Assembly: GCF_016623585.1 (NCBI RefSeq) | Contig: NZ_JAEHFY010000015.1 | Location: 1 to 64,000 of the forward strand | Reading direction: 5' to 3' | Length of the DNA: 64,000 nt | From: Pedobacter segetis | GTDB lineage: Bacteria > Bacteroidota > Bacteroidia > Sphingobacteriales > Sphingobacteriaceae | In this document: in pieces, positions 1 through 64,000 of the stretch | Layout of the letters: each line of letters opens with the position of its first letter | Position numbering within the stretch: the first letter of the stretch is position 1 | Translations under genes and position numbers: made by a program | Notes under the pieces: model-generated | The model's database searches: none | The model's input: only the letters and a program-made list of their open reading frames with translations | What the model was told of the DNA's origin: nothing

Positions 1-1
1 A

Positions 2-73
2 AAGTCTGGTACTTATGTATTAACACTGGTAAATGGTAAACAGATTAAGTCACTAATTTTAATCAAACAATAA
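2..73 (+). CDS. 3' end of a T9SS-sorted secreted protein (partial)
   Basis: Only the last 23 residues are inside the window; the gene begins upstream. The tail ends in GKQIKSLILIKQ, the usual end of a type A T9SS sorting domain (GxYxLxLxxGKxxxxxLIKQ), which directs a cargo protein through the type IX system to the surface. The stop overlaps the next start as TAATG. The same tail followed by the same downstream start recurs at 2403-2476, so this end belongs to a duplicated module. What the full protein does cannot be told. Confidence 0.6.
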   Translation, partial: KSGTYVLTLVNGKQIKSLILIKQ

Positions 74-1141
74 TGGAAAAACATATAAAAAAAATATTGC
101 TACTAGGTATGTTTATACTTGGTTTAAGCTTGTCTAGTAACCAGCGTTTATGCAGATGATTATGGAGGTGAACAACCGAGTATATGGGATGATTTTACGT
201 ATGACCCTAATTGTGATTGTATGTTAAGTATAGCATTAAATGAAGTAGTAGTTACGGCCCAAGCTAATGGTGGCTACAATTTGACATACATTGATATTTC
301 TGGGCCACAAACACTCTTGTTTCCTACTTTAGACCTTTTATATGATTGGTATCTTATTAATTTTTCAAACGATGATGATGATAACGAGACCTGTAACCTC
401 AGTGTATCCCTAAGTAGCATAGATTCAGAGATTGTGCCTGGTGGTAGTGTTATACTAACTGCTAATATCCAGCAAACGGGTAGCCCTAGTGATTTAAAAT
501 ATTTTTATGAAGCTTATTATAGTGATCAATGGTGGGAATTATCAGATCCTAATAATTGTGTTAATAATAATTTGGAGTATAAAATGAAGGTTTTAGGGGC
601 AATAAAGTTTAGGGTAAAAGTTACTTATAAATGCGGGCAAGAAGATAAGGAGATTACATCAGAAGAGGTAAGTACAAATTCTAAATTTTGTTTGAGTGAT
701 TTGAATAGCCAATTTGGGAGTAATATGGATGCTGCTTGGAATAGTACTGTAAGCAGGACAAATGCAGGTACCGGTAAATATGAAGACGGCTTTATCGTTA
801 ATTTTAATGGTAGTATTCCAACAGCTACATCCTTTCAAGCACAATCAGATTGTGATATTGTTGAGTTAAGTTCAATAACCGGTATTCAGTCACCTACTGG
901 TAATGTTAGTCCAAACTTTATAGGTTATATTTGGACAGTTGGACTTTTTCATACCCATCCACCATTAACTAATTGTCCCACAAATTATTCCTTATTAAAA
1001 GGGCCTAGTAGTATTGATTTAAGTAGCATCTCAAATTTCCCAAAAGTAGTACGTACTTATGACCAAACTGTATCTGGAGGCCATGATATAGATTTACCTA
1101 CTATGGATACCGCCTACGGCCCAAATTGTACCACCTATTAA
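73..1141 (+). pseudogene. Secreted LNEVVVT-leader protein with JAB/DUF4329-like C-terminus, frameshifted
   Basis: The ATG at 73 opens a signal peptide (MEKHIKKILLLGMFILGLSL) nearly identical to the one at 2474, but an extra C at 141-142 throws the frame and it stops at a TGA near 157. The rest reads on in the +1 frame to 1141; the longest uninterrupted ORF there starts at 221 (306 aa). The mature part carries LNEVVVT, a YDWYLINF segment, an Ig-like stretch around residues 45-115 of that ORF, and a C-terminal HTHP followed by SSID, which resembles the metal-binding HxHP...SxxD signature of JAB-type peptidases. Without its signal peptide the 221 ORF would stay in the cytoplasm. Either a pseudogene, or a sequencing error in an intact gene. 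Peptidase activity is inference; no homologue search was possible. Confidence 0.6.
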
Positions 1142-1152
1142 ATAATTAAAAT

Positions 1153-2085
1153 ATGAGAAAAATATTAGTAATATGCTTATCAATAGGTTTTATCTTTTAC
1201 TCCTGTAAAAGCAAAAAAGCCGTTGAAGAAACAAAGCGACAAAGCTATGTTAATGTGCCCAAAATGGATTCGGTCATCAGTATTACATTTGATACCTTGT
1301 TGAAAGCCGATGGCTATGATTTCGGATACAGGCCGGATCCCAATAAAGTAGCATTTTTTAAACCTTATTATATTAATGATATTTGTTGTCCTGGCAATTA
1401 TAATCATCCCTTGTATAAAAGATTTATGCAAAAAGGTACCTCAGTTAAAGATGGGGTGCTTGCCTCTTTTATTGAAAGTTTGAAGACCAATTCGTTTTAT
1501 TATCAAAGAGAAAAAAAAATAATTGAACGAAAGCTGGGCAATATAGAAAAGCTTAAACAATGTAAACTGGTACAGTTGCCTGTTTATTATTTAAGCCCAA
1601 ATGTGGTGGAATATGTTAATGGAACCAATATTAAGAAATATTATCAGCTAGATACTAATGGAATAACTTATCGTGTGCTTAAGGATGATAAATTAATTAC
1701 TATCTTAAACTATCGGCAAGGTGGATATGGAATTTGGCAAATTTACGCTAATGATTCTTTAAGTTATGATCAGTTAAAGCAACTTAACGAAGAGCCGTTG
1801 GCATTTATAAATAATATTAAAATTCCTTTACCGACGAATTTCATGTACGATAAGGTTGGTTATTTGCAAGCAGATCATATTGTTTTTTCAGATTGTGCAG
1901 AGGGTGAATATAATATTGTTAATTACGGTGATAATTCTACCAAACAGCAATTTCAAAGAACTTTTAAAACTATACTTGCAGAAGTATATTTTGCGACAAA
2001 GTCAGTCCCAAGAATACTAGATGGGATTGTTGGAAGCAGTTATCAATCTGCCTTATACCAACTTAAAATAAAAAAAAATAAGTGA
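1153..2085 (+). CDS. Hypothetical lipoprotein
   Basis: 310 aa with a lipoprotein signal peptide (IGFIFYSC, acylated Cys about residue 18) followed by a Lys-rich linker. The remainder is a soluble mixed alpha/beta sequence with no motif I recognise. It begins 11 bases after the JAB-like gene ends, so the two are probably co-transcribed. Its position after a secreted JAB-like protein makes an accessory or immunity role conceivable, but nothing in the sequence proves that. The C-terminus is unusually basic (LYQLKIKKNK). Function unknown. Confidence 0.75.
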   Translation: MRKILVICLSIGFIFYSCKSKKAVEETKRQSYVNVPKMDSVISITFDTLLKADGYDFGYRPDPNKVAFFKPYYINDICCPGNYNHPLYKRFMQKGTSVKDGVLASFIESLKTNSFYYQREKKIIERKLGNIEKLKQCKLVQLPVYYLSPNVVEYVNGTNIKKYYQLDTNGITYRVLKDDKLITILNYRQGGYGIWQIYANDSLSYDQLKQLNEEPLAFINNIKIPLPTNFMYDKVGYLQADHIVFSDCAEGEYNIVNYGDNSTKQQFQRTFKTILAEVYFATKSVPRILDGIVGSSYQSALYQLKIKKNK

Positions 2086-2474
2086 AGGTTTTATATTTCC
2101 TTTTCCGGATGTCAGCATTGGATCATCCCGAATTGTATCCAGTAAAAGTGAAGCGGACAGGAATAGATTTACCTGCTATTCGGGATGTTAGCAATTGCGC
2201 ATCCCGAATTTGTGGGACAATTTATCGGAATTTCTGGTTTTATCCCAACCCTTTCAGCAACAGCTTCACCATCAGTTTTAATTTGCCCCAGCAGGCAGAT
2301 GTAACCGCAAGTTTAGCGGATATGAGCGGCCGGCAGGTTTATACCGAGCAGTGGGAACAGGTAAGCTCAGGGCCACAAAGGCGGAACATAAACGTATCGG
2401 TAAAGCCTGGCAGTTATGTGCTCACGCTGGTTTACGGCAAACAGACAAAATCTACAGTTTTAATCAAACAGTAA
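2082..2474 (+). pseudogene. T9SS type A sorting-domain fragment
   Basis: The open frame is 130 aa from a GTG, but its first half is translated palindromic repeat DNA. Convincing homology starts only at about 2231 with FWFYPNPFSNSFTISF, the YPNPF entry motif of a type A T9SS domain, and runs to the end (GKQTKSTVLIKQ). No cargo domain precedes it, so this is the stranded 3' end of a T9SS cargo gene. Its stop overlaps the next start as TAATG, exactly like the fragment at 2-73. It probably arrived by duplication of the tail-plus-leader module. Confidence 0.65.
2102..2214. repeat. Two palindromic extragenic repeat copies
   Basis: A hairpin-forming unit, ATTCGGGATG (2178-2187), a 12-base loop, then CATCCCGAAT (2200-2209), is a perfect 10-bp inverted repeat. 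A degenerate copy lies just before it at about 2102-2134 (CCGGATG ... CATCCCGAAT). A near-identical unit is at 4708-4746 and partial relatives are near 6077 and 50355. They behave like REP-type elements placed between genes. Confidence 0.7.
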
Positions 2475-3550
2475 TGGAGAAACACATAAAAAAAATATTG
2501 CTACTGGGTATGTTTATACTAGGTTTAAGCCTGTCTGGCAACAGCGTTTATGCGGAGGACTATGGAAGTGAATATAGCCAGGACTATTACGAGACAGAAT
2601 TTACGAACCAACTGGATGCATTGCCAAACGGGGGGATAACTTCCATAGTGATTCAGCTAAATGAAGTTGTGGTTACATCGTATATCGATCATTTTAATGT
2701 AGATATATACGATGCACTTAATCAGTTGACAGGAAGTCTTACCTTTGACACTTCACAGGATGTGTTCAACTGGTATGCTATTAATTTCGGTTCTGGTGAT
2801 AATGGAGGTGATGAGCAACCAGAAGAACCTGAAAGTCCTTGTGATGCTGCAGATCAAGCTGTGGGAGTGTCTGTTACATCGCAGTATGATAATGGTATAG
2901 ATGATGAAGTAGAGGATTTTGATGCCTTCGAGCCTCCTGGGAGCAATCAGAATGAACAATACTTTAATATGTATAGAAACTCGAATGGCGATCTTGAGAT
3001 TTATTGCAACAATGATGGATGTGTCAGAGAATCTGGAAGTACAGGTGGTAATATTGTCTATACAAGCGATACAGAGGTAATTGTTCATACACATCCCGCC
3101 GATGGCCTATCGGCACCATCAGCCACAGATATGTATAATATGTACGTATTCCGCAATAATTCAGCTAATTACTCAACTTCATACATTGTTGCAGCAGATG
3201 GTACAAAGTATGCCATGCATATAGATGATGTATCTAAAATGAATGCATTTATGACTAACAATCCCGGTTTTGCAGATGCAGGAACTAATGATTTTGATGT
3301 AAATACTGCATTAGGAGCAAAATATAGAGAAATAAAAGATTCATTTCTTGAAAATAATAACACCGAAAATCAAGCTCATGAAAAGGCTTTGGCATTTGTT
3401 TTAAAAGAATCTGGTATTTCTCTATTAAAAGCAGACCCAAACTCAAAGGAATTTAAAAAGATTGATACTGACCAGAAGAAGAATCCTGATGGAACGGATG
3501 CAAAAGATGCAAATGGAAAAAATATTTATAATACATCAAATTGTCCTTAA
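2474..3550 (+). CDS. Secreted LNEVVVT-leader protein with JAB/DUF4329-like domain
   Basis: The open frame extends upstream to 2351 but that part overlaps the T9SS tail out of frame; the ATG at 2474 gives a clean signal peptide (MEKHIKKILLLGMFILGLSL, cleavage near YA-ED), so this start was chosen (358 aa). LNEVVVT and FNWYAINF match the leader of the protein at 73-1141. After an acidic linker the C-terminal part has VHTHPADGLSAPSATD, which fits HxHP-x7-SxxD of JAB/DUF4329-like metal sites, with one more residue before the Asp than the classic JAMM spacing. Lipoprotein genes follow directly. The layout of common leader and different C-terminus resembles polymorphic effectors; that role and any peptidase activity are inferred. 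Confidence 0.7.
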   Translation: MEKHIKKILLLGMFILGLSLSGNSVYAEDYGSEYSQDYYETEFTNQLDALPNGGITSIVIQLNEVVVTSYIDHFNVDIYDALNQLTGSLTFDTSQDVFNWYAINFGSGDNGGDEQPEEPESPCDAADQAVGVSVTSQYDNGIDDEVEDFDAFEPPGSNQNEQYFNMYRNSNGDLEIYCNNDGCVRESGSTGGNIVYTSDTEVIVHTHPADGLSAPSATDMYNMYVFRNNSANYSTSYIVAADGTKYAMHIDDVSKMNAFMTNNPGFADAGTNDFDVNTALGAKYREIKDSFLENNNTENQAHEKALAFVLKESGISLLKADPNSKEFKKIDTDQKKNPDGTDAKDANGKNIYNTSNCP

Positions 3551-3561
3551 TAGTTAAAATC

Positions 3562-4047
3562 ATGAAAAAATACATTGTTATTATCATTAGTATGGCTATA
3601 TGTGCGTGTAGCACTTTAAAACAACAGCCATCAAACACCAAACAGCAAAAATATATTAAGCTGGAGAAATTTAAGGGAGATACTTTAAAGTTTATACAAA
3701 CTAGTATATTGAATAGAAAAGAATTTTATAAAGGGAAGGAGTTAAATGTATTGCTTAAAGATCTGGCAATACCAATTAAAAGATATACAACGGGACAATC
3801 CTTTAGACCTAAAAATCAAAGCCCTGATATTTCTTTATATTTCTATAACGATACTGAGAAGGATTTAAAAATAGCTAAAAAGAAAGATCCCATTATTGTA
3901 ACCGTAGTATGGCAAACTCCTTTAAATACTTCTGATGTAATAAGTTTAATAAGGAAGTATCCAAATTGGACACCAGAAATTCAGGAATACTTTGGGAAGC
4001 AAATAGTAAAAGATGTGGGGAAGGTAAATTTTGGTTTTAATAAGTAA
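3562..4047 (+). CDS. Small lipoprotein, copy 1 of a tandem pair
   Basis: The frame opens at 3541, overlapping the previous gene, but the ATG at 3562 gives MKKYIVIIISMAICAC, a lipoprotein signal with Cys at about residue 16, and the Lys-rich start expected, so 3562 is preferred (161 aa). The mature part is basic and includes KFKGDTL and NRKEFYKGKELNVLLKDLAI, shared almost residue for residue with the next gene. No known domain is recognised. It starts 12 bases after the JAB-like gene, suggesting one transcript. It could be an immunity or accessory lipoprotein; not shown by sequence. Confidence 0.75.
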   Translation: MKKYIVIIISMAICACSTLKQQPSNTKQQKYIKLEKFKGDTLKFIQTSILNRKEFYKGKELNVLLKDLAIPIKRYTTGQSFRPKNQSPDISLYFYNDTEKDLKIAKKKDPIIVTVVWQTPLNTSDVISLIRKYPNWTPEIQEYFGKQIVKDVGKVNFGFNK

Positions 4048-4094
4048 TTAGAACCAGTTGCTATGATTACTTTCTAAAGCGCTTTAATTCATTT

Positions 4095-4132
4095 AATTGA
4101 GCCAACATTTGTCAATAATAGATGGCTCAATT
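4095..4132. terminator. Hairpin between the tandem lipoprotein genes
   Basis: AATTGAGCCA (4095-4104) and TGGCTCAATT (4123-4132) form a perfect 10-bp inverted repeat with an 18-base loop, just upstream of the second lipoprotein start. The left arm is repeated after the second copy (about 4679) without its partner arm, so the hairpin is partly duplicated with the gene. It could be a terminator or a leader structure. Confidence 0.35.
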
Positions 4133-4147
4133 ATAAAAGAAATGGTC

Positions 4148-4633
4148 ATGAATAAATTATTAATAATTCTGTTGCTAAGTTTAACAGCCTGTAGCACTTT
4201 AAAGCAACAGTCATCTAACAACAAACAGCAAAAATATATTAAGCTGGAAAAGTTTAAAGGAGATACTTTGAGCTTTGTACAGAACAGTATATTAAACAGA
4301 AAAGAATTTTATAAAGGGAAGGAGTTAAATGTATTGCTTAAAGACTTGGCTATTCCAATTGTGCATTATACAACTGGTGTAACGTTTCGACATAAAGATC
4401 AAAGCCCTCATATATCTTTATATCCTTATAATGACACCGAAAAAGACAAAAAAATAACAAAGAAAGAAGACCCCATAATTATAACAATCGTCTGGCAAAC
4501 TCCTTTACGAACTTCATATGTTGATAGCTTATCAATAAGGAATAAATCTAACTGGACACCAGAAGTGCAGGAATATTTTGGGAAGCAAATTGTAAAAGAT
4601 ATAGGGAAAGTAAATTTTAGTTTTAATAAATAA
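4148..4633 (+). CDS. Small lipoprotein, copy 2 of a tandem pair
   Basis: The longest frame starts at 4097 but that segment covers the intergenic hairpin; the ATG at 4148 gives MNKLLIILLLSLTACS, a textbook lipobox (LTAC, Cys about residue 15), so it is preferred (161 aa). The protein matches the previous gene closely through STLKQQ, KFKGDTL, NRKEFYKGKE and the C-terminal FGKQIVKD. The 3' flank of both genes (TTCTAAAGC then TTTAATTCATTTAATTGAGCC) is also shared, so the duplication unit included non-coding DNA. Function unknown. Confidence 0.75.
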   Translation: MNKLLIILLLSLTACSTLKQQSSNNKQQKYIKLEKFKGDTLSFVQNSILNRKEFYKGKELNVLLKDLAIPIVHYTTGVTFRHKDQSPHISLYPYNDTEKDKKITKKEDPIIITIVWQTPLRTSYVDSLSIRNKSNWTPEVQEYFGKQIVKDIGKVNFSFNK

Positions 4634-4707
4634 TGATAAACCCGTTGCTGAAATTATTTCTAAAGCATTTTAATTCATTTAATTGAGCCATCATATACAA
4701 TACCCCC

Positions 4708-4746
4708 GCTATTCGGGATGTTAGCTTTTGCGCATCCCTAATCTGT
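4708..4746. repeat. Palindromic extragenic repeat copy
   Basis: ATTCGGGATG (4711-4720) and CATCCCTAAT (4733-4742) repeat the hairpin at 2178-2209 with one arm mismatch. The flanking GCT before and CTGT after are also conserved, giving a unit of roughly 39 bp. The rest of the gap from 4634 to 5017 holds only this copy and the operator-like palindromes at 4907-4938. Confidence 0.65.
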
Positions 4747-4906
4747 AATATTATCATACCAAACTGGTAAAAAATGTAAGTTCAATGATCCTGACGATAT
4801 TTGTCTGTACCATGCTTATTTTTGGAGATTTTCTATTTTTTTAATTCAACTTTCTTTGTAAAATTTCCAATATACTATTATTACCTTTTATTAAATGATT
4901 TATTAA

Positions 4907-4938
4907 CGGGAGCGCTCCCGAAAATTGGGAGCGCTCCC
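4907..4938. promoter_or_regulatory. Paired palindromic operator, site A
   Basis: Two identical 12-bp palindromes GGGAGCGCTCCC at 4908-4919 and 4927-4938, centres 19 bp apart, lie 80 bases before the gene at 5018. The central CG and the dyad are typical of LacI/GalR-family operators (family inference). Three related pairs are at 6988, 23209 and 42643. No T-run follows, so a terminator is unlikely. Confidence 0.7.
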
Positions 4939-5017
4939 GTCTGTATTTGTAACTAATAAATTAAAAAAAAGTCATCCACATTACGATATTTAATTTAAGC
5001 GTTATAAACCATAAAAA

Positions 5018-5938
5018 ATGAAAACACTCAAATTTTTAACTTTGTGCTTTTTATGCACCATTTGTAAAATAGCCACAGCGCAAGAAAACTTAATAAAATT
5101 CACTACTACTAGAAACTTAGATAAATCCATCGACTTTAATTTTGATAAGGCAGATCCAGGCACATTCACCATCTTACTTACTTTTAAAAATTTAGAAAAT
5201 GCTACGCCAGTAGGGTCAGAAATAGTTATTAGTGGCTACTCCGGTAAATTTTATACTTTAAAACCAGATAATGCAAACCAAGACATTAGTTTTTCTTTTA
5301 GTTGTACATATGTTAGGGGTAAAACAGACTGCGAAATACAATCCGATTTTCTGTATTTACTCCCTTACAAAAATGGAACAAAAGTTAAGATGAACGAAGC
5401 CATTAATTTAGAAGCCAAATATTTTGGAAATACTAAACCTGATGACTGGAAATCCTATTTCTTCCTGACAGAGAAGGAAGATACCGTTACAGCCATCAGA
5501 AGAGGTTTAGTTGTGGAAATCAAGAATGACTTTGAAAATCAAGAATCTAATGTAGTATTTACCAGTAATACAAATAGCATCATTGTGGAACATGCAGATG
5601 GTACATTTGCCCGCTATGGTCATCTGAAAAAGGGAAGCATATTAGTTAAAGTCGGGCAAACAGTTTACCCGGCGAACTCTTTAGGATTAAATACTAAAGG
5701 GAACTCATCATACAAGTCGTCATTAACAATTATGTATTTAGTATCCAATGATCTTCAAACCGTAAAGACCCAAAACCTTAAAACGTATAAAAGCGTGTAT
5801 GGTTACGTAACACCACAGTTTGCTACACAGGATCACAACAATTTAGTGCTAAAGCCAAACGAAGTATATACAGCGTTTAGTACGCCAGATATGATTAGAA
5901 AAGAAATGAACAAAAAAGAACTCAAGGTTTTTAAATAA
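5018..5938 (+). CDS. Secreted LytM/M23-fold protein lacking zinc ligands
   Basis: 306 aa with a signal peptide ending near ATAQ. The N-terminal half (about 25-150) looks like a beta-sandwich; about 165-260 follows the M23 peptidase pattern: AIRRGLVVEIKND, then IIVEHADGTFARYGHLKKGS, then VKVGQTVYPANSLGLNTKGN. In active M23 enzymes the zinc is held by H...D and a final HxH; here the final HxH position reads SLTIMYLV and the first His is not evident, so the domain is probably a non-catalytic LytM fold that binds a partner or glycan. The paired operator upstream puts it in the same candidate regulon as the PUL. It is followed by a convergent gene. Confidence 0.65.
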   Translation: MKTLKFLTLCFLCTICKIATAQENLIKFTTTRNLDKSIDFNFDKADPGTFTILLTFKNLENATPVGSEIVISGYSGKFYTLKPDNANQDISFSFSCTYVRGKTDCEIQSDFLYLLPYKNGTKVKMNEAINLEAKYFGNTKPDDWKSYFFLTEKEDTVTAIRRGLVVEIKNDFENQESNVVFTSNTNSIIVEHADGTFARYGHLKKGSILVKVGQTVYPANSLGLNTKGNSSYKSSLTIMYLVSNDLQTVKTQNLKTYKSVYGYVTPQFATQDHNNLVLKPNEVYTAFSTPDMIRKEMNKKELKVFK

Positions 5939-6076
5939 TTAATAGCTTTCGCTGAAATCATTGTTTAAGCAAGCTTTATGCTAACTAACATGAAATAATA
6001 CAAATTAAATTACGAAGATCTGTGATCAGCTTATGGCCCAATCTTTTTATATTTGGATTGCAAACTTTTTATCAAT

Positions 6077-6092
6077 AATTCGGGATGCGCTT
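6077..6092. repeat. Partial palindromic-repeat relative
   Basis: AATTCGGGATGCGCTT repeats the left arm of the palindromic unit at 2178 and the GGGATGCGCT core at 50358, but no facing arm is present. It lies between the 3' ends of two convergent genes. Confidence 0.35.
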
Positions 6093-6127
6093 CACTTAAT
6101 ATTTCAAACAGCAGGAGCATTAAATCA

Positions 6128-6766
6128 TTACCCCCAATAAATATTCCCTAGAAAAATACTATTAGACTGATTCAAACGGTTTGCGGATACAAAAGCCATA
6201 TAAATTAGTAAATGTTTATTTTTAAAATTTGCAGGGATCTGGAGCTCATCAATTCCATTTTTACGAAATGCTCCATGAGTTTGATAGACCGATTCATTCG
6301 CTTCTCGACAATAAATAAGTAACAAAGTCTGATCTTGTGCGTTCACGTGATGGGCAGGACAAGCTTTCCAAATGAATTTAATGGTATCATCTTCTTGAAA
6401 GCTGATCTCTGCATTTTCAGGTCCTAATAAAGACCCAAAGCTGACCAACATTTTTTCAGGATCAATAGTCAATTGTCCTTCGTCAATTAAGATTGCATTT
6501 TTCAAAAGATAGGATTTAGCTGCTAAAAAACCTTCTACACGCTCTGTATAACCTTTAAAGCCAACTCTTAAGAATGGTGTGAGAGGTTTAAGCCATTCTT
6601 GTGCCATGGCAAACTTATTACGGTTAACTTTCTCAGCTTCTGATACTTTACCGGTTCTTTTTTTAGGAAGGCTACGCATATAAGGAATTCCTTTCCAAGT
6701 ACACCCAACTACTGCCCCCACCTTACCAGAAAAAGGACCATTTATACCATATTGATACTTTGCCAT
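6128..6766 (-). CDS. DUF6266 family protein
   Basis: 212 aa, no signal peptide. The N-terminus MAKYQYGINGPFSGKVGAVV followed by GCTWKGIPYMRSLPKKRTGK is the hallmark of the DUF6266 family, which is common in Pedobacter and other Sphingobacteriia. The role of the family is not established. The second half is a mixed beta-rich domain. It is monocistronic, convergent with the LytM-like gene and divergent from the FAD oxidoreductase gene, so it is probably not part of the PUL. The 383 bases between this gene and 7150 hold only the operator pair. Confidence 0.75.
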   Translation of the reverse strand: MAKYQYGINGPFSGKVGAVVGCTWKGIPYMRSLPKKRTGKVSEAEKVNRNKFAMAQEWLKPLTPFLRVGFKGYTERVEGFLAAKSYLLKNAILIDEGQLTIDPEKMLVSFGSLLGPENAEISFQEDDTIKFIWKACPAHHVNAQDQTLLLIYCREANESVYQTHGAFRKNGIDELQIPANFKNKHLLIYMAFVSANRLNQSNSIFLGNIYWG

Positions 6767-6987
6767 TTTTATAAATTTTAAACAATATAATAAAATTATA
6801 AATTAGTAAATAAATAACTAAAAATAGGTAGATTATGGGAATATTAAACAAATAATATTAGGGTAATATACCTATTTTATCCCTGTAAAGTCCCTGTAAT
6901 GTTTGTATAAAATTAAAAAAACAACTTTAGGATGAAATCTGTGAATTAACTTCTGTTCTTACCATATTCCTAAGGCATCTTTTTATT

Positions 6988-7018
6988 GGGAGCACTCCCA
7001 ATAAACGGGAACATTCCC
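6988..7018. promoter_or_regulatory. Paired palindromic operator, site B
   Basis: GGGAGCACTCCC (6988-6999) and GGGAACATTCCC (7007-7018), centres 19 bp apart, precede the FAD oxidoreductase start by about 130 bases. Same architecture as sites A, C and D with slightly degenerate dyads. Confidence 0.7.
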
Positions 7019-7149
7019 AATAAAAATCGATAGCTATTTAAGCTTAGGATTTAATAATACCCTTTATTTTTGATATAAAACCAATATAGGAAACCTAAAA
7101 AGTCCATTGTTTATACCAATATGGTAATTTATAATTTGCCTTATATTAT

Positions 7150-9432
7150 ATGTTGAAAGAAAATTTTAGTTTAAAAAGAACATTAAAAACTCAGAAAATA
7201 GTTACAGATTTTTTAATTGTGGGAGGGGGGATATCAGGTGTATGTACAGCCATAGTTGCCGCAAGATCCGGCATTAGGGTAGTTTTGGTACAAGATCGTC
7301 CGGTTTTAGGAGGGAATGCATCTAGTGAAGTGAGATTATGGATATTAGGAGCTACCTCCCATATGGGAAACAACAACCGTTGGGCAAGAGAAGGAGGAAT
7401 CATCGACGAAATTTTAGTAGAAAATTTATATCGTAATAGAGAGGGTAATCCACTAATATTTGATACTATTTTACTTGAAAAAATCTATGAAGAAGCAAAT
7501 ATTCAGCTCTTACTAAATACATCGGCATTTGAAGTAAACAAATCAGATGATAAAAATATTAGTAATGTAAAAGCTTTCTGTAGCCAAAATTCTACGATGT
7601 ATGATATCTATGCCAATTTGTTTTGCGACGCCTCGGGAGACGGTGTGATTGCATTTTTAGCGGGTGCATCTTTCAGAATGGGAGCAGAAACCAAACAAGA
7701 GTTTGGAGAAGGATTTGCGCCAGATGTAAAAGATTATGGGGAATTACTCGGTCATTCCATTTATTTCTATACAAAAGATACCGGAGCGCCAATTAAATAT
7801 GTTGCACCAAGTTATGCCAAAAAGGACGTGGGTTCTTTGCCTAGAATTCGTAACTATAAATTACCGGAATATGGCTGTAGATTATGGTGGGTAGAATATG
7901 GCGGTAGGTTAGATACTATCCATCAATCAGAAGATATTAAATTTGAACTTTGGAAAGTAATTTATGGATTATGGGATTACGTAAAAAACAGCGGTAAGTT
8001 TCCAGAAGCAGAAAATCTGACTTTAGAATGGGTAGGTACTATACCTGGTAAAAGAGAAAGTCGGCGTTTTGAAGGAGATTATATACTGGTTCAACAAGAT
8101 ATTGTAGAACAAAAAAGACATGATGACGCTGTTGCATTTGGCGGTTGGGCAATGGATTTACATCCTGCAGACGGGGTCTTTAGTGATAAAAATGGATGCA
8201 CTCAGTGGCATTCTAAAGGGGTTTACCAGATTCCCTACAGATGTTTTTATAGTAAAGACATAGATAATTTATTTTTGGCAGGTAGGATAATTAGTGTCTC
8301 TCATGTCGCTTTTAGTTCAACGCGTGTAATGGCAACCTGCGCTATGGGCGGGCAAGCGGTAGGCCTTGCTGCTTCATTAGCCATAAAATCAAGTTTAAAG
8401 CCTAGAGATTTCTCATCTGGTGAAAACCTTATAAAATTACAACTGGAGCTAAATAAAATAGGTCAAAGTATTCCTTTTGTTCCGTTAGCTGATAGTGATA
8501 ATCTTTTAAACGCTGCAACCCTAGATTCATCATCATCATTGTCATTAGAAGGTTTTCCTGCTGACGGAGAATGGATAGAGCTTGAATTTTCTACTGCACA
8601 GATGTTGCCATTTAAAAAAGGTGAATTGTATACCTTAGAATTTCCATTTAAGGTGCTCAATGATACTACACTTCGTTTCGAATTGAGGACAAGCAGTAAA
8701 ATGCAAAATCATACGCCAGACGTAATGCTTGAAGAACACCTTGTTTTTTTAAATAAAGGTAAAAGGAACGTTAAAATTTCTTTAAAGGAAGTTTTAAAAG
8801 AAGATCAATATGTATTCTTATGTTTTATGAAAAACAATGATCTGCAAGTTAAATGTAGCCAGACTAAAGTTACGGGTATTTTATCGGTATTAAATAAAAC
8901 AAATAAAGCAGTATCAAATTTTGGGCGCCAAGATCCACCAAGTGATATAGGGGTAGATACTTTTGAATTTTGGACACCTTACAGAAGACCCAGATGTCAA
9001 AACTTAGCTTTTAAAATTAGTCCTTCTATTTCTTGTTTTGAGATTCAGAATATAAAAAATGGATTCTTACGCCCGTATGAAAAACCAAATGCTTGGGTTT
9101 CTGCTTTAGATGATGAAAATCCGACTATAAAATTGAATTGGGAACATCAAGTAACTATAAATGAAATTGTGTTGATGTTGGATAATGATTTTGATCATCC
9201 CTTAGAGTCATCATTGTATGGTCATCCCGAGGATGTTTTACCGTTCTGTGTTAGAGATTATAGCTTAAAAAAATGTAAATCGACTGCTGTTTATACAAAA
9301 GAAGATAATTACCAAACCATTAATAAAATAATATTAAGTGAGCCATTAAACACTAAAGAGTTAATATTAGAACTAAAAAGACCCTCAGGGAATGTGCCTG
9401 CGGCGATTTATCAGATTTTAATTTATTCATAA
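7150..9432 (+). CDS. FAD-dependent oxidoreductase (FAD_oxidored type) with C-terminal beta domain
   Basis: 760 aa and no signal peptide, so probably cytoplasmic. Residues 20-45 hold a Rossmann FAD-binding motif (FLIVGGGISGVCTAIVAARSG). GGNASSEVRLWILGA and GKRESRRFEGDYILVQQDI follow the FAD_oxidored (PF12831-like) pattern, and the flavin domain closes near 420 with VMATCAMGGQAVGLAASLA. The last 300 residues look like a beta-rich accessory domain. The substrate is unknown; such enzymes recur in Bacteroidota glycan loci, where oxidation of a sugar or sugar derivative is a plausible role. First gene of the operon, with operator site B upstream; the GH2 gene follows after 20 bases. Confidence 0.75.
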   Translation: MLKENFSLKRTLKTQKIVTDFLIVGGGISGVCTAIVAARSGIRVVLVQDRPVLGGNASSEVRLWILGATSHMGNNNRWAREGGIIDEILVENLYRNREGNPLIFDTILLEKIYEEANIQLLLNTSAFEVNKSDDKNISNVKAFCSQNSTMYDIYANLFCDASGDGVIAFLAGASFRMGAETKQEFGEGFAPDVKDYGELLGHSIYFYTKDTGAPIKYVAPSYAKKDVGSLPRIRNYKLPEYGCRLWWVEYGGRLDTIHQSEDIKFELWKVIYGLWDYVKNSGKFPEAENLTLEWVGTIPGKRESRRFEGDYILVQQDIVEQKRHDDAVAFGGWAMDLHPADGVFSDKNGCTQWHSKGVYQIPYRCFYSKDIDNLFLAGRIISVSHVAFSSTRVMATCAMGGQAVGLAASLAIKSSLKPRDFSSGENLIKLQLELNKIGQSIPFVPLADSDNLLNAATLDSSSSLSLEGFPADGEWIELEFSTAQMLPFKKGELYTLEFPFKVLNDTTLRFELRTSSKMQNHTPDVMLEEHLVFLNKGKRNVKISLKEVLKEDQYVFLCFMKNNDLQVKCSQTKVTGILSVLNKTNKAVSNFGRQDPPSDIGVDTFEFWTPYRRPRCQNLAFKISPSISCFEIQNIKNGFLRPYEKPNAWVSALDDENPTIKLNWEHQVTINEIVLMLDNDFDHPLESSLYGHPEDVLPFCVRDYSLKKCKSTAVYTKEDNYQTINKIILSEPLNTKELILELKRPSGNVPAAIYQILIYS

Positions 9433-9452
9433 AAATCTTTTATCAGCAAAAT

Positions 9453-11999
9453 ATGAGGAAATTTTTAAATATATTTTTATTAATTGTAGTGTTAAAGTGC
9501 AATGTTTATGCCGCTATAGCAGATACCATCTCTTTGAACGGGATGTGGAAATTTAGAACAGATTTATACAAAACTGGAGACGAACAACAATGGTATAAAA
9601 CTAGTTTTGATAAAGCGGGCTGGGATTCAATGGAAGTACCGGGAAATTGGGACTTGCATAATGAATATGCTGATTATAAAGGTGATGCTTGGTATAGTGT
9701 AAAGTTTGATGTCAAAGATGTATGGAGAAATAAAAACGTTAGACTGATATTTCAATCTGTTTATAACGATGCAGAGGTTTGGCTTAATGGGAATAAAATT
9801 GGGGAAAATCATTTTGGCTTTCTACAATTTCAATTTGACCTATCTAATTATCTTATATACGGACAAAAAAATGAAATTGTTGTGAAAGTCAACAACGTTT
9901 TTAAAAGAGGCGCAATCTGGAACTGGGGAGGTATAAGAAGACCAGTTTGGTTAGAAATAACTGACCAGACTAGAATCAACAATCTATCAATTACATCAAA
10001 GCCTGACTTAAAAAAACAAAGTTCAATAGTAAATCTCAATGCAGAAGTCGTAAACTATTCGTCAAATAAAATAGATTTATCCTACGCTGTAGAGCTGTTT
10101 TATAAAAGCAAACGTATTTATTATTCGGGACAGCAAAGAGCTATAACTTTAAAAGGTGCAGACAGTGTGCTTTTAACCCATAACATTCATTTAAACAAAG
10201 CAGATACCCATTTATGGAGCTTTGATTTTCCAAATCTTTATACGGCCAAAATAGCTGTGTATAACAACAAGAAATTACTGCATTTGCAGGAAGATAAGTT
10301 TGGTATAAGAAAGATTGAAGTAGAGGGCTTAAAATTAAAACTTAACGGAAAAGAAATCAGACCTGTGGGTTTTAACCTTGTTCCAGAAGATCGCATCACT
10401 GGAAATACATTACCCTTTGAACATATTAAGAAAATGGTAGATATGATGAAAGAGGCGGGCGCTAATATGGCCAGAATCAGTCATTTATCCTTACCTAAAG
10501 AATTTTTAGATTATTTGGATGAAAAGGGAATTATGACATTTGAAGAGGTTTCTTTATGGGGAAAAGATGTTATGGTAGATCCAGATAACCCTATACCAAA
10601 AATTTGGTTGCAGAAATTAATTCATCAGGAGTATAACCATCCAAGCATTATAGGGTGGAGTGTTGGTAACGAAATAGGTTTGTTAGATAAAAACCCGTTA
10701 GCCAATCAATATATTAAATCAGCGATAGAGAATGCAAAGAAATTAGATCCTAATCGTTTAGCGGTATATATTTCAAATTCTGCTCAGGTGCAACCTGATG
10801 ATGCGGCAATCTATAGTGATATAATCATGCTAAATAGTTATGGGAACTGGGCAAAGGCTGCCGAGAAAGCGCACCATAATTTCCCTGATAAACCCATATT
10901 TTTTTCTGAGTTCGGAGAGAGTTTAAATACAGAAGACCCAAATGATTCTCATTTAGATTTTGGCAAAATGTTAGACAGTTTAAAAGGTAAGGATTATATC
11001 ATTGGTGCTTCGTTATGGACGTTTAATGATTACAGGAGCAGTTACTGGTCTCCAAAAAAATCATGGGAAACTCCTCCTTCACAAAACAGAGCCTGGGGGG
11101 TTGTAAATAGTTTTTTACAGAAAAAAAGAAGCTATTTTGAGGTCCAAAAAGTTTTTCTACCATTAAGCATCACCAACCTTACTGCTACACAACATAATGA
11201 TTATATATTTGGTCAAATAGACTTAAAAATAAATAAAAAGCTTGATTTTCCAGCTTATCAATTAAGCGGTTATAAAATTGCAGTGCAAACGCTTGATAAT
11301 CAAAAAATTATTGATAGTGCAGTTATTAAGCTGCCTATATTAAACCCTGGAGATGGATCCAAAACATTTGAATTCAATATAAAAAATCATCCGTCTTTAT
11401 TAACAGCTATTAAATTTTCATTATCAGACGCACAAAATTTTTCAAGGTTTGATACCCTCATTTATTTAAAAGAACCCCAAAGTGTGCATATTAAAGCTGT
11501 AAATACCAGCGAAAATACAGTAAGAGTTGTTTTTGATCCTAGTTCTTTAGCATCTTATTACACGCTAAAATATGGTAATGGTAAATTGGAGAATGAGAGT
11601 TCGGCAACCATAAATAATTTTATAGAAATAAAAGGCTTAAAAAGTAAAATAAATTATCAGTTTCAAGTAGTTGCCCATAACAACAAGGGAAGTAACGCCT
11701 CAGTTTCTTCAAATTTTATATTAAATGAGGACGAACTGCCACCTATAATCTGGGATGCGGTAGCAGTTAAAAATGGGTTTTTTATATCTTTTTCTTCGGA
11801 CCCATTAGATTATAGATATGAAGTGGAATATGGTACGCAAAAAGGCAACTATTTTAAATGTTTGACTTTTGATAATCACGGTGTACTCCAAATTCCAAAT
11901 TTAGATAGTGATAAAACCTATTTTTTTAGATTGAGAAGATTAATGCAATGGGGATTTGCAAGTACTTGGACTAATGAAATTGAAATAAAACCATTATAG
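9453..11999 (+). CDS. GH2 family exo-glycosidase (beta-galactosidase/glucuronidase-like)
   Basis: 848 aa with a signal peptide ending near NVYAAIA. An N-terminal sugar-binding jelly roll (about 28-170, NGMWKFRTD ... VPGNWDLHNEY) and an Ig-like domain precede a TIM barrel. The catalytic acid/base is E407 (IIGWSVGNEIG) and the nucleophile E486 (IFFSEFGES), both placed as in GH2. The C-terminal 180 residues are Fn3-like (about 680-845). Removal of terminal beta-linked galactose, glucuronic acid or a related residue in the periplasm is the family role; the specific sugar cannot be read from the sequence. Cotranscribed with the FAD oxidoreductase. Confidence 0.85.
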   Translation: MRKFLNIFLLIVVLKCNVYAAIADTISLNGMWKFRTDLYKTGDEQQWYKTSFDKAGWDSMEVPGNWDLHNEYADYKGDAWYSVKFDVKDVWRNKNVRLIFQSVYNDAEVWLNGNKIGENHFGFLQFQFDLSNYLIYGQKNEIVVKVNNVFKRGAIWNWGGIRRPVWLEITDQTRINNLSITSKPDLKKQSSIVNLNAEVVNYSSNKIDLSYAVELFYKSKRIYYSGQQRAITLKGADSVLLTHNIHLNKADTHLWSFDFPNLYTAKIAVYNNKKLLHLQEDKFGIRKIEVEGLKLKLNGKEIRPVGFNLVPEDRITGNTLPFEHIKKMVDMMKEAGANMARISHLSLPKEFLDYLDEKGIMTFEEVSLWGKDVMVDPDNPIPKIWLQKLIHQEYNHPSIIGWSVGNEIGLLDKNPLANQYIKSAIENAKKLDPNRLAVYISNSAQVQPDDAAIYSDIIMLNSYGNWAKAAEKAHHNFPDKPIFFSEFGESLNTEDPNDSHLDFGKMLDSLKGKDYIIGASLWTFNDYRSSYWSPKKSWETPPSQNRAWGVVNSFLQKKRSYFEVQKVFLPLSITNLTATQHNDYIFGQIDLKINKKLDFPAYQLSGYKIAVQTLDNQKIIDSAVIKLPILNPGDGSKTFEFNIKNHPSLLTAIKFSLSDAQNFSRFDTLIYLKEPQSVHIKAVNTSENTVRVVFDPSSLASYYTLKYGNGKLENESSATINNFIEIKGLKSKINYQFQVVAHNNKGSNASVSSNFILNEDELPPIIWDAVAVKNGFFISFSSDPLDYRYEVEYGTQKGNYFKCLTFDNHGVLQIPNLDSDKTYFFRLRRLMQWGFASTWTNEIEIKPL

Positions 12000-12149
12000 C
12001 ATAAATAACTAGTAAACTTTAAAATAAGATTTATTCGATATAAAGATATTTTATATCAAAGAGGTTCTTATGCTGTTTTTTTAACCAAAAAAATAAATAA
12101 AAATTACAGTTAATAAACTAATAACCAATTAATTAAATCAATAAAAATC

Positions 12150-12785
12150 ATGAAAAAAGTATTAATTCAATTCGTATTTTTAATGTGCACAATGTATTGT
12201 TTTGCACAGAAGTCGACTACCGTAATTTCGTGGAACTTTTATGGGCAAACAGCCGGGGCGGCGGATAAATTTGCCCCAACTTCTATAAGTTCAGATTTAT
12301 CATCTGGCGGTATTACCAAAGGTTCAGGCTTAACCATGGGTATGGAAAAATTGAAAAATTATTGGGGTGCTAAAGGGTTTTCTCTTAGCCAAACAGGGCC
12401 TGAAGAAGCAATTTTAAACAATAAATATATAACTTTTTCAATTACCAGTAACTCTTCTAAATCACTATCGCTAAAAGAGATTAAGCCTCTTAAAATAAGA
12501 ATCTTTTCCGTAGGTCCAAATCACTTATTACTTCAATATTCATTTGATGGCAATACTTATAAAGATATCACTACCCTAAAGATGGATAGGCCAGAAAAGC
12601 AATCTGATTTATTGTTAGGAGCTGTTGATCTATCTACAGTAAAAGATCTTCAAAATATAGGTCAGGGTAAAACAGTTTACTTCAGGATAGTTCCTTGGGG
12701 TGCTACTAAAGAAGCCTATAACGACTTTTATTTTGGCTCCCAGTACGATGTGCCATCCATAAGTATTCTAGGAAGTTTTAAATAA
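12150..12785 (+). CDS. Secreted single-domain protein (PUL repeat domain, stand-alone copy)
   Basis: 211 aa: a signal peptide ending at CFAQ, then one complete copy of a roughly 180-residue beta-rich domain present three times in the next gene and twice in the one after. Shared pattern: WNFYGQ, GSGLTMG, NYWGAKGFS, KYITFSITS, LSLKEI, LLLQYSFDG.YKDITT, DLQNIGQGKTVYFRIVPWGA, YFGSQ, ILGSFK. No catalytic residues stand out, so glycan or protein binding is the likely role (inference). It has no T9SS tail, unlike the multidomain relatives. A 150-base gap separates it from the GH2 gene, so it may have its own promoter. Confidence 0.7.
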   Translation: MKKVLIQFVFLMCTMYCFAQKSTTVISWNFYGQTAGAADKFAPTSISSDLSSGGITKGSGLTMGMEKLKNYWGAKGFSLSQTGPEEAILNNKYITFSITSNSSKSLSLKEIKPLKIRIFSVGPNHLLLQYSFDGNTYKDITTLKMDRPEKQSDLLLGAVDLSTVKDLQNIGQGKTVYFRIVPWGATKEAYNDFYFGSQYDVPSISILGSFK

Positions 12786-12836
12786 TTCCTATCGCTTTAA
12801 AAAAACCAAATTATAAACCAATTAAAAATTAATGTT

Positions 12837-15800
12837 ATGAAAAGATTACTACACAATTATAGTTATCGTTTGATGGTAATTATATGTTTGCTATTTCTTT
12901 TAAGTGAAACGCAGGCACAATCTCTAAAGAAAGGAATAGGTATGATTACTACCAAAACCGATGCTAAGTGGATTCAACAGCTCCCACAACTAAATGTAAA
13001 CTGGCATTACAGGTGGGATTTAAGAAAGGACGTTAGAGAGCCTTCTGGAATTGATTATGTGCCTATGGTTTATGGAAGACCTGCTCCTACTACTGCTGAT
13101 TTTGACTATATAAATGACAATAAACAACAATTTAATTATTTGTTGGGTTATAATGAGCCAGATAACCTCCCTGGAACACAAGGCCATATGAGCTTGGATA
13201 GCGCTCTTATGTTTTGGCCTCAGTTAATGGCTTCGGGTTTAACTTTAGGCAGTCCAGCTTCAATAAATCCTTTATCAAAATACATGAAAGATTTTATGAG
13301 GAAAACCGATTCGCTCAATTATCGGGTAGATTTTGTAACAATACATACCTATCCTGGTCCTGATGCCACCGGATTTCTAAAGTTGCTAAGGGACGTACAC
13401 ACAGCGTACAATAAACCTATTTGGATTACTGAATTTGCAGTAGCAGACTGGAATGCTAAAAATGGGATAAAGAATATCTATACACAAGCTCAAGTTTTAG
13501 GCTTCATGAAAACAGTTCTTGAAGCTATGGAAACACCTGAATACAGTTTTGTTCAGCGTTATGCATGGTTTTCTAATTCACCACCTAATGATAAAGCTTT
13601 GGGGAAATCTTCTTTATTTGATTATGACGGGGGATTAACACCATTAGGTCAGTTCTATGCAAACTTTAAGGAAGTGAATACAAAAATACCATTGGTAAAT
13701 CCTTTGATAGCATGGAACGTTTATGGACAATCAGACCCCACACAACAAGGTGTGCCTGCTCAAACATTAAATGCATCAATTTCCAGTACAGGTTTTGAAA
13801 TTGGTACCTTAGCAAATGTGACCATGATGGGTACTAATCATAATTTGTGGGGAGCTTACGGCTGGTCAAAAGATAAAGAAGTTATAGATAGTGCTATCAA
13901 TAGTGGGAAATATATAAAATTTTCTGTGTCACCAAAAGAAGGAAAAGTCTTGTCATTAAAAAAAATTGGGGATTTCAAAATTAAATTGGCAAAAAATGGA
14001 CCTATTTATTACAGATTACAATACCGAATAAATAATGGAACTTATAAAGGACTAACTACATGGTTTGTAAATAGACCTACAGCAACAACAGTTTTTACCT
14101 TGGAGAATTTTGATCTATCCAAAATTCCTGACCTTCAAAATATTGCCTATGGTAAAACAATTGAATTCAGATTGATACCATACAATGCTAATTTAGATAA
14201 TACTTCAGATGGCGCAGTATATTTTGGTAGTGATGCTAATGAGAATTGTTTCGGTCTGGAAGGCAATATTAAATCTTTTACAACTAATAGTTCTTCGGTA
14301 GAATTGGCCTATTGGAACCTAAGCGGACAAACTAACAATGGGGCTAATAACTTAGCGGCGACAAATATTGATGCAGCACTAGCTACAGATGCGGGGTTAG
14401 TTCGTGGAGCAGGAATAGTTGCTGATGTGGTTCCACAGAATAACGTTTGGGGCGGGACCAAATGGCATGTAATGCAAAAAGCGGTGGATGATGCTTCTTT
14501 GATAGATTCCGCAATTAGAGCAAAAAGATATCTGACTTTTAGTTTTAAAGTTCAGGATAATAAAATGGTATCTATAGCAAAGATAAAGCCCATCACTATT
14601 TTTGCAAATAATTCCAGTCCAGATACCATTCTAGTTCAATATGCATTCGATGGAAACAATTTTAAAAATCTGGATACCTTATCCTATACAAGACCAACAT
14701 CAGGCACCAGAGTTGCTCTATTACTTGATAGTATTAATCTGACAGGAAATTCAGAATTTCAAGACATTGCTCCAGGAAGAATCATTAATTTCAGAATGAT
14801 TCCTTATCATGCTGCTAATGGTACTGGTCATTTTTATTTTGGAGATGGTACAACTTCAGGCGTCCATGCACTTTCATTTGTGGGTACGGTGAATTCAATT
14901 ATTCCACCCACAGACGTAATTTTAGCCGCATGGGACACTCAAGGTGCCAATGGCAACAATGCAACTTTAGCGGCAAGCTTGGTAAATGCAAACGTCATAA
15001 GCACAGGTTTGGTACGGAGTGCAAATGTTGTAAATACTACTGATGCAAATGTTTGGGGCGGGAGACAATTTTCAACTGCGACAGATACTGCTACGGTAAA
15101 ATCGCAAAATAAAAACATCAGCTTTACCATTACTCCAAAGGCAGACAAAACAGTTTCATTTACTAGTATAAGTCCTATCGTAATCAGACAAAATAATTAC
15201 GCTCCAAAAAAGCTTTTAATTCAATATGCTATTGGAAATGCACCTTTTGAAGATTTAGATAGCATGTCATTGAGCAGATCAGGGGGTTCTTTCTTTTTGC
15301 AGGACACGCTTGATACCATAGACTTAAGTAAGTTCCCGAAGCTTCAAAATTTAAGTCAGGAGAAATCGGTTACTTTTAAATTGCTTCCTTACGAAGTAAG
15401 AGATGAATCACCAGAATATCAAAAATTCTTAATCGGAGATTTAACAAGTAGTTATGATTTTGTGGTAAAGGGAATAGTAGATGAGGGACCTTTAGGTAAC
15501 CAAATGTCTGCTACAAAAGACATGCAAAATTTTGATTATCAGCATTTAAACACCAACGCTTCTGCTATTTATGTATATCCAAATCCAGTAAAAGATGTAT
15601 TGTATATATCACACTTAGCCAGTACAAGTGAGGGGACTATTAAAATTGTTAATTTAAACGGCCAACTTATTAAGTTACAAAAAACGCCAATTGGATCTCA
15701 ATTAACACGTTTAGATGTAAGTGATTTACAGACAGGTTTTTATATTGTAATTTATCAAGGTAGTAAGGGTCAACAGTCGGTTAAATTCATTAAACAATAA
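12837..15800 (+). CDS. GH128 endo-beta-1,3-glucanase with three repeat domains and T9SS tail
   Basis: 987 aa. After the signal peptide (to about 28), residues 30-285 match the GH128 catalytic core (Glyco_hydro_cc): VPMVYGRPAPT, LLGYNEPDNLPG with catalytic E107, GSPAS, VDFVTIHTYPG and WITEFAVADW with nucleophile E199, then RYAWFS and LTPLGQFYANF. Three copies of the repeat domain follow (about 290-480, 488-690, 695-880), then a type A T9SS sorting domain (about 907-987, IYVYPNPVKD ... KFIKQ). GH128 enzymes cut beta-1,3-glucan internally; here the enzyme should be at the cell surface or released. A shorter paralogue follows 2 bases downstream. Confidence 0.85.
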   Translation: MKRLLHNYSYRLMVIICLLFLLSETQAQSLKKGIGMITTKTDAKWIQQLPQLNVNWHYRWDLRKDVREPSGIDYVPMVYGRPAPTTADFDYINDNKQQFNYLLGYNEPDNLPGTQGHMSLDSALMFWPQLMASGLTLGSPASINPLSKYMKDFMRKTDSLNYRVDFVTIHTYPGPDATGFLKLLRDVHTAYNKPIWITEFAVADWNAKNGIKNIYTQAQVLGFMKTVLEAMETPEYSFVQRYAWFSNSPPNDKALGKSSLFDYDGGLTPLGQFYANFKEVNTKIPLVNPLIAWNVYGQSDPTQQGVPAQTLNASISSTGFEIGTLANVTMMGTNHNLWGAYGWSKDKEVIDSAINSGKYIKFSVSPKEGKVLSLKKIGDFKIKLAKNGPIYYRLQYRINNGTYKGLTTWFVNRPTATTVFTLENFDLSKIPDLQNIAYGKTIEFRLIPYNANLDNTSDGAVYFGSDANENCFGLEGNIKSFTTNSSSVELAYWNLSGQTNNGANNLAATNIDAALATDAGLVRGAGIVADVVPQNNVWGGTKWHVMQKAVDDASLIDSAIRAKRYLTFSFKVQDNKMVSIAKIKPITIFANNSSPDTILVQYAFDGNNFKNLDTLSYTRPTSGTRVALLLDSINLTGNSEFQDIAPGRIINFRMIPYHAANGTGHFYFGDGTTSGVHALSFVGTVNSIIPPTDVILAAWDTQGANGNNATLAASLVNANVISTGLVRSANVVNTTDANVWGGRQFSTATDTATVKSQNKNISFTITPKADKTVSFTSISPIVIRQNNYAPKKLLIQYAIGNAPFEDLDSMSLSRSGGSFFLQDTLDTIDLSKFPKLQNLSQEKSVTFKLLPYEVRDESPEYQKFLIGDLTSSYDFVVKGIVDEGPLGNQMSATKDMQNFDYQHLNTNASAIYVYPNPVKDVLYISHLASTSEGTIKIVNLNGQLIKLQKTPIGSQLTRLDVSDLQTGFYIVIYQGSKGQQSVKFIKQ

Positions 15801-15802
15801 TA

Positions 15803-18415
15803 ATGGAAAATATCACTGAATTTAGGTGGTATAATAGGATACTTAAACTTGTTTTAAGTATCCTATTTATGCTTAGTTTTAATTTGTCAAATGCACAATC
15901 TAGCAAAAAAGGGGTGTGCATGATAACTACAAGGACAGATGGAAAATGGATTTATCAAATCCAACAGTTAAATGCTAAATCTCATTACAGATGGGATCTT
16001 AAACTAGATCCTAACGAACCTGAAGGCATTCCCTATGTCCCAATGATTGTGGGAAGACCGGCTCCGACTCAAGCAGACTTTGATTATTTGAACACTAATA
16101 AATCCAGCTTTACCCATCTATTGGGTTATAATGAGCCAGATGCCCCTCCAGGAAAACAAGGCCACATGAGTGTGGATAGTGCCTTGATGTTCTGGCCAAA
16201 ATTAATGGAAAATGGGCTGATTTTGGGTAGTCCTGCAGGTACAAATGCACTGGGTAGCTGGATGAAACAGTTTATGACCTCGGTACAACAGAAGAATTAT
16301 AGGGTCGATTTTGTTCCCATACATTGGTATGGGCCTCCAAGTGTTAGTACTTTTTTAAATCATGTAAAAGCTGTTCATAATGAGTACCATAAACCGGTAT
16401 GGATTACTGAATTTTCACCTGCAGATGGTGATTCAGATAAAGCTGCAGGAATAGTAAATAAGTACACAGAAGCTCAATCATTCAGCTTCATGAAAGCGGT
16501 TTTAGATAGTCTTGAAAATCCTAATTATTCATTTGTACAGCGGTATTTTTGGTTTTCTAATTCACCACCTGATGATTGGTCTTTAGGGCGTTCCTCCTTA
16601 TATGATTATGACGGCGCATTAACTCCTATTGGGCAATACTATTCTAATTTTAAAGAAATAAATACTAAAACGCCTACAGTTAACCCATTGGTTGCTTGGA
16701 ATGTATTTAATCAAAGTCAGTCTGGTTTACAAGGGTTAGCACCCAAAACATTAAACTCATCTTTAGAAAGTGTTGGTTTTACTAAGGGCAACGGCATCAC
16801 CATGCTCACTGCAAATAATAATTTATGGGGCGCAACAGGTTGGTCGCTTGATAAAACTAAAATCAATACTGCTATAGCAGATAGTCAGTTTGTAGAATTC
16901 AGCATTAGTCCTAAGCAGGGCAAAGTACTTTCTTTAAGCAAAATTGGTGATTTTAAAATTATAATATCTTCCACAGGCCCTATTTACTACAGACTGCAAT
17001 ATGCTATTAATGAAGGTGAGTATAAAGGAATTACTACCTGGTCTGTTAATAGGCCGTCAACCACTACAGTTTTTCAATTGGAGAATATCGACCTTTCTTT
17101 TCTGCCAGATTTGCAGAATATTCCTTACGGAAAAACAATTAAATTTAGGCTAATTCCTTATAATGCAACATCATCTGCCGGGCAGTTTTATTTTGGAAAT
17201 CGTTTAGACGAAAACTGTTTAGCTATTGAAGGAAATATTAAGTCTTTTGAATCTTCTGGAACAACAACAGCAGTAGATTTAGCTTCGTGGAACTTTAAGG
17301 ATGAGGTACTTAATGGCCGTCAGAATATGTTGCCTACCTTGTTAAATTCAGCACTCGTTGCAACCGGTTTAACTAAAGGTTCGGGCATTAAGACTGATGA
17401 AATCACCTATTCAAAAGTTTGGGGCGGAAGAGCCTGGCATACCTCTGCATCAAAACCAGGTTTTTCAATTATTGATTCTGCTGTAAGAAATAGGAAATAT
17501 TTAACCTTTAGTTTTCAAACACAGGCAGATAAATTGGTTTCATTTACAGAAATTAACCCTTTTATTGCTATGATTTCTAGGCTTGGACCTGATGAATACA
17601 CCATTCAATACGCTTTAAATAGCGATTATAAAGACATTGCCACTTTAACAATTCCGTTAGTGCGTACAGCAGGTACAGCTACAAAGGCTTTTACCTTTCC
17701 TAATGTAGACCTTTCGGGTATATCAGAACTTCAAAATATAGCCCCTGGGAGAAGTATAAACTTCCGAATCGTTCCTTATGGTGCTACAGACGCTAGTTAC
17801 GGACAGTTTTATTTAGGAGATAACCTGTCTAATGGAATTTCATTTGGTTTTAAAGGCTTTGTCAGCACATTATTGCCTGTTAAGCTTTCCTCTTTTTCTG
17901 CCAAAAGAAGAAATGAATTTGTTGATATCCAATGGACAACTTCTTCAGAAATGAATTTTAACCATTTTATTTTAGAAAGAAAACAGGGTAGTGGTGATTT
18001 TGAAGAAATTTACCGGGCAAATTCTTCTGGATTCTCCACGGGAGGTAAATATAGCTTTACAGATGAGTTTAAATCTTTTGATACACAATACTACCGTCTT
18101 AAAATGGTGGATAATGACGGAACCATAGTTTATAGTTATATCATCGCTCAGCAACCGATAGTTGGTGCTGAAGATCAATCCATAAGTTTATATCCTAATC
18201 CTGCAATTTCAGAAGTTACCGTTTCTTATCCGCCTGCAACCGCTAATAGTTTGTTGAGAATATATGGGACAGATGGGAAGCTATATGCTGAATATCCGCT
18301 TTTAAAAGAGAGTATCTTTAAAAAAGTTGATGTTTCCAACTTAAAAAGTGGCTACTATATAGTTATTTATAATAATTCGTCTACATCAAAAAGCTTAAAA
18401 TTTATAAAAAACTAA
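15803..18415 (+). CDS. GH128 endo-beta-1,3-glucanase paralogue with two repeat domains and T9SS tail
   Basis: 870 aa. The signal sequence is long (cleavage near NAQS, about residue 33). The GH128 core shares KKGVCMITTRTDGKWI, VGRPAPT, LLGYNEPDAPPG (E111) and WITEFSPADG (E203) with the upstream gene. Two copies of the repeat domain follow (about 296-487 and 491-690), then an LPVKLSSFSAKR Ig-like stalk and a type A sorting domain (ISLYPNPA ... SLKFIKN). The stalk is a common T9SS linker not present in the paralogue. Start and stop are tightly packed with both neighbours, TAATG linking it to the GH43 gene. A recent duplicate specialised for a related linkage or branch pattern is likely (inference). 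Confidence 0.85.
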   Translation: MENITEFRWYNRILKLVLSILFMLSFNLSNAQSSKKGVCMITTRTDGKWIYQIQQLNAKSHYRWDLKLDPNEPEGIPYVPMIVGRPAPTQADFDYLNTNKSSFTHLLGYNEPDAPPGKQGHMSVDSALMFWPKLMENGLILGSPAGTNALGSWMKQFMTSVQQKNYRVDFVPIHWYGPPSVSTFLNHVKAVHNEYHKPVWITEFSPADGDSDKAAGIVNKYTEAQSFSFMKAVLDSLENPNYSFVQRYFWFSNSPPDDWSLGRSSLYDYDGALTPIGQYYSNFKEINTKTPTVNPLVAWNVFNQSQSGLQGLAPKTLNSSLESVGFTKGNGITMLTANNNLWGATGWSLDKTKINTAIADSQFVEFSISPKQGKVLSLSKIGDFKIIISSTGPIYYRLQYAINEGEYKGITTWSVNRPSTTTVFQLENIDLSFLPDLQNIPYGKTIKFRLIPYNATSSAGQFYFGNRLDENCLAIEGNIKSFESSGTTTAVDLASWNFKDEVLNGRQNMLPTLLNSALVATGLTKGSGIKTDEITYSKVWGGRAWHTSASKPGFSIIDSAVRNRKYLTFSFQTQADKLVSFTEINPFIAMISRLGPDEYTIQYALNSDYKDIATLTIPLVRTAGTATKAFTFPNVDLSGISELQNIAPGRSINFRIVPYGATDASYGQFYLGDNLSNGISFGFKGFVSTLLPVKLSSFSAKRRNEFVDIQWTTSSEMNFNHFILERKQGSGDFEEIYRANSSGFSTGGKYSFTDEFKSFDTQYYRLKMVDNDGTIVYSYIIAQQPIVGAEDQSISLYPNPAISEVTVSYPPATANSLLRIYGTDGKLYAEYPLLKESIFKKVDVSNLKSGYYIVIYNNSSTSKSLKFIKN

Positions 18416-19479
18416 TGTTAAAAAAAGTCAGTTATATCTTTTATATCGGTTTAATAGTATTATTCACGAATGCCTGTAAAACTTTGGCACAATCAAATAA
18501 AAACGCTGAAGTAAAAAGTAAACAATTCAAGCCTGGTTTGCCATGGCTAGATAACCATGGGATTCCTATTAATGCACATGGAGGAGGCGTTATTTTTTAT
18601 AATGGAATTTACTATTGGTATGGGGAGCATAAATTGCCCGGCAAATCTGAATTAGAAATGGCAGATGGTGGTATACATTGCTATTCCTCTAAAGACTTAT
18701 TGAATTGGAAAGATGAAGGCCTGGTTTTATCTGTAAAATACGATGATAGTAAAAGCGATATTGCTTATGGATGTATTTTAGAACGTCCGAAAGTTATTTA
18801 TAATAGTCAGACAAAAAAGTTCAATGCATTTTTTAAACTTTATCCGAAAGGAACAGGCTATTTGAAAGGTTATATAGGTGTTGCTACAGCTGATAAGCCA
18901 AACGGACCTTTTATCTATCAGCATAAATTTTTAGGTGCCGATTCTGATTTTGGTTCCGGGGATTTTGCCATGTTTAAAGATCAAGATAATACCGTGTACC
19001 ATTTTACTGTAAGAAAGCCAGATAAAACTTTTGTAATTGGCAAACTCGAGGACGATTATTTGTTTGCCCGATCTAAAAGTTACTTCTTAGCTAAAGGGAT
19101 AGAGCCACATACAGAAGCGCCAGCGCTAATTTCACGTAATGGAAAATATTATTTAATAGGTTCTGGTTCTAGCAGTTGGGACCCAAACGCTGCCCGGTCT
19201 TTTGTGGCTGATTCTGTTAATGGTTTGTATACTGATACAGGAAATCCTACTTCGGGGATTAACCCATATAATAATTTGGGTGCAGAAAAAACTTTTGGAG
19301 GTCAGATATCATATATCATTCCAGTTCAAGGAAAAAAAGATGCGTATATAGCCATGTTTGATGTTTGGAAACCTAATGAACCCATTAATGGACTATATAT
19401 CTGGTTGCCGTTGACTTTCAAAGATGGTAAACCAGAGATTGTTTGGAAAGATAAATGGGATTTATCATTTTTTAAATAA
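18415..19479 (+). CDS. GH43 family glycosidase, exo-beta-1,3-galactanase-like (lipoprotein)
   Basis: 354 aa lipoprotein (LFTNAC, Cys about 21). Five-bladed propeller pattern: INAHGGGVIFYNGIYYWYGE, HCYSSKDLLNWKDEG, LERPKVIYN, FNAFFKLYP, GSGDFAMFKD, HTEAPALISRNGKYYLIGSG. The AHGGG.....YYWYGE opening in place of the usual R-D-P with base Asp is typical of GH43 subfamily 24 and relatives, known for exo-beta-1,3-galactanases with an altered catalytic base. Subfamily is a recognition call made without alignment. Overlaps both neighbouring genes by one base, so it is translationally coupled. Confidence 0.75.
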   Translation: MLKKVSYIFYIGLIVLFTNACKTLAQSNKNAEVKSKQFKPGLPWLDNHGIPINAHGGGVIFYNGIYYWYGEHKLPGKSELEMADGGIHCYSSKDLLNWKDEGLVLSVKYDDSKSDIAYGCILERPKVIYNSQTKKFNAFFKLYPKGTGYLKGYIGVATADKPNGPFIYQHKFLGADSDFGSGDFAMFKDQDNTVYHFTVRKPDKTFVIGKLEDDYLFARSKSYFLAKGIEPHTEAPALISRNGKYYLIGSGSSSWDPNAARSFVADSVNGLYTDTGNPTSGINPYNNLGAEKTFGGQISYIIPVQGKKDAYIAMFDVWKPNEPINGLYIWLPLTFKDGKPEIVWKDKWDLSFFK

Positions 19480-20282
19480 TGATGCAAATAAAAACAATAA
19501 TTAGCTGTCTGTTTTTCCTTATGATGTTGCAGGGTTGTTCAAAGAGGACTTTAAAGCAAAAGGAAAGTAAAATTAATACTATAGTACATTCTAAGTATAT
19601 ACCAGTTGGATATCAATTAGAATTTAATGATGAATTTGATCAGCTTGTTCTCGATTTAAAAAAATGGAAATATAGACTTGGTGTGAAGAGCGGTGGTGGT
19701 TATGCTTCTAAAGAAATAGAAGAAAATGTGTATTTGGCAGATGGGAAATTAATAGTTAGAGGTGTATATAAAGATCCAAAAGCAGAAGGCTCTAATTCTG
19801 GTGGAGGGGTAATTTCTATACCTCATTTCAAGTATGGTTATTATGAAGCTCGCGTAAAAACTCAAAGTGGTGCTTTTTGGCATTCATCCTTCTGGACCTA
19901 TAATACAAAAGACACCAAAAAAGCAACAGAAATAGATATTTTTGAACGTGATTCCCAGTATGACATTCCAGATGGAATTGTTAAAATCCGCCAAAACGTA
20001 ATTCAGCATTCCTCTGGCAAACCAATTACTTTAAAGGGAAGCATAAAACTTCCTTTAGAGTTTGACCCATCAAAAGATTACCATATATACGGGATGCTTT
20101 GGGAAGAAAGCTCAGTCAAGTTTTATGTAGATGGAGTGTTAACCAATACCATTTCTTATCCTGAAGATAAATATTTGCATGATGAAACGGCTATTTTTCT
20201 ATCTATGATTGCAAGAAATACAGCAGCAGAAAATACAGCATGCTACTTTGATTACGTCAGATTTTATTCAAAAAGCAATTAA
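19479..20282 (+). CDS. GH16 family endo-glycosidase (lipoprotein)
   Basis: 267 aa, lipoprotein signal (MMLQGC, Cys 20). Jelly-roll GH16 features: LEFNDEFDQ near the N-terminus, KYGYYEARVKTQSG, and the catalytic ExDxxE as EIDIFE (E151 nucleophile, D153, E156 acid/base), then YGMLWEESSVKFYVDG. The family covers laminarinases, agarases, porphyranases and galactanases; the GH128 neighbours favour a beta-1,3-linked substrate, but this is not decided by sequence. Translation is coupled to the GH43 gene; ATG at 19479 or 19482 are both possible. Confidence 0.82.
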   Translation: MMQIKTIISCLFFLMMLQGCSKRTLKQKESKINTIVHSKYIPVGYQLEFNDEFDQLVLDLKKWKYRLGVKSGGGYASKEIEENVYLADGKLIVRGVYKDPKAEGSNSGGGVISIPHFKYGYYEARVKTQSGAFWHSSFWTYNTKDTKKATEIDIFERDSQYDIPDGIVKIRQNVIQHSSGKPITLKGSIKLPLEFDPSKDYHIYGMLWEESSVKFYVDGVLTNTISYPEDKYLHDETAIFLSMIARNTAAENTACYFDYVRFYSKSN

Positions 20283-20320
20283 AATTTATTATAAACAATT
20301 AGGTTATTATTAAAATAGTT

Positions 20321-22859
20321 ATGTCATTTATAAAAACGAGCATTAAAAATAGGTATGTGTTTTTTCGAAAATTTAGAAATATCCCTTTTTTAAAATCTTT
20401 AAGATTCATATACATTGCAGCATTACTTATTGCTTGTAATACTCCAAAGATGGCAGTAATAAAAACAAATAAACCATCTTTTAGCGGTATTTATTCCCAT
20501 TTAGCTTATTATAACAATGAAGGCGAATGTGGCACAGGTGCTGTTGTGCCGTTGGGCTAATAGGTTATGGGTTATAAGTTATGGTCCGCACAAACCCTTC
20601 GGTTCTTCTGATAAGCTTTATGAGATAGCCAATGATTTAAAACAAATTGTAAGAGAAGAAAGTGTAGGAGGAACCTCTGCAAATCGCATGATTCATAGAG
20701 AATCTATGCAACTAAACATTGGCCCATATTTTATAGACACAAATAGAAACGTTCGTGTTTTAAATCCAAAAGAAGTGCCAGGTAGATTTACCGGTACGGC
20801 TCGTCATTTAACCAATCCTTCAGAAAAATTATACATAGCCACTATGGAAGAAGGTTTTTATGAAGTTGATGTAAATTCTTTAAAAACAAACACCTTATAT
20901 GAAGACGGGAACATTCTTAAGGAAAGAAACAAAACTAAAGACTTTAGTGAATTGTTACCGGGAGCTCATGGTAAAGGTTTATATTCTGGTCAGGGAGTAA
21001 TGGTTTACTCTAATAATGGAGATGCTGATGCAAAAGCTTACAGCCAGTTTGACATACCATCAGGGGTTTTAGCAGAATGGAACGGTAAAGATTGGAAGGT
21101 AATTAGAAGAAATCAGTTTGTTGAGGTAACTGGTCCGGGTGGTATTTATGGAAACAAGCATCCAGAAATCGATCCGATTTGGGCCACAGGATGGGATAAT
21201 AAGTCTATTTTACTGGGTGTACGAGATTATAAAAAAGGCTGGTCTTTTTTCCGATTACCTAAAGCCAGCCATAGTTATGACGGCGCACATGGCTGGAATA
21301 CAGAATGGCCAAGAATCCGAGATGTTGGTACATCTAAAAAACCTGATTATTTAATGACTATGCATGGAATGTTTTGGACTTTTCCTGGTAATTTTTCATC
21401 AAATTTAAGCGCTGGAATAAGGCCTCAATCTGCTTATTTAAAAGTAATTGGTGATTTTACCCGCTGGCAGAATCAATTAGTTTTCGGTTGCGATGATGCC
21501 GCAAAAAACGAATTCTTAAATAAAAGAAAAATTAAAGGAATTACTACCGGTCCAGGCCAGTCTAATTCTAATCTCTGGTTTACTTCTTTAGATCAAACCC
21601 AAAAATTGGGACCAAATACAGCAGAAGGCGCAATTTGGTTAAAAGAAAATGTAGAAGCCAATAAACCTTCAGAACCTTTTTTGTTTGCCGGTTGGGAAAA
21701 CAGAAATACTTGGGTTTTAAATGAAGGAAATGAGTCAGTTACTTTGAAAATTGAAGTTGATATTAATGGAGACAATAACTGGGAGCTTTTACAAACTTTA
21801 AAAGCAGAGCCTGGGAAAGCGATAAATATACTTTTTGAGGCTAAGCAAAAAGGAGAATGGATAAGGGCTATTTCAGATAAAGCATCTATACTGACATTCC
21901 ATTTGTCCTATACAGACTTGAGTAGATTTAATAATAAAATATCATCCATTTTTAATGGAATTGAAACTGTAGCGAATAGTAATTATAAGGCAGGTCTGTT
22001 ATATAGTTTAGGTGATAATCGCAGAATTTTAGGTGTTCTATCAGGAGAGATTACAAAAGATGTTTTCAAAGAAAATGGTTATTATGAGCTAAATGAGCAA
22101 ATGCAACTGGTGAGAAAGGATGATACTAAAACAGCAGATTTCATCAGAGATAAATTTACTTTTCCTAAAAATAATTTTTCTGTCGAAGAATCTTCAATTT
22201 TAATAGTTGACGATAAAAATAGACGCTGGAGATTACCGTTAGGTGAAAGTACTTTTACAGATTTAACAAAAAACGGCTTAAGCAGGGTCTGCCGCGAAGT
22301 TTCTACTGAGAGAGATTTGATGAATTTGCAAGGTACATTTTATGAACTACCTGCGGAAAATGCAGATGGTTTCGCTAAAATAAGACCGATAACTTCTCAC
22401 AATCTTGCAATATATGATTATGCTTCTTATAGAGGGATGCTGGTACTAACAGGTATTAAAAACATTTCAAAAAATGCCGAGCATATCATTACTTCAAACG
22501 ATGGAAAAGCCAAAGTTTGGGTAGGCGCAATAGATGATTTATGGCAGTTGGGTAAGCCTATGGGTCATGGTGGTCCATGGAAAGATAGCCAAGTAACTAA
22601 AAATATTCCCTCTGATCCTTATTTGATAGGTTTTTATGATAAGAGAAGTGTATCTATTTCACACCATTCAGATAAAGTTGTGAAATTTAAAATAGAAGTG
22701 GAGCCAATTGGACATGGTCCTTGGATGTTATACAAAGAAGTAGAAGTTCAACCAGGTAAAACTTTTAATTATACATTCCCTGATGGTTTTCAAGCTCGAT
22801 GGATAAGATTTGTTTCATGTGATGATTGTAAAGCAACGGCTTGGCTTAATTACGAATAA
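20321..22859 (+). pseudogene. Large lipoprotein of unknown function, split by a frameshift
   Basis: Two overlapping frames form one gene. The first (20321-20560) gives a lipoprotein signal (ALLIAC, Cys about 39) and ends in ECGTGAVVPLG; the second resumes as WANRLWVISYGPHKPFGSSD. Removing one T at 20552-20553 yields an uninterrupted VPWANRLWVISYGPH, so the original protein was about 845 aa. It is a beta-rich, propeller-like sequence with two copies of a C-terminal-type module (EPFLFAGWENRNTWVLN near 21680 and DPYLIGFYDKRSVSISH near 22615). No catalytic motif is recognised. It closes the first PUL operon, 38 bases after GH16. The second frame alone would lack a signal peptide. Confidence 0.7.
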
Positions 22860-22930
22860 TGTTCACTACTAATATCAGTAAAGATTCATAAATGAATTTA
22901 AACCGTTAAAACGGTTCCTTGGCAAAAATT

Positions 22931-22966
22931 TAATATAGCCCAAGGATTAATCCTTGGGCTATATTA
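22931..22966. terminator. 36-bp perfect palindrome, probable terminator
   Basis: The sequence around GGATTAATCC is palindromic over all 36 bases (stem AATATAGCCCAAGGATT with its complement), 71 bases after the frameshifted lipoprotein gene and before the SusC promoter region. It likely ends transcription of the first operon. The 517-base gap 22860-23376 also holds operator site C and is otherwise AT-rich without a gene. Confidence 0.6.
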
Positions 22967-23208
22967 ACTCTAAAACTAGCCATGGATTCATCCATTTTCT
23001 TCATATTTTATTTTTATGACAGATTTAGGATAACCAATTTTACTTATAAATCTTGAAACTTTTCTAGATATCAGATTAATTCATTTCCGTAGTGTATTTG
23101 TAAAAAGCAGCAATAATTCTTTTATGCTATTTTATAGAAATTATTGATCTCAAATATTTTATTTAAATGATAGATATTGAAATAAAATAAATCATGGAAT
23201 TGATTTTT

Positions 23209-23238
23209 GGGAGCATTCCCAATTTTGGGAATGCTCCC
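23209..23238. promoter_or_regulatory. Paired palindromic operator, site C
   Basis: GGGAGCATTCCC (23209-23220) and GGGAATGCTCCC (23227-23238) lie 139 bases before the susC start. The halves are also inverse complements of each other, so the pair forms one larger dyad with a 6-base spacer (centres 18 bp apart). Confidence 0.7.
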
Positions 23239-23285
23239 AATTTAATATACTTTTTCTTATAGGCTAATTATTGGGCACTCTATAT

Positions 23286-23293
23286 TACATTTG
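23286..23293 (+). promoter_or_regulatory. Candidate -7 promoter element of the susCD operon
   Basis: TACATTTG matches the Bacteroidota -7 consensus TAnnTTTG, 48 bases downstream of operator site C and about 85 bases before the susC ATG. No well-spaced -33 TTTG is seen, so the call is tentative. Confidence 0.35.
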
Positions 23294-23376
23294 GATAACC
23301 GGTTATAAAAATTAATATAAACTTCATTTAAAATCAGTAATTATTTGAAGTTAAACCAAAACCAATAATTAAAAAT

Positions 23377-26300
23377 ATGAAGCAATTTTATAAAAGAAGT
23401 TTGTTTATCTTATTTAGTATGGTATTCTGCCATTTAACATGTGATGCACAAGTTGTTAGTATAAGAGGTGTAATTAGAGAAGAAGCCAGTGGCGAAACTA
23501 TTCCTGGGGCTTCAATTAGGGTTAAAGACGGGAAAATTACAACAATTTCAGATATTGATGGTAAATTTAATTTAAATGGGTTGAAACCTAGTGACGCTTT
23601 GATTATTACTTATATAGGATATTCTGACAAGACGGTACCCATCTCTCAAGCTAAAAACGGGGTTCTCAATATTTCACTTAGTATCAGTTCAACACGATTA
23701 GAGGAAGTAGTTGTTAATGTAGGATATGGACAGCAAAGAAAAAGTGAGCTTACTGGTTCAATTGGGATAATAGGAGCAGATCAGATGGATAAATTTTCTG
23801 GGGGATCAGTAATTACAAGTTTACAAGGTAAAATTGCTGGTTTGCAGGTAACTACTATTTCCGGGGAGCCAGGAGCGGGCGCAAGTATCACGTTGAGGGG
23901 TTTGTCTTCTATTAACGGCGCCAGTGAGCCTTTAATTATCATTGACGGCGTCCCGGTAAATAACGATCCTTATACAGCACCGATTGATAACGCGGGCTTT
24001 AGCCCTTTAAATGATTTAAATCCTTCGGATATAGAATCTATTGAGGTGCTCAAGGATGCTGCATCTGCTTCAATTTATGGTTCTAGAGCATCAAATGGGG
24101 TGATATTGATAACCACTAAAAGAGGTGTTTCTACTAAAGCGCAGTTCAATGTTTCGTTGAACAGTAGCATGGTGAATATCACCCGTACGATCGGGGTACT
24201 CAACGGACCGGAGTTCAGGTCCGCCTATACCGACGCGATAGTCAACGCGACGGGGAACTATACCACCCAGATCCCGTTGATCGATTCCTTACATCCCTAT
24301 TACCGTAATTCTATCGACTGGCAGAACCTCGCCTACCAGAACACCTTACAGTACAAGGCCGATCTGAGCGTGAGCGGTGCATCGGTAGATAAGAGTATGG
24401 ATTATTATATCAGCGGAAGCTATAGAAATCTGAACCCGGTGGTAGTTGGAACTAATTATACGCAGGCCAGTGGATCGGCAAAGGTTAACTACAAACTAAA
24501 TAAAACAATATCAGGATCATCCAACCTAAACGTAAGTAACAATAATTATTCAAGGCAAAACTCAAATATAATAGGTACTTATATTAGGCTGTTTCCCGTG
24601 TATAATCCTTATGATCCATATACTGGAGATCTGGTGGTTACCTATCCTGGCGGAAGATTGAACCCGCTAGCGGTGGCAGAGTATTCCACAAACGATATCG
24701 ACAGGACAAGATACCTGCTGACGCAGAACCTGAGTTTTAAAATCACAAAAGGCTTAGAGTTTAAAACCAAAGCGTCTTACGATTATAGTTTTACGGAGTC
24801 ACAGTATAATGTTCCTCCAAAACTGCTGGTTGGGAGCAATTCTGCCCCGGGAGGAAGTTATAGTCCTTCCAAGAACACTTCATTTGTTAATGAGAATACG
24901 TTAAATTATACAAAAACAATTAATAAAAATCACAACATCAACTTGCTTTTGGGGGAATCCTATCAGGAATTCGATACAAAATATCTTTATTTATATGGTA
25001 TAAATCCTATAGATAACACCATAACAACAGTGGGTGGTTATACTACACTTTCAAGTTTTAGCCAAACAGAATCTCAATATGCATTGGCTTCACTTTTTGG
25101 AAGAGCAAACTATAACTATAAGTACAAATATATATTTTCAGGTGTTTTAAGGGCTGATGCTTCTTCTCGGTTTGGTAGTAATAATAGAACTGCTTATTTT
25201 CCATCTATATCGGGTGCTTGGCGTTTTACTAAAGAAAATTATTTTAAGAACAAATCAAAATGGCTATCTGATGGAAAATTGAGAGTTGGTTATGGAATAA
25301 CTGGTAACCAAAATATCGGAAATTATTCAAGTCAGGGAATATATGCAAAGGCGGGTACTTATGGGCTTGACTACGGTATAACGAATACCACTTTACCTAA
25401 TAAGGATTTGAAATGGGAGAGGACAAAGCAGTTTGATACTGGCGTTGATTTGAGTTTTCTGGAATCAAGGATTAACCTTACTGCTGATTTCTATATTAAA
25501 AACTCTTATGACTTGTTGTTCAACGTTCAAATACCATCACAAACCGGCTATGGCAGTATCCCCTATAATTTTGGTAGCCTAACAAATAAAGGGATTGACC
25601 TAGAATTATCCGGTATTATTTTAGATAAGGCTTTAAGCTGGAAATCCACTTTCACATTTGGTTTAAACAGGAACAAAGTCACCTCGCTGCCTAATAATGA
25701 GGATTATAACCCAAATGGATATAGTTTGGCTAGAGTAGGACAACCTGTTGGCGTTTTTTATGGATACCGATCATTGGGTGTATATGCAAAAGATGCAGAT
25801 AATGTTTATAAAACAAATCCTGATGGAAGTGTGATACCTTATCGCAAAGGTTCTAGTAACGGTCCAATCTATAAAGGAGGAGATTCTATTTTCCAAGATG
25901 TAAACGGAGATGGAATTATCGGTCTGGAAGACCAGCAGATCATAGGAGACCCGACTCCTGATTTTTTTGGTGGCTTTCAAAATACTTTTAATTATAAAAA
26001 CTTCAATTTTAGTTTTTTCATCAATTATGTAGTAGGTAATGATATTTATAACAAATTGAGAAAAGATACGGATGGTGGGATATATGATACCAATTATACT
26101 ACCGACGTTTTAAGAAGATGGAGGCAACAAGGAGATGTAACAGATGTTCCAAAATTAGTTAAGGGTGATCCTATGGAAAACAATGCAATCTCAACCCATT
26201 TTATCGAAGACGGCTCGTTCATCAGGCTTCAAAACATCTCTTTAAGTTATAAACTGCCATCAAAAACAATAAAGAAATTTGGCTTCAGTGCAATAAACTT

Positions 26301-26454
26301 AGGACTGAGCGTACAGAATTTACTAACTTTTGGAACTTATCAAGGATATGATCCAGAAGTAAGCTCGGGTAATACCGCACTTTCATTCGGTGTCGATAAT
26401 GGCGCTTTCCCAAGAACAACATCCTACAACGCTACGCTTAACTTAAAATTTTAA
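23377..26454 (+). CDS. susC: SusC/RagA-type TonB-dependent outer membrane transporter
   Basis: 1025 aa. Signal peptide to about 25 (CDAQ), a carboxypeptidase-regulatory-like domain (about 28-105, GVIREEASGETIPGASIRV), TonB-box region LEEVVVNVGYGQQRK, plug domain (SLQGKIAGLQV, GASITLRG, PLIIIDGVPVN, IESIEVLKDAASASIYGSR, NGVILITTKRG), then a beta-barrel to the C-terminal Phe. It imports oligosaccharides with the SusD partner encoded 4 bases downstream. Length is ordinary for the family. The stretch 24181-24420 is about 52% GC by hand count against roughly one third in much of the gene, suggesting local recombination. Operator site C lies upstream. Confidence 0.93.
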   Translation: MKQFYKRSLFILFSMVFCHLTCDAQVVSIRGVIREEASGETIPGASIRVKDGKITTISDIDGKFNLNGLKPSDALIITYIGYSDKTVPISQAKNGVLNISLSISSTRLEEVVVNVGYGQQRKSELTGSIGIIGADQMDKFSGGSVITSLQGKIAGLQVTTISGEPGAGASITLRGLSSINGASEPLIIIDGVPVNNDPYTAPIDNAGFSPLNDLNPSDIESIEVLKDAASASIYGSRASNGVILITTKRGVSTKAQFNVSLNSSMVNITRTIGVLNGPEFRSAYTDAIVNATGNYTTQIPLIDSLHPYYRNSIDWQNLAYQNTLQYKADLSVSGASVDKSMDYYISGSYRNLNPVVVGTNYTQASGSAKVNYKLNKTISGSSNLNVSNNNYSRQNSNIIGTYIRLFPVYNPYDPYTGDLVVTYPGGRLNPLAVAEYSTNDIDRTRYLLTQNLSFKITKGLEFKTKASYDYSFTESQYNVPPKLLVGSNSAPGGSYSPSKNTSFVNENTLNYTKTINKNHNINLLLGESYQEFDTKYLYLYGINPIDNTITTVGGYTTLSSFSQTESQYALASLFGRANYNYKYKYIFSGVLRADASSRFGSNNRTAYFPSISGAWRFTKENYFKNKSKWLSDGKLRVGYGITGNQNIGNYSSQGIYAKAGTYGLDYGITNTTLPNKDLKWERTKQFDTGVDLSFLESRINLTADFYIKNSYDLLFNVQIPSQTGYGSIPYNFGSLTNKGIDLELSGIILDKALSWKSTFTFGLNRNKVTSLPNNEDYNPNGYSLARVGQPVGVFYGYRSLGVYAKDADNVYKTNPDGSVIPYRKGSSNGPIYKGGDSIFQDVNGDGIIGLEDQQIIGDPTPDFFGGFQNTFNYKNFNFSFFINYVVGNDIYNKLRKDTDGGIYDTNYTTDVLRRWRQQGDVTDVPKLVKGDPMENNAISTHFIEDGSFIRLQNISLSYKLPSKTIKKFGFSAINLGLSVQNLLTFGTYQGYDPEVSSGNTALSFGVDNGAFPRTTSYNATLNLKF

Positions 26455-26457
26455 GAC

Positions 26458-28002
26458 ATGAAATATAGTTTAATTTTAACAAAACTCACCCTATTACTAC
26501 TTCTGGGCACTTTAGTAGTTTCCTGCAATTCTTTATTGGATAAAACACCAATAACAGAATATGCCAGCAGTAATTTTTGGCAAGAACCAGCGCAAGCCTC
26601 AGCGGCATTAACTGGAGCTTATAAATCGTTGCAAACTACTCTGAATACAGAATTTATGTACTATGGAGAAGGACGGGCTGATATAGATTCTCTATTAACA
26701 GCTAATGACATCTCTGCCATTTCTGTAAATACAAATGCACTAAGCCCTAATGTAAACTTTGCCGATTGGGGCGGTTTTTACAGTGTCATAAAACAGGCAA
26801 ACCTGATTATCGCAAACATCAAGTTGATGAAGGACAAGGGATATTACAACAGTTCCAATACAGCTGAATATAACAGAGTATTAGGCCAAGCATACGGATT
26901 AAGGGGAATGTGCTACTTCTATATGACCAGAATCTGGGGAGATGTCCCTCTGATTACGGAACCGATTACCAATACTACTGATATTACCTCATTTAAAACT
27001 CCAAGAACAGATACTCTGGAAGTTTATAAAGTAGTTGCAAACGATTTATATTCAGCAAGACAGCTGTTGCCGGCTTCTTATAGCGATGCCACAAAAACAA
27101 GGATCACGCTTACCAAGGGTGGTATTGATGCTATCCTAACCGATTATTATATGTGGAGAAATAATATTGATAGTGCGTTAGTATTTTCTCAAAATGTAAT
27201 TTCTAATACTACTCAATATAAATTAGCAGGATTATATAGTTCGGATGTTGATTTATTTGCATCGGGCACACCGGCAAATGCAATAGATAATACGGATTAT
27301 GCCAGAATGTTCATCAATGGATATTCGACAGAGAGCATATTCGAAATTGACTATAACTATTTGGAAAGGACCAGTTCCGGCATTTCTGGAATCTATGGTG
27401 GTGGTGTTGGTGTCGCACTGTTCGTAGCAAGCCCGAGGATGCTGGTAAAATTCGGAAGGTTCGAGAGGGATGGTAGGGTATTGGCAAGTTTAAGATCATC
27501 TGTACAGGTATATAAATATTTCCCAAAAGGTACTTATGACAGGGTCACCGAAAATGATAAAAATGTAATGCTTTACCGTTTGGCAGATATTATTTTGATG
27601 AGAGCTGAGGCTTTAAATGCAAAAGGGAGAAGAGCAGAAGCTTGGACCTTATTAAAGAAAATAAGAGAAAGGACTTTTGGCCCATCAATAATTACCAATA
27701 TAAGTAATGACCCGGTTTTAGGACCAACTGGAACTAACGAACAAGACCAATTTATGGCAATATCAACAAGTGAAGCCGAGGATGTTTTATTGGATGAAAG
27801 AGCTAGAGAATTGTGTTTTGAAGGGAAAAGGTGGTATGATCTGGTACGTACAGGCAGAGTATATAGCGTAATGAAAGACCGTTATAAAAACAACGTTCTC
27901 GTAGCCAAAGGAATTACGGACCCTGCAAATATTCTATGGCCAATCGCCATCAGCGTTATCAAACAAAATCCTTTAATAGAACAGAATTCTTACTATAAAT
28001 AA
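26458..28002 (+). CDS. susD: SusD/RagB-type outer membrane glycan-binding lipoprotein
   Basis: 514 aa, lipoprotein with Cys at about 23 (TLVVSC). N-terminal SusD pattern (FWQEPAQASAALTGAYKSLQ), TPR-like helices (YGLRGMCYFYMTRIWGDVPL, AILTDYYMWRNNIDSALVFS) and the C-terminal family block (MLYRLADIILMRAEALNAKG, DERARELCFEGKRWYDLVRT, ILWPIAISVIKQNPLIEQN). It forms the lid of the SusC transporter and binds the substrate at the cell surface. Glycan specificity cannot be inferred by eye. Confidence 0.92.
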   Translation: MKYSLILTKLTLLLLLGTLVVSCNSLLDKTPITEYASSNFWQEPAQASAALTGAYKSLQTTLNTEFMYYGEGRADIDSLLTANDISAISVNTNALSPNVNFADWGGFYSVIKQANLIIANIKLMKDKGYYNSSNTAEYNRVLGQAYGLRGMCYFYMTRIWGDVPLITEPITNTTDITSFKTPRTDTLEVYKVVANDLYSARQLLPASYSDATKTRITLTKGGIDAILTDYYMWRNNIDSALVFSQNVISNTTQYKLAGLYSSDVDLFASGTPANAIDNTDYARMFINGYSTESIFEIDYNYLERTSSGISGIYGGGVGVALFVASPRMLVKFGRFERDGRVLASLRSSVQVYKYFPKGTYDRVTENDKNVMLYRLADIILMRAEALNAKGRRAEAWTLLKKIRERTFGPSIITNISNDPVLGPTGTNEQDQFMAISTSEAEDVLLDERARELCFEGKRWYDLVRTGRVYSVMKDRYKNNVLVAKGITDPANILWPIAISVIKQNPLIEQNSYYK

Positions 28003-28010
28003 TTAATGAT

Positions 28011-29534
28011 ATGAAAAGTATTTTCAATAAAACTATCCTATTGATATTAGTTGTTTTAGGATTCTCGGCCTGCGATAAATTTCCGTTGATAAAGAACGAA
28101 AGCTTAAAACCTACACCCGCTGGAGATAACTTAAAAAATATGACCATCTGGGAATATGTTGCTCAGGATAATTTCCATGAACATGACTTAACCAAAATAG
28201 GTTTATTTGGGAAAGCCATTGAATATGCCGGCTTAAAGGACCTATTCAATAGTCCGGGGGACTACACCGTTGTATTGTTAAATGATGCGGCAATGCAGTT
28301 ATTGTTTGCAAAACTTGGCTATGCTAATAAATCCTTAACTGACATTCCACCAATCTTGATAAAAAATATGTTGCTTAACAATATCCTTTCGGGGAGTAGG
28401 GTTAGAAGTTTTGATCTTGCAGTCGGCGAGACTCGGGGCTTTGCCTCACTGAATACCGATTCGATATTTTTCACTAGAGAAAGTTCAGCAACAGACCAAT
28501 ATCTATTTTACATCAACAAATCGGCATCAACAACCACGTCAACAAGAGTTGCAATTAGAAATCAGAATCTGGAATTTAAAAATGGTGTGGCCAATGTGGT
28601 AATTACACTGCCAATTTATGAAAAGGCAAGTACTTTATCTGATAATGCTACAGTAAGTTTGCCAACTGATACCTTTTTTGTTGCAAAAGATGCGTTTATA
28701 CAAAATGGAACAATTGCAGCTAGAAATTCTGTTTTTTCTCAGACAGCAGATTTATGGACAAAAACCAGAACAGGTACAGATAGTACTTTTGAACGACGTA
28801 TATTATTCCAGTTTCCGATAAGGCAACCTAGTTTTACAGGCAGAATAGGTTCCGCCAAGGTAGTGGATTACATTACCAGACTTGATGGAACAAAGGGAAC
28901 TACCTTAAATTTTTATGAAGACGAGAATATTGATTGGGTAGAGACCAATTTAAAATGGATAAATGCACCAGCTTTTGGACAAACCATTGTTGGAACCAGT
29001 CCCGTTACTGTCTCTCCGGTTTCTGTTAATAAATATTTGGCTACGGATATAACTCCAATCATCCAAAGCTATATCAACCAGAATAAAACGTTTATAAATT
29101 TAGGCGCTTTTGGAGGAACATCTGATTTAATTGGGATTAGACCAAAAGAAGTCAGTTCTGGAAAAAACAAATCATACATTGTTTTAACGGGTACACCACC
29201 CAGCATTTTAACTAAGGTAAATAATAACAAAATAAATATAGATGTTAAACTAGGTTTCAAAACAATAGCCCTAGATGAACTTAGTTTTAGCGGGGCATCA
29301 AATAAGAATATTATATATATTATTAAAACCTTACCGGCTAATGGTTTCATCACCAAAAATGATATTCCTTTAGATGTAAACAACAGTTTTAAACAAGATG
29401 ATATTCAGAGAGGGCTTATTAAATATTTATACACGGGTAATGTAGCCGGTACGGATAGTTTTACACTCGAGGTTAAGGATTTTCAAGGAGGTTATTTTAG
29501 TCCAATAATTACCGTACCCATACAAATTCAATAA
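28011..29534 (+). CDS. Surface glycan-binding lipoprotein candidate: fasciclin-like, DNRLRE-like and cadherin-like domains
   Basis: 507 aa lipoprotein (GFSAC, Cys 21) in the SusE/SusF position. Residues about 43-200 resemble a fasciclin domain (IWEYVAQDN, LFGKAIEYAGL, YTVVLLNDAAMQLLF). Residues about 215-400 follow the DNRLRE/CBM96 pattern (VAKDAFIQNG, RRILFQFPIRQPSF, KVVDYITRLDG, WVETNLKWINAP, ATDITPIIQSYINQNK, GIRPKEVSSGK). The last 85 residues look like a cadherin/CSPG-type repeat (TLPANGFITKNDIPL, FTLEVKDFQGG). Binding of the PUL glycan is the natural role. Domain calls are by pattern recognition. Confidence 0.7.
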   Translation: MKSIFNKTILLILVVLGFSACDKFPLIKNESLKPTPAGDNLKNMTIWEYVAQDNFHEHDLTKIGLFGKAIEYAGLKDLFNSPGDYTVVLLNDAAMQLLFAKLGYANKSLTDIPPILIKNMLLNNILSGSRVRSFDLAVGETRGFASLNTDSIFFTRESSATDQYLFYINKSASTTTSTRVAIRNQNLEFKNGVANVVITLPIYEKASTLSDNATVSLPTDTFFVAKDAFIQNGTIAARNSVFSQTADLWTKTRTGTDSTFERRILFQFPIRQPSFTGRIGSAKVVDYITRLDGTKGTTLNFYEDENIDWVETNLKWINAPAFGQTIVGTSPVTVSPVSVNKYLATDITPIIQSYINQNKTFINLGAFGGTSDLIGIRPKEVSSGKNKSYIVLTGTPPSILTKVNNNKINIDVKLGFKTIALDELSFSGASNKNIIYIIKTLPANGFITKNDIPLDVNNSFKQDDIQRGLIKYLYTGNVAGTDSFTLEVKDFQGGYFSPIITVPIQIQ

Positions 29535-29561
29535 TTAAATCAATTTATAGGTTATTTCTAA

Positions 29562-29587
29562 AGTGAGCTAAAGAAAATTAGCTCACT
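29562..29587. terminator. Hairpin after the susCD operon
   Basis: AGTGAGCTAA (29562-29571) and TTAGCTCACT (29578-29587) form a perfect 10-bp stem with a 6-base AGAAAA loop between the binding lipoprotein and the agarase-like gene. It could end or attenuate susCD transcription. Confidence 0.5.
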
Positions 29588-29613
29588 ACAGGAATCTTTT
29601 ATTCAAAACGTAG

Positions 29614-31056
29614 ATGAAAAAACTCTGCTTTTTATTTTTTATAACATTTATAAGCTATGCTACAAAAGCACAGCAAGCTGTTGATAAGCAGGCTGCTTTG
29701 CCACTAGCTAATGGCTTTCAAAATCTTTTTAAAACAACGGAACAGGTGGAAACAAAATTTTTTCCATCCGATAAAAAATGGGTAAGTAGAGAAACATTTT
29801 TATTAGAGAATTTAAAAGATTTTGAACCTTCAAAACCCAATTTTACCGAAGATAAGTTTGGCGGAATAATCAGTGATTCAAAAATTAAAGCAACAGGTTT
29901 TTTCTACACTAAAAAAATTGGTGATAGATGGTGGATTATTGATCCCGAAGGAAATAAATGGTATAGCAAAGGTTTAGTTGCAGTTACGCCAAACAATTCT
30001 GATAGAGGAAAAAAAGTTTTAAGAGATTCTTTTCAAAATATTAATAATTGGGGATTAAAAACCAGTACCTATATAAAATCATTAGGTTTCAATTCTGCTG
30101 GAGCATGGTCTAAAATTCAAGAAACAAACTTGCCGGTTGGCAATAAACTTCCTTATTCTTTGGTCTTAGATATTATGTCGGCTTTTGGGCATGATAAAAA
30201 AGTGGCTTACCAAGGCGTTGGGCATACCAGTTTTAATGAAGGAGTAATGCCTGTTTTTGATCCTGATTTTGAGTCCTTTTCTATTGCTTATGTTGCTGAG
30301 AAAGTAGAGAAATATAAAAAAGATTCATGGTTGGTAGGCTATTTTTCTGATAACGAGTTGAATTTCGCGGGAGATGCACTTAATCGTTTCTTGAAACTGC
30401 CAGAGGAAAACCCCAATTACCAAGAGGTAAAAAAATGGGCAACGGAAAATCAGATAGATATTTCTAATATTTCTAAAGCCAATCAGGATCTTTTTTTAGC
30501 CCACTATGTTGATGAATATTATAGAGTAGTTGCTAAGGCAATAAAAACTGCCGATCCTAATCATCTTTTTTTAAGCAGCCGTTTGCATGGAGGTGATAAA
30601 AATAGAGCAATAGTTTTTAAAGCCGCAGGAAAATATTCAGACATTATCAGTTTTAATTATTACAAATCTTGGTATCCTGAAAAGGATATAACAGAGATGT
30701 GGGTACAACAAGCAAATAAACCTTTTATGATTACTGAATGGTATGCCAAAGGAATGGATAGCGGTATGCCTAATGAAACAGGATGGGGTTGGACAGTAAA
30801 GACTCAAGAAGATAGAGGGAAATATTATCAAAACTTTGCTTTAGCATTATTAGCTAACAAGAATTGCGTGGGCTGGCAATGGTTTAAATATTTAGATAAC
30901 GACCCAACAGGCATCGCTGATGCATCTAACAAAGATGCAAACAAAGGTATTGTGACTTGGGACTATAAGATTTATTCCTCAATGACTGGTTATATCAAAG
31001 CATTGAATGACAAAGTCTATTCTTTAGTAAATTATTTCGACAGCCATTTAAAATAA
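29614..31056 (+). CDS. Clan GH-A glycoside hydrolase, agarase-like
   Basis: 480 aa, signal peptide to about 19 (ATKAQQ). A TIM-barrel enzyme: RWWIIDPEGNKWYSKGLVAV near 110 is the entry motif of agarase-annotated (GH50-like) proteins; GYFSDNELNF places an acid/base at E248 and PFMITEWYAKG a nucleophile at E375, each at the end of a beta-strand as in clan GH-A. LALLANKNCVGWQWFKYLDN closes the barrel. The true CAZy family (GH50-like, GH158-like or another) is not settled by reading. Follows the susCD hairpin by 27 bases. Confidence 0.6.
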   Translation: MKKLCFLFFITFISYATKAQQAVDKQAALPLANGFQNLFKTTEQVETKFFPSDKKWVSRETFLLENLKDFEPSKPNFTEDKFGGIISDSKIKATGFFYTKKIGDRWWIIDPEGNKWYSKGLVAVTPNNSDRGKKVLRDSFQNINNWGLKTSTYIKSLGFNSAGAWSKIQETNLPVGNKLPYSLVLDIMSAFGHDKKVAYQGVGHTSFNEGVMPVFDPDFESFSIAYVAEKVEKYKKDSWLVGYFSDNELNFAGDALNRFLKLPEENPNYQEVKKWATENQIDISNISKANQDLFLAHYVDEYYRVVAKAIKTADPNHLFLSSRLHGGDKNRAIVFKAAGKYSDIISFNYYKSWYPEKDITEMWVQQANKPFMITEWYAKGMDSGMPNETGWGWTVKTQEDRGKYYQNFALALLANKNCVGWQWFKYLDNDPTGIADASNKDANKGIVTWDYKIYSSMTGYIKALNDKVYSLVNYFDSHLK

Positions 31057-31081
31057 ATGTTAATCAATTAAATTAAATATT

Positions 31082-33157
31082 ATGAAACAGATTTTTACTC
31101 TTTTATCACTTTGCTTCTTCTTCTGTGCAGGAGCATTTTCCCAAGCCTTGACTGGGAACAAAACTATCGGGCCAACTGGTGACTACGTTAGCATTAAAAC
31201 AGCAATTGATGATTTGAACCTAAAAGGTGCCGGGACAGGGGGCGTTACTTTTCTTTTACCTGCGGATTATACCTATACAACTGCTTCAGGTACTGATTTA
31301 CAGATCAATTATACTTCTGCCGGTACAGTTGACAATCAAATTATTTTTAAAAAGGATCCAGCAACAGTAGGAGCAAATCCTAAAATTATAGGTACAGGAG
31401 GAACAGGGACAGTTGACGGGGTAATTGTTATAAATGGTGGTAAGTATATCACCTTTGACGGAATTGATATTGCTGTGGCAGATGCTTCTGTGGAATTTGG
31501 CTATTATCTTAGGAATAGAAATACAACCACGGATGGTGCACAAAACAATACCATAAAAAATTGCAAAATTGTTATGGATAAAACAAATACAGCATCTGTT
31601 GGGATTAACCAAAATCAAGCTGCGGTAGCCGCTAGTGCGGCTTCAGCTAATTCCTACAATTCTTATTATAATTTTACGATTGAAAATTGTGGCTACGTAG
31701 GCATCTATTTACAAGGAAAGGTTGGTTCTCCAACAACTTTCAGAGATTTAAACAATACTATTGGGACTATAAATGGTGGTGTAAGTGTTATTGGATCAAG
31801 TTCAGCTTCCGACATTGGTAATGCAAATGCTTCCGGTGCTGCGGGGATAAGAATGGTTTATCAGGATAATTTTACAGTTTTTAACACAGAAGTAAGAAAC
31901 GTTGAATTTAGCACATCTTCCGCAAGTAGTTTGGGGATTTTCTCTGCTAGCTCATCGGGCACCTCAGTAAATAAAGTATATAATAATATTGTTCATGATA
32001 TTTATAGTTTAGCTGCTAATGGAGGTAATGCCGGAATAAGGTTAGATGGTGCAGGTACAACCGATGTTTATAATAACGTTATTTATAATATTGGAAGGGA
32101 ATGTATACACTTAAATAATACGGGTAATTATAATGTGTATTTTAATTCTGCAAGATTAAGTTTACCTGTAAGTAGTACATCAGACGGAGATGTGCTATTG
32201 ATTAATACGGCATCCACCGTTAATTTGAAAAACAACAATTTTGCTAATTTCTCTTTGGGAAGCGGTGTAACTAGGGTATTAAATGTGAGAGCTTCGGGTG
32301 CTAACATTACCAGTAATAATAATAATTTATATGTTGACGCTCCTTCAGCAACAAATCTTTTAACAACTTTTGTAGGCACCGTTGGAAACGGTGGAACATT
32401 AGATAACCAAACCCTTGCGGGCTGGCAAAATACCGCTACCAGCGGTAATGGTTTAGCAAACGATTTAAACTCTTTTTCAGTAAATCCAAATTTCACTTCT
32501 GCTACGAATTTAAGACCACAAGCAGGTAATTATAAAGCGGGTGTGACCATTGCCGGTATCACCACGGATATTACTGGTATGACAAGATTCTCTACCCCAA
32601 GTATTGGTGCTTACGAATCTCCAACAGTACTGCCTGTAACATTGCTAAATTATACGGCTAGTAAAAGCCAGGATCAAGTTTTATTAAAATGGAATACAGC
32701 AACTGAAATTAACAATGACCATTTTAACATTAAATATAGTACTGATGGTTTGAATTGGGAAATCATAGCTACAGTTAAGGCCAATGCAGATCATATTTAT
32801 ACTTACATACATTCAACACCATTAAACGGCGCTAATTACTATCAATTAGAGCAGGTAGATAATGATGGAAAGGTTAATAACCTGGGCGTAAAACAAGTAA
32901 ATTTCAAATCACTAAATGAAATCTCCTTGTCAGTTTATCCTAATCCATTAGTTGATATTTTAACCATTAAGCATTCGCCTGCAAAGGAGGGAGCAAAAGT
33001 TAAGGTTGTTTCTGTAGAAGGTAAAGTAGTATTTAATTCTACAATAGAAGTGGGTTCAACACAAAGCTTAATAGATTTAAGCTCGCTTAAAAAGGGAATT
33101 TATGTTTTAGAATTTAACAATGCTGGGGGTAAAACTAGTGTTAAAATATTAAAATAA
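31082..33157 (+). CDS. Secreted right-handed beta-helix protein with T9SS tail
   Basis: 691 aa, signal peptide to about 20 (GAFSQ). Repeated short strands with asparagine-type turns (NNTIKNCKI, YNFTIENCGYVGIYL, VYNNIVHDIYS, DVYNNVIYNIG) fit a parallel beta-helix such as those of polysaccharide lyases or PL/GH28-like proteins; no catalytic triad can be assigned. Residues about 515-600 are an LPVTLLNYTASKSQDQVLLK Ig-like stalk, and the C-terminus is a type A T9SS domain (LSVYPNPLVD ... SVKILK). It may be an adhesin-like or lyase component at the surface. Confidence 0.75.
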   Translation: MKQIFTLLSLCFFFCAGAFSQALTGNKTIGPTGDYVSIKTAIDDLNLKGAGTGGVTFLLPADYTYTTASGTDLQINYTSAGTVDNQIIFKKDPATVGANPKIIGTGGTGTVDGVIVINGGKYITFDGIDIAVADASVEFGYYLRNRNTTTDGAQNNTIKNCKIVMDKTNTASVGINQNQAAVAASAASANSYNSYYNFTIENCGYVGIYLQGKVGSPTTFRDLNNTIGTINGGVSVIGSSSASDIGNANASGAAGIRMVYQDNFTVFNTEVRNVEFSTSSASSLGIFSASSSGTSVNKVYNNIVHDIYSLAANGGNAGIRLDGAGTTDVYNNVIYNIGRECIHLNNTGNYNVYFNSARLSLPVSSTSDGDVLLINTASTVNLKNNNFANFSLGSGVTRVLNVRASGANITSNNNNLYVDAPSATNLLTTFVGTVGNGGTLDNQTLAGWQNTATSGNGLANDLNSFSVNPNFTSATNLRPQAGNYKAGVTIAGITTDITGMTRFSTPSIGAYESPTVLPVTLLNYTASKSQDQVLLKWNTATEINNDHFNIKYSTDGLNWEIIATVKANADHIYTYIHSTPLNGANYYQLEQVDNDGKVNNLGVKQVNFKSLNEISLSVYPNPLVDILTIKHSPAKEGAKVKVVSVEGKVVFNSTIEVGSTQSLIDLSSLKKGIYVLEFNNAGGKTSVKILK

Positions 33158-33177
33158 ACTTGATTTTAGTATTGTTT

Positions 33178-33209
33178 AATCTTGCTTTTCTGTATTGAAA
33201 AGCAAGATT
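33178..33209. terminator. Strong hairpin after the beta-helix gene
   Basis: AATCTTGCTTTTC (33178-33190) and GAAAAGCAAGATT (33197-33209) form a perfect 13-bp stem with a TGTATT loop, 21 bases after the stop. Likely a transcription terminator. Confidence 0.65.
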
Positions 33210-33327
33210 TAAAGCATAATTTGAAGTTTAAACATATTTGCATTAGGTATAACCATACACAATCCTGATTTAATGAATATTTCTCTGCTTTATCAAATCA
33301 ATAACTATGATACAATAATTCAAAATA

Positions 33328-34647
33328 ATGAAAGAAATCAAGTTTATAAGTAAAATCATCGCACTTGGTATATTACTTTTTACCTCTATTATCGCTTTTG
33401 GTCAGGTTCCAAAAAAACAATTGGTTACTATCATAATCACACCAAATCATCAGGACTGGTTATATAAAGTTGGAGAAGATGTTAAGTTCACCGTTTCTGC
33501 TGTAGACTTAAAAGATCAGCCAATTTTAAATCTTAAAATGGATTATAAAATTGGCCCAGAGAAAATGAATCCTACCCTTTCGGGGAATTTAACTCTTCAA
33601 AATGGTAAAGCTGAGTTGACTGTAAAAGGTTTAAAAGAACCCGGTTTTTTAAGATTTAGTGGTAATGCCCAAGTTGATGGAAAATGGTATTATGGCCTCG
33701 TAACTGTTGGTTTCGACCCACTATCCATTAAACCGATTGTGGATATGCCCAATGATTTTAAAGAGTTTTGGGATACCGCAAAAACAGTTGCTTCTAAAAT
33801 TCCTTTGGATGCACACGTAAGATTATTACCTGAAAAGTGCACCGAAAAGATAAACGTTTATGAAGTAAATGTTCAAAACTATAAGCTCAACTCCCGTATT
33901 TATGGTATAGTTTGTATACCTAAGGCGCCTGGTAAATATCCCGCTATTTTAGAAGTCCCAAGTGCAGGAGTTAAGCCTATTGCAGGAAATGTAGCATTGG
34001 CCGAACGAGGTGTTATTACTTTTAATATAGAAATACACGGAATTCCGGTAACATTAGACCCGATTGTTTACACTGATCTAAGAGCCGGAGCATTGGATTT
34101 ATATGCAACTTTTAATTTGGATGATAGAGACGAGTATTATTTTAAAAGAGTTTATTTAGGCTGTGTTAGAGCTGTTGATTATATTTATAGTTTACCCGAA
34201 TTTGATGGATACAATATAGCGGTAAAAGGAGGAAGTCAGGGCGGTGCTTTGGCAATTATAACTGCTGCTTTAGATCCAAGGATAAAATATCTCTCATCAA
34301 CACATCCTGCACTTTGTGATGAAGTTGGTCAATTACAAGGGCGTCCTGCCTCATGGCCAAATTTATTTTCCGGTAAGTACAAAAATTTCAACAATAAGCC
34401 TGATAAGATTGCTACCAGTAAATATTTTGACGTAGTGAACTTTGCTAAGTTACTTAAAACACCTGGCTTCTATACTTGGGGATTTAACGATACAACTTGC
34501 CCGCCTACTAATACCTATGCTGCATATAACGGTATAAGTGCTCCTAAAGAATTAAAGATTTTTAAAGATACCGGACATTGGGTTTATCCACAACAGTATA
34601 TTGATATCAATGAATGGCTTTTAAAAAAATTAAAACAGGTAGACTAA
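33328..34647 (+). CDS. Acetylxylan-esterase-like carbohydrate esterase (CE7/AXE1 type)
   Basis: 439 aa, signal peptide to about 25 (IAFGQ). An N-terminal Ig-like domain (about 30-130) precedes an alpha/beta hydrolase: FKEFWDTAKTVASKIPLDAH is the CE7 N-cap, GGSQGG gives nucleophile S303, and WGFNDTTCPPTNTYAAYN (Asp) and DTGHWV (His) complete the triad. CE7 enzymes remove acetyl groups from oligosaccharides, so the glycan is probably O-acetylated. It starts a run of three genes that ends with a GH43. Confidence 0.82.
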   Translation: MKEIKFISKIIALGILLFTSIIAFGQVPKKQLVTIIITPNHQDWLYKVGEDVKFTVSAVDLKDQPILNLKMDYKIGPEKMNPTLSGNLTLQNGKAELTVKGLKEPGFLRFSGNAQVDGKWYYGLVTVGFDPLSIKPIVDMPNDFKEFWDTAKTVASKIPLDAHVRLLPEKCTEKINVYEVNVQNYKLNSRIYGIVCIPKAPGKYPAILEVPSAGVKPIAGNVALAERGVITFNIEIHGIPVTLDPIVYTDLRAGALDLYATFNLDDRDEYYFKRVYLGCVRAVDYIYSLPEFDGYNIAVKGGSQGGALAIITAALDPRIKYLSSTHPALCDEVGQLQGRPASWPNLFSGKYKNFNNKPDKIATSKYFDVVNFAKLLKTPGFYTWGFNDTTCPPTNTYAAYNGISAPKELKIFKDTGHWVYPQQYIDINEWLLKKLKQVD

Positions 34648-34670
34648 TTCATAAAAACAAAATTGTTGAG

Positions 34671-36155
34671 ATGTTAAAGAAAAAATTTTCGAAAGTTGTA
34701 CTTTCTGTTCTGTTTATTTTAACGATGCTAAATACGTTAAAAGTAGATGGACAGGTAACCGTTAGTCCCATTTTTGGAAATCATATGGTATTACAACAAA
34801 ATGCCAATATTAAGATCTGGGGCAAGGCTAATCCGAATGAAGAAATCAAAATCACTGGTTCTTTTTTAAAAGGAAACTTTAAAAGTATTTCAGATAAGGA
34901 TGGAAATTGGGTAATCGAATTAAAAACGCCCGCTTTTGGAGGGCCGTTTCAATTGCAAGTCAAAGGTAAGCAGGGCCAAATTGATTTAAATGATATTTAC
35001 TTGGGGGAAGTTTGGTTAGCATCAGGGCAATCTAATATGCAGTTCCCTTTAGACAGTACTTCCAAAGGATATAACGGACCGGTTAATTTTAAAGAAGAGA
35101 TTAAAAACGCTAACTATCCGATGATTAGACAGTTTTTAGTTAGAGGGGTAATTGGTAGAATAGAAAAAGAAAGCATAAAAGGAGAGTGGGTGCTTTGCGA
35201 ATCTTCTAACGCCAAAAAATATTCTGCCTTAGCCTATTTTTTTGCCAGAGATCTTTATAAAGGATTAAATGTACCTATCGGAATCATTAATTCGAGCTGG
35301 GGAGGGACTTCAATTGGTTCATGGATGGGTGCAAAGGACTTACGAACTTTTGATTCTGATTTAATAAAACTAAAAAAAATCACCTTTGATACGGTCAAAG
35401 TGAATGAGAATTATCCCTCGGTACTATATAATGGCATGATAGCTCCTATAACTAATTACAAAATAAAAGGTGTTATTTGGTGTCAGGGAGAAAACAGTAT
35501 TAATGATCCTCGTGACTACGCGGACAGGATGACTCATTTAATTAGCGGATGGCGTAATGATTTTAAAGATGAAAATTTACCGTTTTTATATGTTCAAATA
35601 GCTCCATTTAATTATTTAGGAAGACCAAAGCAATGGTTTTCCGGAACAAAAAATTCTTTAGGCTATTTGGTAGAACAACAAACAAAAACCTTATCTACTC
35701 CTCATGTAGACATGGCCAGAACGGGTGATGTAGGAGATATTAAGTACATTCATTATCGTAATAAACAAGATGTTGGCTATCGCCTTTCACTACTTGCTTT
35801 AAAAGAAGTTTATAAGAAAAAAATTGATTTTGTTAATGGACCCGATGTGGATAAGATTTCTTTAGAGGGCAACACAGCAACTATTACCTACAAAAATATT
35901 GGTTCTGGCTTAGTAGTTAAGGGGGAAAGTTTAAACGGCTTTGAACTGAGTGAAGATGGCGTAAAATTTTATCCAGCAATGGCAACTGTTCATCAAAATA
36001 AAGTGATTGTCAATGCCAACCAGGTTAATCAGGTCAAAGCCATCAGGTACTGCTTTAACAATATAGATTTAGTGAATCTTTTTAATGAGGCTGGTTTCCC
36101 TGCCTTACCCTTTAGAACAGATCATTTACCTTATGAAAGACCGAATTCTAAATAA
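34671..36155 (+). CDS. Sialate O-acetylesterase-type SGNH esterase
   Basis: The frame opens at 34614 inside the CE7 gene; the ATG at 34671 gives the clean signal MLKKKFSKVVLSVLFILTML, so it is preferred (494 aa). EVWLASGQSNMQFPL (S121 nucleophile) is the signature of the sialate O-acetylesterase family, and GVIWCQGENSIND and INSSWGGTSIGSWM are further family blocks. The second catalytic His is likely in DIKYIHYRNKQDVGYRL. De-acetylation of a glycan is the family role; neighbours argue against sialic acid as the substrate. The gene starts 24 bases after the CE7 stop. Confidence 0.82.
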   Translation: MLKKKFSKVVLSVLFILTMLNTLKVDGQVTVSPIFGNHMVLQQNANIKIWGKANPNEEIKITGSFLKGNFKSISDKDGNWVIELKTPAFGGPFQLQVKGKQGQIDLNDIYLGEVWLASGQSNMQFPLDSTSKGYNGPVNFKEEIKNANYPMIRQFLVRGVIGRIEKESIKGEWVLCESSNAKKYSALAYFFARDLYKGLNVPIGIINSSWGGTSIGSWMGAKDLRTFDSDLIKLKKITFDTVKVNENYPSVLYNGMIAPITNYKIKGVIWCQGENSINDPRDYADRMTHLISGWRNDFKDENLPFLYVQIAPFNYLGRPKQWFSGTKNSLGYLVEQQTKTLSTPHVDMARTGDVGDIKYIHYRNKQDVGYRLSLLALKEVYKKKIDFVNGPDVDKISLEGNTATITYKNIGSGLVVKGESLNGFELSEDGVKFYPAMATVHQNKVIVNANQVNQVKAIRYCFNNIDLVNLFNEAGFPALPFRTDHLPYERPNSK

Positions 36156-36170
36156 TTTAATCATAAGGAG

Positions 36171-37181
36171 ATGTTTAAAATAACTCTTGAAAAAATCATC
36201 ACATTACTTATAATAGGCATATTGCCAATAATATCGTTTGCGCAAGAAGCAACAAAATACTTCGATAAATATCATGTAGAGTTACATCTTACAGACGAAG
36301 AAATAGCTTTAAAACTACCTAGTAATTTCAAACCACTTTTTAATTACCCAATACGAGATGTTTCTATTTGTACCGGTCCAGACAGTACATATTACATGAC
36401 CGGAACAACTGGAGATCCCGACTGGTGGTCTGTAACTTCAGAAATTAAAATATGGAAATCTAAAGACCTTAAACATTGGGTTCCAATAATTAGTGGAGAA
36501 AGAGAAAGAGCTACGGTTTGGAATGTAGATAGGGAAGGGGTGGCATGGCAACAAAAAATTGTTGAACGTAAAGGTGTTAAATTTAGACCTTTATGGGCGC
36601 CAGAAATACACTATTTTAAAGGGACATTTTGGCTGACCTATTGTTTCCCGCAGTTAGGGAATGGAATATTAAAAAGTACCTCTGGTAAAGCAGAAGGTCC
36701 TTATGTAAGTGCCTTCGAACCAAATGTTCCAATAAATAATCAAATTGATGCTTCTTTATTTCTTGATGATGATGGTAAAGTTTACTCAGTTTCTGGCGGT
36801 GGGGTAATTACACCTTTAAAAGATGATTTAAGTGGGGTTGCCGGCGCAAGCACTACGGTTAAACCATCAAATTTCAGTAGAATTGGTTTCGAGGGTGCTT
36901 TCCTTTTTAAAACAAAAGGTAAATATTATATGTCCGCCGCTGATTTCGTTAATGGTAAATATACCTGTTTTGTAGCGTCCGCCGACCATCTGTATGGACC
37001 ATATGGTGATCGTTACATAGCCATTCCGCATGGAGGACATAATGTGTTTTTTCAAGATTTTGAAGGTAACTGGTGGTCAACTTTTTTTGGAAATGAAAAA
37101 GGGGCTCCATTTAAAGAACGACCGGGTATTTTAAGAGTAGAGTTTGATGAACATGGACACATTAGGCCTTTAGTAAATTAA
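36171..37181 (+). CDS. GH43 family glycosidase, second copy
   Basis: 336 aa, signal peptide to about 25 (SFAQ). The three GH43 residues are in place: base D63 (YPIRDVSIC), pKa modulator D193 (NQIDASLFLDDDGKV) and acid E241 (RIGFEGAFLFKTKGKYYM). LWAPEIHYFKGTFWLTY and WKSKDLKHWVP are further propeller signatures. Terminal arabinose, xylose or galactose are possible substrates. It is not closely similar to the GH43 at 18415, which lacks the RD motif. It begins 16 bases after the esterase, closing this three-gene run. Confidence 0.85.
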   Translation: MFKITLEKIITLLIIGILPIISFAQEATKYFDKYHVELHLTDEEIALKLPSNFKPLFNYPIRDVSICTGPDSTYYMTGTTGDPDWWSVTSEIKIWKSKDLKHWVPIISGERERATVWNVDREGVAWQQKIVERKGVKFRPLWAPEIHYFKGTFWLTYCFPQLGNGILKSTSGKAEGPYVSAFEPNVPINNQIDASLFLDDDGKVYSVSGGGVITPLKDDLSGVAGASTTVKPSNFSRIGFEGAFLFKTKGKYYMSAADFVNGKYTCFVASADHLYGPYGDRYIAIPHGGHNVFFQDFEGNWWSTFFGNEKGAPFKERPGILRVEFDEHGHIRPLVN

Positions 37182-37200
37182 GATATAATAGTTTAAGAAA

Positions 37201-37506
37201 TTGGATTCTAAAGAAATTAAAAATAGCGAAGTTGTTTTTAATCTTTTAAAGATTGATGAATCGGATATTCTGCACCCTTATGGTGTTAATTTTTATTTAG
37301 CTGATTTATTAAATTATCTAAACAAATTTTACTCAAATATGGCTTATTCTGAAAAGCTAGAAAAGTATTTCGTAATCCTTCCAAATCAGTTGAAGGATTA
37401 TAAAGATGATATTCAGCCATTAATTATTAATGAGGCTCATTTTAACCAGTTAAGTTATGACTTTATTGATTGGCTAGAAGACAATACAACTTTTATTTGT
37501 TGGTAA
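37201..37506 (+). CDS. Orphan small ORF, start TTG
   Basis: 101 aa from a TTG with no clear ribosome binding site. The product is acidic and hydrophobic (ADLLNYLNKFYSNMAYSEKL, LSYDFIDWLEDNTTFICW), with no signal peptide, and no family is recognised. It lies 20 bases after the GH43 gene. It may be a degraded gene or a real cytoplasmic protein. Start and reality are uncertain. Confidence 0.4.
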   Translation: MDSKEIKNSEVVFNLLKIDESDILHPYGVNFYLADLLNYLNKFYSNMAYSEKLEKYFVILPNQLKDYKDDIQPLIINEAHFNQLSYDFIDWLEDNTTFICW

Positions 37507-37718
37507 ACTATATTAAGTTGGTGTTTAAACTATTATCACCTATAAATATGCATTATTGGAATTGAAAAACTTATATAAATAAAGAATTTTGATTGTGTTT
37601 AAGCATATTTCAATGAGATCCTAATGCTTGTTTACTTATTTTGTTAATTTATTAAATAATCAAATAATAAGCTATAGCAGATAATAGTAATAATTTCAAA
37701 ATTATTTTATAATATATA

Positions 37719-40700
37719 ATGAGAACAACAGCATGGGTTGAAAACATCACCCTTCCCACCTACAGTTTAGGTAAAGCAGAAAAAAATCCAATTTTTTTAG
37801 AAAAAAGAGTTTACCAAGGAAGTAGCGGAGCTGTTTATCCACATCCAGTAGTAGAAAAGTTGTTGGATGAAAAAGTAGATAAAATTTATCAAGCTGTATT
37901 TTTAGAAAATGAGTATCTAAAAATTATGATTTTGCCAGAACTCGGCGGAAGAATACATAGAGCTTACGATAAAGTAAAAAAAAGAGATTTTATCTATTAT
38001 AATCAGGTAATAAAGCCTGCATTAGTGGGACTTACAGGTCCATGGATATCTGGTGGCATCGAGTTTAACTGGCCTCAGCATCATCGCCCAAGCACTTTTG
38101 ATCCCATAGATTTTGATATAGAAGAGCATGAAGATGGCAGTAAAACGGTATGGGTTAATGAAATAGAGAAAATGTTCAGAACAAAAGGAAGGGCAGGGTT
38201 TACCTTATATACTGATAAAGCATATTTAGAAATTAAAGGCTTATTGTATAACAGAACGCCATTTCCACAAACGTTTTTATGGTGGGCAAATCCAGCAGTA
38301 AAAGTTAATGATTATTATCAATCCATTTTTCCACCAGATGTTTATGCAGTCTTTGATCATGGGAAAAGAGACGTTTCTGATTTTCCAATAGCTACAAAAA
38401 CATATTATAAAGTAGATTATTCTCCAGGAACAGATATATCCAGGTATAAAAATATTCCGGTGCCTACTTCTTATATGGCCATCCAATCTGAATTTGATTT
38501 TATGGGCTGTTATGAACATGATACCAAAGCTGGAATGTTACATGTTGCAAATCATCATGTATCGCCTGGAAAAAAACAATGGACTTGGGGAAATGGTGAT
38601 TTTGGAAAAGCATGGGATAGGAATCTTACCGATGAAGATGGCCCTTACATAGAGTTGATGACTGGGATGTTTACTGATAACCAACCCGATTTTTCATGGT
38701 TGCAACCTTATGAAGAAAAGACTTTTGAGCAATATTTTATGCCCTATGCAGAAATAGGCGAGGTGAAAAATGCTACCAAAGAAGCCATGGTTAATCTGGA
38801 AGTAATAGATGGTATTATCAAAGTTCAGGTGTATGCAACTGCTAAGTATGTAGATGCAAACATTTCTATTTTTATTGATGATCAACCACACGAAACCTTT
38901 AAAGCAAATCTATGTCCGTCAAAAATATTTTGTCAGGAGATTCGAATTAGTAGTACTATTAAGCTAGAAGAAATTGAAGTAATAGTAAAATCTGCTGAAG
39001 AAAAACAACTTGTTTCTTACCGCCCAAAGAAATATGATCAAAAGGAGATGCCATTGCCTGCTTCTGCAGCAAAGCATCCATCAGAAATCTTAACTGTAGA
39101 AGAACTATTTTTAAATGGCTTACATTTAGAACAATACAGACATGCTACTTATAATCCACTTGATTACTATGAAGAAGGTTTGAAAAGAGAACCTCATGAT
39201 ATTAGATGTAACAATGCTAAAGGTTCATTGCTTTTAAGACGGGGGAAATTTCAGGATGCTGAAAAGCTTTTTAGAACTGCAGTAAAGGCTATGATGCAAA
39301 GAAACCCTAATCCAAACCAGGGTGAACCACTATACAATTTAGGATGGAGTTTGTTGCTCCAGAACAAAGATGAGGAAGCATATAATTATTTCTATAAATG
39401 TGTATGGAATAATGCTTGTCAACATACTGGTTATCTATCTTTGGCAAGAATTACCTGCAAATTAGGGCAATTTGATGAGGCATTATATCTGATAGATAAA
39501 TCCATTATTAGAAACTTTCATAGTCATACTGCAAGACACCTAAAGGTTATCATTTTAAGAAAATGCAATAAAACTGATGAGGCTTTAGCGTTCGCCAAGG
39601 ATTCATTAATCATAGATCTTTTTAATTACGGCTGTTATTTTGAACAATACCTGCTTTTTAAACAAAAAAATGAACAAGAAAAATCGGACAGTATCTTAAA
39701 AAAGATGCAATTAATCATGAGAAATAATGAGCATAATTATTTAGAATATGCTTTTGATTATATTCATGCAGGTTGTTATCGGGAGTCTATCGAGTTATTA
39801 AATCTTTTTAAATCATTAAACCATCATAGTAATCCTATGATAAATTATACTATAGGTTGGTGTTTTTCTAAAATGGAAAATATAGAAAAGGCTATAGGAA
39901 GTTATGTTAATGCTAAAAATCAATCTTCCGATTATTGTTTTCCACACAAGATTGAAGAGAAAATGATATTAGAAGATGTTATAAAATTATGCCCAAATGA
40001 TGCTAAAGCTCATTATTATTTAGGTAATTTTTGGTTCGATAAAAAGCAATACCAGGATGCAATTTATTGCTGGGAAAGATCAATCAACCTTGATTCAGAA
40101 TTTCCAACAGCTCACAGAAATTTAGCTTTAGCCTATTTTAATAAAAATAAGGACGCTCAGAAATCTTTATTTTCATTAGAAAAAGCATTTTCTTTAGATC
40201 CTGCAGATGGCAGGGTTTTAATGGAATTAGACCAGCTCTATAAAATATTGAATTATCCGCTGGTTAATCGATTAAAACGGTTAATCGATTATCCCGTTCT
40301 AACTAATTACCGTGATGATCTTTATCTGGAGAAAATAACTTTATTAAATCAAATCGGACATTACCAGGAGGCAAAAAACTTACTCGCAGTAAGAAAATTT
40401 CATCCATGGGAGGGTGGGGAAGGTAAAGTTGTTTCCCAATTTTTATTGGCAAATCTTGAATTAGCAAAGAGAGCTATTCTTAAGCAAAATTACGATCAGG
40501 CATTAAGCCTGTTAGCTGAATTGGATATTTATCCGGAAAATTTTGGTGAAGGTAAACTATTTGGTACCCCAGAAAATGACATTGATTATTTAAAGGGATG
40601 TGCCTATGAAGGTTTATCATTGCCAGAAAAAGCTCAAGCTTTTTTTGAGAAAGCCAGTCGAGGTAATGCTGAGCCTGTGCAGGCAATTTTTTATAATGAT

Positions 40701-41036
40701 GCACAACCAGATAAGATTTTTTATCAGGGTTTAGCATGGATTAAACTTAATGCTCCCGAAAAAGGAAAAGACGTCTTCAATAATTTGATCTCCTTTGGAA
40801 AGAAACATATAGATGATCACATTAAAATAGATTATTTTGCGGTTTCCTTACCAGACTTAATGGTTTTCGACCAGGATTTAAATCTTAAAAATCAATTACA
40901 TTGTCTTTATATGACAGGTTTAGGCGAACTTGGATTGAATAACTATTCCATAGCCCATGATTATTTTAAGCAGGTGCTAGTTAAAAATATAAATCATCAG
41001 GGAGCGCAAGTTCATATTAACATGATTTTATATTAA
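37719..41036 (+). CDS. DUF5107 domain and TPR repeat protein
   Basis: 1105 aa, no signal peptide, so probably cytoplasmic. Residues 1-350 match DUF5107, a galactose-mutarotase-like beta-sandwich (LKIMILPELGGRIHRAYDK, GPWISGGIEFNWPQHHRPST, LWWANPAVKVNDYYQSIFPP, HVSPGKKQWTWGNGDFG). From about 470 there are repeated TPR-like helices (AKGSLLLRRGKFQDAEKLFR, LYNLGWSLLLQNKDEEAYNY, AHYYLGNFWFDKKQYQDAIY). DUF5107-TPR proteins are common in Bacteroidota PULs; a sugar-sensing or processing role is possible but unproven. It has its own 212-base upstream gap and is convergent with the SGNH esterase gene. Confidence 0.8.
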   Translation: MRTTAWVENITLPTYSLGKAEKNPIFLEKRVYQGSSGAVYPHPVVEKLLDEKVDKIYQAVFLENEYLKIMILPELGGRIHRAYDKVKKRDFIYYNQVIKPALVGLTGPWISGGIEFNWPQHHRPSTFDPIDFDIEEHEDGSKTVWVNEIEKMFRTKGRAGFTLYTDKAYLEIKGLLYNRTPFPQTFLWWANPAVKVNDYYQSIFPPDVYAVFDHGKRDVSDFPIATKTYYKVDYSPGTDISRYKNIPVPTSYMAIQSEFDFMGCYEHDTKAGMLHVANHHVSPGKKQWTWGNGDFGKAWDRNLTDEDGPYIELMTGMFTDNQPDFSWLQPYEEKTFEQYFMPYAEIGEVKNATKEAMVNLEVIDGIIKVQVYATAKYVDANISIFIDDQPHETFKANLCPSKIFCQEIRISSTIKLEEIEVIVKSAEEKQLVSYRPKKYDQKEMPLPASAAKHPSEILTVEELFLNGLHLEQYRHATYNPLDYYEEGLKREPHDIRCNNAKGSLLLRRGKFQDAEKLFRTAVKAMMQRNPNPNQGEPLYNLGWSLLLQNKDEEAYNYFYKCVWNNACQHTGYLSLARITCKLGQFDEALYLIDKSIIRNFHSHTARHLKVIILRKCNKTDEALAFAKDSLIIDLFNYGCYFEQYLLFKQKNEQEKSDSILKKMQLIMRNNEHNYLEYAFDYIHAGCYRESIELLNLFKSLNHHSNPMINYTIGWCFSKMENIEKAIGSYVNAKNQSSDYCFPHKIEEKMILEDVIKLCPNDAKAHYYLGNFWFDKKQYQDAIYCWERSINLDSEFPTAHRNLALAYFNKNKDAQKSLFSLEKAFSLDPADGRVLMELDQLYKILNYPLVNRLKRLIDYPVLTNYRDDLYLEKITLLNQIGHYQEAKNLLAVRKFHPWEGGEGKVVSQFLLANLELAKRAILKQNYDQALSLLAELDIYPENFGEGKLFGTPENDIDYLKGCAYEGLSLPEKAQAFFEKASRGNAEPVQAIFYNDAQPDKIFYQGLAWIKLNAPEKGKDVFNNLISFGKKHIDDHIKIDYFAVSLPDLMVFDQDLNLKNQLHCLYMTGLGELGLNNYSIAHDYFKQVLVKNINHQGAQVHINMILY

Positions 41037-41134
41037 AATCATTCCTATAAGATTATTGCAAAAACATAGCTCAGATTTGTTGTGTATATACGTCAAATTT
41101 AGGTTTAAAGATATTTTAGATAGCGTTTATTACT

Positions 41135-42499
41135 CTAATTGGATTTAAGGGATGAACCTTTAATCAAAATCTTACCCAGATAAATAACAGATTGATTATA
41201 CTTTTCTTTATTTTTTTGAAGATCAATTAGTTGGTTTTCTCCTAAAATTTCTGCTTTATCAGGAATTTTAGAATCGATTTCAAATTTTATTTCATGTTCA
41301 CCATCAGGTACTTTGAAAGTGATGTATTGACCACGATATCGATTATTACAATATTTATTAAACCTATTGCAAACTTGTTTCTCTCCATCTATAGTTATAA
41401 CAAGTTGCCCAACTTCTGGGCCTCCTATATCAAAAATCCCAAATACAGTACCTTTAAATTTAAATGAAAACGAAGCTCCTGCCTGGTCAGCCTTTATCAC
41501 ATAAGGAAACCAAGGTTTAAACTCGTTAATATTTTTGGTTTTAATAGGATCAATAATGCTCCATTTATCATCAAATACAGCGAAAGCTTTTGGGTCCAAC
41601 ATTTTTGCGTCTTCCCAATTATCTTCATATAAAGGATTTGGAATATTACATTTAATAATTGAAGTGCTCTTCTGAGTTTTCATGGCATTCATAGCTCTTG
41701 CAATAGCTGCTGCGTATAAAGTACCTCCTGCGGTGGTTGGATGTAAGCCATCCTTAGAAAACACAATAACATCTTTAGCATTATCGGGATTTCCTTTCCA
41801 AATTAAACTATAATTGGCTTGAAGAAAACCTATACTTAAACCTAAATGAACAGAAGGGATTTCATAATGATTGGCGATTTTTTCTAATCTTTCAACGCTC
41901 TTTGGCATATTTCCCGAAAAATATTGTTCAGCTTGACCCTCGCTTATTGTATAAATCAAGCAAATATCAATTGTAGCGTCAAATTTTCTAATCTGTCTAA
42001 TTATCCCTTCTATTCCTTGCGGATTAGCTCCGTTAACAGCAAACTCAATAAAAACCAAATCAGGTTTATAAACAAGTAATTGATCATGAACTCTACAAGC
42101 CCCAAGGTCAGATCCGGTTCCTGATATGCCGGCATTTAAGCCAATCATAGGTGTTTTTGGAAAAAGACTTTGAATATACTTTGCTGTTTGGTTTCTATAC
42201 ATATTGTCTCCTCTAGTGATACTGCCTCCAATAAATCCAATTCTTAAAGAATCTTTAAGGCGAGCTTTGTAAAAAAAATTAGGCAAACCTGTTCTTATGA
42301 TAAACTCCTCCTTATAATTTACAGTCCCTGTATCTAAAATTGGAGTAGAAGACTCTTTAACATTAAAATACAAGGGCATAGCTCCTGCCTGGCTAGCAGA
42401 AATAAGTGCTTCTTTATTGGTTTGCCCTTGAACACTAATTTGTATTAATAAATAAAAAATGATAAAAAGTAAGAATTTAAGAGATGATAATTTTTTCAT
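41135..42499 (-). CDS. Secreted SGNH/GDSL hydrolase with C-terminal beta domain
   Basis: The frame starts at 42547, but the ATG at 42499 gives the signal peptide MKKLSSLKFLLFIIFYLLIQ and is preferred (454 aa). GFIGGSITRG supplies the nucleophile Ser (about 93), GISGTGSDLG the oxyanion Gly/Asn block, FIEFAVNG block III, and DGLHPT the Asp-His pair. The last 150 residues (KAFAVFDDKWSIID to the end) form a beta-sandwich of the kind seen in CE2-like and PUL esterases. A deacetylase acting on the glycan is likely. Operator site D is about 145 bases upstream. Confidence 0.78.
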   Translation of the reverse strand: MKKLSSLKFLLFIIFYLLIQISVQGQTNKEALISASQAGAMPLYFNVKESSTPILDTGTVNYKEEFIIRTGLPNFFYKARLKDSLRIGFIGGSITRGDNMYRNQTAKYIQSLFPKTPMIGLNAGISGTGSDLGACRVHDQLLVYKPDLVFIEFAVNGANPQGIEGIIRQIRKFDATIDICLIYTISEGQAEQYFSGNMPKSVERLEKIANHYEIPSVHLGLSIGFLQANYSLIWKGNPDNAKDVIVFSKDGLHPTTAGGTLYAAAIARAMNAMKTQKSTSIIKCNIPNPLYEDNWEDAKMLDPKAFAVFDDKWSIIDPIKTKNINEFKPWFPYVIKADQAGASFSFKFKGTVFGIFDIGGPEVGQLVITIDGEKQVCNRFNKYCNNRYRGQYITFKVPDGEHEIKFEIDSKIPDKAEILGENQLIDLQKNKEKYNQSVIYLGKILIKGSSLKSN

Positions 42500-42642
42500 A
42501 ATTTGAAATTTAGCGCCAATATTTGTTCTGATATAGTTTGAATTCAATAATAAGTAAAGTGAGTTTTTTCTTTAAAAATATCGTCTTGTTAAAATATAGA
42601 ATTAAGGTGTATAATGATTTTCAAATTTTAGAAATAATTTTT

Positions 42643-42673
42643 GGGAATGTTCCCTTTTAATGGTATCGTTCCC
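42643..42673. promoter_or_regulatory. Paired palindromic operator, site D
   Basis: GGGAATGTTCCC (42643-42654) and the weaker GGTATCGTTCCC (42662-42673), centres 19 bp apart, lie upstream of the minus-strand SGNH esterase. Same spacing as sites A and B. The rest of 42500-42915 holds only a hairpin at 42863-42888. Confidence 0.6.
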
Positions 42674-42862
42674 AATATAAAACATGAATGATTTAGCATG
42701 ACGAGCTTAATTTTTAATAAAGCTATAAGTGTCAACAATATGAGACGTTTACCAACTTGCTATATTTATTTAATTTAAAAATTGGTTCTCAGGATATTGT
42801 TAAAAGTTTAAATTAACAGAATAACTTAAAAAATCACCTTTCAAAGTTTTACCCCAAAAAAT

Positions 42863-42888
42863 ATCACAACTAAGGTTCAGGTTGTGAT
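42863..42888. terminator. Hairpin at the PUL/mobile-element junction
   Basis: ATCACAAC (42863-42870) and GTTGTGAT (42881-42888) form an 8-bp stem with a 10-base loop, followed by GTTTCTATTTTT. It could be a terminator or a leader structure of the following HTH gene. Confidence 0.4.
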
Positions 42889-42915
42889 GTTTCTATTTTT
42901 GCTATTTCCAGTTTT

Positions 42916-43203
42916 GTGCTAAACAAAATTTACAGACATGGAAATAGAAATCTCACAAAAGCAGATCTTATTCAATTTAAGAGTGAGCTACTGTCGGAAA
43001 TCAAGACCATAATTACACCAAATCAAACAACACAATCTGTTTGGTTGAAAAGTTCGGAAGTATGCAAATTACTTTCTATCTCTCAAGGGACTCTTCAAAA
43101 TCTACGTATCAGCGGAACTATACAATATTCAAAAATAGGAGATACGCTGTTCTATAAAACCGAAGACATTAACAAATTAATGGAGGGTGGAAATGAAAAT
43201 TGA
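42916..43203 (+). CDS. Excisionase-like helix-turn-helix protein
   Basis: 95 aa from a GTG. The reliable part is TKADLIQFKSELLSEIKTII followed by VWLKSSEVCKLLSISQGTLQ and an ISGTIQYSKIGDTLFYKTED wing, the HTH_17/MerR-like DNA-binding protein that accompanies Bacteroidetes conjugative and mobilizable elements. The first 12 codons look non-coding; an ATG at 42938 in another frame would give MEIEI, the usual start of the family, so a small frameshift or an unrecognised start is possible. Probably controls excision or mobilization genes. Confidence 0.7.
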   Translation: MLNKIYRHGNRNLTKADLIQFKSELLSEIKTIITPNQTTQSVWLKSSEVCKLLSISQGTLQNLRISGTIQYSKIGDTLFYKTEDINKLMEGGNEN

Positions 43204-43483
43204 ATTGAGTCCATTGTTGTTGAGAATTTCTGAAGACCAAAAATTATATCCTTCTCATGGTTTTATTCTCATTGCACTATTTATTGTCTATCAGAAACAA
43301 AATTATATCATGCCGTTTCAAATCTCGAGAAGGAAATTAATGGCTTTAGCTAAAATACATTCAATAGCCACATACCATAAATGTATAAAAGAGTTGGTCA
43401 ATCTAGGCTACATTTTATATGAACCTTCTTACCCTCCTTTAAAAAGAAGTGAGGTTTTTTTGACTGAGCAATTGATTGGATAA
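43187..43483 (+). CDS. Small mobile-element helix-turn-helix-like protein
   Basis: 98 aa, overlapping the previous gene; ATG at 43187 or 43193 are both usable. The sequence (HGFILIALFIVYQKQNYIMP, ISRRKLMALAKIHSIATYHK, ELVNLGYILYEPSY) resembles small winged-helix-like proteins that sit beside the excisionase-type gene in Bacteroidetes mobile elements. No firm family name. Likely a DNA-binding accessory. Confidence 0.6.
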   Translation: MEMKIELSPLLLRISEDQKLYPSHGFILIALFIVYQKQNYIMPFQISRRKLMALAKIHSIATYHKCIKELVNLGYILYEPSYPPLKRSEVFLTEQLIG

Positions 43484-43694
43484 GTTGAGAATATTAGAAG
43501 AAAATCTTAAGATATTTTTTTCTCGGGCGTTTTAACAGGCTTTCCGTGTTATTTTTTTTTAAAAATCAAAAAAGGATGTCACTTCAATCCTGAACGCTTA
43601 AAATAGATAGTGAACTTGCCCTGTTTTAAGAATTGATTAGGAAAGAGGACAGCCTCGTTGAAGCAATCAGTATTCTAAGAGAAAATCAACATTT

Positions 43695-43790
43695 ATGAAA
43701 AATAAATTTCAAGTAACAATCTCTGGACAATTTAGGCAATATACACCACCCATGCAATCAGTAATGGTCGCATTCAGGAAACCTTTATTA
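43695..43790 (+). pseudogene. N-terminal gene fragment cut by the IS110 insertion
   Basis: An ATG at 43695 reads MKNKFQVTISGQFRQYTPPM then QSVMVAFRKPLL, after which the frame enters sequence complementary to the transposase 3' end (up to 43922). Only the first 30 or so residues belong to the interrupted gene, and its remainder is not recognisable beyond the IS. The gap 43484-43694 holds a further degraded coding trace (LVEAISILRENQH, around 43649-43693). The identity of the original gene is unknown. Confidence 0.5.
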
Positions 43791-43801
43791 TATAGGCTGC
43801 C

Positions 43802-44800
43802 TCAGGCTGCGTATTTGTTCAGATCAACATATGCCGACCTTCGTGTCGCAACTGCAAATATTCTTGCCAAAATCTTATTTCTAAGAATGTTAAGCGTAGC
43901 CATCTTACTCTTTCCAACTTGAACCCTTTTGTGGTAATAAGCACTTAGTTCTGTGTCATAACGTGAAGCACATAAAGATGAAATATGGAGCATTTTTTTT
44001 ATCTTTTTATTTGCAAGGCTACTTACCTTGGTCTTGCCTCGATAAGTTGTTCCAGATTCATTCTGGAATGGGGCAGTCCCGGCAAAACAAGCAAACTTCC
44101 TCCATGTACTAAAACGGGTAAAATTGTGAGTGTAAACAATCATATAAGCTCCCACAATCTTACCAACACCTTTGATGCTTGTAATTAGGTCAAATGTGGT
44201 TTTAAGTTCCGGTGTTCTGGAGATGATAAGCTGGATAGTTTTATCTATTTGTTTTTCCTGAACCTTTATCTGCTCAATAAGAGTACTGTAAACAGGAGAG
44301 AAATCCAAAACATCGCTATGCATGAGAAATCGTTTTTGCTCATCTTTGGGAGCTTCGAAACCAGCTCTGGTCTTTACCAAGCGGTCACGTAAGGAAAGTA
44401 AGAGATGTAACTGCATAATCTCTCTATCAGGGAGCTTTGTTAAGATCAGTTTTTCTCTAAAAGTATAAGCATAATCAGCTATTATTTTGGTATCTATCCG
44501 ATCCGTTTTCCCCCTGGCAATACCAAGAGACCTTTTAATCTGTAGCGCAGATATCATGCAGAAAGGGATAGAGGCTTTTGCAAGATAGGTGGCAAGAGGA
44601 ATGGAATAAAGTCCAGTATGCTCAAAACATACTCTGAGTTCTTTACATCCAGAATCGGGAACATGCTTTCCGATCCAGTTTAACAGGGCGTCATAGCCCC
44701 TGAAGGTATTGGTGAAAACCTTGTGCTCATTAAAGCCATTGATAAATGCATCAATAGTGGCCTTAGAGACACCAATACCAACAAAAGTTGTTTGTGTCAT
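43802..44800 (-). CDS. IS110-family transposase (DEDD recombinase)
   Basis: 332 aa. The N-terminal DEDD domain shows FVGIGVSKATIDAFING and ARGKTDRIDTKIIADYA; the C-terminal Transposase_20 domain shows ITSIKGVGKIVGAYMIVYTH, FACFAGTAPFQNESGTT and the serine-containing block. Length is typical. It catalyses RNA-guided DNA insertion by the IS110 mechanism. The gene is intact. It inserted in a mobile-element gene whose N-terminus remains at 43695. The long non-coding region upstream of the transposase (44801-45050) is where this group encodes its bridge RNA. Confidence 0.92.
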   Translation of the reverse strand: MTQTTFVGIGVSKATIDAFINGFNEHKVFTNTFRGYDALLNWIGKHVPDSGCKELRVCFEHTGLYSIPLATYLAKASIPFCMISALQIKRSLGIARGKTDRIDTKIIADYAYTFREKLILTKLPDREIMQLHLLLSLRDRLVKTRAGFEAPKDEQKRFLMHSDVLDFSPVYSTLIEQIKVQEKQIDKTIQLIISRTPELKTTFDLITSIKGVGKIVGAYMIVYTHNFTRFSTWRKFACFAGTAPFQNESGTTYRGKTKVSSLANKKIKKMLHISSLCASRYDTELSAYYHKRVQVGKSKMATLNILRNKILARIFAVATRRSAYVDLNKYAA

Positions 44801-45050
44801 AACGTTGATAATTAAGTAAATAAAAAAGTTGTACCGACTATAACCGTTAACAGGCCTTAAAGCCTAAAATTCTAAATGGTCTCAGAGCAACATGGTGCTG
44901 GCAACAAGGACTCATACCGATTACAGATCTGTCATCTAGCAAGATGTAAAGTTCACCTTGTTGCCGTTACACCAAAGTTTATAAATAATCCCCGAAGTAT
45001 GATATTGACTATTCGGAGTTTGTGCTAAAAGTTAACATCGAAGTTAACGG
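44801..45050 (-). ncRNA. Candidate bridge RNA region of the IS110 element
   Basis: This 250-base non-coding stretch precedes the transposase on the minus strand, the place IS110-group elements encode the bridge RNA that pairs with donor and target DNA. Foldable segments: GGCAACAAGG (44900-44909) with CCTTGTTGCC (44956-44965), inside them ACAGATCTGT (44923-44932) and CATCT with AGATG (44933-44946), and the outer CCGTTAAC/GTTAACGG pair. RNA ends are not visible in sequence. Confidence 0.45.
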
Positions 45051-45086
45051 CAAGATGTCCGGTTGTATCACACCCGATTTTTTATT

Positions 45087-45114
45087 GCGCCCAATACTCC
45101 GAAGTCGTGGGCGC
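45087..45114. other. Candidate oriT hairpin upstream of mobA
   Basis: GCGCCCA (45087-45093) and TGGGCGC (45108-45114) form a 7-bp GC-rich stem with a 14-base loop, 33 bases before the MobA start. A hairpin next to mobA is the normal place for a transfer origin in these elements. ACTCCG in the loop is matched by CGGAGT near 45015. The nick site cannot be named. Confidence 0.45.
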
Positions 45115-45146
45115 TGGAAGCGGTAAAAAAAGAAGGAAAAGAGAGA

Positions 45147-45539
45147 ATGGAAAATGAGAAAAAACAAAGTAGAGACCATTGGTTGCATTTAAGACTGACC
45201 GAGAAGGAAAAACTACAGATTCATAAGTCATTTTTAAAAACTACCCAAAGAAAATTAAGCGACTACGCCAGAAAGATATTGCTAGGCAAACCAATGATCG
45301 CAAGTTACAGAAATGCCTCTATAGATGACCTGATGAACGAGCTCATAAAACTTAGAAAGGATTTGAACGGTCTGGCGAATAACTTCAATCAAACTGTCCA
45401 CAAGCTCCATACTTTGGATCACGGACTGTCTTTAGAGAGCCTGCTAAAGCACTACGAAAAAGAGCGTAAAATCCTGTTTGAAAAAGTGGAGGAGATGCGG
45501 AAAATGACAAACAAACTCGGGGCGGAATGGTTGCGGTAA
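45147..45539 (+). CDS. mobA: MobA-like mobilization accessory protein
   Basis: The open frame runs from a TTG at 45063 across the candidate oriT; the ATG at 45147, behind an AAGGAAAAGAGAG binding site, is preferred (130 aa, MENEKKQSRDHWLHLRLTEK). It is a basic protein with ribbon-helix-helix-like features (LRLTEKEKLQIHKSFLKT, KLSDYARKILLGKP) and a C-terminal helical coil with the mobilization-type segment IDDLMNELIKLRKDLNGLAN, the pattern of the relaxosome accessory MobA of Bacteroidetes. It overlaps the relaxase gene by 13 bases. Confidence 0.82.
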   Translation: MENEKKQSRDHWLHLRLTEKEKLQIHKSFLKTTQRKLSDYARKILLGKPMIASYRNASIDDLMNELIKLRKDLNGLANNFNQTVHKLHTLDHGLSLESLLKHYEKERKILFEKVEEMRKMTNKLGAEWLR

Positions 45540-46786
45540 TCAATTCAGGAAGATCACTTCATAATATCTTCAATTATAACGAGAACAAGGTAAAAGCGGG
45601 AGTGGCAAAATTTATCCTGGCATCAAATTATCCGATGGATACGGAAGAGCTGACCCTTGCCCATAAGCTGAACCGCTTGCTAAACCAAGCAAAACTAAAT
45701 GAGAATGTCAAGCGGAACAGCATCCATATTTCCTTGAATTTTGCAGTTGGGGAGAACATAAGTGAAAATAATCTGAAGGCAATTGCCAGTGAATATATGG
45801 AAACAATCGGCTTTGGTGAACAGCCTTTTTTGGTTTATCAGCACAACGACGCATCGCACCCCCACATCCATATAATTACCACTAAAATTCAAGCAGATGG
45901 GTCACGGATCGACACCCAGAACATCGGTAAAAACAGGAGTGAACCGGCCCGGAAGGCAATCGAAAAAAAGTACAATCTGGTGGAGGCTGAAAAACAAAAG
46001 AAACAAGAAAATCCATTAAAACCAATGGATTTGATCGGAGAAGGAGCGACAAAATTAGAGACAAAAAATGCAATTGCCAAAGTACTAAATGCAGTACTGG
46101 ACACTTACAATTACACCTCTATTCCAGAGCTGAATGCAGTATTAAAAAACTATCATATTGTCGCAGATAGAGGGACGGAACAGTCGAGAGTTTATCAAAA
46201 AAATGGACTTTATTATCGGCTGTTAGATAAACAGGGAAACAAAATATGCACACCAATTAAGGCAAGTTTATTCCAACAAAACCCCGGACTTAAGTTTTTA
46301 GAGAAGCAGTTTACCCAGAATGAAAAATTCAGAAATGCCTACCGAACTTTGCTGAAATCAAGGATAGACGACCTACTGAAAAGTAACACTATCCAGTCGA
46401 TTCATGAGCTAAAGGAAAGGCTCGAAAAAGAGAATATTCAGCTGATATGCAGAATAAATCCGGACGGTATTATATACGGATTAACATATATAGACCATCA
46501 GAATAAATATGTGTTCAACGGAAGCAAATTAGGAAAAAGCTACAGCGCAAAAGCTGTGCAGGAAAGGTTTGAATCCATGCCTTTACGTCAACTATCCAGA
46601 TCAAAAGAAGAAGTTTTATCAGGTGGGAAAATACATTTAGAACCACTTGTCTCTTCCCCTGATTATTTTAAAAACACCTTCGTAGAGGTACTGCTTCAGG
46701 CTGAAAACTACTACGATCCATTGCCATTTCAGTTAAAGAAAACAAGAAGAAAGAAGCGGAGAAAGAAACAGAATACACGTCTATAA
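45527..46786 (+). CDS. mobB: MobB-like relaxase (relaxase/mobilization nuclease)
   Basis: 419 aa. The N-terminal relaxase domain has the three-His metal site HPHIHI (H111, H113, H115) after FLVYQHNDASH, with NRNSIHISLNFAVGENIS-like spacing upstream and GKNRSEPARKAIEKKYNLVE downstream. It nicks oriT and leads the strand into the recipient cell. The C-terminal 200 residues are an unassigned helical extension with basic ends (KTRRKKRRKKQN). Translation is coupled to mobA and 15 bases separate it from the coupling protein gene. Confidence 0.88.
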   Translation: MVAVINSGRSLHNIFNYNENKVKAGVAKFILASNYPMDTEELTLAHKLNRLLNQAKLNENVKRNSIHISLNFAVGENISENNLKAIASEYMETIGFGEQPFLVYQHNDASHPHIHIITTKIQADGSRIDTQNIGKNRSEPARKAIEKKYNLVEAEKQKKQENPLKPMDLIGEGATKLETKNAIAKVLNAVLDTYNYTSIPELNAVLKNYHIVADRGTEQSRVYQKNGLYYRLLDKQGNKICTPIKASLFQQNPGLKFLEKQFTQNEKFRNAYRTLLKSRIDDLLKSNTIQSIHELKERLEKENIQLICRINPDGIIYGLTYIDHQNKYVFNGSKLGKSYSAKAVQERFESMPLRQLSRSKEEVLSGGKIHLEPLVSSPDYFKNTFVEVLLQAENYYDPLPFQLKKTRRKKRRKKQNTRL

Positions 46787-46801
46787 CCTAAAATTACTGC
46801 C

Positions 46802-48721
46802 ATGCAAACAGGAGAAAACGAACAGGCCTTACGGAAAATTTCAGACATGAGCCGCTTTATCGCGATTATCTTATTGATGCTCCATTTCTATTTTTACTGC
46901 TATGGAACATTTATAAGTTGGGGGCTGACAGTGCCATTTACAGATAAGCTACTCCGCCATATCGGGAATACCGGGTTGTTTGAAAAATTCAATTATTCCA
47001 AATACTGGGCACTGCTTTTTTTAATGATTTCATCGATGGGAATAAAAGGTAAAAAAGATGATAAGCTATCGTTTAAACCTGCTTTCGCATATATAGTTAC
47101 GGGATTGATTCTATATTTTTTCAGCAACATTTTATGGAATGCAAGCCATGATTCACATGTGACTTCTGTTTTGTATATGGCTATTACCAGTGGTGGTTTT
47201 CTCCTGATTATTAGTGGAGCAACACTGTTGACAAGGGTTATAAAATCTAAATTGAAACCTGATATTTTCAACACAGCGCAGGAAACTTTCCCGCAGGAAG
47301 AGCGTCATTTAGAAAACGAATACTCCATAAATCTATCAGCAAAATATCTTTTAAAGGGAAAGTATCGAAAAAGTTGGGTAAATGTTATCAACCCTTTTAG
47401 AGGAAACTTGGTGATGGGAACGCCGGGCTCTGGAAAGAGTTATTTCGTCATCAGGCATGTCATTACCCAACATATACAGAAAGGTTTTTCCATGTTTGTT
47501 TATGATTTCAAACTGCCCGATCTTTCAATCATTGTTTACAATACTTGGCTTAAATACAAACATCTTTATCCTGTCGAACCATCATTCTACGTCATCAATT
47601 TCGATGACCTAAGTCGTACCCATCGTTGCAATCCCCTGGACTCCAAAGCAATGACGGATATTACAGATGCTGCAGAATCAGCGAGAACAATTTTGATTGG
47701 ATTGAACAGGGAATGGATAAAAAAGCAAGGCGATTTCTTTATAGAATCCGCCATCAATTTTGTGACCGCTATCATCTGGTTCTTGAAGAAATATGAAGGT
47801 GGGAAATATTGTACACTTCCGCATGTCATCGAACTGATGCAGGTAGAATATGAAAAACTTTTTGTGTTACTGCAATCAGAAAAAGAGATAGAGGTACTGA
47901 TAAATCCTTTCATTAATGCGTATAAAAATGAGGCCATGGAACAATTGGAAGGGCAGATTGCTTCTGCCAAAGTAGCAATGGCAAAATTGTCTTCACCTCA
48001 GTTATACTACGTTCTTTCGGGAAATGATTTCAGTTTGGATATTAATGATCCTGAAAAGCCGAAATTGGTTTGTATGGGAAACAATCCGCAGAAGATTCAG
48101 ATATATGGCGCCGTTTTATCTTTATACGTCAACCGTTTGGCAAAGCTGGTGAACCAAAAGAACAAGCTTAAAAGCAGTTTGATTTTTGATGAGTTCCCTA
48201 CTATTTATTTGAACGGAATCGATAGCTTGATAGCCACTGCAAGAAGTAATAAAGTGAGCACAACATTGGGTATTCAGGATTTGAGCCAGCTAAGAAAAGA
48301 CTACGGAAGAGAGCAGGCAGATGTCATCATGGGAATAGTCGGGAATGTGATTTCGGGACAGGTTACTGGCGATACAGCGAAGCAACTTTCCGACAGAGTA
48401 GGTCGAATTATGCAGGACCGGGAGAGTATTTCAATTAACAGTGGCGACACTTCTATCAGTAGGTCAAAACAATTAGAAGCGGCAGTTCCGGCATCAAAAA
48501 TCTCCGCTTTGAGTTCTGGGCAGTTTGTCGGAATGGTTGCCGATGATCCACAGAATAAGATAGGACTGAAAGCTTTTCATAACGAGATTTTGAATGATCA
48601 CAAGGCTTTGAAAAGAGAAACAGATGGTTATGTGGAGATTCCTCAGATAAGGAAGATAAATGCAGGAGTTGTGGAAGGGAATTATTTAAGAATCAAGAAT
48701 GAGGTTGGCGATATTTTATAG
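46802..48721 (+). CDS. VirD4/TraG-type coupling ATPase (MobC-like)
   Basis: 639 aa. Several N-terminal membrane segments (about 20-150) anchor it; Walker A is GTPGSGKS (206-213) and Walker B is SSLIFDEFPTIY (about 460). ATARSNKVSTTLGIQDLSQL is the TraG/VirD4 sensor region. It links the relaxosome to a type IV channel supplied by another element, since no tra genes for the channel are present here. Together with mobA and mobB it makes a mobilizable, not self-transferable, unit. Confidence 0.88.
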   Translation: MQTGENEQALRKISDMSRFIAIILLMLHFYFYCYGTFISWGLTVPFTDKLLRHIGNTGLFEKFNYSKYWALLFLMISSMGIKGKKDDKLSFKPAFAYIVTGLILYFFSNILWNASHDSHVTSVLYMAITSGGFLLIISGATLLTRVIKSKLKPDIFNTAQETFPQEERHLENEYSINLSAKYLLKGKYRKSWVNVINPFRGNLVMGTPGSGKSYFVIRHVITQHIQKGFSMFVYDFKLPDLSIIVYNTWLKYKHLYPVEPSFYVINFDDLSRTHRCNPLDSKAMTDITDAAESARTILIGLNREWIKKQGDFFIESAINFVTAIIWFLKKYEGGKYCTLPHVIELMQVEYEKLFVLLQSEKEIEVLINPFINAYKNEAMEQLEGQIASAKVAMAKLSSPQLYYVLSGNDFSLDINDPEKPKLVCMGNNPQKIQIYGAVLSLYVNRLAKLVNQKNKLKSSLIFDEFPTIYLNGIDSLIATARSNKVSTTLGIQDLSQLRKDYGREQADVIMGIVGNVISGQVTGDTAKQLSDRVGRIMQDRESISINSGDTSISRSKQLEAAVPASKISALSSGQFVGMVADDPQNKIGLKAFHNEILNDHKALKRETDGYVEIPQIRKINAGVVEGNYLRIKNEVGDIL

Positions 48722-48766
48722 TTAGTATTTGGAATTACAAGTAATCTAAATCCACAATCGAAATTA

Positions 48767-48793
48767 ATTCAGGCTAACTCAGTTATCCTGAAT
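48767..48793. terminator. Hairpin between coupling-protein and integrase genes
   Basis: ATTCAGG (48767-48773) and CCTGAAT (48787-48793) form a 7-bp stem between two convergent genes, a reasonable bidirectional terminator. Confidence 0.4.
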
Positions 48794-48812
48794 ATAACAG
48801 GTCTATTTATAT

Positions 48813-50042
48813 TTAATAGTCCATTTCTATTCTTTCTTTAAGTGCTTTCATATCGGCACTTACCTTAATGTCTAATATTTTTGCGTAATGTTGGGTTGTT
48901 TTGATATTCGTATGACCTAGCATCTTGGACACAGTTTCAATAGGAACACCATTTAAAAGTGTTACTGTGGTAGCAAACGTATGTCTCGCAATATGGAATG
49001 TTACGTTTTTATGTACGCCACATAAGTCAGTAACTTCTTTCAGATATGCATTCATTTTTTGGTTGCTTAGAACTGGTAGAACAGCCTCACTTTCCTCGCA
49101 CTGAGGATGATTTTGATATTTGTTAAGGAGCTTAATTGCCGTTGGTAGTATGGGGATTTTAGAAGGAACATTTGTTTTTTGTCTTTTAATAGAGATCCAT
49201 TTTTCTCCATCTATCCCTGTTATGATATCTTGTTTTCTTAGTTGTTTAACATCCACATAGGCCAAGCCGGTAAAACAACAAAATAAGAACACATCTCTTA
49301 CATATTCCAATCGATTAAACTCAAACTCTTTATCCGCCATCTTTTGGAGTTCTTCCTTGGTTAAAAATATTCTTTCCACTTTTTTAAACTTACTCTTATA
49401 GGAGAGAAACGGGTCGTGGTTAATCCATTGATTAGCCACACATATATGGATGATTTTGCCGAAGTTTCGAATATACTTTACAGCTGAATTATTTGCACAA
49501 TTGCGAACTGATCTTAAATAAAATTCATAATCCATAATGAAAGAATGATCTATGCGATTCAGTTCTATATCTTTTATTTTGAATTTCCATTTAAGGAAGG
49601 ATAAAGTATGTCTCAGAGATGTTTCATAGCGAAGGTGGGTTCCTTTAGTGTATTCTTTACCAATCAAAGCTCTCATTTTCTCATTATGGTCGTTAAAAAC
49701 TTCAACCAAAGTAATCGGACGACTAGTAGGCTTTCCAATATATTGATTCCTTATGTTTTCTGCGGTAATTTCTTGATTGCTGTCCTCTAAAAATTTGAAA
49801 GCAGAATAAATTTTATTCTGTATTTCGTCGAGACTTGCGTTTAGCGATTTGACTTTAATATTATCCTTTTTGCCTTACATTCTTCCAAAACTGGAATTCC
49901 AATGTTTTGGATCGCAATATTGACCGGTACTGGTTTCTGAACGTTGCCCGTTTAATTTAATTCTAGTATAAATTGGGGCAGGACCTGATTGATAGTTTTT
50001 TGGCTTTTTTACAAAAAAAAGTAAGCTGAAGTTCGTTTTCAT
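48813..50042 (-). pseudogene. Tyrosine recombinase/integrase with an in-frame stop
   Basis: From an ATG at 50042 the minus strand reads MKTNFSLLFFVKKPKNYQSG then ...WNSSFGRM, meets TAA at 49875-49877 (codon 56), and continues in the same frame through NIKVKSLNASLDEIQNKIYS to the catalytic domain. The original protein was 409 aa. The C-terminal domain has the Arg in LFCCFTGLAYVDV, HIARHTFATTV (HxxR) and the nucleophile in TQHYAKI. A TTG-started ORF of 298 aa (48813-49709) would keep the core and SAM-like region but lose the arm-binding domain, so mobility is probably lost unless the stop is a sequencing error or is read through. Confidence 0.85.
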
Positions 50043-50139
50043 AATGATTCACTAAATAGTTTACAAATTTAGCGTAACAGCGACTTTTAGTCAAGATGTT
50101 TAATGGTTAAACTAGTTGATATTCAGTGTGTTGATAGTG

Positions 50140-50192
50140 TTTTGGTGAGTTATTTGAAAATCTTATTTAACTCACCAGCTCACTCACCAAAA
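50140..50192. repeat. Inverted repeat beside the integrase, candidate attachment-site arm
   Basis: TTTTGGTGAGT (50140-50150) and ACTCACCAAAA (50182-50192) form an 11-bp inverted repeat, with another AACTCACC between them. It sits about 100 bases outside the integrase start, where attachment or integrase-binding sites are expected. No second copy was found at the far end of the element, so the att role is a guess. Confidence 0.35.
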
Positions 50193-50234
50193 CATCATAA
50201 AATATGCTTTTTTTGATATTTTTTGACAAATAAA

Positions 50235-50267
50235 AAAAACCTGCAATCATTTGATTTGCAGGTTTTT
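50235..50267. terminator. Rho-independent terminator
   Basis: AAAAACCTGCAA (50235-50246) and TTGCAGGTTTTT (50256-50267) form a 12-bp stem with a 9-base loop and terminal T-run on either strand. It lies between the integrase and the DUF1961 gene and could serve the minus-strand DUF1961 transcript as well. Confidence 0.7.
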
Positions 50268-50285
50268 AGTTGATTTTGATGTTTT

Positions 50286-50420
50286 GGAAGTGGACCCGAA
50301 AGGTCATGTCGAGTTAATGATACATGCGGATTGCAAATCCGCAGTTATAGCCTGTTCGGGATGCGCTACGCTTAACATTCCCTACAGCGAGTTTGTAGGC
50401 TTTTTGCCCTCAGCTTTCCG
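50286..50420. repeat. Repetitive extragenic segment
   Basis: The segment holds the hairpin GCGGATTGCAAATCCGC (50326-50342) and TTCGGGATGCGCT (50355-50367), which repeats the core at 6079 and the arm at 2178. It touches the 3' end of the DUF1961 gene. The 380-base gap 50043-50422 holds only this, the inverted repeat and the terminator. Confidence 0.5.
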
Positions 50421-50422
50421 CC

Positions 50423-51193
50423 TTAACTCAAAGTATAAACCCTCAAATTACTGTACTCGCCAATCAAAGGCGCCATTTGCCTAAACCCAATTTTACCGCC
50501 ATTTAAAATCGAACCGAAAGTTTTACCATCATCTGTGTAAGATAAAATAGACAAATCATTAATAAAAAAAGAAATTTTATTATCGAATTTAATGAGTTTT
50601 AATTGATAAGGATCAACCACATTATCCACACATGGAATTGGATCGGCACCTTGGGCTACCATGTGGAAACCATAACTTTTCCTGAGGTTGCATAGATTAA
50701 AAACCCGCTCGTTAGGTTGTTTTCTGCGGAAGTAAGAAAGGTGATAAGTGTTAATGTCGCCATGGTGGTAATCTCCATATTCTCCTGCTCTTTGCTTTAA
50801 AGATTTATCAAAAATACTATGTTCGTTTTTACCTTGTGCGGCAAAAAAAAACATACACAAACCAGGCTCTTTCAAAGGTTTAAATTCCCATGTAATAGAA
50901 ATATTTGCGGGGAAATCTTTATCACACCAAAAAACGAAATTACTTTTTTGCCCCAAACTAGGGTCCAATTTATTCTCCATTTGCATTTTGCCGTTCGGGA
51001 AACTCACTTTTGCTTGTCCCTCCATTATAAAATTGGCTACATCTTTTTCAGAGGCAAGTTCGTTTTCATAAATTAACTTACTGGTATAAATTTCTTTGTT
51101 ATCAGCGGTGGCCGCAAAAGATAATTTAGGCAATAATACAGAGCCTATACCTGCCCCTAAAATTGATTTTACAAATTTAATACGTGAAAGCAT
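50423..51193 (-). CDS. DUF1961 family secreted protein
   Basis: 256 aa with a signal peptide (ILGAGIGSVLLPKLSFAA). Residues 40-255 follow the DUF1961 concanavalin-like pattern: FVFWCDKDFPANISITWEFK, LCMFFFAAQG, GDINTYHLSYFRRKQ, NLRKSYGFHMVAQGADPIPC, FFINDLSILSYTDDG, GGKIGFRQMAPLIGEYSNLR. Members such as Bacillus YesU lie in pectin-type clusters; the enzyme activity is unknown but the jelly-roll fold suggests a lyase or glycan-binding role. It is the first PUL gene beyond the mobile element, transcribed away from the regulator gene. Confidence 0.8.
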   Translation of the reverse strand: MLSRIKFVKSILGAGIGSVLLPKLSFAATADNKEIYTSKLIYENELASEKDVANFIMEGQAKVSFPNGKMQMENKLDPSLGQKSNFVFWCDKDFPANISITWEFKPLKEPGLCMFFFAAQGKNEHSIFDKSLKQRAGEYGDYHHGDINTYHLSYFRRKQPNERVFNLCNLRKSYGFHMVAQGADPIPCVDNVVDPYQLKLIKFDNKISFFINDLSILSYTDDGKTFGSILNGGKIGFRQMAPLIGEYSNLRVYTLS

Positions 51194-51569
51194 CCTATAT
51201 TTTTCTAATTTTATTAAGCTTCCTAAAGTTAATTAAAAGAGATGATCTTATCTTTTAATTTTGCATTTAAACCTTAAGAAAGATGCCATATAAACTAATA
51301 AAAATTTTTGGATAAGTAACTGTTCTAGCAGAGCAAATAACATTCATTGGGCTATATTGAGGCGATCAGTAATTAAATTATTATCCTAATGAAGTAGTAG
51401 TAAGCTTAATTATCAATATAATGTTTCTTTATGGTTTAGTTTTATTTATCAATTAATTAGGCAAATATGGGCAACATTTGGTTAAAGAATAAATCTTATA
51501 AAAAACAGTACCCATAAAATAGAATTAAAATCTTAATTTTAAGTACCATTATAACCAAAAAGCTAAACA
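51194..51569. other. Divergent intergenic region, DUF1961 and hybrid regulator
   Basis: 376 bases of AT-rich DNA between divergent starts. I see no operator pair of the A-D type, no gene, and no convincing -33/-7 promoter pair. It must carry the promoters for both genes. Confidence 0.5.
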
Positions 51570-54500
51570 TTGATGATTTCTTTTTACAAAATCGCAAATC
51601 AATTATCATTTACTGCCATCCCAAAATTCTTTAAAGTAAGGATATTGGCATGCTTGATATTATGCTTATCATCTGTTGTAAACGAAGGGTTTGCACAAGA
51701 TTATGTGATTAATAAATTCAGTCATATTTCCACATCTAACCAGTTTTTCCTTAACTCGGTAACATCTATAGCGCAAGATAAAAAAGGGATGATGTGGTTT
51801 GGTACGGCAAAGGGATTGATCAGGTTTGATGGGATAGAGCTTAAAACTATTCAATCGAAATTTAAGAACATAAATCCAAAAGAAACAGGCAATATAAACG
51901 ATATTAATATTGATAGCTACGGGAAAATATGGATCGCTGCCGATAAAGGGGTTTGGATTTACGACCCCGTTTTAGATAGTGCCGAAAAATTTTTTGAAAA
52001 TGAAACCAATGCCACTCCTTTAACATTTGTTAAATGCGTAAAAGAAATGGCTAACGGCGAGGTATGGTTAGGTACAAACATTGGGATACGGATATATGAT
52101 CCAAAGAAAAAAAAGCTTACCGAAGTCTCAAATAAAGTTCTCTTCAGTTTAAATTCTATCAATTGTTTATATCAGAAAAAGGATGGGGCTATTTGGATAG
52201 GTACAAATTCGGGCTTGTATAAACTTATTGATAAACAGAACGATAGAATTAAAGTACAGGCTTTTTTTAACAGTACAAGCAACAATAAAAGCATCATAAG
52301 TAATGATATTAATGTTTTGTTGGAAGATAAGGCTGGTAATTTATGGGTGGGTACACAGGCCGGCCTTGATTATTTCGATATTAAAAAAAATCAATTTATA
52401 CATTTCAATAAAAACCTTACCAATAATGTTATCAGAGCTTTAACCATAGATAAAAATCAGCGTTTATGGGTAGGTACTTATGATGGTATTACGTTGATAG
52501 ATTCTTTTAGAGTGACCAACCATATCAAACACGATCCAGATTCTCCTTTAAGTTTAGTGGATAACAAAATAAAGTTTTTATATAGTGACAAGTATGGTTC
52601 TGTTTGGATAGGGAGTTATTATGGGGGGATAAACTATTGGAACGAAAAACAGCTCAATTTTTCTAAAATAGACGAAGGCAATGGCCATAAATTAGGTTTT
52701 AAAGTGGTAAGCTCAATCTTGCAAGACGGGGCTGAAAAGATTTATTTTGGAACAGAGGGCGAGGGAATTTCTGTTTTGGATGCTAAAACCAATAAATACC
52801 AATACGTTAATAAGCTTAATAGCAATGAGAAGATTGGTGCAATTAAAACCATGTGCTTTAGTGGAAAGGATAACATCTGGATCGGGACATTTAACTCGGG
52901 CCTTATTTTTTATAACGTTAAAAGCAAAGCGAGTATAGTTTATAAATCACGGCCAGATGATGATCATTCTTTGAGTTCTAACAAAATTATTTCTATTGCA
53001 AAAATTTCTAACGGTAAAATTTTGGCCGGTACTTTAAATTCGGGTTTAAATATATTAGATACTAATACAGGAAGAGTTATAAGGTTACAACATAACGATG
53101 CCGATGGTACTTCTATCCCAAGCAACACCATTAGAGATTTATTGGTAGATGATAACGGCGATGTTTACATGGGTACGCCTGTTAATTTTTACATGGTTAA
53201 AAAAGCCAACCAAACAGCAAACGGTAAATTTATATTTGATAAACTCCCACTTTTTAATCAGCAAAACAAACAGAAGGTAAGCGTACAAGATATTCTGAAA
53301 GCGAGCAATGGGCAAATATGGGTTGCTACCCTAAATATGGGGCTGTTGTATTTGAAAAACGGCAAGCTCTACAATGCTGCCATTGATAAAGATATAGCTG
53401 TTTTTTCTGTTCTCGAAGATCATGATGGCAAGCTTTGGTTAAGTACAGACAAAGGTATATTAAGATACGACCCCAAAAAAGCAAGCTCAAAAATTTACAA
53501 CCTTAATGATGGTATTGCTGCAAATGCTTTTGCAAGAGGTTCAAAATTGTTTTCAAAAGACGGGCGGATATATTTCGGCGGAGCCTCTGGGGTAACTTCA
53601 TTTAATCCAAAAGAATTAGGAACCATAAATAAATATGCCCCCAACATTGTTATTACAAACTTTAAATTATTTGATAAAGATATCGAAGTTGGCGATAGTA
53701 CAGCAATCCTTAAAAAAAGTATAGCAGATACAAAAAAGATTAAGCTGGATTATGACCAAAATATTTTTACCATCAATTTTTCGATGCCAAATTATATTAT
53801 CCATGGTAAAAAGGTGTATCAATACCGCTTAAAAGGGTTAGATGATAAGTGGGCAACAACTAATAATCCGTCTGTTTCATTTACCATACAGCAAGGCGGC
53901 ACTTATATTTTTGAGGTTAAAGGTATAAACGGTGACGGTTATAAAACCGCAGGTACTACCGCCTTAGAAATTGTGGTTAACAGTGCGCCATGGAAAACTT
54001 GGTGGGCATATCTTTTTTATATGATGATTATTTTGGGTGCTTTTGGCTTATTTATTTATTTTTTTCAATCGAAGCTTATATTACAGCATAAATTAAATTT
54101 AGAGACCATAGAGTTAGACAATCAGCAAAAACTGAATCAACAAAAGCTTCAGTTTTTTACAAATGTATCTCATGAATTTAGAACACCCTTAACACTTATT
54201 TCTGGGCCTTTACAAAAACTTATCGAAGATTATAAAGGCCCCTATCAATATTATGCGCCGCTGATAACCATTAAAAAAAATACCGATCAGCTTACTAAAT
54301 TGATCAATGAATTGCTTGATTTTAGGAAATTCGAAGATCACCGCCTCGCTCTAAAAGCTGCTGAGGGTAATATCGTTGAATTTTTAAAAGAGATATTTCT
54401 GTCTTTTTTACCGCAGGCAAAACTCAATAATTATACCTACAATTTTAAGGCAGAGGAAGAAAATATTTTGGTCTATTTTGATCCAGATAAACTAGAAAAA

Positions 54501-55703
54501 GTATTTTACAATTTAATTTCTAACGCTTTCAAACATACGCCAGAAAAGGGCAGCATTTGTTTAGAAATCTCAAAAAAAGAAAACGAGGTAGTAGTTTCTG
54601 TAAAAGATACCGGTGATGGAATGAAAGCTGAAGAATTAGAAAAAATATTTGATCAGTTTTATGAAATACAAGGGCAAAAACATTACGGGCACTTTAGATA
54701 CGGATCGGGTATTGGTTTAGCTATTGTTAAAAGCGTTATTGATCTGCATAAAGGGAAAATAAAAGTTAGTAGCCAAGGCGGTAAAGGAAGTGTTTTTATC
54801 ACTTATTTACCACTGGGTAAAAACCATCTCTCAGAAAGTGAAATAGTAACAGAATTTAAAGAAAATGATCTTTCATTATATAGCATAACAGAACCTTTAA
54901 GCAGCAAAATTATTAAGGAGTTTGAGTGGGAAGAAGATATTGATAAAGAATGTGTTTTGGTGGTTGAGGACAACTTGGAAGTAGGAAAATTTATTCAAAA
55001 CATACTTTCTGATTATTATAATGTTGTGTTGGCAGAAAACGGGGTATTAGGTTTTCAAAATGCCATTATTAAGCAACCATCTTTAATAGTTAGCGATATG
55101 ATGATGCCCGAAATGGATGGTTTAGAGTTTTGCCAAAAAATCAAAAACGACATCAGAACCAGCCACATACCTTTTATCTTATTATCTGCCAGAACATCCT
55201 TAGTCTATAAATTTGACGGGTTAAAATCTGGTGCCGATGATTACCTGTTTAAGCCTTTTGAGGTTAACGAACTGATCCTGAAATGTAAAAACATTCTTAG
55301 CACTTATCATCACTTAAAAGAAAGATTTCTTAATTCAAATATCACTATTTCAGACCCTTCAAATAACACCTTAGATGAAACCTTAAGGTATAAAGCCTAT
55401 GAAGTTGTAAATAAAAACATCTCTAATGAATTTTTTGGGATAGATCAATTTAGCGAACAGCTGGGCCTGAGCAGATCTTTACTATTTACTAAAATAAAAG
55501 CCTGGGCTAACCAAACACCTAATGAATTTATTTTGAGCATCCGCATGAAACACGCCGCAAAGATGATCGAACAAGGCAGGTACAGCATAGCAGAAATTGG
55601 GTATAAAGTGGGTTTTAAAGACCCAAGCTATTTCTCCAAGATTTTTAAAAAACATTTAAACATTAGCCCGAAAATATATTCAGAGAAATTTAAAAATTGC
55701 TAA
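51570..55703 (+). CDS. Hybrid two-component sensor regulator (HTCS) with AraC output
   Basis: 1377 aa. Signal peptide to about 44; two-component-propeller repeats to about 690 (MMWFGTAKGLIRFDGIEL, EVWLGTNIGIRIYDPK, GAIWIGTNSGLYKL and others); Y_Y_Y domain about 725-800; a membrane segment near 810-832 (WWAYLFYMMIILGAFGLFIY); HisKA with H868 (FFTNVSHEFRTPLTL); HATPase with NLISNAFKHTP and GSGIGLAIVKSVI; receiver with D1176 (SDMMMPEMDG); C-terminal AraC HTH (YSIAEIGYKVGFKDPSYFSK). The periplasmic part binds an oligosaccharide cue and the HTH activates PUL genes. It is the only dedicated PUL regulator in the window. GH3 follows after 177 bases. Confidence 0.95.
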   Translation: MMISFYKIANQLSFTAIPKFFKVRILACLILCLSSVVNEGFAQDYVINKFSHISTSNQFFLNSVTSIAQDKKGMMWFGTAKGLIRFDGIELKTIQSKFKNINPKETGNINDINIDSYGKIWIAADKGVWIYDPVLDSAEKFFENETNATPLTFVKCVKEMANGEVWLGTNIGIRIYDPKKKKLTEVSNKVLFSLNSINCLYQKKDGAIWIGTNSGLYKLIDKQNDRIKVQAFFNSTSNNKSIISNDINVLLEDKAGNLWVGTQAGLDYFDIKKNQFIHFNKNLTNNVIRALTIDKNQRLWVGTYDGITLIDSFRVTNHIKHDPDSPLSLVDNKIKFLYSDKYGSVWIGSYYGGINYWNEKQLNFSKIDEGNGHKLGFKVVSSILQDGAEKIYFGTEGEGISVLDAKTNKYQYVNKLNSNEKIGAIKTMCFSGKDNIWIGTFNSGLIFYNVKSKASIVYKSRPDDDHSLSSNKIISIAKISNGKILAGTLNSGLNILDTNTGRVIRLQHNDADGTSIPSNTIRDLLVDDNGDVYMGTPVNFYMVKKANQTANGKFIFDKLPLFNQQNKQKVSVQDILKASNGQIWVATLNMGLLYLKNGKLYNAAIDKDIAVFSVLEDHDGKLWLSTDKGILRYDPKKASSKIYNLNDGIAANAFARGSKLFSKDGRIYFGGASGVTSFNPKELGTINKYAPNIVITNFKLFDKDIEVGDSTAILKKSIADTKKIKLDYDQNIFTINFSMPNYIIHGKKVYQYRLKGLDDKWATTNNPSVSFTIQQGGTYIFEVKGINGDGYKTAGTTALEIVVNSAPWKTWWAYLFYMMIILGAFGLFIYFFQSKLILQHKLNLETIELDNQQKLNQQKLQFFTNVSHEFRTPLTLISGPLQKLIEDYKGPYQYYAPLITIKKNTDQLTKLINELLDFRKFEDHRLALKAAEGNIVEFLKEIFLSFLPQAKLNNYTYNFKAEEENILVYFDPDKLEKVFYNLISNAFKHTPEKGSICLEISKKENEVVVSVKDTGDGMKAEELEKIFDQFYEIQGQKHYGHFRYGSGIGLAIVKSVIDLHKGKIKVSSQGGKGSVFITYLPLGKNHLSESEIVTEFKENDLSLYSITEPLSSKIIKEFEWEEDIDKECVLVVEDNLEVGKFIQNILSDYYNVVLAENGVLGFQNAIIKQPSLIVSDMMMPEMDGLEFCQKIKNDIRTSHIPFILLSARTSLVYKFDGLKSGADDYLFKPFEVNELILKCKNILSTYHHLKERFLNSNITISDPSNNTLDETLRYKAYEVVNKNISNEFFGIDQFSEQLGLSRSLLFTKIKAWANQTPNEFILSIRMKHAAKMIEQGRYSIAEIGYKVGFKDPSYFSKIFKKHLNISPKIYSEKFKNC

Positions 55704-55879
55704 TATATTGATTGATAGTTTATTATATCAATTCGGGTTTTTTAAAATAAACTATATTACCAGTCTCTTGGACTATTCTGCTTTCCCATTTCCATAATTT
55801 TAGGTCTTAAATAAAACAATAACCAATTATTACTAACCAAACCTTTTCTAAGGTTTAGATCATAAAAACCTACGTTAGA

Positions 55880-58165
55880 ATGAATAAAATATATTTAAGC
55901 ACAGTCGGGTTTTGCCTGTTGATCAATATAACTTTTGCGCAGTCTGTAAAACTAGTTTATAAAAATAAAAATGCTTCTACAGATGCTCGCGTAAAAGATT
56001 TGCTCTCACGTATGAACCTTGAAGAAAAGGTAGCGCAGATGCGTATTTTCCATGCCAATTTGGGGATCGCTTTAGGTACCGATAATAAATTGGAGTTAAA
56101 AAGCGGAATTGCGGAAAGACTAAGATATGGCATAGCGGGGATCAAAAATCCAGGAGAATTTTTAGAGCCTGTGAAAGCTGCATTGCTCAATAATCAATTG
56201 CAAAAATATATAGTAACGCATAATAGGCTAGGCATCCCAGCATTATTTATCACAGAATCTTACAATGGTGTAGATGCGCAAGGCTGTACAAAATTTGCCC
56301 GGCCTATAAACATGGCTGCTAGTTTTAATCGCGATTTGGTACATCAAACTTGGGATATTATTGGTAGGGAGGCAAGAATCAGAGGGTTGCACATGTGCCA
56401 TTCGCCAGAGGCAGACTTATCTCGCGATCCACGGTTTGGGCGTATGAGCGAAGAGTTTGGAGAAGATACTTATCTAACCTCTCAAATGATAATAAGTGCC
56501 GTAACTGGCGTTCAGGGAGACTTTAAAGGATTAAAAAGTACACATATTGGTGCGGTAACAAAGCACTTTGCGGGTTATGGGCAGGTTTTAGGCGGTACAA
56601 ACTTTGCAGCGATAGAGATTTCGCCCCGCACCTTGATCGATGAAATTTACCCACCTTTTAAAGCAGCGGTGCAACAAGCTAAAACGTTAGGAATTATGGC
56701 TTCACACGGCGATCTAAACGGAATTGCCAGTCATGCCAATTACGATTTATTGACCAAAGTTTTAAAAAACCAATGGGGTTTTAAGGGCTACGTAGTTTCT
56801 GATGCTAATGATATTGCCCGGTTAAATTTTTTTATGAAAGTAGCCGAAACACCAGAAGATGCCGCAATGATGGCTTTAAAAGCTGGGATGGATGTGGATC
56901 TGTATAGTGATGAAGCTTATGCCTTATTGCCTAAATTGGTTAAAACCCACCCCGAGCTAATAAAATATATTGATGCAGCCGCATCTCGAATGCTAAGGAC
57001 CAAATTTATATTGGGATTGTTTGATAGTCCCTACGTCAATTTAGAAAGTGTAAAAGAAAATGTAAGAACAGATAAAGCGCTTGCGATCGCAAAAAAAATG
57101 GACGAAGAGTCTATGATATTATTAAAAAATAAATCGGCCGATAGCTCCTCAATTCTACCCATAGGCTTATCTAACACAAAATACAATAAGATTGCACTTT
57201 TAGGCCCAGTTTTAACTGATGGCGCAAAAGCTGATTTTGAAAAAATTGCCGGTAACCGTTTTGTTTTTAGCGCAGAAAAAGGATTTGATCTAACCAATAG
57301 GGAAGGTGATGTCCCTAAATTAAATACCAATACAAAACCAGGCTTCGATAAATTGATAGCAATGGCAAAGCAGGCAGATTTATGTGTGCTGTTTTTAGGA
57401 GGAGACGAATTTACCGCAAAAGAGGGTTTTTTTAATAACGCATTAGGCGATAGGGCTAGCATTGATCCGGTTGCCCCACAAGACGAACTGATTAGACAGG
57501 TTAAAGCACTGGGTAAACCAATAATTGTAGTTTTAAAACACAGAAGAACGTTGTCTATCAATGAAATTTCTAAAACTGCAGATGCCATTTTAGATTGTTG
57601 GGATGCTAGCGAATTTGGGGACGAAGCCATTGCTAAAGCAATTTTCGGGCTAATCAATCCATCAGGAAAATTGCCCGTAACAGTACCTCGCACCATTGGG
57701 CAGCTGCCTTTTCATTATAGCCAGAAAGAGATAAATTTTAAAAAGGGATATTTATTTATCGAAAATGGTCCCTTATATCCTTTTGGCTATGGGCTAAGCT
57801 ACACTACTTTTAAGTACCATAATTTAAAGCTTTCTTCAACGGCTATCAATCCTAATTCAAAAATCACAGTAACGGTTGAAGTAACCAATACTGGTAAGCT
57901 TACCGGAAAAGAAGTGGTTCAATTATATATCAAAGATTTAATTGGATCGGTTACACGCCCTGATAAAGAGCTTAAAGATTTCCAAAAAGTTGAACTTAAG
58001 GCCGGGGAAACTAAAACGGTATCTTTTACCATCAATCCAGAAATTTTGAAGTTTACTAGGGCAGATATGAAATTTGGTTACGAAGTGGGGGATTATACCG
58101 TTCAGATAGGGCCATCATCGGCAGAAGGCTTAAAATCTAATTTTAGGTTAACCAGTATTATATAA
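55880..58165 (+). CDS. GH3 family beta-glycosidase
   Basis: 761 aa, signal peptide to about 20 (TFAQ). Signature blocks: RLGIPALFITESYNGVDAQG, EADLSRDPRFGRMSEEFGED, AVTKHFAGYGQ and nucleophile D308 in GYVVSDANDI (many members have SDW or SDY). The C-terminal alpha/beta sandwich ends near 620, and a Fn3-like domain follows (ELKDFQKVELKAGETKTVSF). It removes terminal beta-linked glucose or a related residue in the periplasm, which fits a beta-glucan pathway with GH128/GH16. GH105 follows 51 bases downstream, so they are likely co-transcribed. Confidence 0.9.
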   Translation: MNKIYLSTVGFCLLINITFAQSVKLVYKNKNASTDARVKDLLSRMNLEEKVAQMRIFHANLGIALGTDNKLELKSGIAERLRYGIAGIKNPGEFLEPVKAALLNNQLQKYIVTHNRLGIPALFITESYNGVDAQGCTKFARPINMAASFNRDLVHQTWDIIGREARIRGLHMCHSPEADLSRDPRFGRMSEEFGEDTYLTSQMIISAVTGVQGDFKGLKSTHIGAVTKHFAGYGQVLGGTNFAAIEISPRTLIDEIYPPFKAAVQQAKTLGIMASHGDLNGIASHANYDLLTKVLKNQWGFKGYVVSDANDIARLNFFMKVAETPEDAAMMALKAGMDVDLYSDEAYALLPKLVKTHPELIKYIDAAASRMLRTKFILGLFDSPYVNLESVKENVRTDKALAIAKKMDEESMILLKNKSADSSSILPIGLSNTKYNKIALLGPVLTDGAKADFEKIAGNRFVFSAEKGFDLTNREGDVPKLNTNTKPGFDKLIAMAKQADLCVLFLGGDEFTAKEGFFNNALGDRASIDPVAPQDELIRQVKALGKPIIVVLKHRRTLSINEISKTADAILDCWDASEFGDEAIAKAIFGLINPSGKLPVTVPRTIGQLPFHYSQKEINFKKGYLFIENGPLYPFGYGLSYTTFKYHNLKLSSTAINPNSKITVTVEVTNTGKLTGKEVVQLYIKDLIGSVTRPDKELKDFQKVELKAGETKTVSFTINPEILKFTRADMKFGYEVGDYTVQIGPSSAEGLKSNFRLTSII

Positions 58166-58216
58166 GCGCAAATGCGGATGCTCTTTAAATCAACATTTAT
58201 AAAAGAAACATAACCA

Positions 58217-59335
58217 ATGCAAAAATTACTTTTAAAAATCACTATTTCGTTTTTAGCCGTTCTTATTTTACAATCATGTAAAACGTATCAAAAAATAGAT
58301 AAAGAAAGTACCAAAGCCGCCATGCTTAAAGCTTTACAATGGCAAGAGGCAAACCCCATACAATCACAATCGCCAACAGATTGGACCAATGCTGCCTATT
58401 ACACCGGCATAGTAAAAGCACATGAAGCAACCGCAGATAAAACCTATTTAGATGCCTTGGGAAAAATGGCAAAACGTAACAATTGGCAAGTTAGCGAGCG
58501 TTTTTACCATGCAGATGATTTAGCCATGTGCTACAGCTATATCTATTTAAAATCTTTAGGCCAGGATGCTAATTTACAGCCAACGGATCAAATCATAAAA
58601 GATCATTTATATAAAGATTATCCTTGGAAGAGCGGTATGGCAACAGACGAGAAAAAAATTTTATGGTGGTGGTGCGATGCCTTATTTATGGCCCCGCCAG
58701 TTTTAACTTCTTATGCAAAGCTTAAAAATGATGATGCCTACTTAAAAGAAATGGATAAATATTATAAGCAAACCTACAATTTGCTCTATGACAAAAAGGA
58801 ACATCTTTTTGCCCGAGACACCAGGTATCTATTAACGGGCAAAGACAGCGATTTAAAAGAAAAAAACGGGAAGAAGATTTTTTGGTCTCGCGGAAACGGT
58901 TGGGTAATTGCCGGCCTAGCTTTGGTATTAACCGATTTGCCAAAAGATTATCCTACCCGGCCTTTTTATGAAAATTTGTTTAAAGAAATGGCAGGCAAGC
59001 TTAAAGGTTTACAGCCTAACGATGGCTTGTGGAGAACAAGTTTATTATCCCCAGAATCTTTTAACCATGGAGAGGTAAGCGGAAGTGGTTTTTTTACCTA
59101 TGCACTTGCTTGGGGGATAAACAATGGTTTGCTAAATAAAGCAACCTATCGGCCATCGGTTACAAAAGCTTGGAATTCCCTCTTAAAATGTCAAAAGGTA
59201 AGCGGCAAAGTTGGCTGGGTGCAAAACATAGGGTCTGATCCCAAACCTGCCGACGCAGATAGCTGGCAAAACTTTGGCACAGGTGCGTTTTTAATGGCAG
59301 GTAGCGAAATATTGAAACTGAAGAAAAATCAATAA
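58217..59335 (+). CDS. GH105 unsaturated glycuronyl hydrolase
   Basis: 372 aa lipoprotein (LILQSC, Cys 21). Alpha/alpha barrel of the GH88/GH105 fold: NWQVSERFYHADDLAMCYSY, LWWWCDALFMAPP with catalytic D154, FWSRGNGWVIAGLALVL, GLWRTSLLSPESFNHGEVSG. The family hydrolyses the 4,5-unsaturated uronic acid left by polysaccharide lyases, so it fits directly with the three lyase-like genes downstream. Whether the residue is unsaturated GlcA, GalA or a rhamnosyl-linked one is not readable. Confidence 0.9.
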   Translation: MQKLLLKITISFLAVLILQSCKTYQKIDKESTKAAMLKALQWQEANPIQSQSPTDWTNAAYYTGIVKAHEATADKTYLDALGKMAKRNNWQVSERFYHADDLAMCYSYIYLKSLGQDANLQPTDQIIKDHLYKDYPWKSGMATDEKKILWWWCDALFMAPPVLTSYAKLKNDDAYLKEMDKYYKQTYNLLYDKKEHLFARDTRYLLTGKDSDLKEKNGKKIFWSRGNGWVIAGLALVLTDLPKDYPTRPFYENLFKEMAGKLKGLQPNDGLWRTSLLSPESFNHGEVSGSGFFTYALAWGINNGLLNKATYRPSVTKAWNSLLKCQKVSGKVGWVQNIGSDPKPADADSWQNFGTGAFLMAGSEILKLKKNQ

Positions 59336-59343
59336 TAAAACAA

Positions 59344-60549
59344 ATGACCATGGATTTTAGAAATACGAGCAAATTAATGTTGATGGCGATTTTTGTTGCC
59401 GGTATCTTTCATGCCTGTAAAAAATCAAAAAGCACAAACCCTCAAGAAGTAATACCAACTCCAACTATCCCAACCGTTCAAACTTTAGAAACCTTAAACA
59501 TTACAACCAGTACAGCTACTGCACAAGGTAAAGTTACTGCCAGCGGAGGGAAAAACATTAGCGAAAGCGGCTTTTGCTGGGATACCTTGGCAAATCCAAC
59601 TATTATTAAAAGCCATTTAATGGCCTCATCTAATGATGATGCTGGAGGGTTTTCTAAAACTTTAGAGAACCTTAAAAGTGATAAAAAGTATTATTTAAGA
59701 GCTTATGCTAAAAATGAAGTGGGTATTGCATATGGTAATGAGGTAACTTTTAGTACCAAGCAAGAGCAGGGATCAACCGATGATACAAGTTCAATAGTTG
59801 CCACACAGATTTGGTATGGCGACCCTAATAAGCCATGGCGGGATGTTTTTACCAATTTCAATACGGAAGATAACGGAGGTACAACCCCAACATTAACTCC
59901 AATTACCGATCCCACTTACGGCAAAGTATGGGAGGTTTTTAAACCCGCGGGTGCAAAAAGAGCTGAAATAAGTAGAATTAAAGACTACTCTCCAACCAAC
60001 GGGGAAGTAATCTACATAAGTTATAAATGGAAAATAAACATTAGGCAAAAAGATGCAACCAATGGTTTTGCGGTATTTCAGTGGAAAACCGAGGACGGAA
60101 ACAAAGGGCCTGATAGACAAAATTATCCTTTCAATTTAGCCTATAATGCCGGCTCAGGAAACCTTACTCTAAATGCTTATGGCCCAGGCACACCAGACTG
60201 GACCGAAGGTTCTTCCATTAACAACAGAAAAAACACACTTTGGAATAAAGTTGTACCTCAAGATCAATGGCAAAGTATCATCATAGGGATTAAAATTTCT
60301 GATTACGTAGGTACTGATACCACACAGTTAGGATATATAGAATATTGGTTTAACGGAGTAAAGCAACCTTTTGAAATTACCGGTGCAGGGAAGGATTACA
60401 GGGTTATCCTTTCTGCAGATAAAAAGAGGGCCTATCATCGTACGCTGGATGGTAATACCACCTATCCAAAGTGGGGAGCTTATGGCGAAGGCGCAAGAAA
60501 TTATGATGTTACCGCTTATGTGGCAGATTTAAGGTTGAGACGTAAGTAA
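59344..60549 (+). CDS. Polysaccharide lyase (heparinase-I/PL20-like) with Fn3-like domain, copy 1
   Basis: 401 aa lipoprotein (FHAC, Cys about 25). A linker and an Fn3-like domain of the SESGFCWDT...YLRAYAKNEVG type (about 45-140) precede the lyase domain (about 155-401). The lyase shows GAKRAEISR, AVFQWKTE, NYPFNLAYN, DQWQSIIIGIKIS, GYIEYWFNGVKQ and YPKWGAYGE, the beta-jelly-roll layout of Polysacc_lyase (PF14099-like) families such as glucuronan lyase. Eliminative cleavage next to a uronic acid is inferred. Family and substrate unproven. It begins 9 bases after GH105. Confidence 0.7.
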   Translation: MTMDFRNTSKLMLMAIFVAGIFHACKKSKSTNPQEVIPTPTIPTVQTLETLNITTSTATAQGKVTASGGKNISESGFCWDTLANPTIIKSHLMASSNDDAGGFSKTLENLKSDKKYYLRAYAKNEVGIAYGNEVTFSTKQEQGSTDDTSSIVATQIWYGDPNKPWRDVFTNFNTEDNGGTTPTLTPITDPTYGKVWEVFKPAGAKRAEISRIKDYSPTNGEVIYISYKWKINIRQKDATNGFAVFQWKTEDGNKGPDRQNYPFNLAYNAGSGNLTLNAYGPGTPDWTEGSSINNRKNTLWNKVVPQDQWQSIIIGIKISDYVGTDTTQLGYIEYWFNGVKQPFEITGAGKDYRVILSADKKRAYHRTLDGNTTYPKWGAYGEGARNYDVTAYVADLRLRRK

Positions 60550-60566
60550 ATTTAATAAGCTCTTTT

Positions 60567-61424
60567 ATGCAAAAAGTTAATTTTTTGATATTCTTAACTT
60601 GCTTTTTTTGTGCCTGTATTATAAAAAAAACTACTGTTTCAACAGAGGCAGTATTTACGGATACCAGCCAAATAGCAGGTAAGTTAATCTGGTACGGTAA
60701 TCCCGATAAGCCTTACAAAGATGTATTTGTTAATTTCAACGATGAAGATAATCACGGTACAACCCCAACTTTAACCACCATTAATGATCCTAAATATGGT
60801 AAGGTTTGGAAAGTTTATAAACCATCCGGAGCAAAAAGAGCAGAGATAAGTAGGGCCAAAGGATATGAACAGCATGATGGAGAAACAATCTATATCAGTT
60901 ACAATTGGAAAATTAAAGTTAAGCAAAAAAAATTTAAAACCGGCTGTGCGGTTTTTCAGTGGAAAACAGAAGGTGGTGGAGATGTTAGGCAAAACTATCC
61001 TTTTAACTTAACTTATGGCAACGGAGTACTTTCTTTAAATGCTTACGGCCCTGGAACATCTACAGATTGGTGGAAAAACCCAGGCAAAAATATAGCAACT
61101 AAAAAAAACACAATTTGGAAAAAAGCAGTTCCGCAAAACCAATGGCAGAATATTGTTTTTGGGATAAAAGTATCTTCTTATACAGGTACCGATACCACAA
61201 AATTGGGCTATATAGAGTTTTGGTTCAATGGGGTTAAGCAAACTTTTAATGTAGATAACTCAGGGATCGATTATCGTGTGATTTTATCTCCGGATAAAAA
61301 AAGAGCTTACCACAGAACGCTTGATGGAAATATCACTTATCCAAAGTGGGGAGCTTATGGAGGGTCATCAATACCTTACGATATTACTGCCTATGTAAGC
61401 GATTTAAAAATAAGAAGAAAATAG
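60567..61424 (+). CDS. Polysaccharide lyase (heparinase-I/PL20-like), copy 2
   Basis: 285 aa lipoprotein (FFCAC, Cys about 15-17). The lyase domain alone: GAKRAEISRAKGYEQHDGET, CAVFQWKTEGG, NYPFNLTYGNG, NAYGPGT, NQWQNIVFGIKVS, FWFNGVKQTFN, AYHRTLDGN.TYPKWGAYGG. No Fn3 domain. It lies 18 bases after copy 1 and is a clear paralogue by these blocks. Confidence 0.7.
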   Translation: MQKVNFLIFLTCFFCACIIKKTTVSTEAVFTDTSQIAGKLIWYGNPDKPYKDVFVNFNDEDNHGTTPTLTTINDPKYGKVWKVYKPSGAKRAEISRAKGYEQHDGETIYISYNWKIKVKQKKFKTGCAVFQWKTEGGGDVRQNYPFNLTYGNGVLSLNAYGPGTSTDWWKNPGKNIATKKNTIWKKAVPQNQWQNIVFGIKVSSYTGTDTTKLGYIEFWFNGVKQTFNVDNSGIDYRVILSPDKKRAYHRTLDGNITYPKWGAYGGSSIPYDITAYVSDLKIRRK

Positions 61425-61515
61425 TTTCAAACAATCGGGTGATTTTAGAACCGGAATTTTTGTTTAGAATTTCAAATAAAAATATTTAACGACCAATTAT
61501 ATTAATTTTTAACCC

Positions 61516-61540
61516 TTGTAGGGTGCCCTTCATCCTACAA
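61516..61540. promoter_or_regulatory. Leader hairpin before the third lyase gene
   Basis: TTGTAGGGTG (61516-61525) pairs with CATCCTACAA (61531-61540) with one G-T wobble, 17 bases before the ATG at 61558. It could end the upstream transcript or influence translation of the lyase. Confidence 0.35.
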
Positions 61541-61557
61541 TAAAACAATTAAACAAA

Positions 61558-62439
61558 ATGAGAAACAATCAATTAACTTCAATGATGCGCATCGGCGCAA
61601 AAGTAATGCTCTTTGGTGGCTTTTGTTTTATTACTGCTTGTTCACAAGAAGAAATTGCAGTTAATCCAGTTAATTCTTCGTTTGATAGGCAGATTAAAAC
61701 GCTTGCAGGTACCAGGGTTTGGACAGGTGATCCCAACCAACCTTGGCAAGATGTTTTTGAGAATTTTAACACAGAAGATAATGGGGGTACAACACCAACA
61801 TTAACTTCAATTACTGATGCAACTTATGGTAAAGCTTGGCGTGTTATTAAACCTGCCGGAGCTAAAAGAGCAGAAATGAGTAGGGCAAAGGGCTACAACC
61901 AACAAGAGGGCGAAACCATAGACCTAAACTACAAGTTCAAAATCAACCCTCAAACAGATATTGGTTCAAGTGAAATTACCGTATTTCAATGGAAAACAGA
62001 TGGTAATGTGGATAGGCAAAACTATCCGTTCAATTTAACTTATAAGAACGGTAAATTATACTTAAACCTTTTTGGACCGGGCACTCCAGATTGGACTTCT
62101 GGATCTGTAAGTGGCAGAAAGAATACCGTTTGGTCTGGCACAGCAGCTGCGGGTCAATGGCTAAGCATCGGATTTCGTATTAAGGTTTCTAGGTACATCG
62201 GCACCGATAATTCTAAAAAAGGTTATATACAACTTTGGTACAATGGTAGTGCGCAAACCTTTACCACCCAAAACTCAACTTCTAACTACGATGTTACCTT
62301 AACCAACAATAATAAAAGGGTTTTACATAGAACAAATGATGGATCGGTAACGTACCCGAAATGGGGTGTTTACAATGAAGCATCTCGCCCTTTTGAGATT
62401 AGAACCTTGTTTGCCAATATGACCATAGATAAATTATAG
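61558..62439 (+). CDS. Polysaccharide lyase (heparinase-I/PL20-like), copy 3
   Basis: 293 aa lipoprotein (CFITAC, Cys about 28; the preceding stretch is long for a signal peptide and a shorter start is possible). The lyase domain has GAKRAEMSRAKGYNQQEGET, EITVFQWKTDGN, NYPFNLTYKNG, FGPGTPDW, GYIQLWYNGSAQTF and RVLHRTNDGS.TYPKWGVYNE. It starts 133 bases after copy 2, so possibly a separate transcript with its own leader hairpin. Confidence 0.7.
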   Translation: MRNNQLTSMMRIGAKVMLFGGFCFITACSQEEIAVNPVNSSFDRQIKTLAGTRVWTGDPNQPWQDVFENFNTEDNGGTTPTLTSITDATYGKAWRVIKPAGAKRAEMSRAKGYNQQEGETIDLNYKFKINPQTDIGSSEITVFQWKTDGNVDRQNYPFNLTYKNGKLYLNLFGPGTPDWTSGSVSGRKNTVWSGTAAAGQWLSIGFRIKVSRYIGTDNSKKGYIQLWYNGSAQTFTTQNSTSNYDVTLTNNNKRVLHRTNDGSVTYPKWGVYNEASRPFEIRTLFANMTIDKL

Positions 62440-62550
62440 CAAGTGGGCAAGTGCCATTATAAATTACTGTATAATTACTAATGAGCAACGATCACGGAGA
62501 AATCTATTTAGATAGGGGTTTTAATATTTTACAAAAAACAATATTTTTAA

Positions 62551-63987
62551 ATGATACGATCTAAAATATTTTTTAAGGAATTTAACTGCCTTGTAATTTA
62601 CTTGTGTTTATTTGTTTGCAACGCCACGGCACAAAATAAAAGGCCTAATATCATCTATTTGTTAACCGATGACCAGCGCTGGGATGCCATGGGCGCTATG
62701 GGCAATTCAATTATCAAAACGCCCAACATGGATAAGCTGGCAAATGCCGGGGTATTGTTCCAAAACGCTTATGTTACCACGTCTATTTGCTGTGTAAGCA
62801 GGGCAAGTATTTTAACCGGGCAGTATGAAAACAAACACCATATCCATGATTTTAGTACAGATTTAAGTGCAAACTCAATCGCAAATAGCTATCCTGCTTT
62901 GCTAAAAAAAGCGGGATACAGCACTGGTTTTATCGGTAAGTTTGGTATTGGCACCCACCCTCCACAGCAAATTTTTGATTATTGGGTAAACTCCGAAGCT
63001 GGGGAACAAATGCAACCCAATTACATCATTAAAGGGAAAAGCGGAAAAGAAATTCATGATACTGATACGCTGAGCAATGCCATTCAAAACTTTTTAACTG
63101 ATTACGGAAAAGGCAAAAAACCTTTTTGCCTGTCGGTAAGTTTTAAAGCCCCGCATGAGCAGGACGGCAACCCGCCAACTTACGTGGTACAGGCTCCATA
63201 TAAAAATTTATATCAGGATGTTACCATACCCGAGCCTGTAACCGCCGATCCTAAATACTGGAAACAGTTTCCGTCTTTTTTCCAGACCGATACCAACTTT
63301 GGAAGAGCAAGATGGAAAGGCTTATTTGGTACTCCGGAACTCTACCAAGAAAACGTAAAAAATTATTACCGTTTAATTACCGGAGTGGATGATGCCATTG
63401 GTAAAATGATGAAAAAATTAAATCAATTGGGAATTGCCGATAATACCATAATTATGGTAATGGGCGATAACGGGATGTTTTTGGGCGAACACGGTATGGA
63501 AGGCAAATGGTGGGGTTATGAAGAATCGGTAAGGATACCATTATTGATCTACAACCCTAAAGCCCCAGATAAAATCAAGCAGTATAAAGCACCGCAAATG
63601 GCTTTAAATATTGATATAGCACCCACTATTTTAGGCTTTGCGGGTATTAAACCACCAGCAGCCATGGAAGGACAAGATTTGTTTGAAGTATTGGAAAATA
63701 AAATCCCCGAAAGGAAAGATTTCTTTTACCAGTACTACTTTTTGGGCAGTGCGCAATTGCCCCGGCAAGAAGGGGTGGTTACGCCTAGGTTTAAATACAT
63801 GAATTACATCGATAACAATTACGAGGAACTTTTTGATATCAGGTTTGATCCGCATGAAACCGATAATCTGGCTAAAAACCCAAAATATAAAACCGAACTC
63901 GATACACTAAGAAAAAGATATCAGGATTTGAAGAAGGCGCATGGTGTACCAAAAAGTGAATATATGAGTAGCAAAAAAGCCTTTTAG
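62551..63987 (+). CDS. Secreted sulfatase (formylglycine family)
   Basis: 478 aa, signal peptide to about 28 (NATAQ). NIIYLLTDDQRWDAMG gives the metal-binding DD pair, and TSICCVSRASILTGQYENKH carries the active-site Cys80 in CxVxR, where the formylglycine consensus CxPSR or CxASR has Val in the third place. TIIMVMGDNGMFLGEHGMEG is the second metal site and KWWGYEESVRIPLLIYNPKA a family block. It hydrolyses a sulfate ester on a glycan. A sulfatase at the end of this cluster suggests a sulfated, perhaps marine- or animal-type, polysaccharide. The gene is complete; 13 bases remain in the window. Confidence 0.85.
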   Translation: MIRSKIFFKEFNCLVIYLCLFVCNATAQNKRPNIIYLLTDDQRWDAMGAMGNSIIKTPNMDKLANAGVLFQNAYVTTSICCVSRASILTGQYENKHHIHDFSTDLSANSIANSYPALLKKAGYSTGFIGKFGIGTHPPQQIFDYWVNSEAGEQMQPNYIIKGKSGKEIHDTDTLSNAIQNFLTDYGKGKKPFCLSVSFKAPHEQDGNPPTYVVQAPYKNLYQDVTIPEPVTADPKYWKQFPSFFQTDTNFGRARWKGLFGTPELYQENVKNYYRLITGVDDAIGKMMKKLNQLGIADNTIIMVMGDNGMFLGEHGMEGKWWGYEESVRIPLLIYNPKAPDKIKQYKAPQMALNIDIAPTILGFAGIKPPAAMEGQDLFEVLENKIPERKDFFYQYYFLGSAQLPRQEGVVTPRFKYMNYIDNNYEELFDIRFDPHETDNLAKNPKYKTELDTLRKRYQDLKKAHGVPKSEYMSSKKAF

Positions 63988-64000
63988 TATGTTTGTTTCA

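Follow-up and report, generated by a model that had tools for sequence, protein, structure and literature searches.

Three adjacent genes of Pedobacter segetis carry six copies of one unnamed module, and we consider it fairly probable that this is a single galactose-binding-like jelly-roll module working in this locus as a carbohydrate-binding module (CBM). The module is probably the part of exported enzymes that holds the sugar chain. The genes lie in a stretch of 64,000 nucleotides of contig NZ_JAEHFY010000015.1 (the window), all on the + strand, in open reading frames (12150-12785, 12837-15800 and 15803-18415) separated by gaps of 51 and 2 nt; a promoter and terminator scan of 11900-13000 found nothing on this strand. 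Each copy is about 190 residues long, as identified from the list of open reading frames and by pairwise alignment. The features are:

12150-12785, + strand: stand-alone 211-aa protein, signal peptide plus one module copy, A1 (alignment, inspection, AlphaFold2 model of 12210-12782)
12210-12782, + strand: module copy A1 (pairwise alignment)
12837-15800, + strand: 987-aa protein of GH128 type, with module copies B1, B2 and B3 plus a T9SS sorting domain (PF11790, E 1.2e-43; PF18962, E 3.4e-14)
13695-14282, + strand: module copy B1, directly 3′ of the GH128 core (pairwise alignment, tree)
14289-14900, + strand: module copy B2 (pairwise alignment, tree)
14907-15515, + strand: module copy B3, the most divergent (pairwise alignment; long end branch of 1.37 in the tree)
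15803-18415, + strand: 870-aa protein of GH128 type, with module copies C1 and C2 plus a T9SS sorting domain (PF11790, E 1.5e-42; PF18962, E 8.4e-08)
16673-17260, + strand: module copy C1, directly 3′ of the GH128 core (matches B1 at 120 of 190 aligned residues)
17264-17872, + strand: module copy C2 (pairwise alignment)

A preliminary description of this DNA had proposed that the three genes share one domain in six copies, and the alignments bear this out. All 15 pairs could be aligned at 30-63% identity, with local scores of 179-632 compared to maxima of 48-66 among 200 shuffles per pair (z 24 to 108), which rules out chance similarity. The motif blocks by which the domain had been described occur in their exact form in just one to four of the six copies: WNxxGQ and DLQNIxxGKTxxFRxxPxxA in three each, YFG in four and GxGxxMG in one, while B3 and C2 contain none of the four. 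A more distant seventh copy is found elsewhere in the same genome (G000:C3:144871-145434).

The placement of three plus two copies behind GH128 cores was likewise confirmed, as Glyco_hydro_cc (PF11790, GH128) scores 149.9 and 146.3 bits in the two long proteins (cut-off 21), both of which also exceed the cut-off for the T9SS sorting domain PF18962. B1-B3 and C1-C2 are discrete non-catalytic domains contiguous with these cores, which is one of the features that define CBMs as a functional class. The small protein had been called secreted. Its signal peptide is visible by inspection, but a curated-profile search found no T9SS tail on it, such that "exported" is the safer term and a periplasmic location is perhaps to be considered.

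The closest solved core to the window GH128 is 6uaq, which we take to be AmGH128_I of subgroup I. When the first window core is aligned with 6uaq, its NEPD and WITEF stand opposite NEPD and WLTEY, and both window cores have these motifs; the catalytic glutamates presumably reside in the NEPD and TE motifs. The core of CBM6E from Saccharophagus degradans, whose structures we assume to be PDB 8j3x/8j3y, is in contrast nearest to subgroup II chains. In CBM6E, too, a β-sandwich module comes after the GH128 core; this solved GH128-CBM6 enzyme acts on β-1,3-glucan and recognises curdlan through both modules (PMC10956234). It differs in having one CBM6, whereas the window proteins have two or three unnamed copies whose match to the CBM6 profile is near noise.

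Ten other PF11790 proteins were found in 21 related genomes, and none of them contains the module (best 3.2 bits). By hmmscan, their C-terminal slot holds a CBM over the Pfam cut-off in two cases (CBM_35 and CBM_4_9, one each) and CBM_35/CBM_4_9 below the cut-off in two more; five have no CBM, and one has only a weak CBM13-like match. The tools disagreed on two proteins: CBM_4_9 in the 711-aa GH128 protein of genome G089 was over the cut-off in one search and not listed by hmmscan, and CBM_6 in the GH128 protein of genome G080 was over the cut-off in one search and just under it by hmmscan.

The three genes belong to a cassette with the following further members and neighbours:

7150-9432, + strand: FAD-dependent oxidoreductase (PF12831, by Pfam), head of the cassette; 76% identical to its counterpart in G089
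9453-11999, + strand: GH2 enzyme, upstream partner (PF02836, PF02837 and PF00703 over cut-off); 61% identical to its G089 counterpart
18415-19479, + strand: GH43 enzyme, subfamily-24-like, exo-β-1,3-galactanase type (best solved relatives 6eug and 7bys); 78% identical to its G089 counterpart
19479-20282, + strand: GH16 enzyme (PF00722, E 1.6e-18); 69% identical to its G089 counterpart
23377-28002, + strand: SusC-like transporter plus SusD-like protein, located 3′ of the cassette

Another species of the same genus, G089, has kept this cassette, with proteins 42-78% identical to those of the window. There it comprises the FAD oxidoreductase, the GH2, a stand-alone copy, an extra 400-aa copy protein, a GH128 with two copies, the GH43 and the GH16. 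In a tree of 118 copies, each covering at least 140 model positions (a quick tree without bootstrap), B1, C1 and the copy that comes first in the G089 protein form one cluster (SH-aLRT 100), B2 and C2 another (92), and the stand-alone copies a third (100); the window clade has a support of 86. The first copies and the stand-alone copies are thus orthologous position by position between the two species.

The GH43 of the window looks like an exo-β-1,3-galactanase as judged from its sequence. In the alignment with 7bys, its YGE, ERPK, EAP, SWDP and GGQ stretches fall opposite their equivalents. For Pc1,3Gal43A, PMC7939473 lists Glu57, Glu102, Arg103, Tyr126, Asp158, Glu208, Trp229 and Gln263. Six of these eight residues were compared, with numbers matched to letters by eye, and all six (Glu57, Glu102, Arg103, Glu208, Trp229 and Gln263) are present in the window enzyme. 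Pc1,3Gal43A (7bys) is a catalytic relative whose jelly-roll CBM35 binds β-1,3-galactan (PMC7939473). However, its CBM sits on the GH43 itself, whereas the window GH43 has no second Pfam domain and the modules are on the GH128 proteins.

We infer from this setting that, in the two T9SS-exported GH128-type enzymes, the tandem copies would hold a β-1,3-linked polysaccharide at the cell surface beside the active site, and that the stand-alone copy may hold this chain too or pass it on, possibly within the periplasm given its missing T9SS tail. The ligand would be a β-1,3-glucan or a β-1,3-galactan; the neighbouring GH43 of exo-β-1,3-galactanase type speaks for galactan as much as for glucan.

The preliminary description had further called the domain β-rich, and structure prediction agrees: the AlphaFold2 model of A1 is a β-sandwich (pLDDT 95.5, pTM 0.91). 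The model places the module, with moderate scores, among the jelly-roll β-sandwiches of the galactose-binding-domain-like superfamily, to which we take its top solved matches to belong. Among the matches listed by Foldseek, CBM29, CBM32, CBM4 and CBM28 appear at E 4e-4 to 1.1e-3 beside APC10/DOC. Among those listed by VIA-align, the carbohydrate-binding domain of a pectate lyase is at the top (Z 9.6), with CBM22 (9.3), CBM15 (9.2), CBM29 and a CBM35 enzyme (both 8.8) and CBM6 (8.6), and non-sugar binders tie with these CBMs. Matches titled as CBM22, CBM15, CBM29, CBM35 or CBM4 share the jelly-roll (Z 8.4-9.3, rmsd 3.0-3.8 over 121-146 residues), but at 5-16% sequence identity and with no family clear of the rest. 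Since the fold is, according to the structure matches listed, common to Reelin, EphA2, APC10/DOC and IFT25, it is by itself no proof of sugar binding. The closest structural match of all those searched is A0A6J5PST9 (BFVD) from an uncultured Caudovirales phage (E 1.4e-07, query TM 0.67, 195 columns), an uncharacterised protein with 15% identity. A model of GH128 plus C1 had a confidence too low for judging how the domains pack (mean pLDDT 67.4 and pTM 0.50; among the first 27 ten-residue blocks, 20 fell below 60), the likely cause being that the alignment admitted no more than two GH128 rows; a scan of viral contigs for further GH128 rows gave none.

An origin from mobile elements or phages was rejected on the basis of searches of limited reach: there was no plasmid match to the 211-aa protein (tblastn, E 1e-5), no sequence match to one P. 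arcticus copy among 50,697 phage records, and no viral-contig match using alignment A3.

With respect to family identity, the domain had been described as belonging to no recognised family, and it indeed lacks a name in the curated libraries used, given that the best matches of 40 single copies were at E 0.0011 (Pfam) and 0.027 (NCBIfam). A literature search covering mainly openly accessible papers turned up no study of the module among the entries listed. A plain CBM6 or CBM_4_9 module can be ruled out, because the profile comparisons stay close to three shuffled controls (CBM_6, PF03422: 0.8% probability versus 0.0-0.1%; CBM_4_9, PF02018: 0.4% versus 0.0-0.3%); neither family is among those matched by the 40 copies.

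The nearest known family by sequence appears, weakly, to be F5/8 type C (PF00754, CBM32), which begs the question whether the copies are divergent members of it and no separate family. This we regard as quite unlikely. PF00754 does match six of the 40 single copies if E values up to 1 are admitted. The best of these, E 0.0021, corresponds after conversion to less than 20 bits, and none of them reaches the curated cut-off of 28.2 bits; the stand-alone window copy has no match even with E up to 1. Among 81 whole carriers, seven match at E up to 0.001, the best stretch lying within the module in five (L030, L047, L037, L019, L049:9460) and outside it in two (L033, L054:4027). A whole-protein score of 30.1 bits is attained by one three-copy carrier, but no single stretch of it passes. 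Profile-profile comparison with PF00754 scores better than three column-shuffled controls (E 5.7e-4), but at just 29.5% probability and over 22 columns instead of most of the domain (one of the 18 loci behind the profile rows was dropped and one row shortened, these loci being short, probably owing to contig ends), and Foldseek query TM values to the listed CBM32 chains are only 0.23-0.30. The two domains share the β-sandwich fold class and a weak similarity around a YSxDGxxF strand; they differ in length (127 model positions in PF00754 against about 190 in the module). The module has a mark of its own in an arginine (R159 of the model, protein residue 179) that is present in eight of nine copies of the GH128-linked clade and in 108 of 108 other copies, one G089 copy belonging to neither group.

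Of 121 genomes of the family, 25 contain the module at E 1e-4, as do 33 of the 296 genomes of a phylum sample at E 1e-6; some of the low-scoring partial matches behind these counts may represent other galactose-binding-like domains. A census of 81 of the 89 distinct carriers (all except the eight longest) found, among the up to 25 families listed, GH128 in three, DUF5689 in eight, BNR_2 in seven, PLD-like domains in seven, T9SS tails in 26 and PEP-CTERM in three. Thus, five copies do follow β-1,3-glucanase-type domains in the window, as had been noted, but this position is not general, and a module exclusive to β-1,3-glucanases is ruled out. Relatives fused to PLD-like and nuclease-type domains likewise argue that it is not tied to such enzymes. 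The interpretation of the domain as a glycan-binding module is therefore only partly supported. In its favour are the predicted β-sandwich, a fold that many CBMs use, the CBM that takes up the C-terminal slot in two of the ten other GH128 proteins, and the relatives encoded immediately after SusD in seven loci.

The same census, together with fusions to lamin-tail and nuclease-type domains and the fact that protein-protein modules, for instance APC10/DOC and EphA2, have this fold, would fit a domain that serves exported proteins of Bacteroidota generally for adhesion or spacing. It would then place catalytic domains or contact other proteins, with no sugar specificity of its own. We consider this rather improbable, since the stand-alone copies in the window, P. 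arcticus and G089 have nothing to space, several carriers lie within SusC/SusD loci, and the clade-specific conserved residues of the GH128-linked copies suggest a selected surface, though they could also be structural.

A further alternative is that the polymer captured varies from locus to locus and may also be nucleic acid or another phosphodiester, the binding of sugar being just one use of the module. An endonuclease/exonuclease/phosphatase domain is fused to the module in two loci, L049 (three copies) and L054, which also hold SusC, SusD and a DUF5689-module protein, and PLD-like domains accompany it in six proteins that we inspected singly (L012, L026, L033, L027, L028, L029). A SusD query from P. 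arcticus matched seven of 14 listed loci, and the next gene carries the module in seven of seven, a count drawn from loci chosen for having it; all seven of these proteins also contain DUF5689. In contrast, the gene after SusD encodes a CBM96 in the window and, at the second of the P. arcticus SusC/SusD pairs, a DUF5017; neither contains the module. A DUF5689 protein of Riemerella is listed in PMC8459023 among those essential for natural transformation. However, DNA binding by this protein is a proposal, and a speculative one, of its authors there (PMC8459023), and what it shares with these module proteins is DUF5689. Furthermore, the neighbours in the window's cassette are GH2, GH43, GH16, SusC/SusD, carbohydrate esterases and one FAD oxidoreductase, and capture of different polymers, nucleic acid included, seems distinctly unlikely to us.

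We thus favour a carbohydrate-binding module in this locus. As a broader and more tentative possibility, which we hold at low confidence, the module may be of a type not described before that serves capture in SusC/SusD-type uptake loci throughout a phylum known for polysaccharide degradation, and may have been recruited to chemically distinct polymers (a β-1,3-linked glucan or galactan, substrates of sialidase type and perhaps also nucleic acid). The GH128-linked clade would then form a new CBM family with its own putative site around model positions W52, Q109, P162 and Y174, which are protein residues 72, 129, 182 and 194; β-1,3-galactan is a possible ligand of this site. That a module present in 33 of 296 sampled genomes has no name shows where the classification of modules is incomplete. 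Binding to β-1,3-linked chains would make it the founder of a new CBM family, with the 211-aa stand-alone protein as a small test protein, and would aid the annotation of proteins encoded after SusD, which now carry DUF names only. If the GH128-linked clade binds β-1,3-galactan, the GH128-type cores would act on galactan.

The preliminary description had proposed a six-copy domain shared by three consecutive genes, and this proposal holds: three co-directional genes together carry six copies of one module.

12150-12785: stand-alone copy (A1)
12837-15800: GH128-type protein with three copies (B1-B3)
15803-18415: GH128-type protein with two copies (C1, C2)

All 15 of the 15 copy pairs share 30-63% identity, with scores of 179-632 as compared to maxima of 48-66 for shuffled sequences. 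In both long proteins, a PF11790 (GH128) core is followed by the three or two copies, as had been described, and then by a T9SS sorting domain. The motifs originally quoted for the domain stood only in part, being present exactly in 3, 1, 3 and 4 of the six copies, with none exact in all six. Likewise, the stand-alone protein, which had been called secreted, has a signal peptide by inspection, but a domain scan found no T9SS tail in it, such that it may be periplasmic.

The domain had not been recognised as a known family, and an HMM search with 40 copies against Pfam and NCBIfam agrees with this, giving weak matches throughout. The leading ones were Pfam Flo11 (7/40, best E 0.0011) and F5/8 type C (6/40, best E 0.0021), and the top NCBIfam match had an E of 0.027. 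By profile comparison, the nearest family was F5/8C (29.5%, E 5.7e-4, over 22 columns); CBM6 and CBM_4_9 were rejected as identities, because they scored close to shuffled controls.

Structure prediction gave a confident AlphaFold2 model (40-row alignment; pLDDT 95.5, pTM 0.91). Foldseek returned no close match among solved structures (lowest E 4.1e-4; no query TM above 0.41 in the 50 matches listed), and its matches intermix APC10/DOC, CBM29, CBM32, CBM4 and CBM28. In VIA-align, modules of CBM type (CBM22, 15, 29, 35, 28, 27, 6, 4) reached Z values of up to 9.6, but Reelin, IFT25, BcsB and EphA2 matched equally well. On this mixture of matches, the predicted fold is of the galactose-binding-like jelly-roll class, which is that of many CBMs and also of non-CBM proteins, with no single family clearly ahead. 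The closest structural match overall is an uncharacterised predicted phage protein (BFVD A0A6J5PST9), whose query TM of 0.67 exceeds that of any solved structure among the matches listed. No sequence relative in phage was found, either with one copy against phage records or with alignment A3 against viral contigs.

What might such a module do beside a GH128 core? In 21 related genomes there are 13 PF11790 matches, three of them fused to the module and ten without it. By hmmscan, the module-free proteins include one with CBM_35 (L113) and one with CBM_4_9 (L122) over the cut-off, two with weaker CBM matches (L117, L119) and one (L114) with a weak CBM13-like match as its sole CBM sign; no CBM was detected in the other five (L111, L116, L120, L121, L123). 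In a solved GH128-CBM6 enzyme, both parts recognise curdlan (PMC10956234). That enzyme joins its core to a CBM6, whereas the window cores are joined to copies of the unnamed module. By analogy with these proteins, glycan capture next to the GH128 core is the most likely role, and the copies would hold the glycan beside the core. A predicted model of the core with C1 was of poor quality, below use for domain packing.

With respect to the ligand, GH128 enzymes are generally known as β-1,3-glucanases (see also PMC10956234), and both presumed catalytic Glu residues are kept in the window cores. The GH43 that follows the GH128 pair has among its nearest solved relatives BT3683 (6eug/6eui) and Pc1,3Gal43A, both exo-β-1,3-galactanases of subfamily 24, a subfamily described in PMC8406133 as exclusively of this activity. 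For the window GH16, the matches (E 1e-12 to 1e-9) were to chains labelled as κ-carrageenase, 'cellulase' or laminarinase, or as GH16 without further specification. The best match of the GH2 was 5t98, followed by entries for putative β-glycosidases, β-galactosidases and β-glucuronidases. Judged from these relatives, laminarin or curdlan on the one hand and β-1,3-galactan or arabinogalactan on the other are equally plausible targets.

In a quick tree built from 118 copies, those of the window, six in all, form one group (SH-aLRT 86) with four copies of G089, a second species of the genus. Within it, the first copies after GH128 (B1, C1, G089) cluster, as do the stand-alone copies (A1, G089), each with SH-aLRT 100. 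This grouping by position indicates, at the sequence level, that the copies retained separate identities across two species. The G089 gene order from FAD oxidoreductase to GH16 matches the window (protein identity 42-78%), except that G089 has an additional module protein of 400 aa and a single GH128-type gene against the window's two. Residues conserved in the nine GH128-clade copies were compared with 108 others (A1 model numbering): G34 occurs in 5/108, W52 in 3/108 (elsewhere chiefly F or Y), G53 in 6/108, Q109 in 11/108 and P162 in 1/108, and Y174 in 8/9 clade copies versus 3/108. These six are candidates for a clade-specific site. R159 is present in 108/108 other copies and 8/9 clade copies.

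Further features lie around the cassette, the last three past the sugar locus (PUL).

6128-6766, strand opposite to the cassette: DUF6266 protein, immediately upstream
43802-44800: IS110-type transposase
45527-46786: MobA/VirD2 relaxase
46802-48721: T4SS coupling protein

The transposase, relaxase and coupling protein (43802-48721) suggest a mobile element adjoining the sugar locus. Two PUL proteins (20517-22859, 29614-31056) had no Pfam match at E 0.01, and a third (31082-33157) had only a T9SS tail and DUF3244; all three are possible unnamed enzymes.

The module was found in 25/121 genomes of the family (25-row profile, E ≤1e-4) and in 33/296 of a phylum sample (same profile, E ≤1e-6). Ten loci came out of a genome-contig scan: eight were in records of five Pedobacter and Sphingobacterium species, and the other two in Verrucomicrobia (24-25% identity), from which one carrier was also read. 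In Pedobacter arcticus A12, of the same genus as the window genome, the profile matched 18 times, 17 times within a ~58-kb stretch of a single contig (L009-L011); there, the copies lie beside BNR_2 proteins and two SusC/SusD pairs, and the translations also show apparent sugar-catabolism genes.

A census of 81 of the 89 distinct carriers found as commonest partners a T9SS tail (26/81), DUF5689 (8/81), and BNR_2, PLD-like and F5/8C (7/81 each), the F5/8C match falling inside the module in 5/7 carriers and outside in 2/7. GH128 and PEP-CTERM each occur in 3/81; SASA esterase, endonuclease/exonuclease/phosphatase, lamin tail and β-helix occur in 1/81 each. PLD-like proteins with two or three copies were seen in six genomes (L012, L026, L027, L028, L029, L033), each with a weak T9SS-tail match below the Pfam cut-off. 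An endonuclease/exonuclease/phosphatase domain accompanies three copies at L049:3195-6977 and one at L054:4027-6132, loci that also hold SusC, SusD and a DUF5689-module protein.

Of 14 loci listed, 7 gave a match to a SusD query from P. arcticus, and in 7/7 the gene that follows SusD carries the module in a DUF5689 protein, a count biased by picking loci for module presence and taking the query from one such locus; two of the loci probably belong to a single genome (Pedobacter sp. BS3). There are counterexamples: the window gene after SusD (28011-29534) instead bears CBM96 and a cadherin-like domain, and that after the second P. arcticus SusD bears DUF5017.

The module is a real unnamed family in a known fold class, probably acting as a CBM in the window locus, and the family has a wider use beyond this locus.
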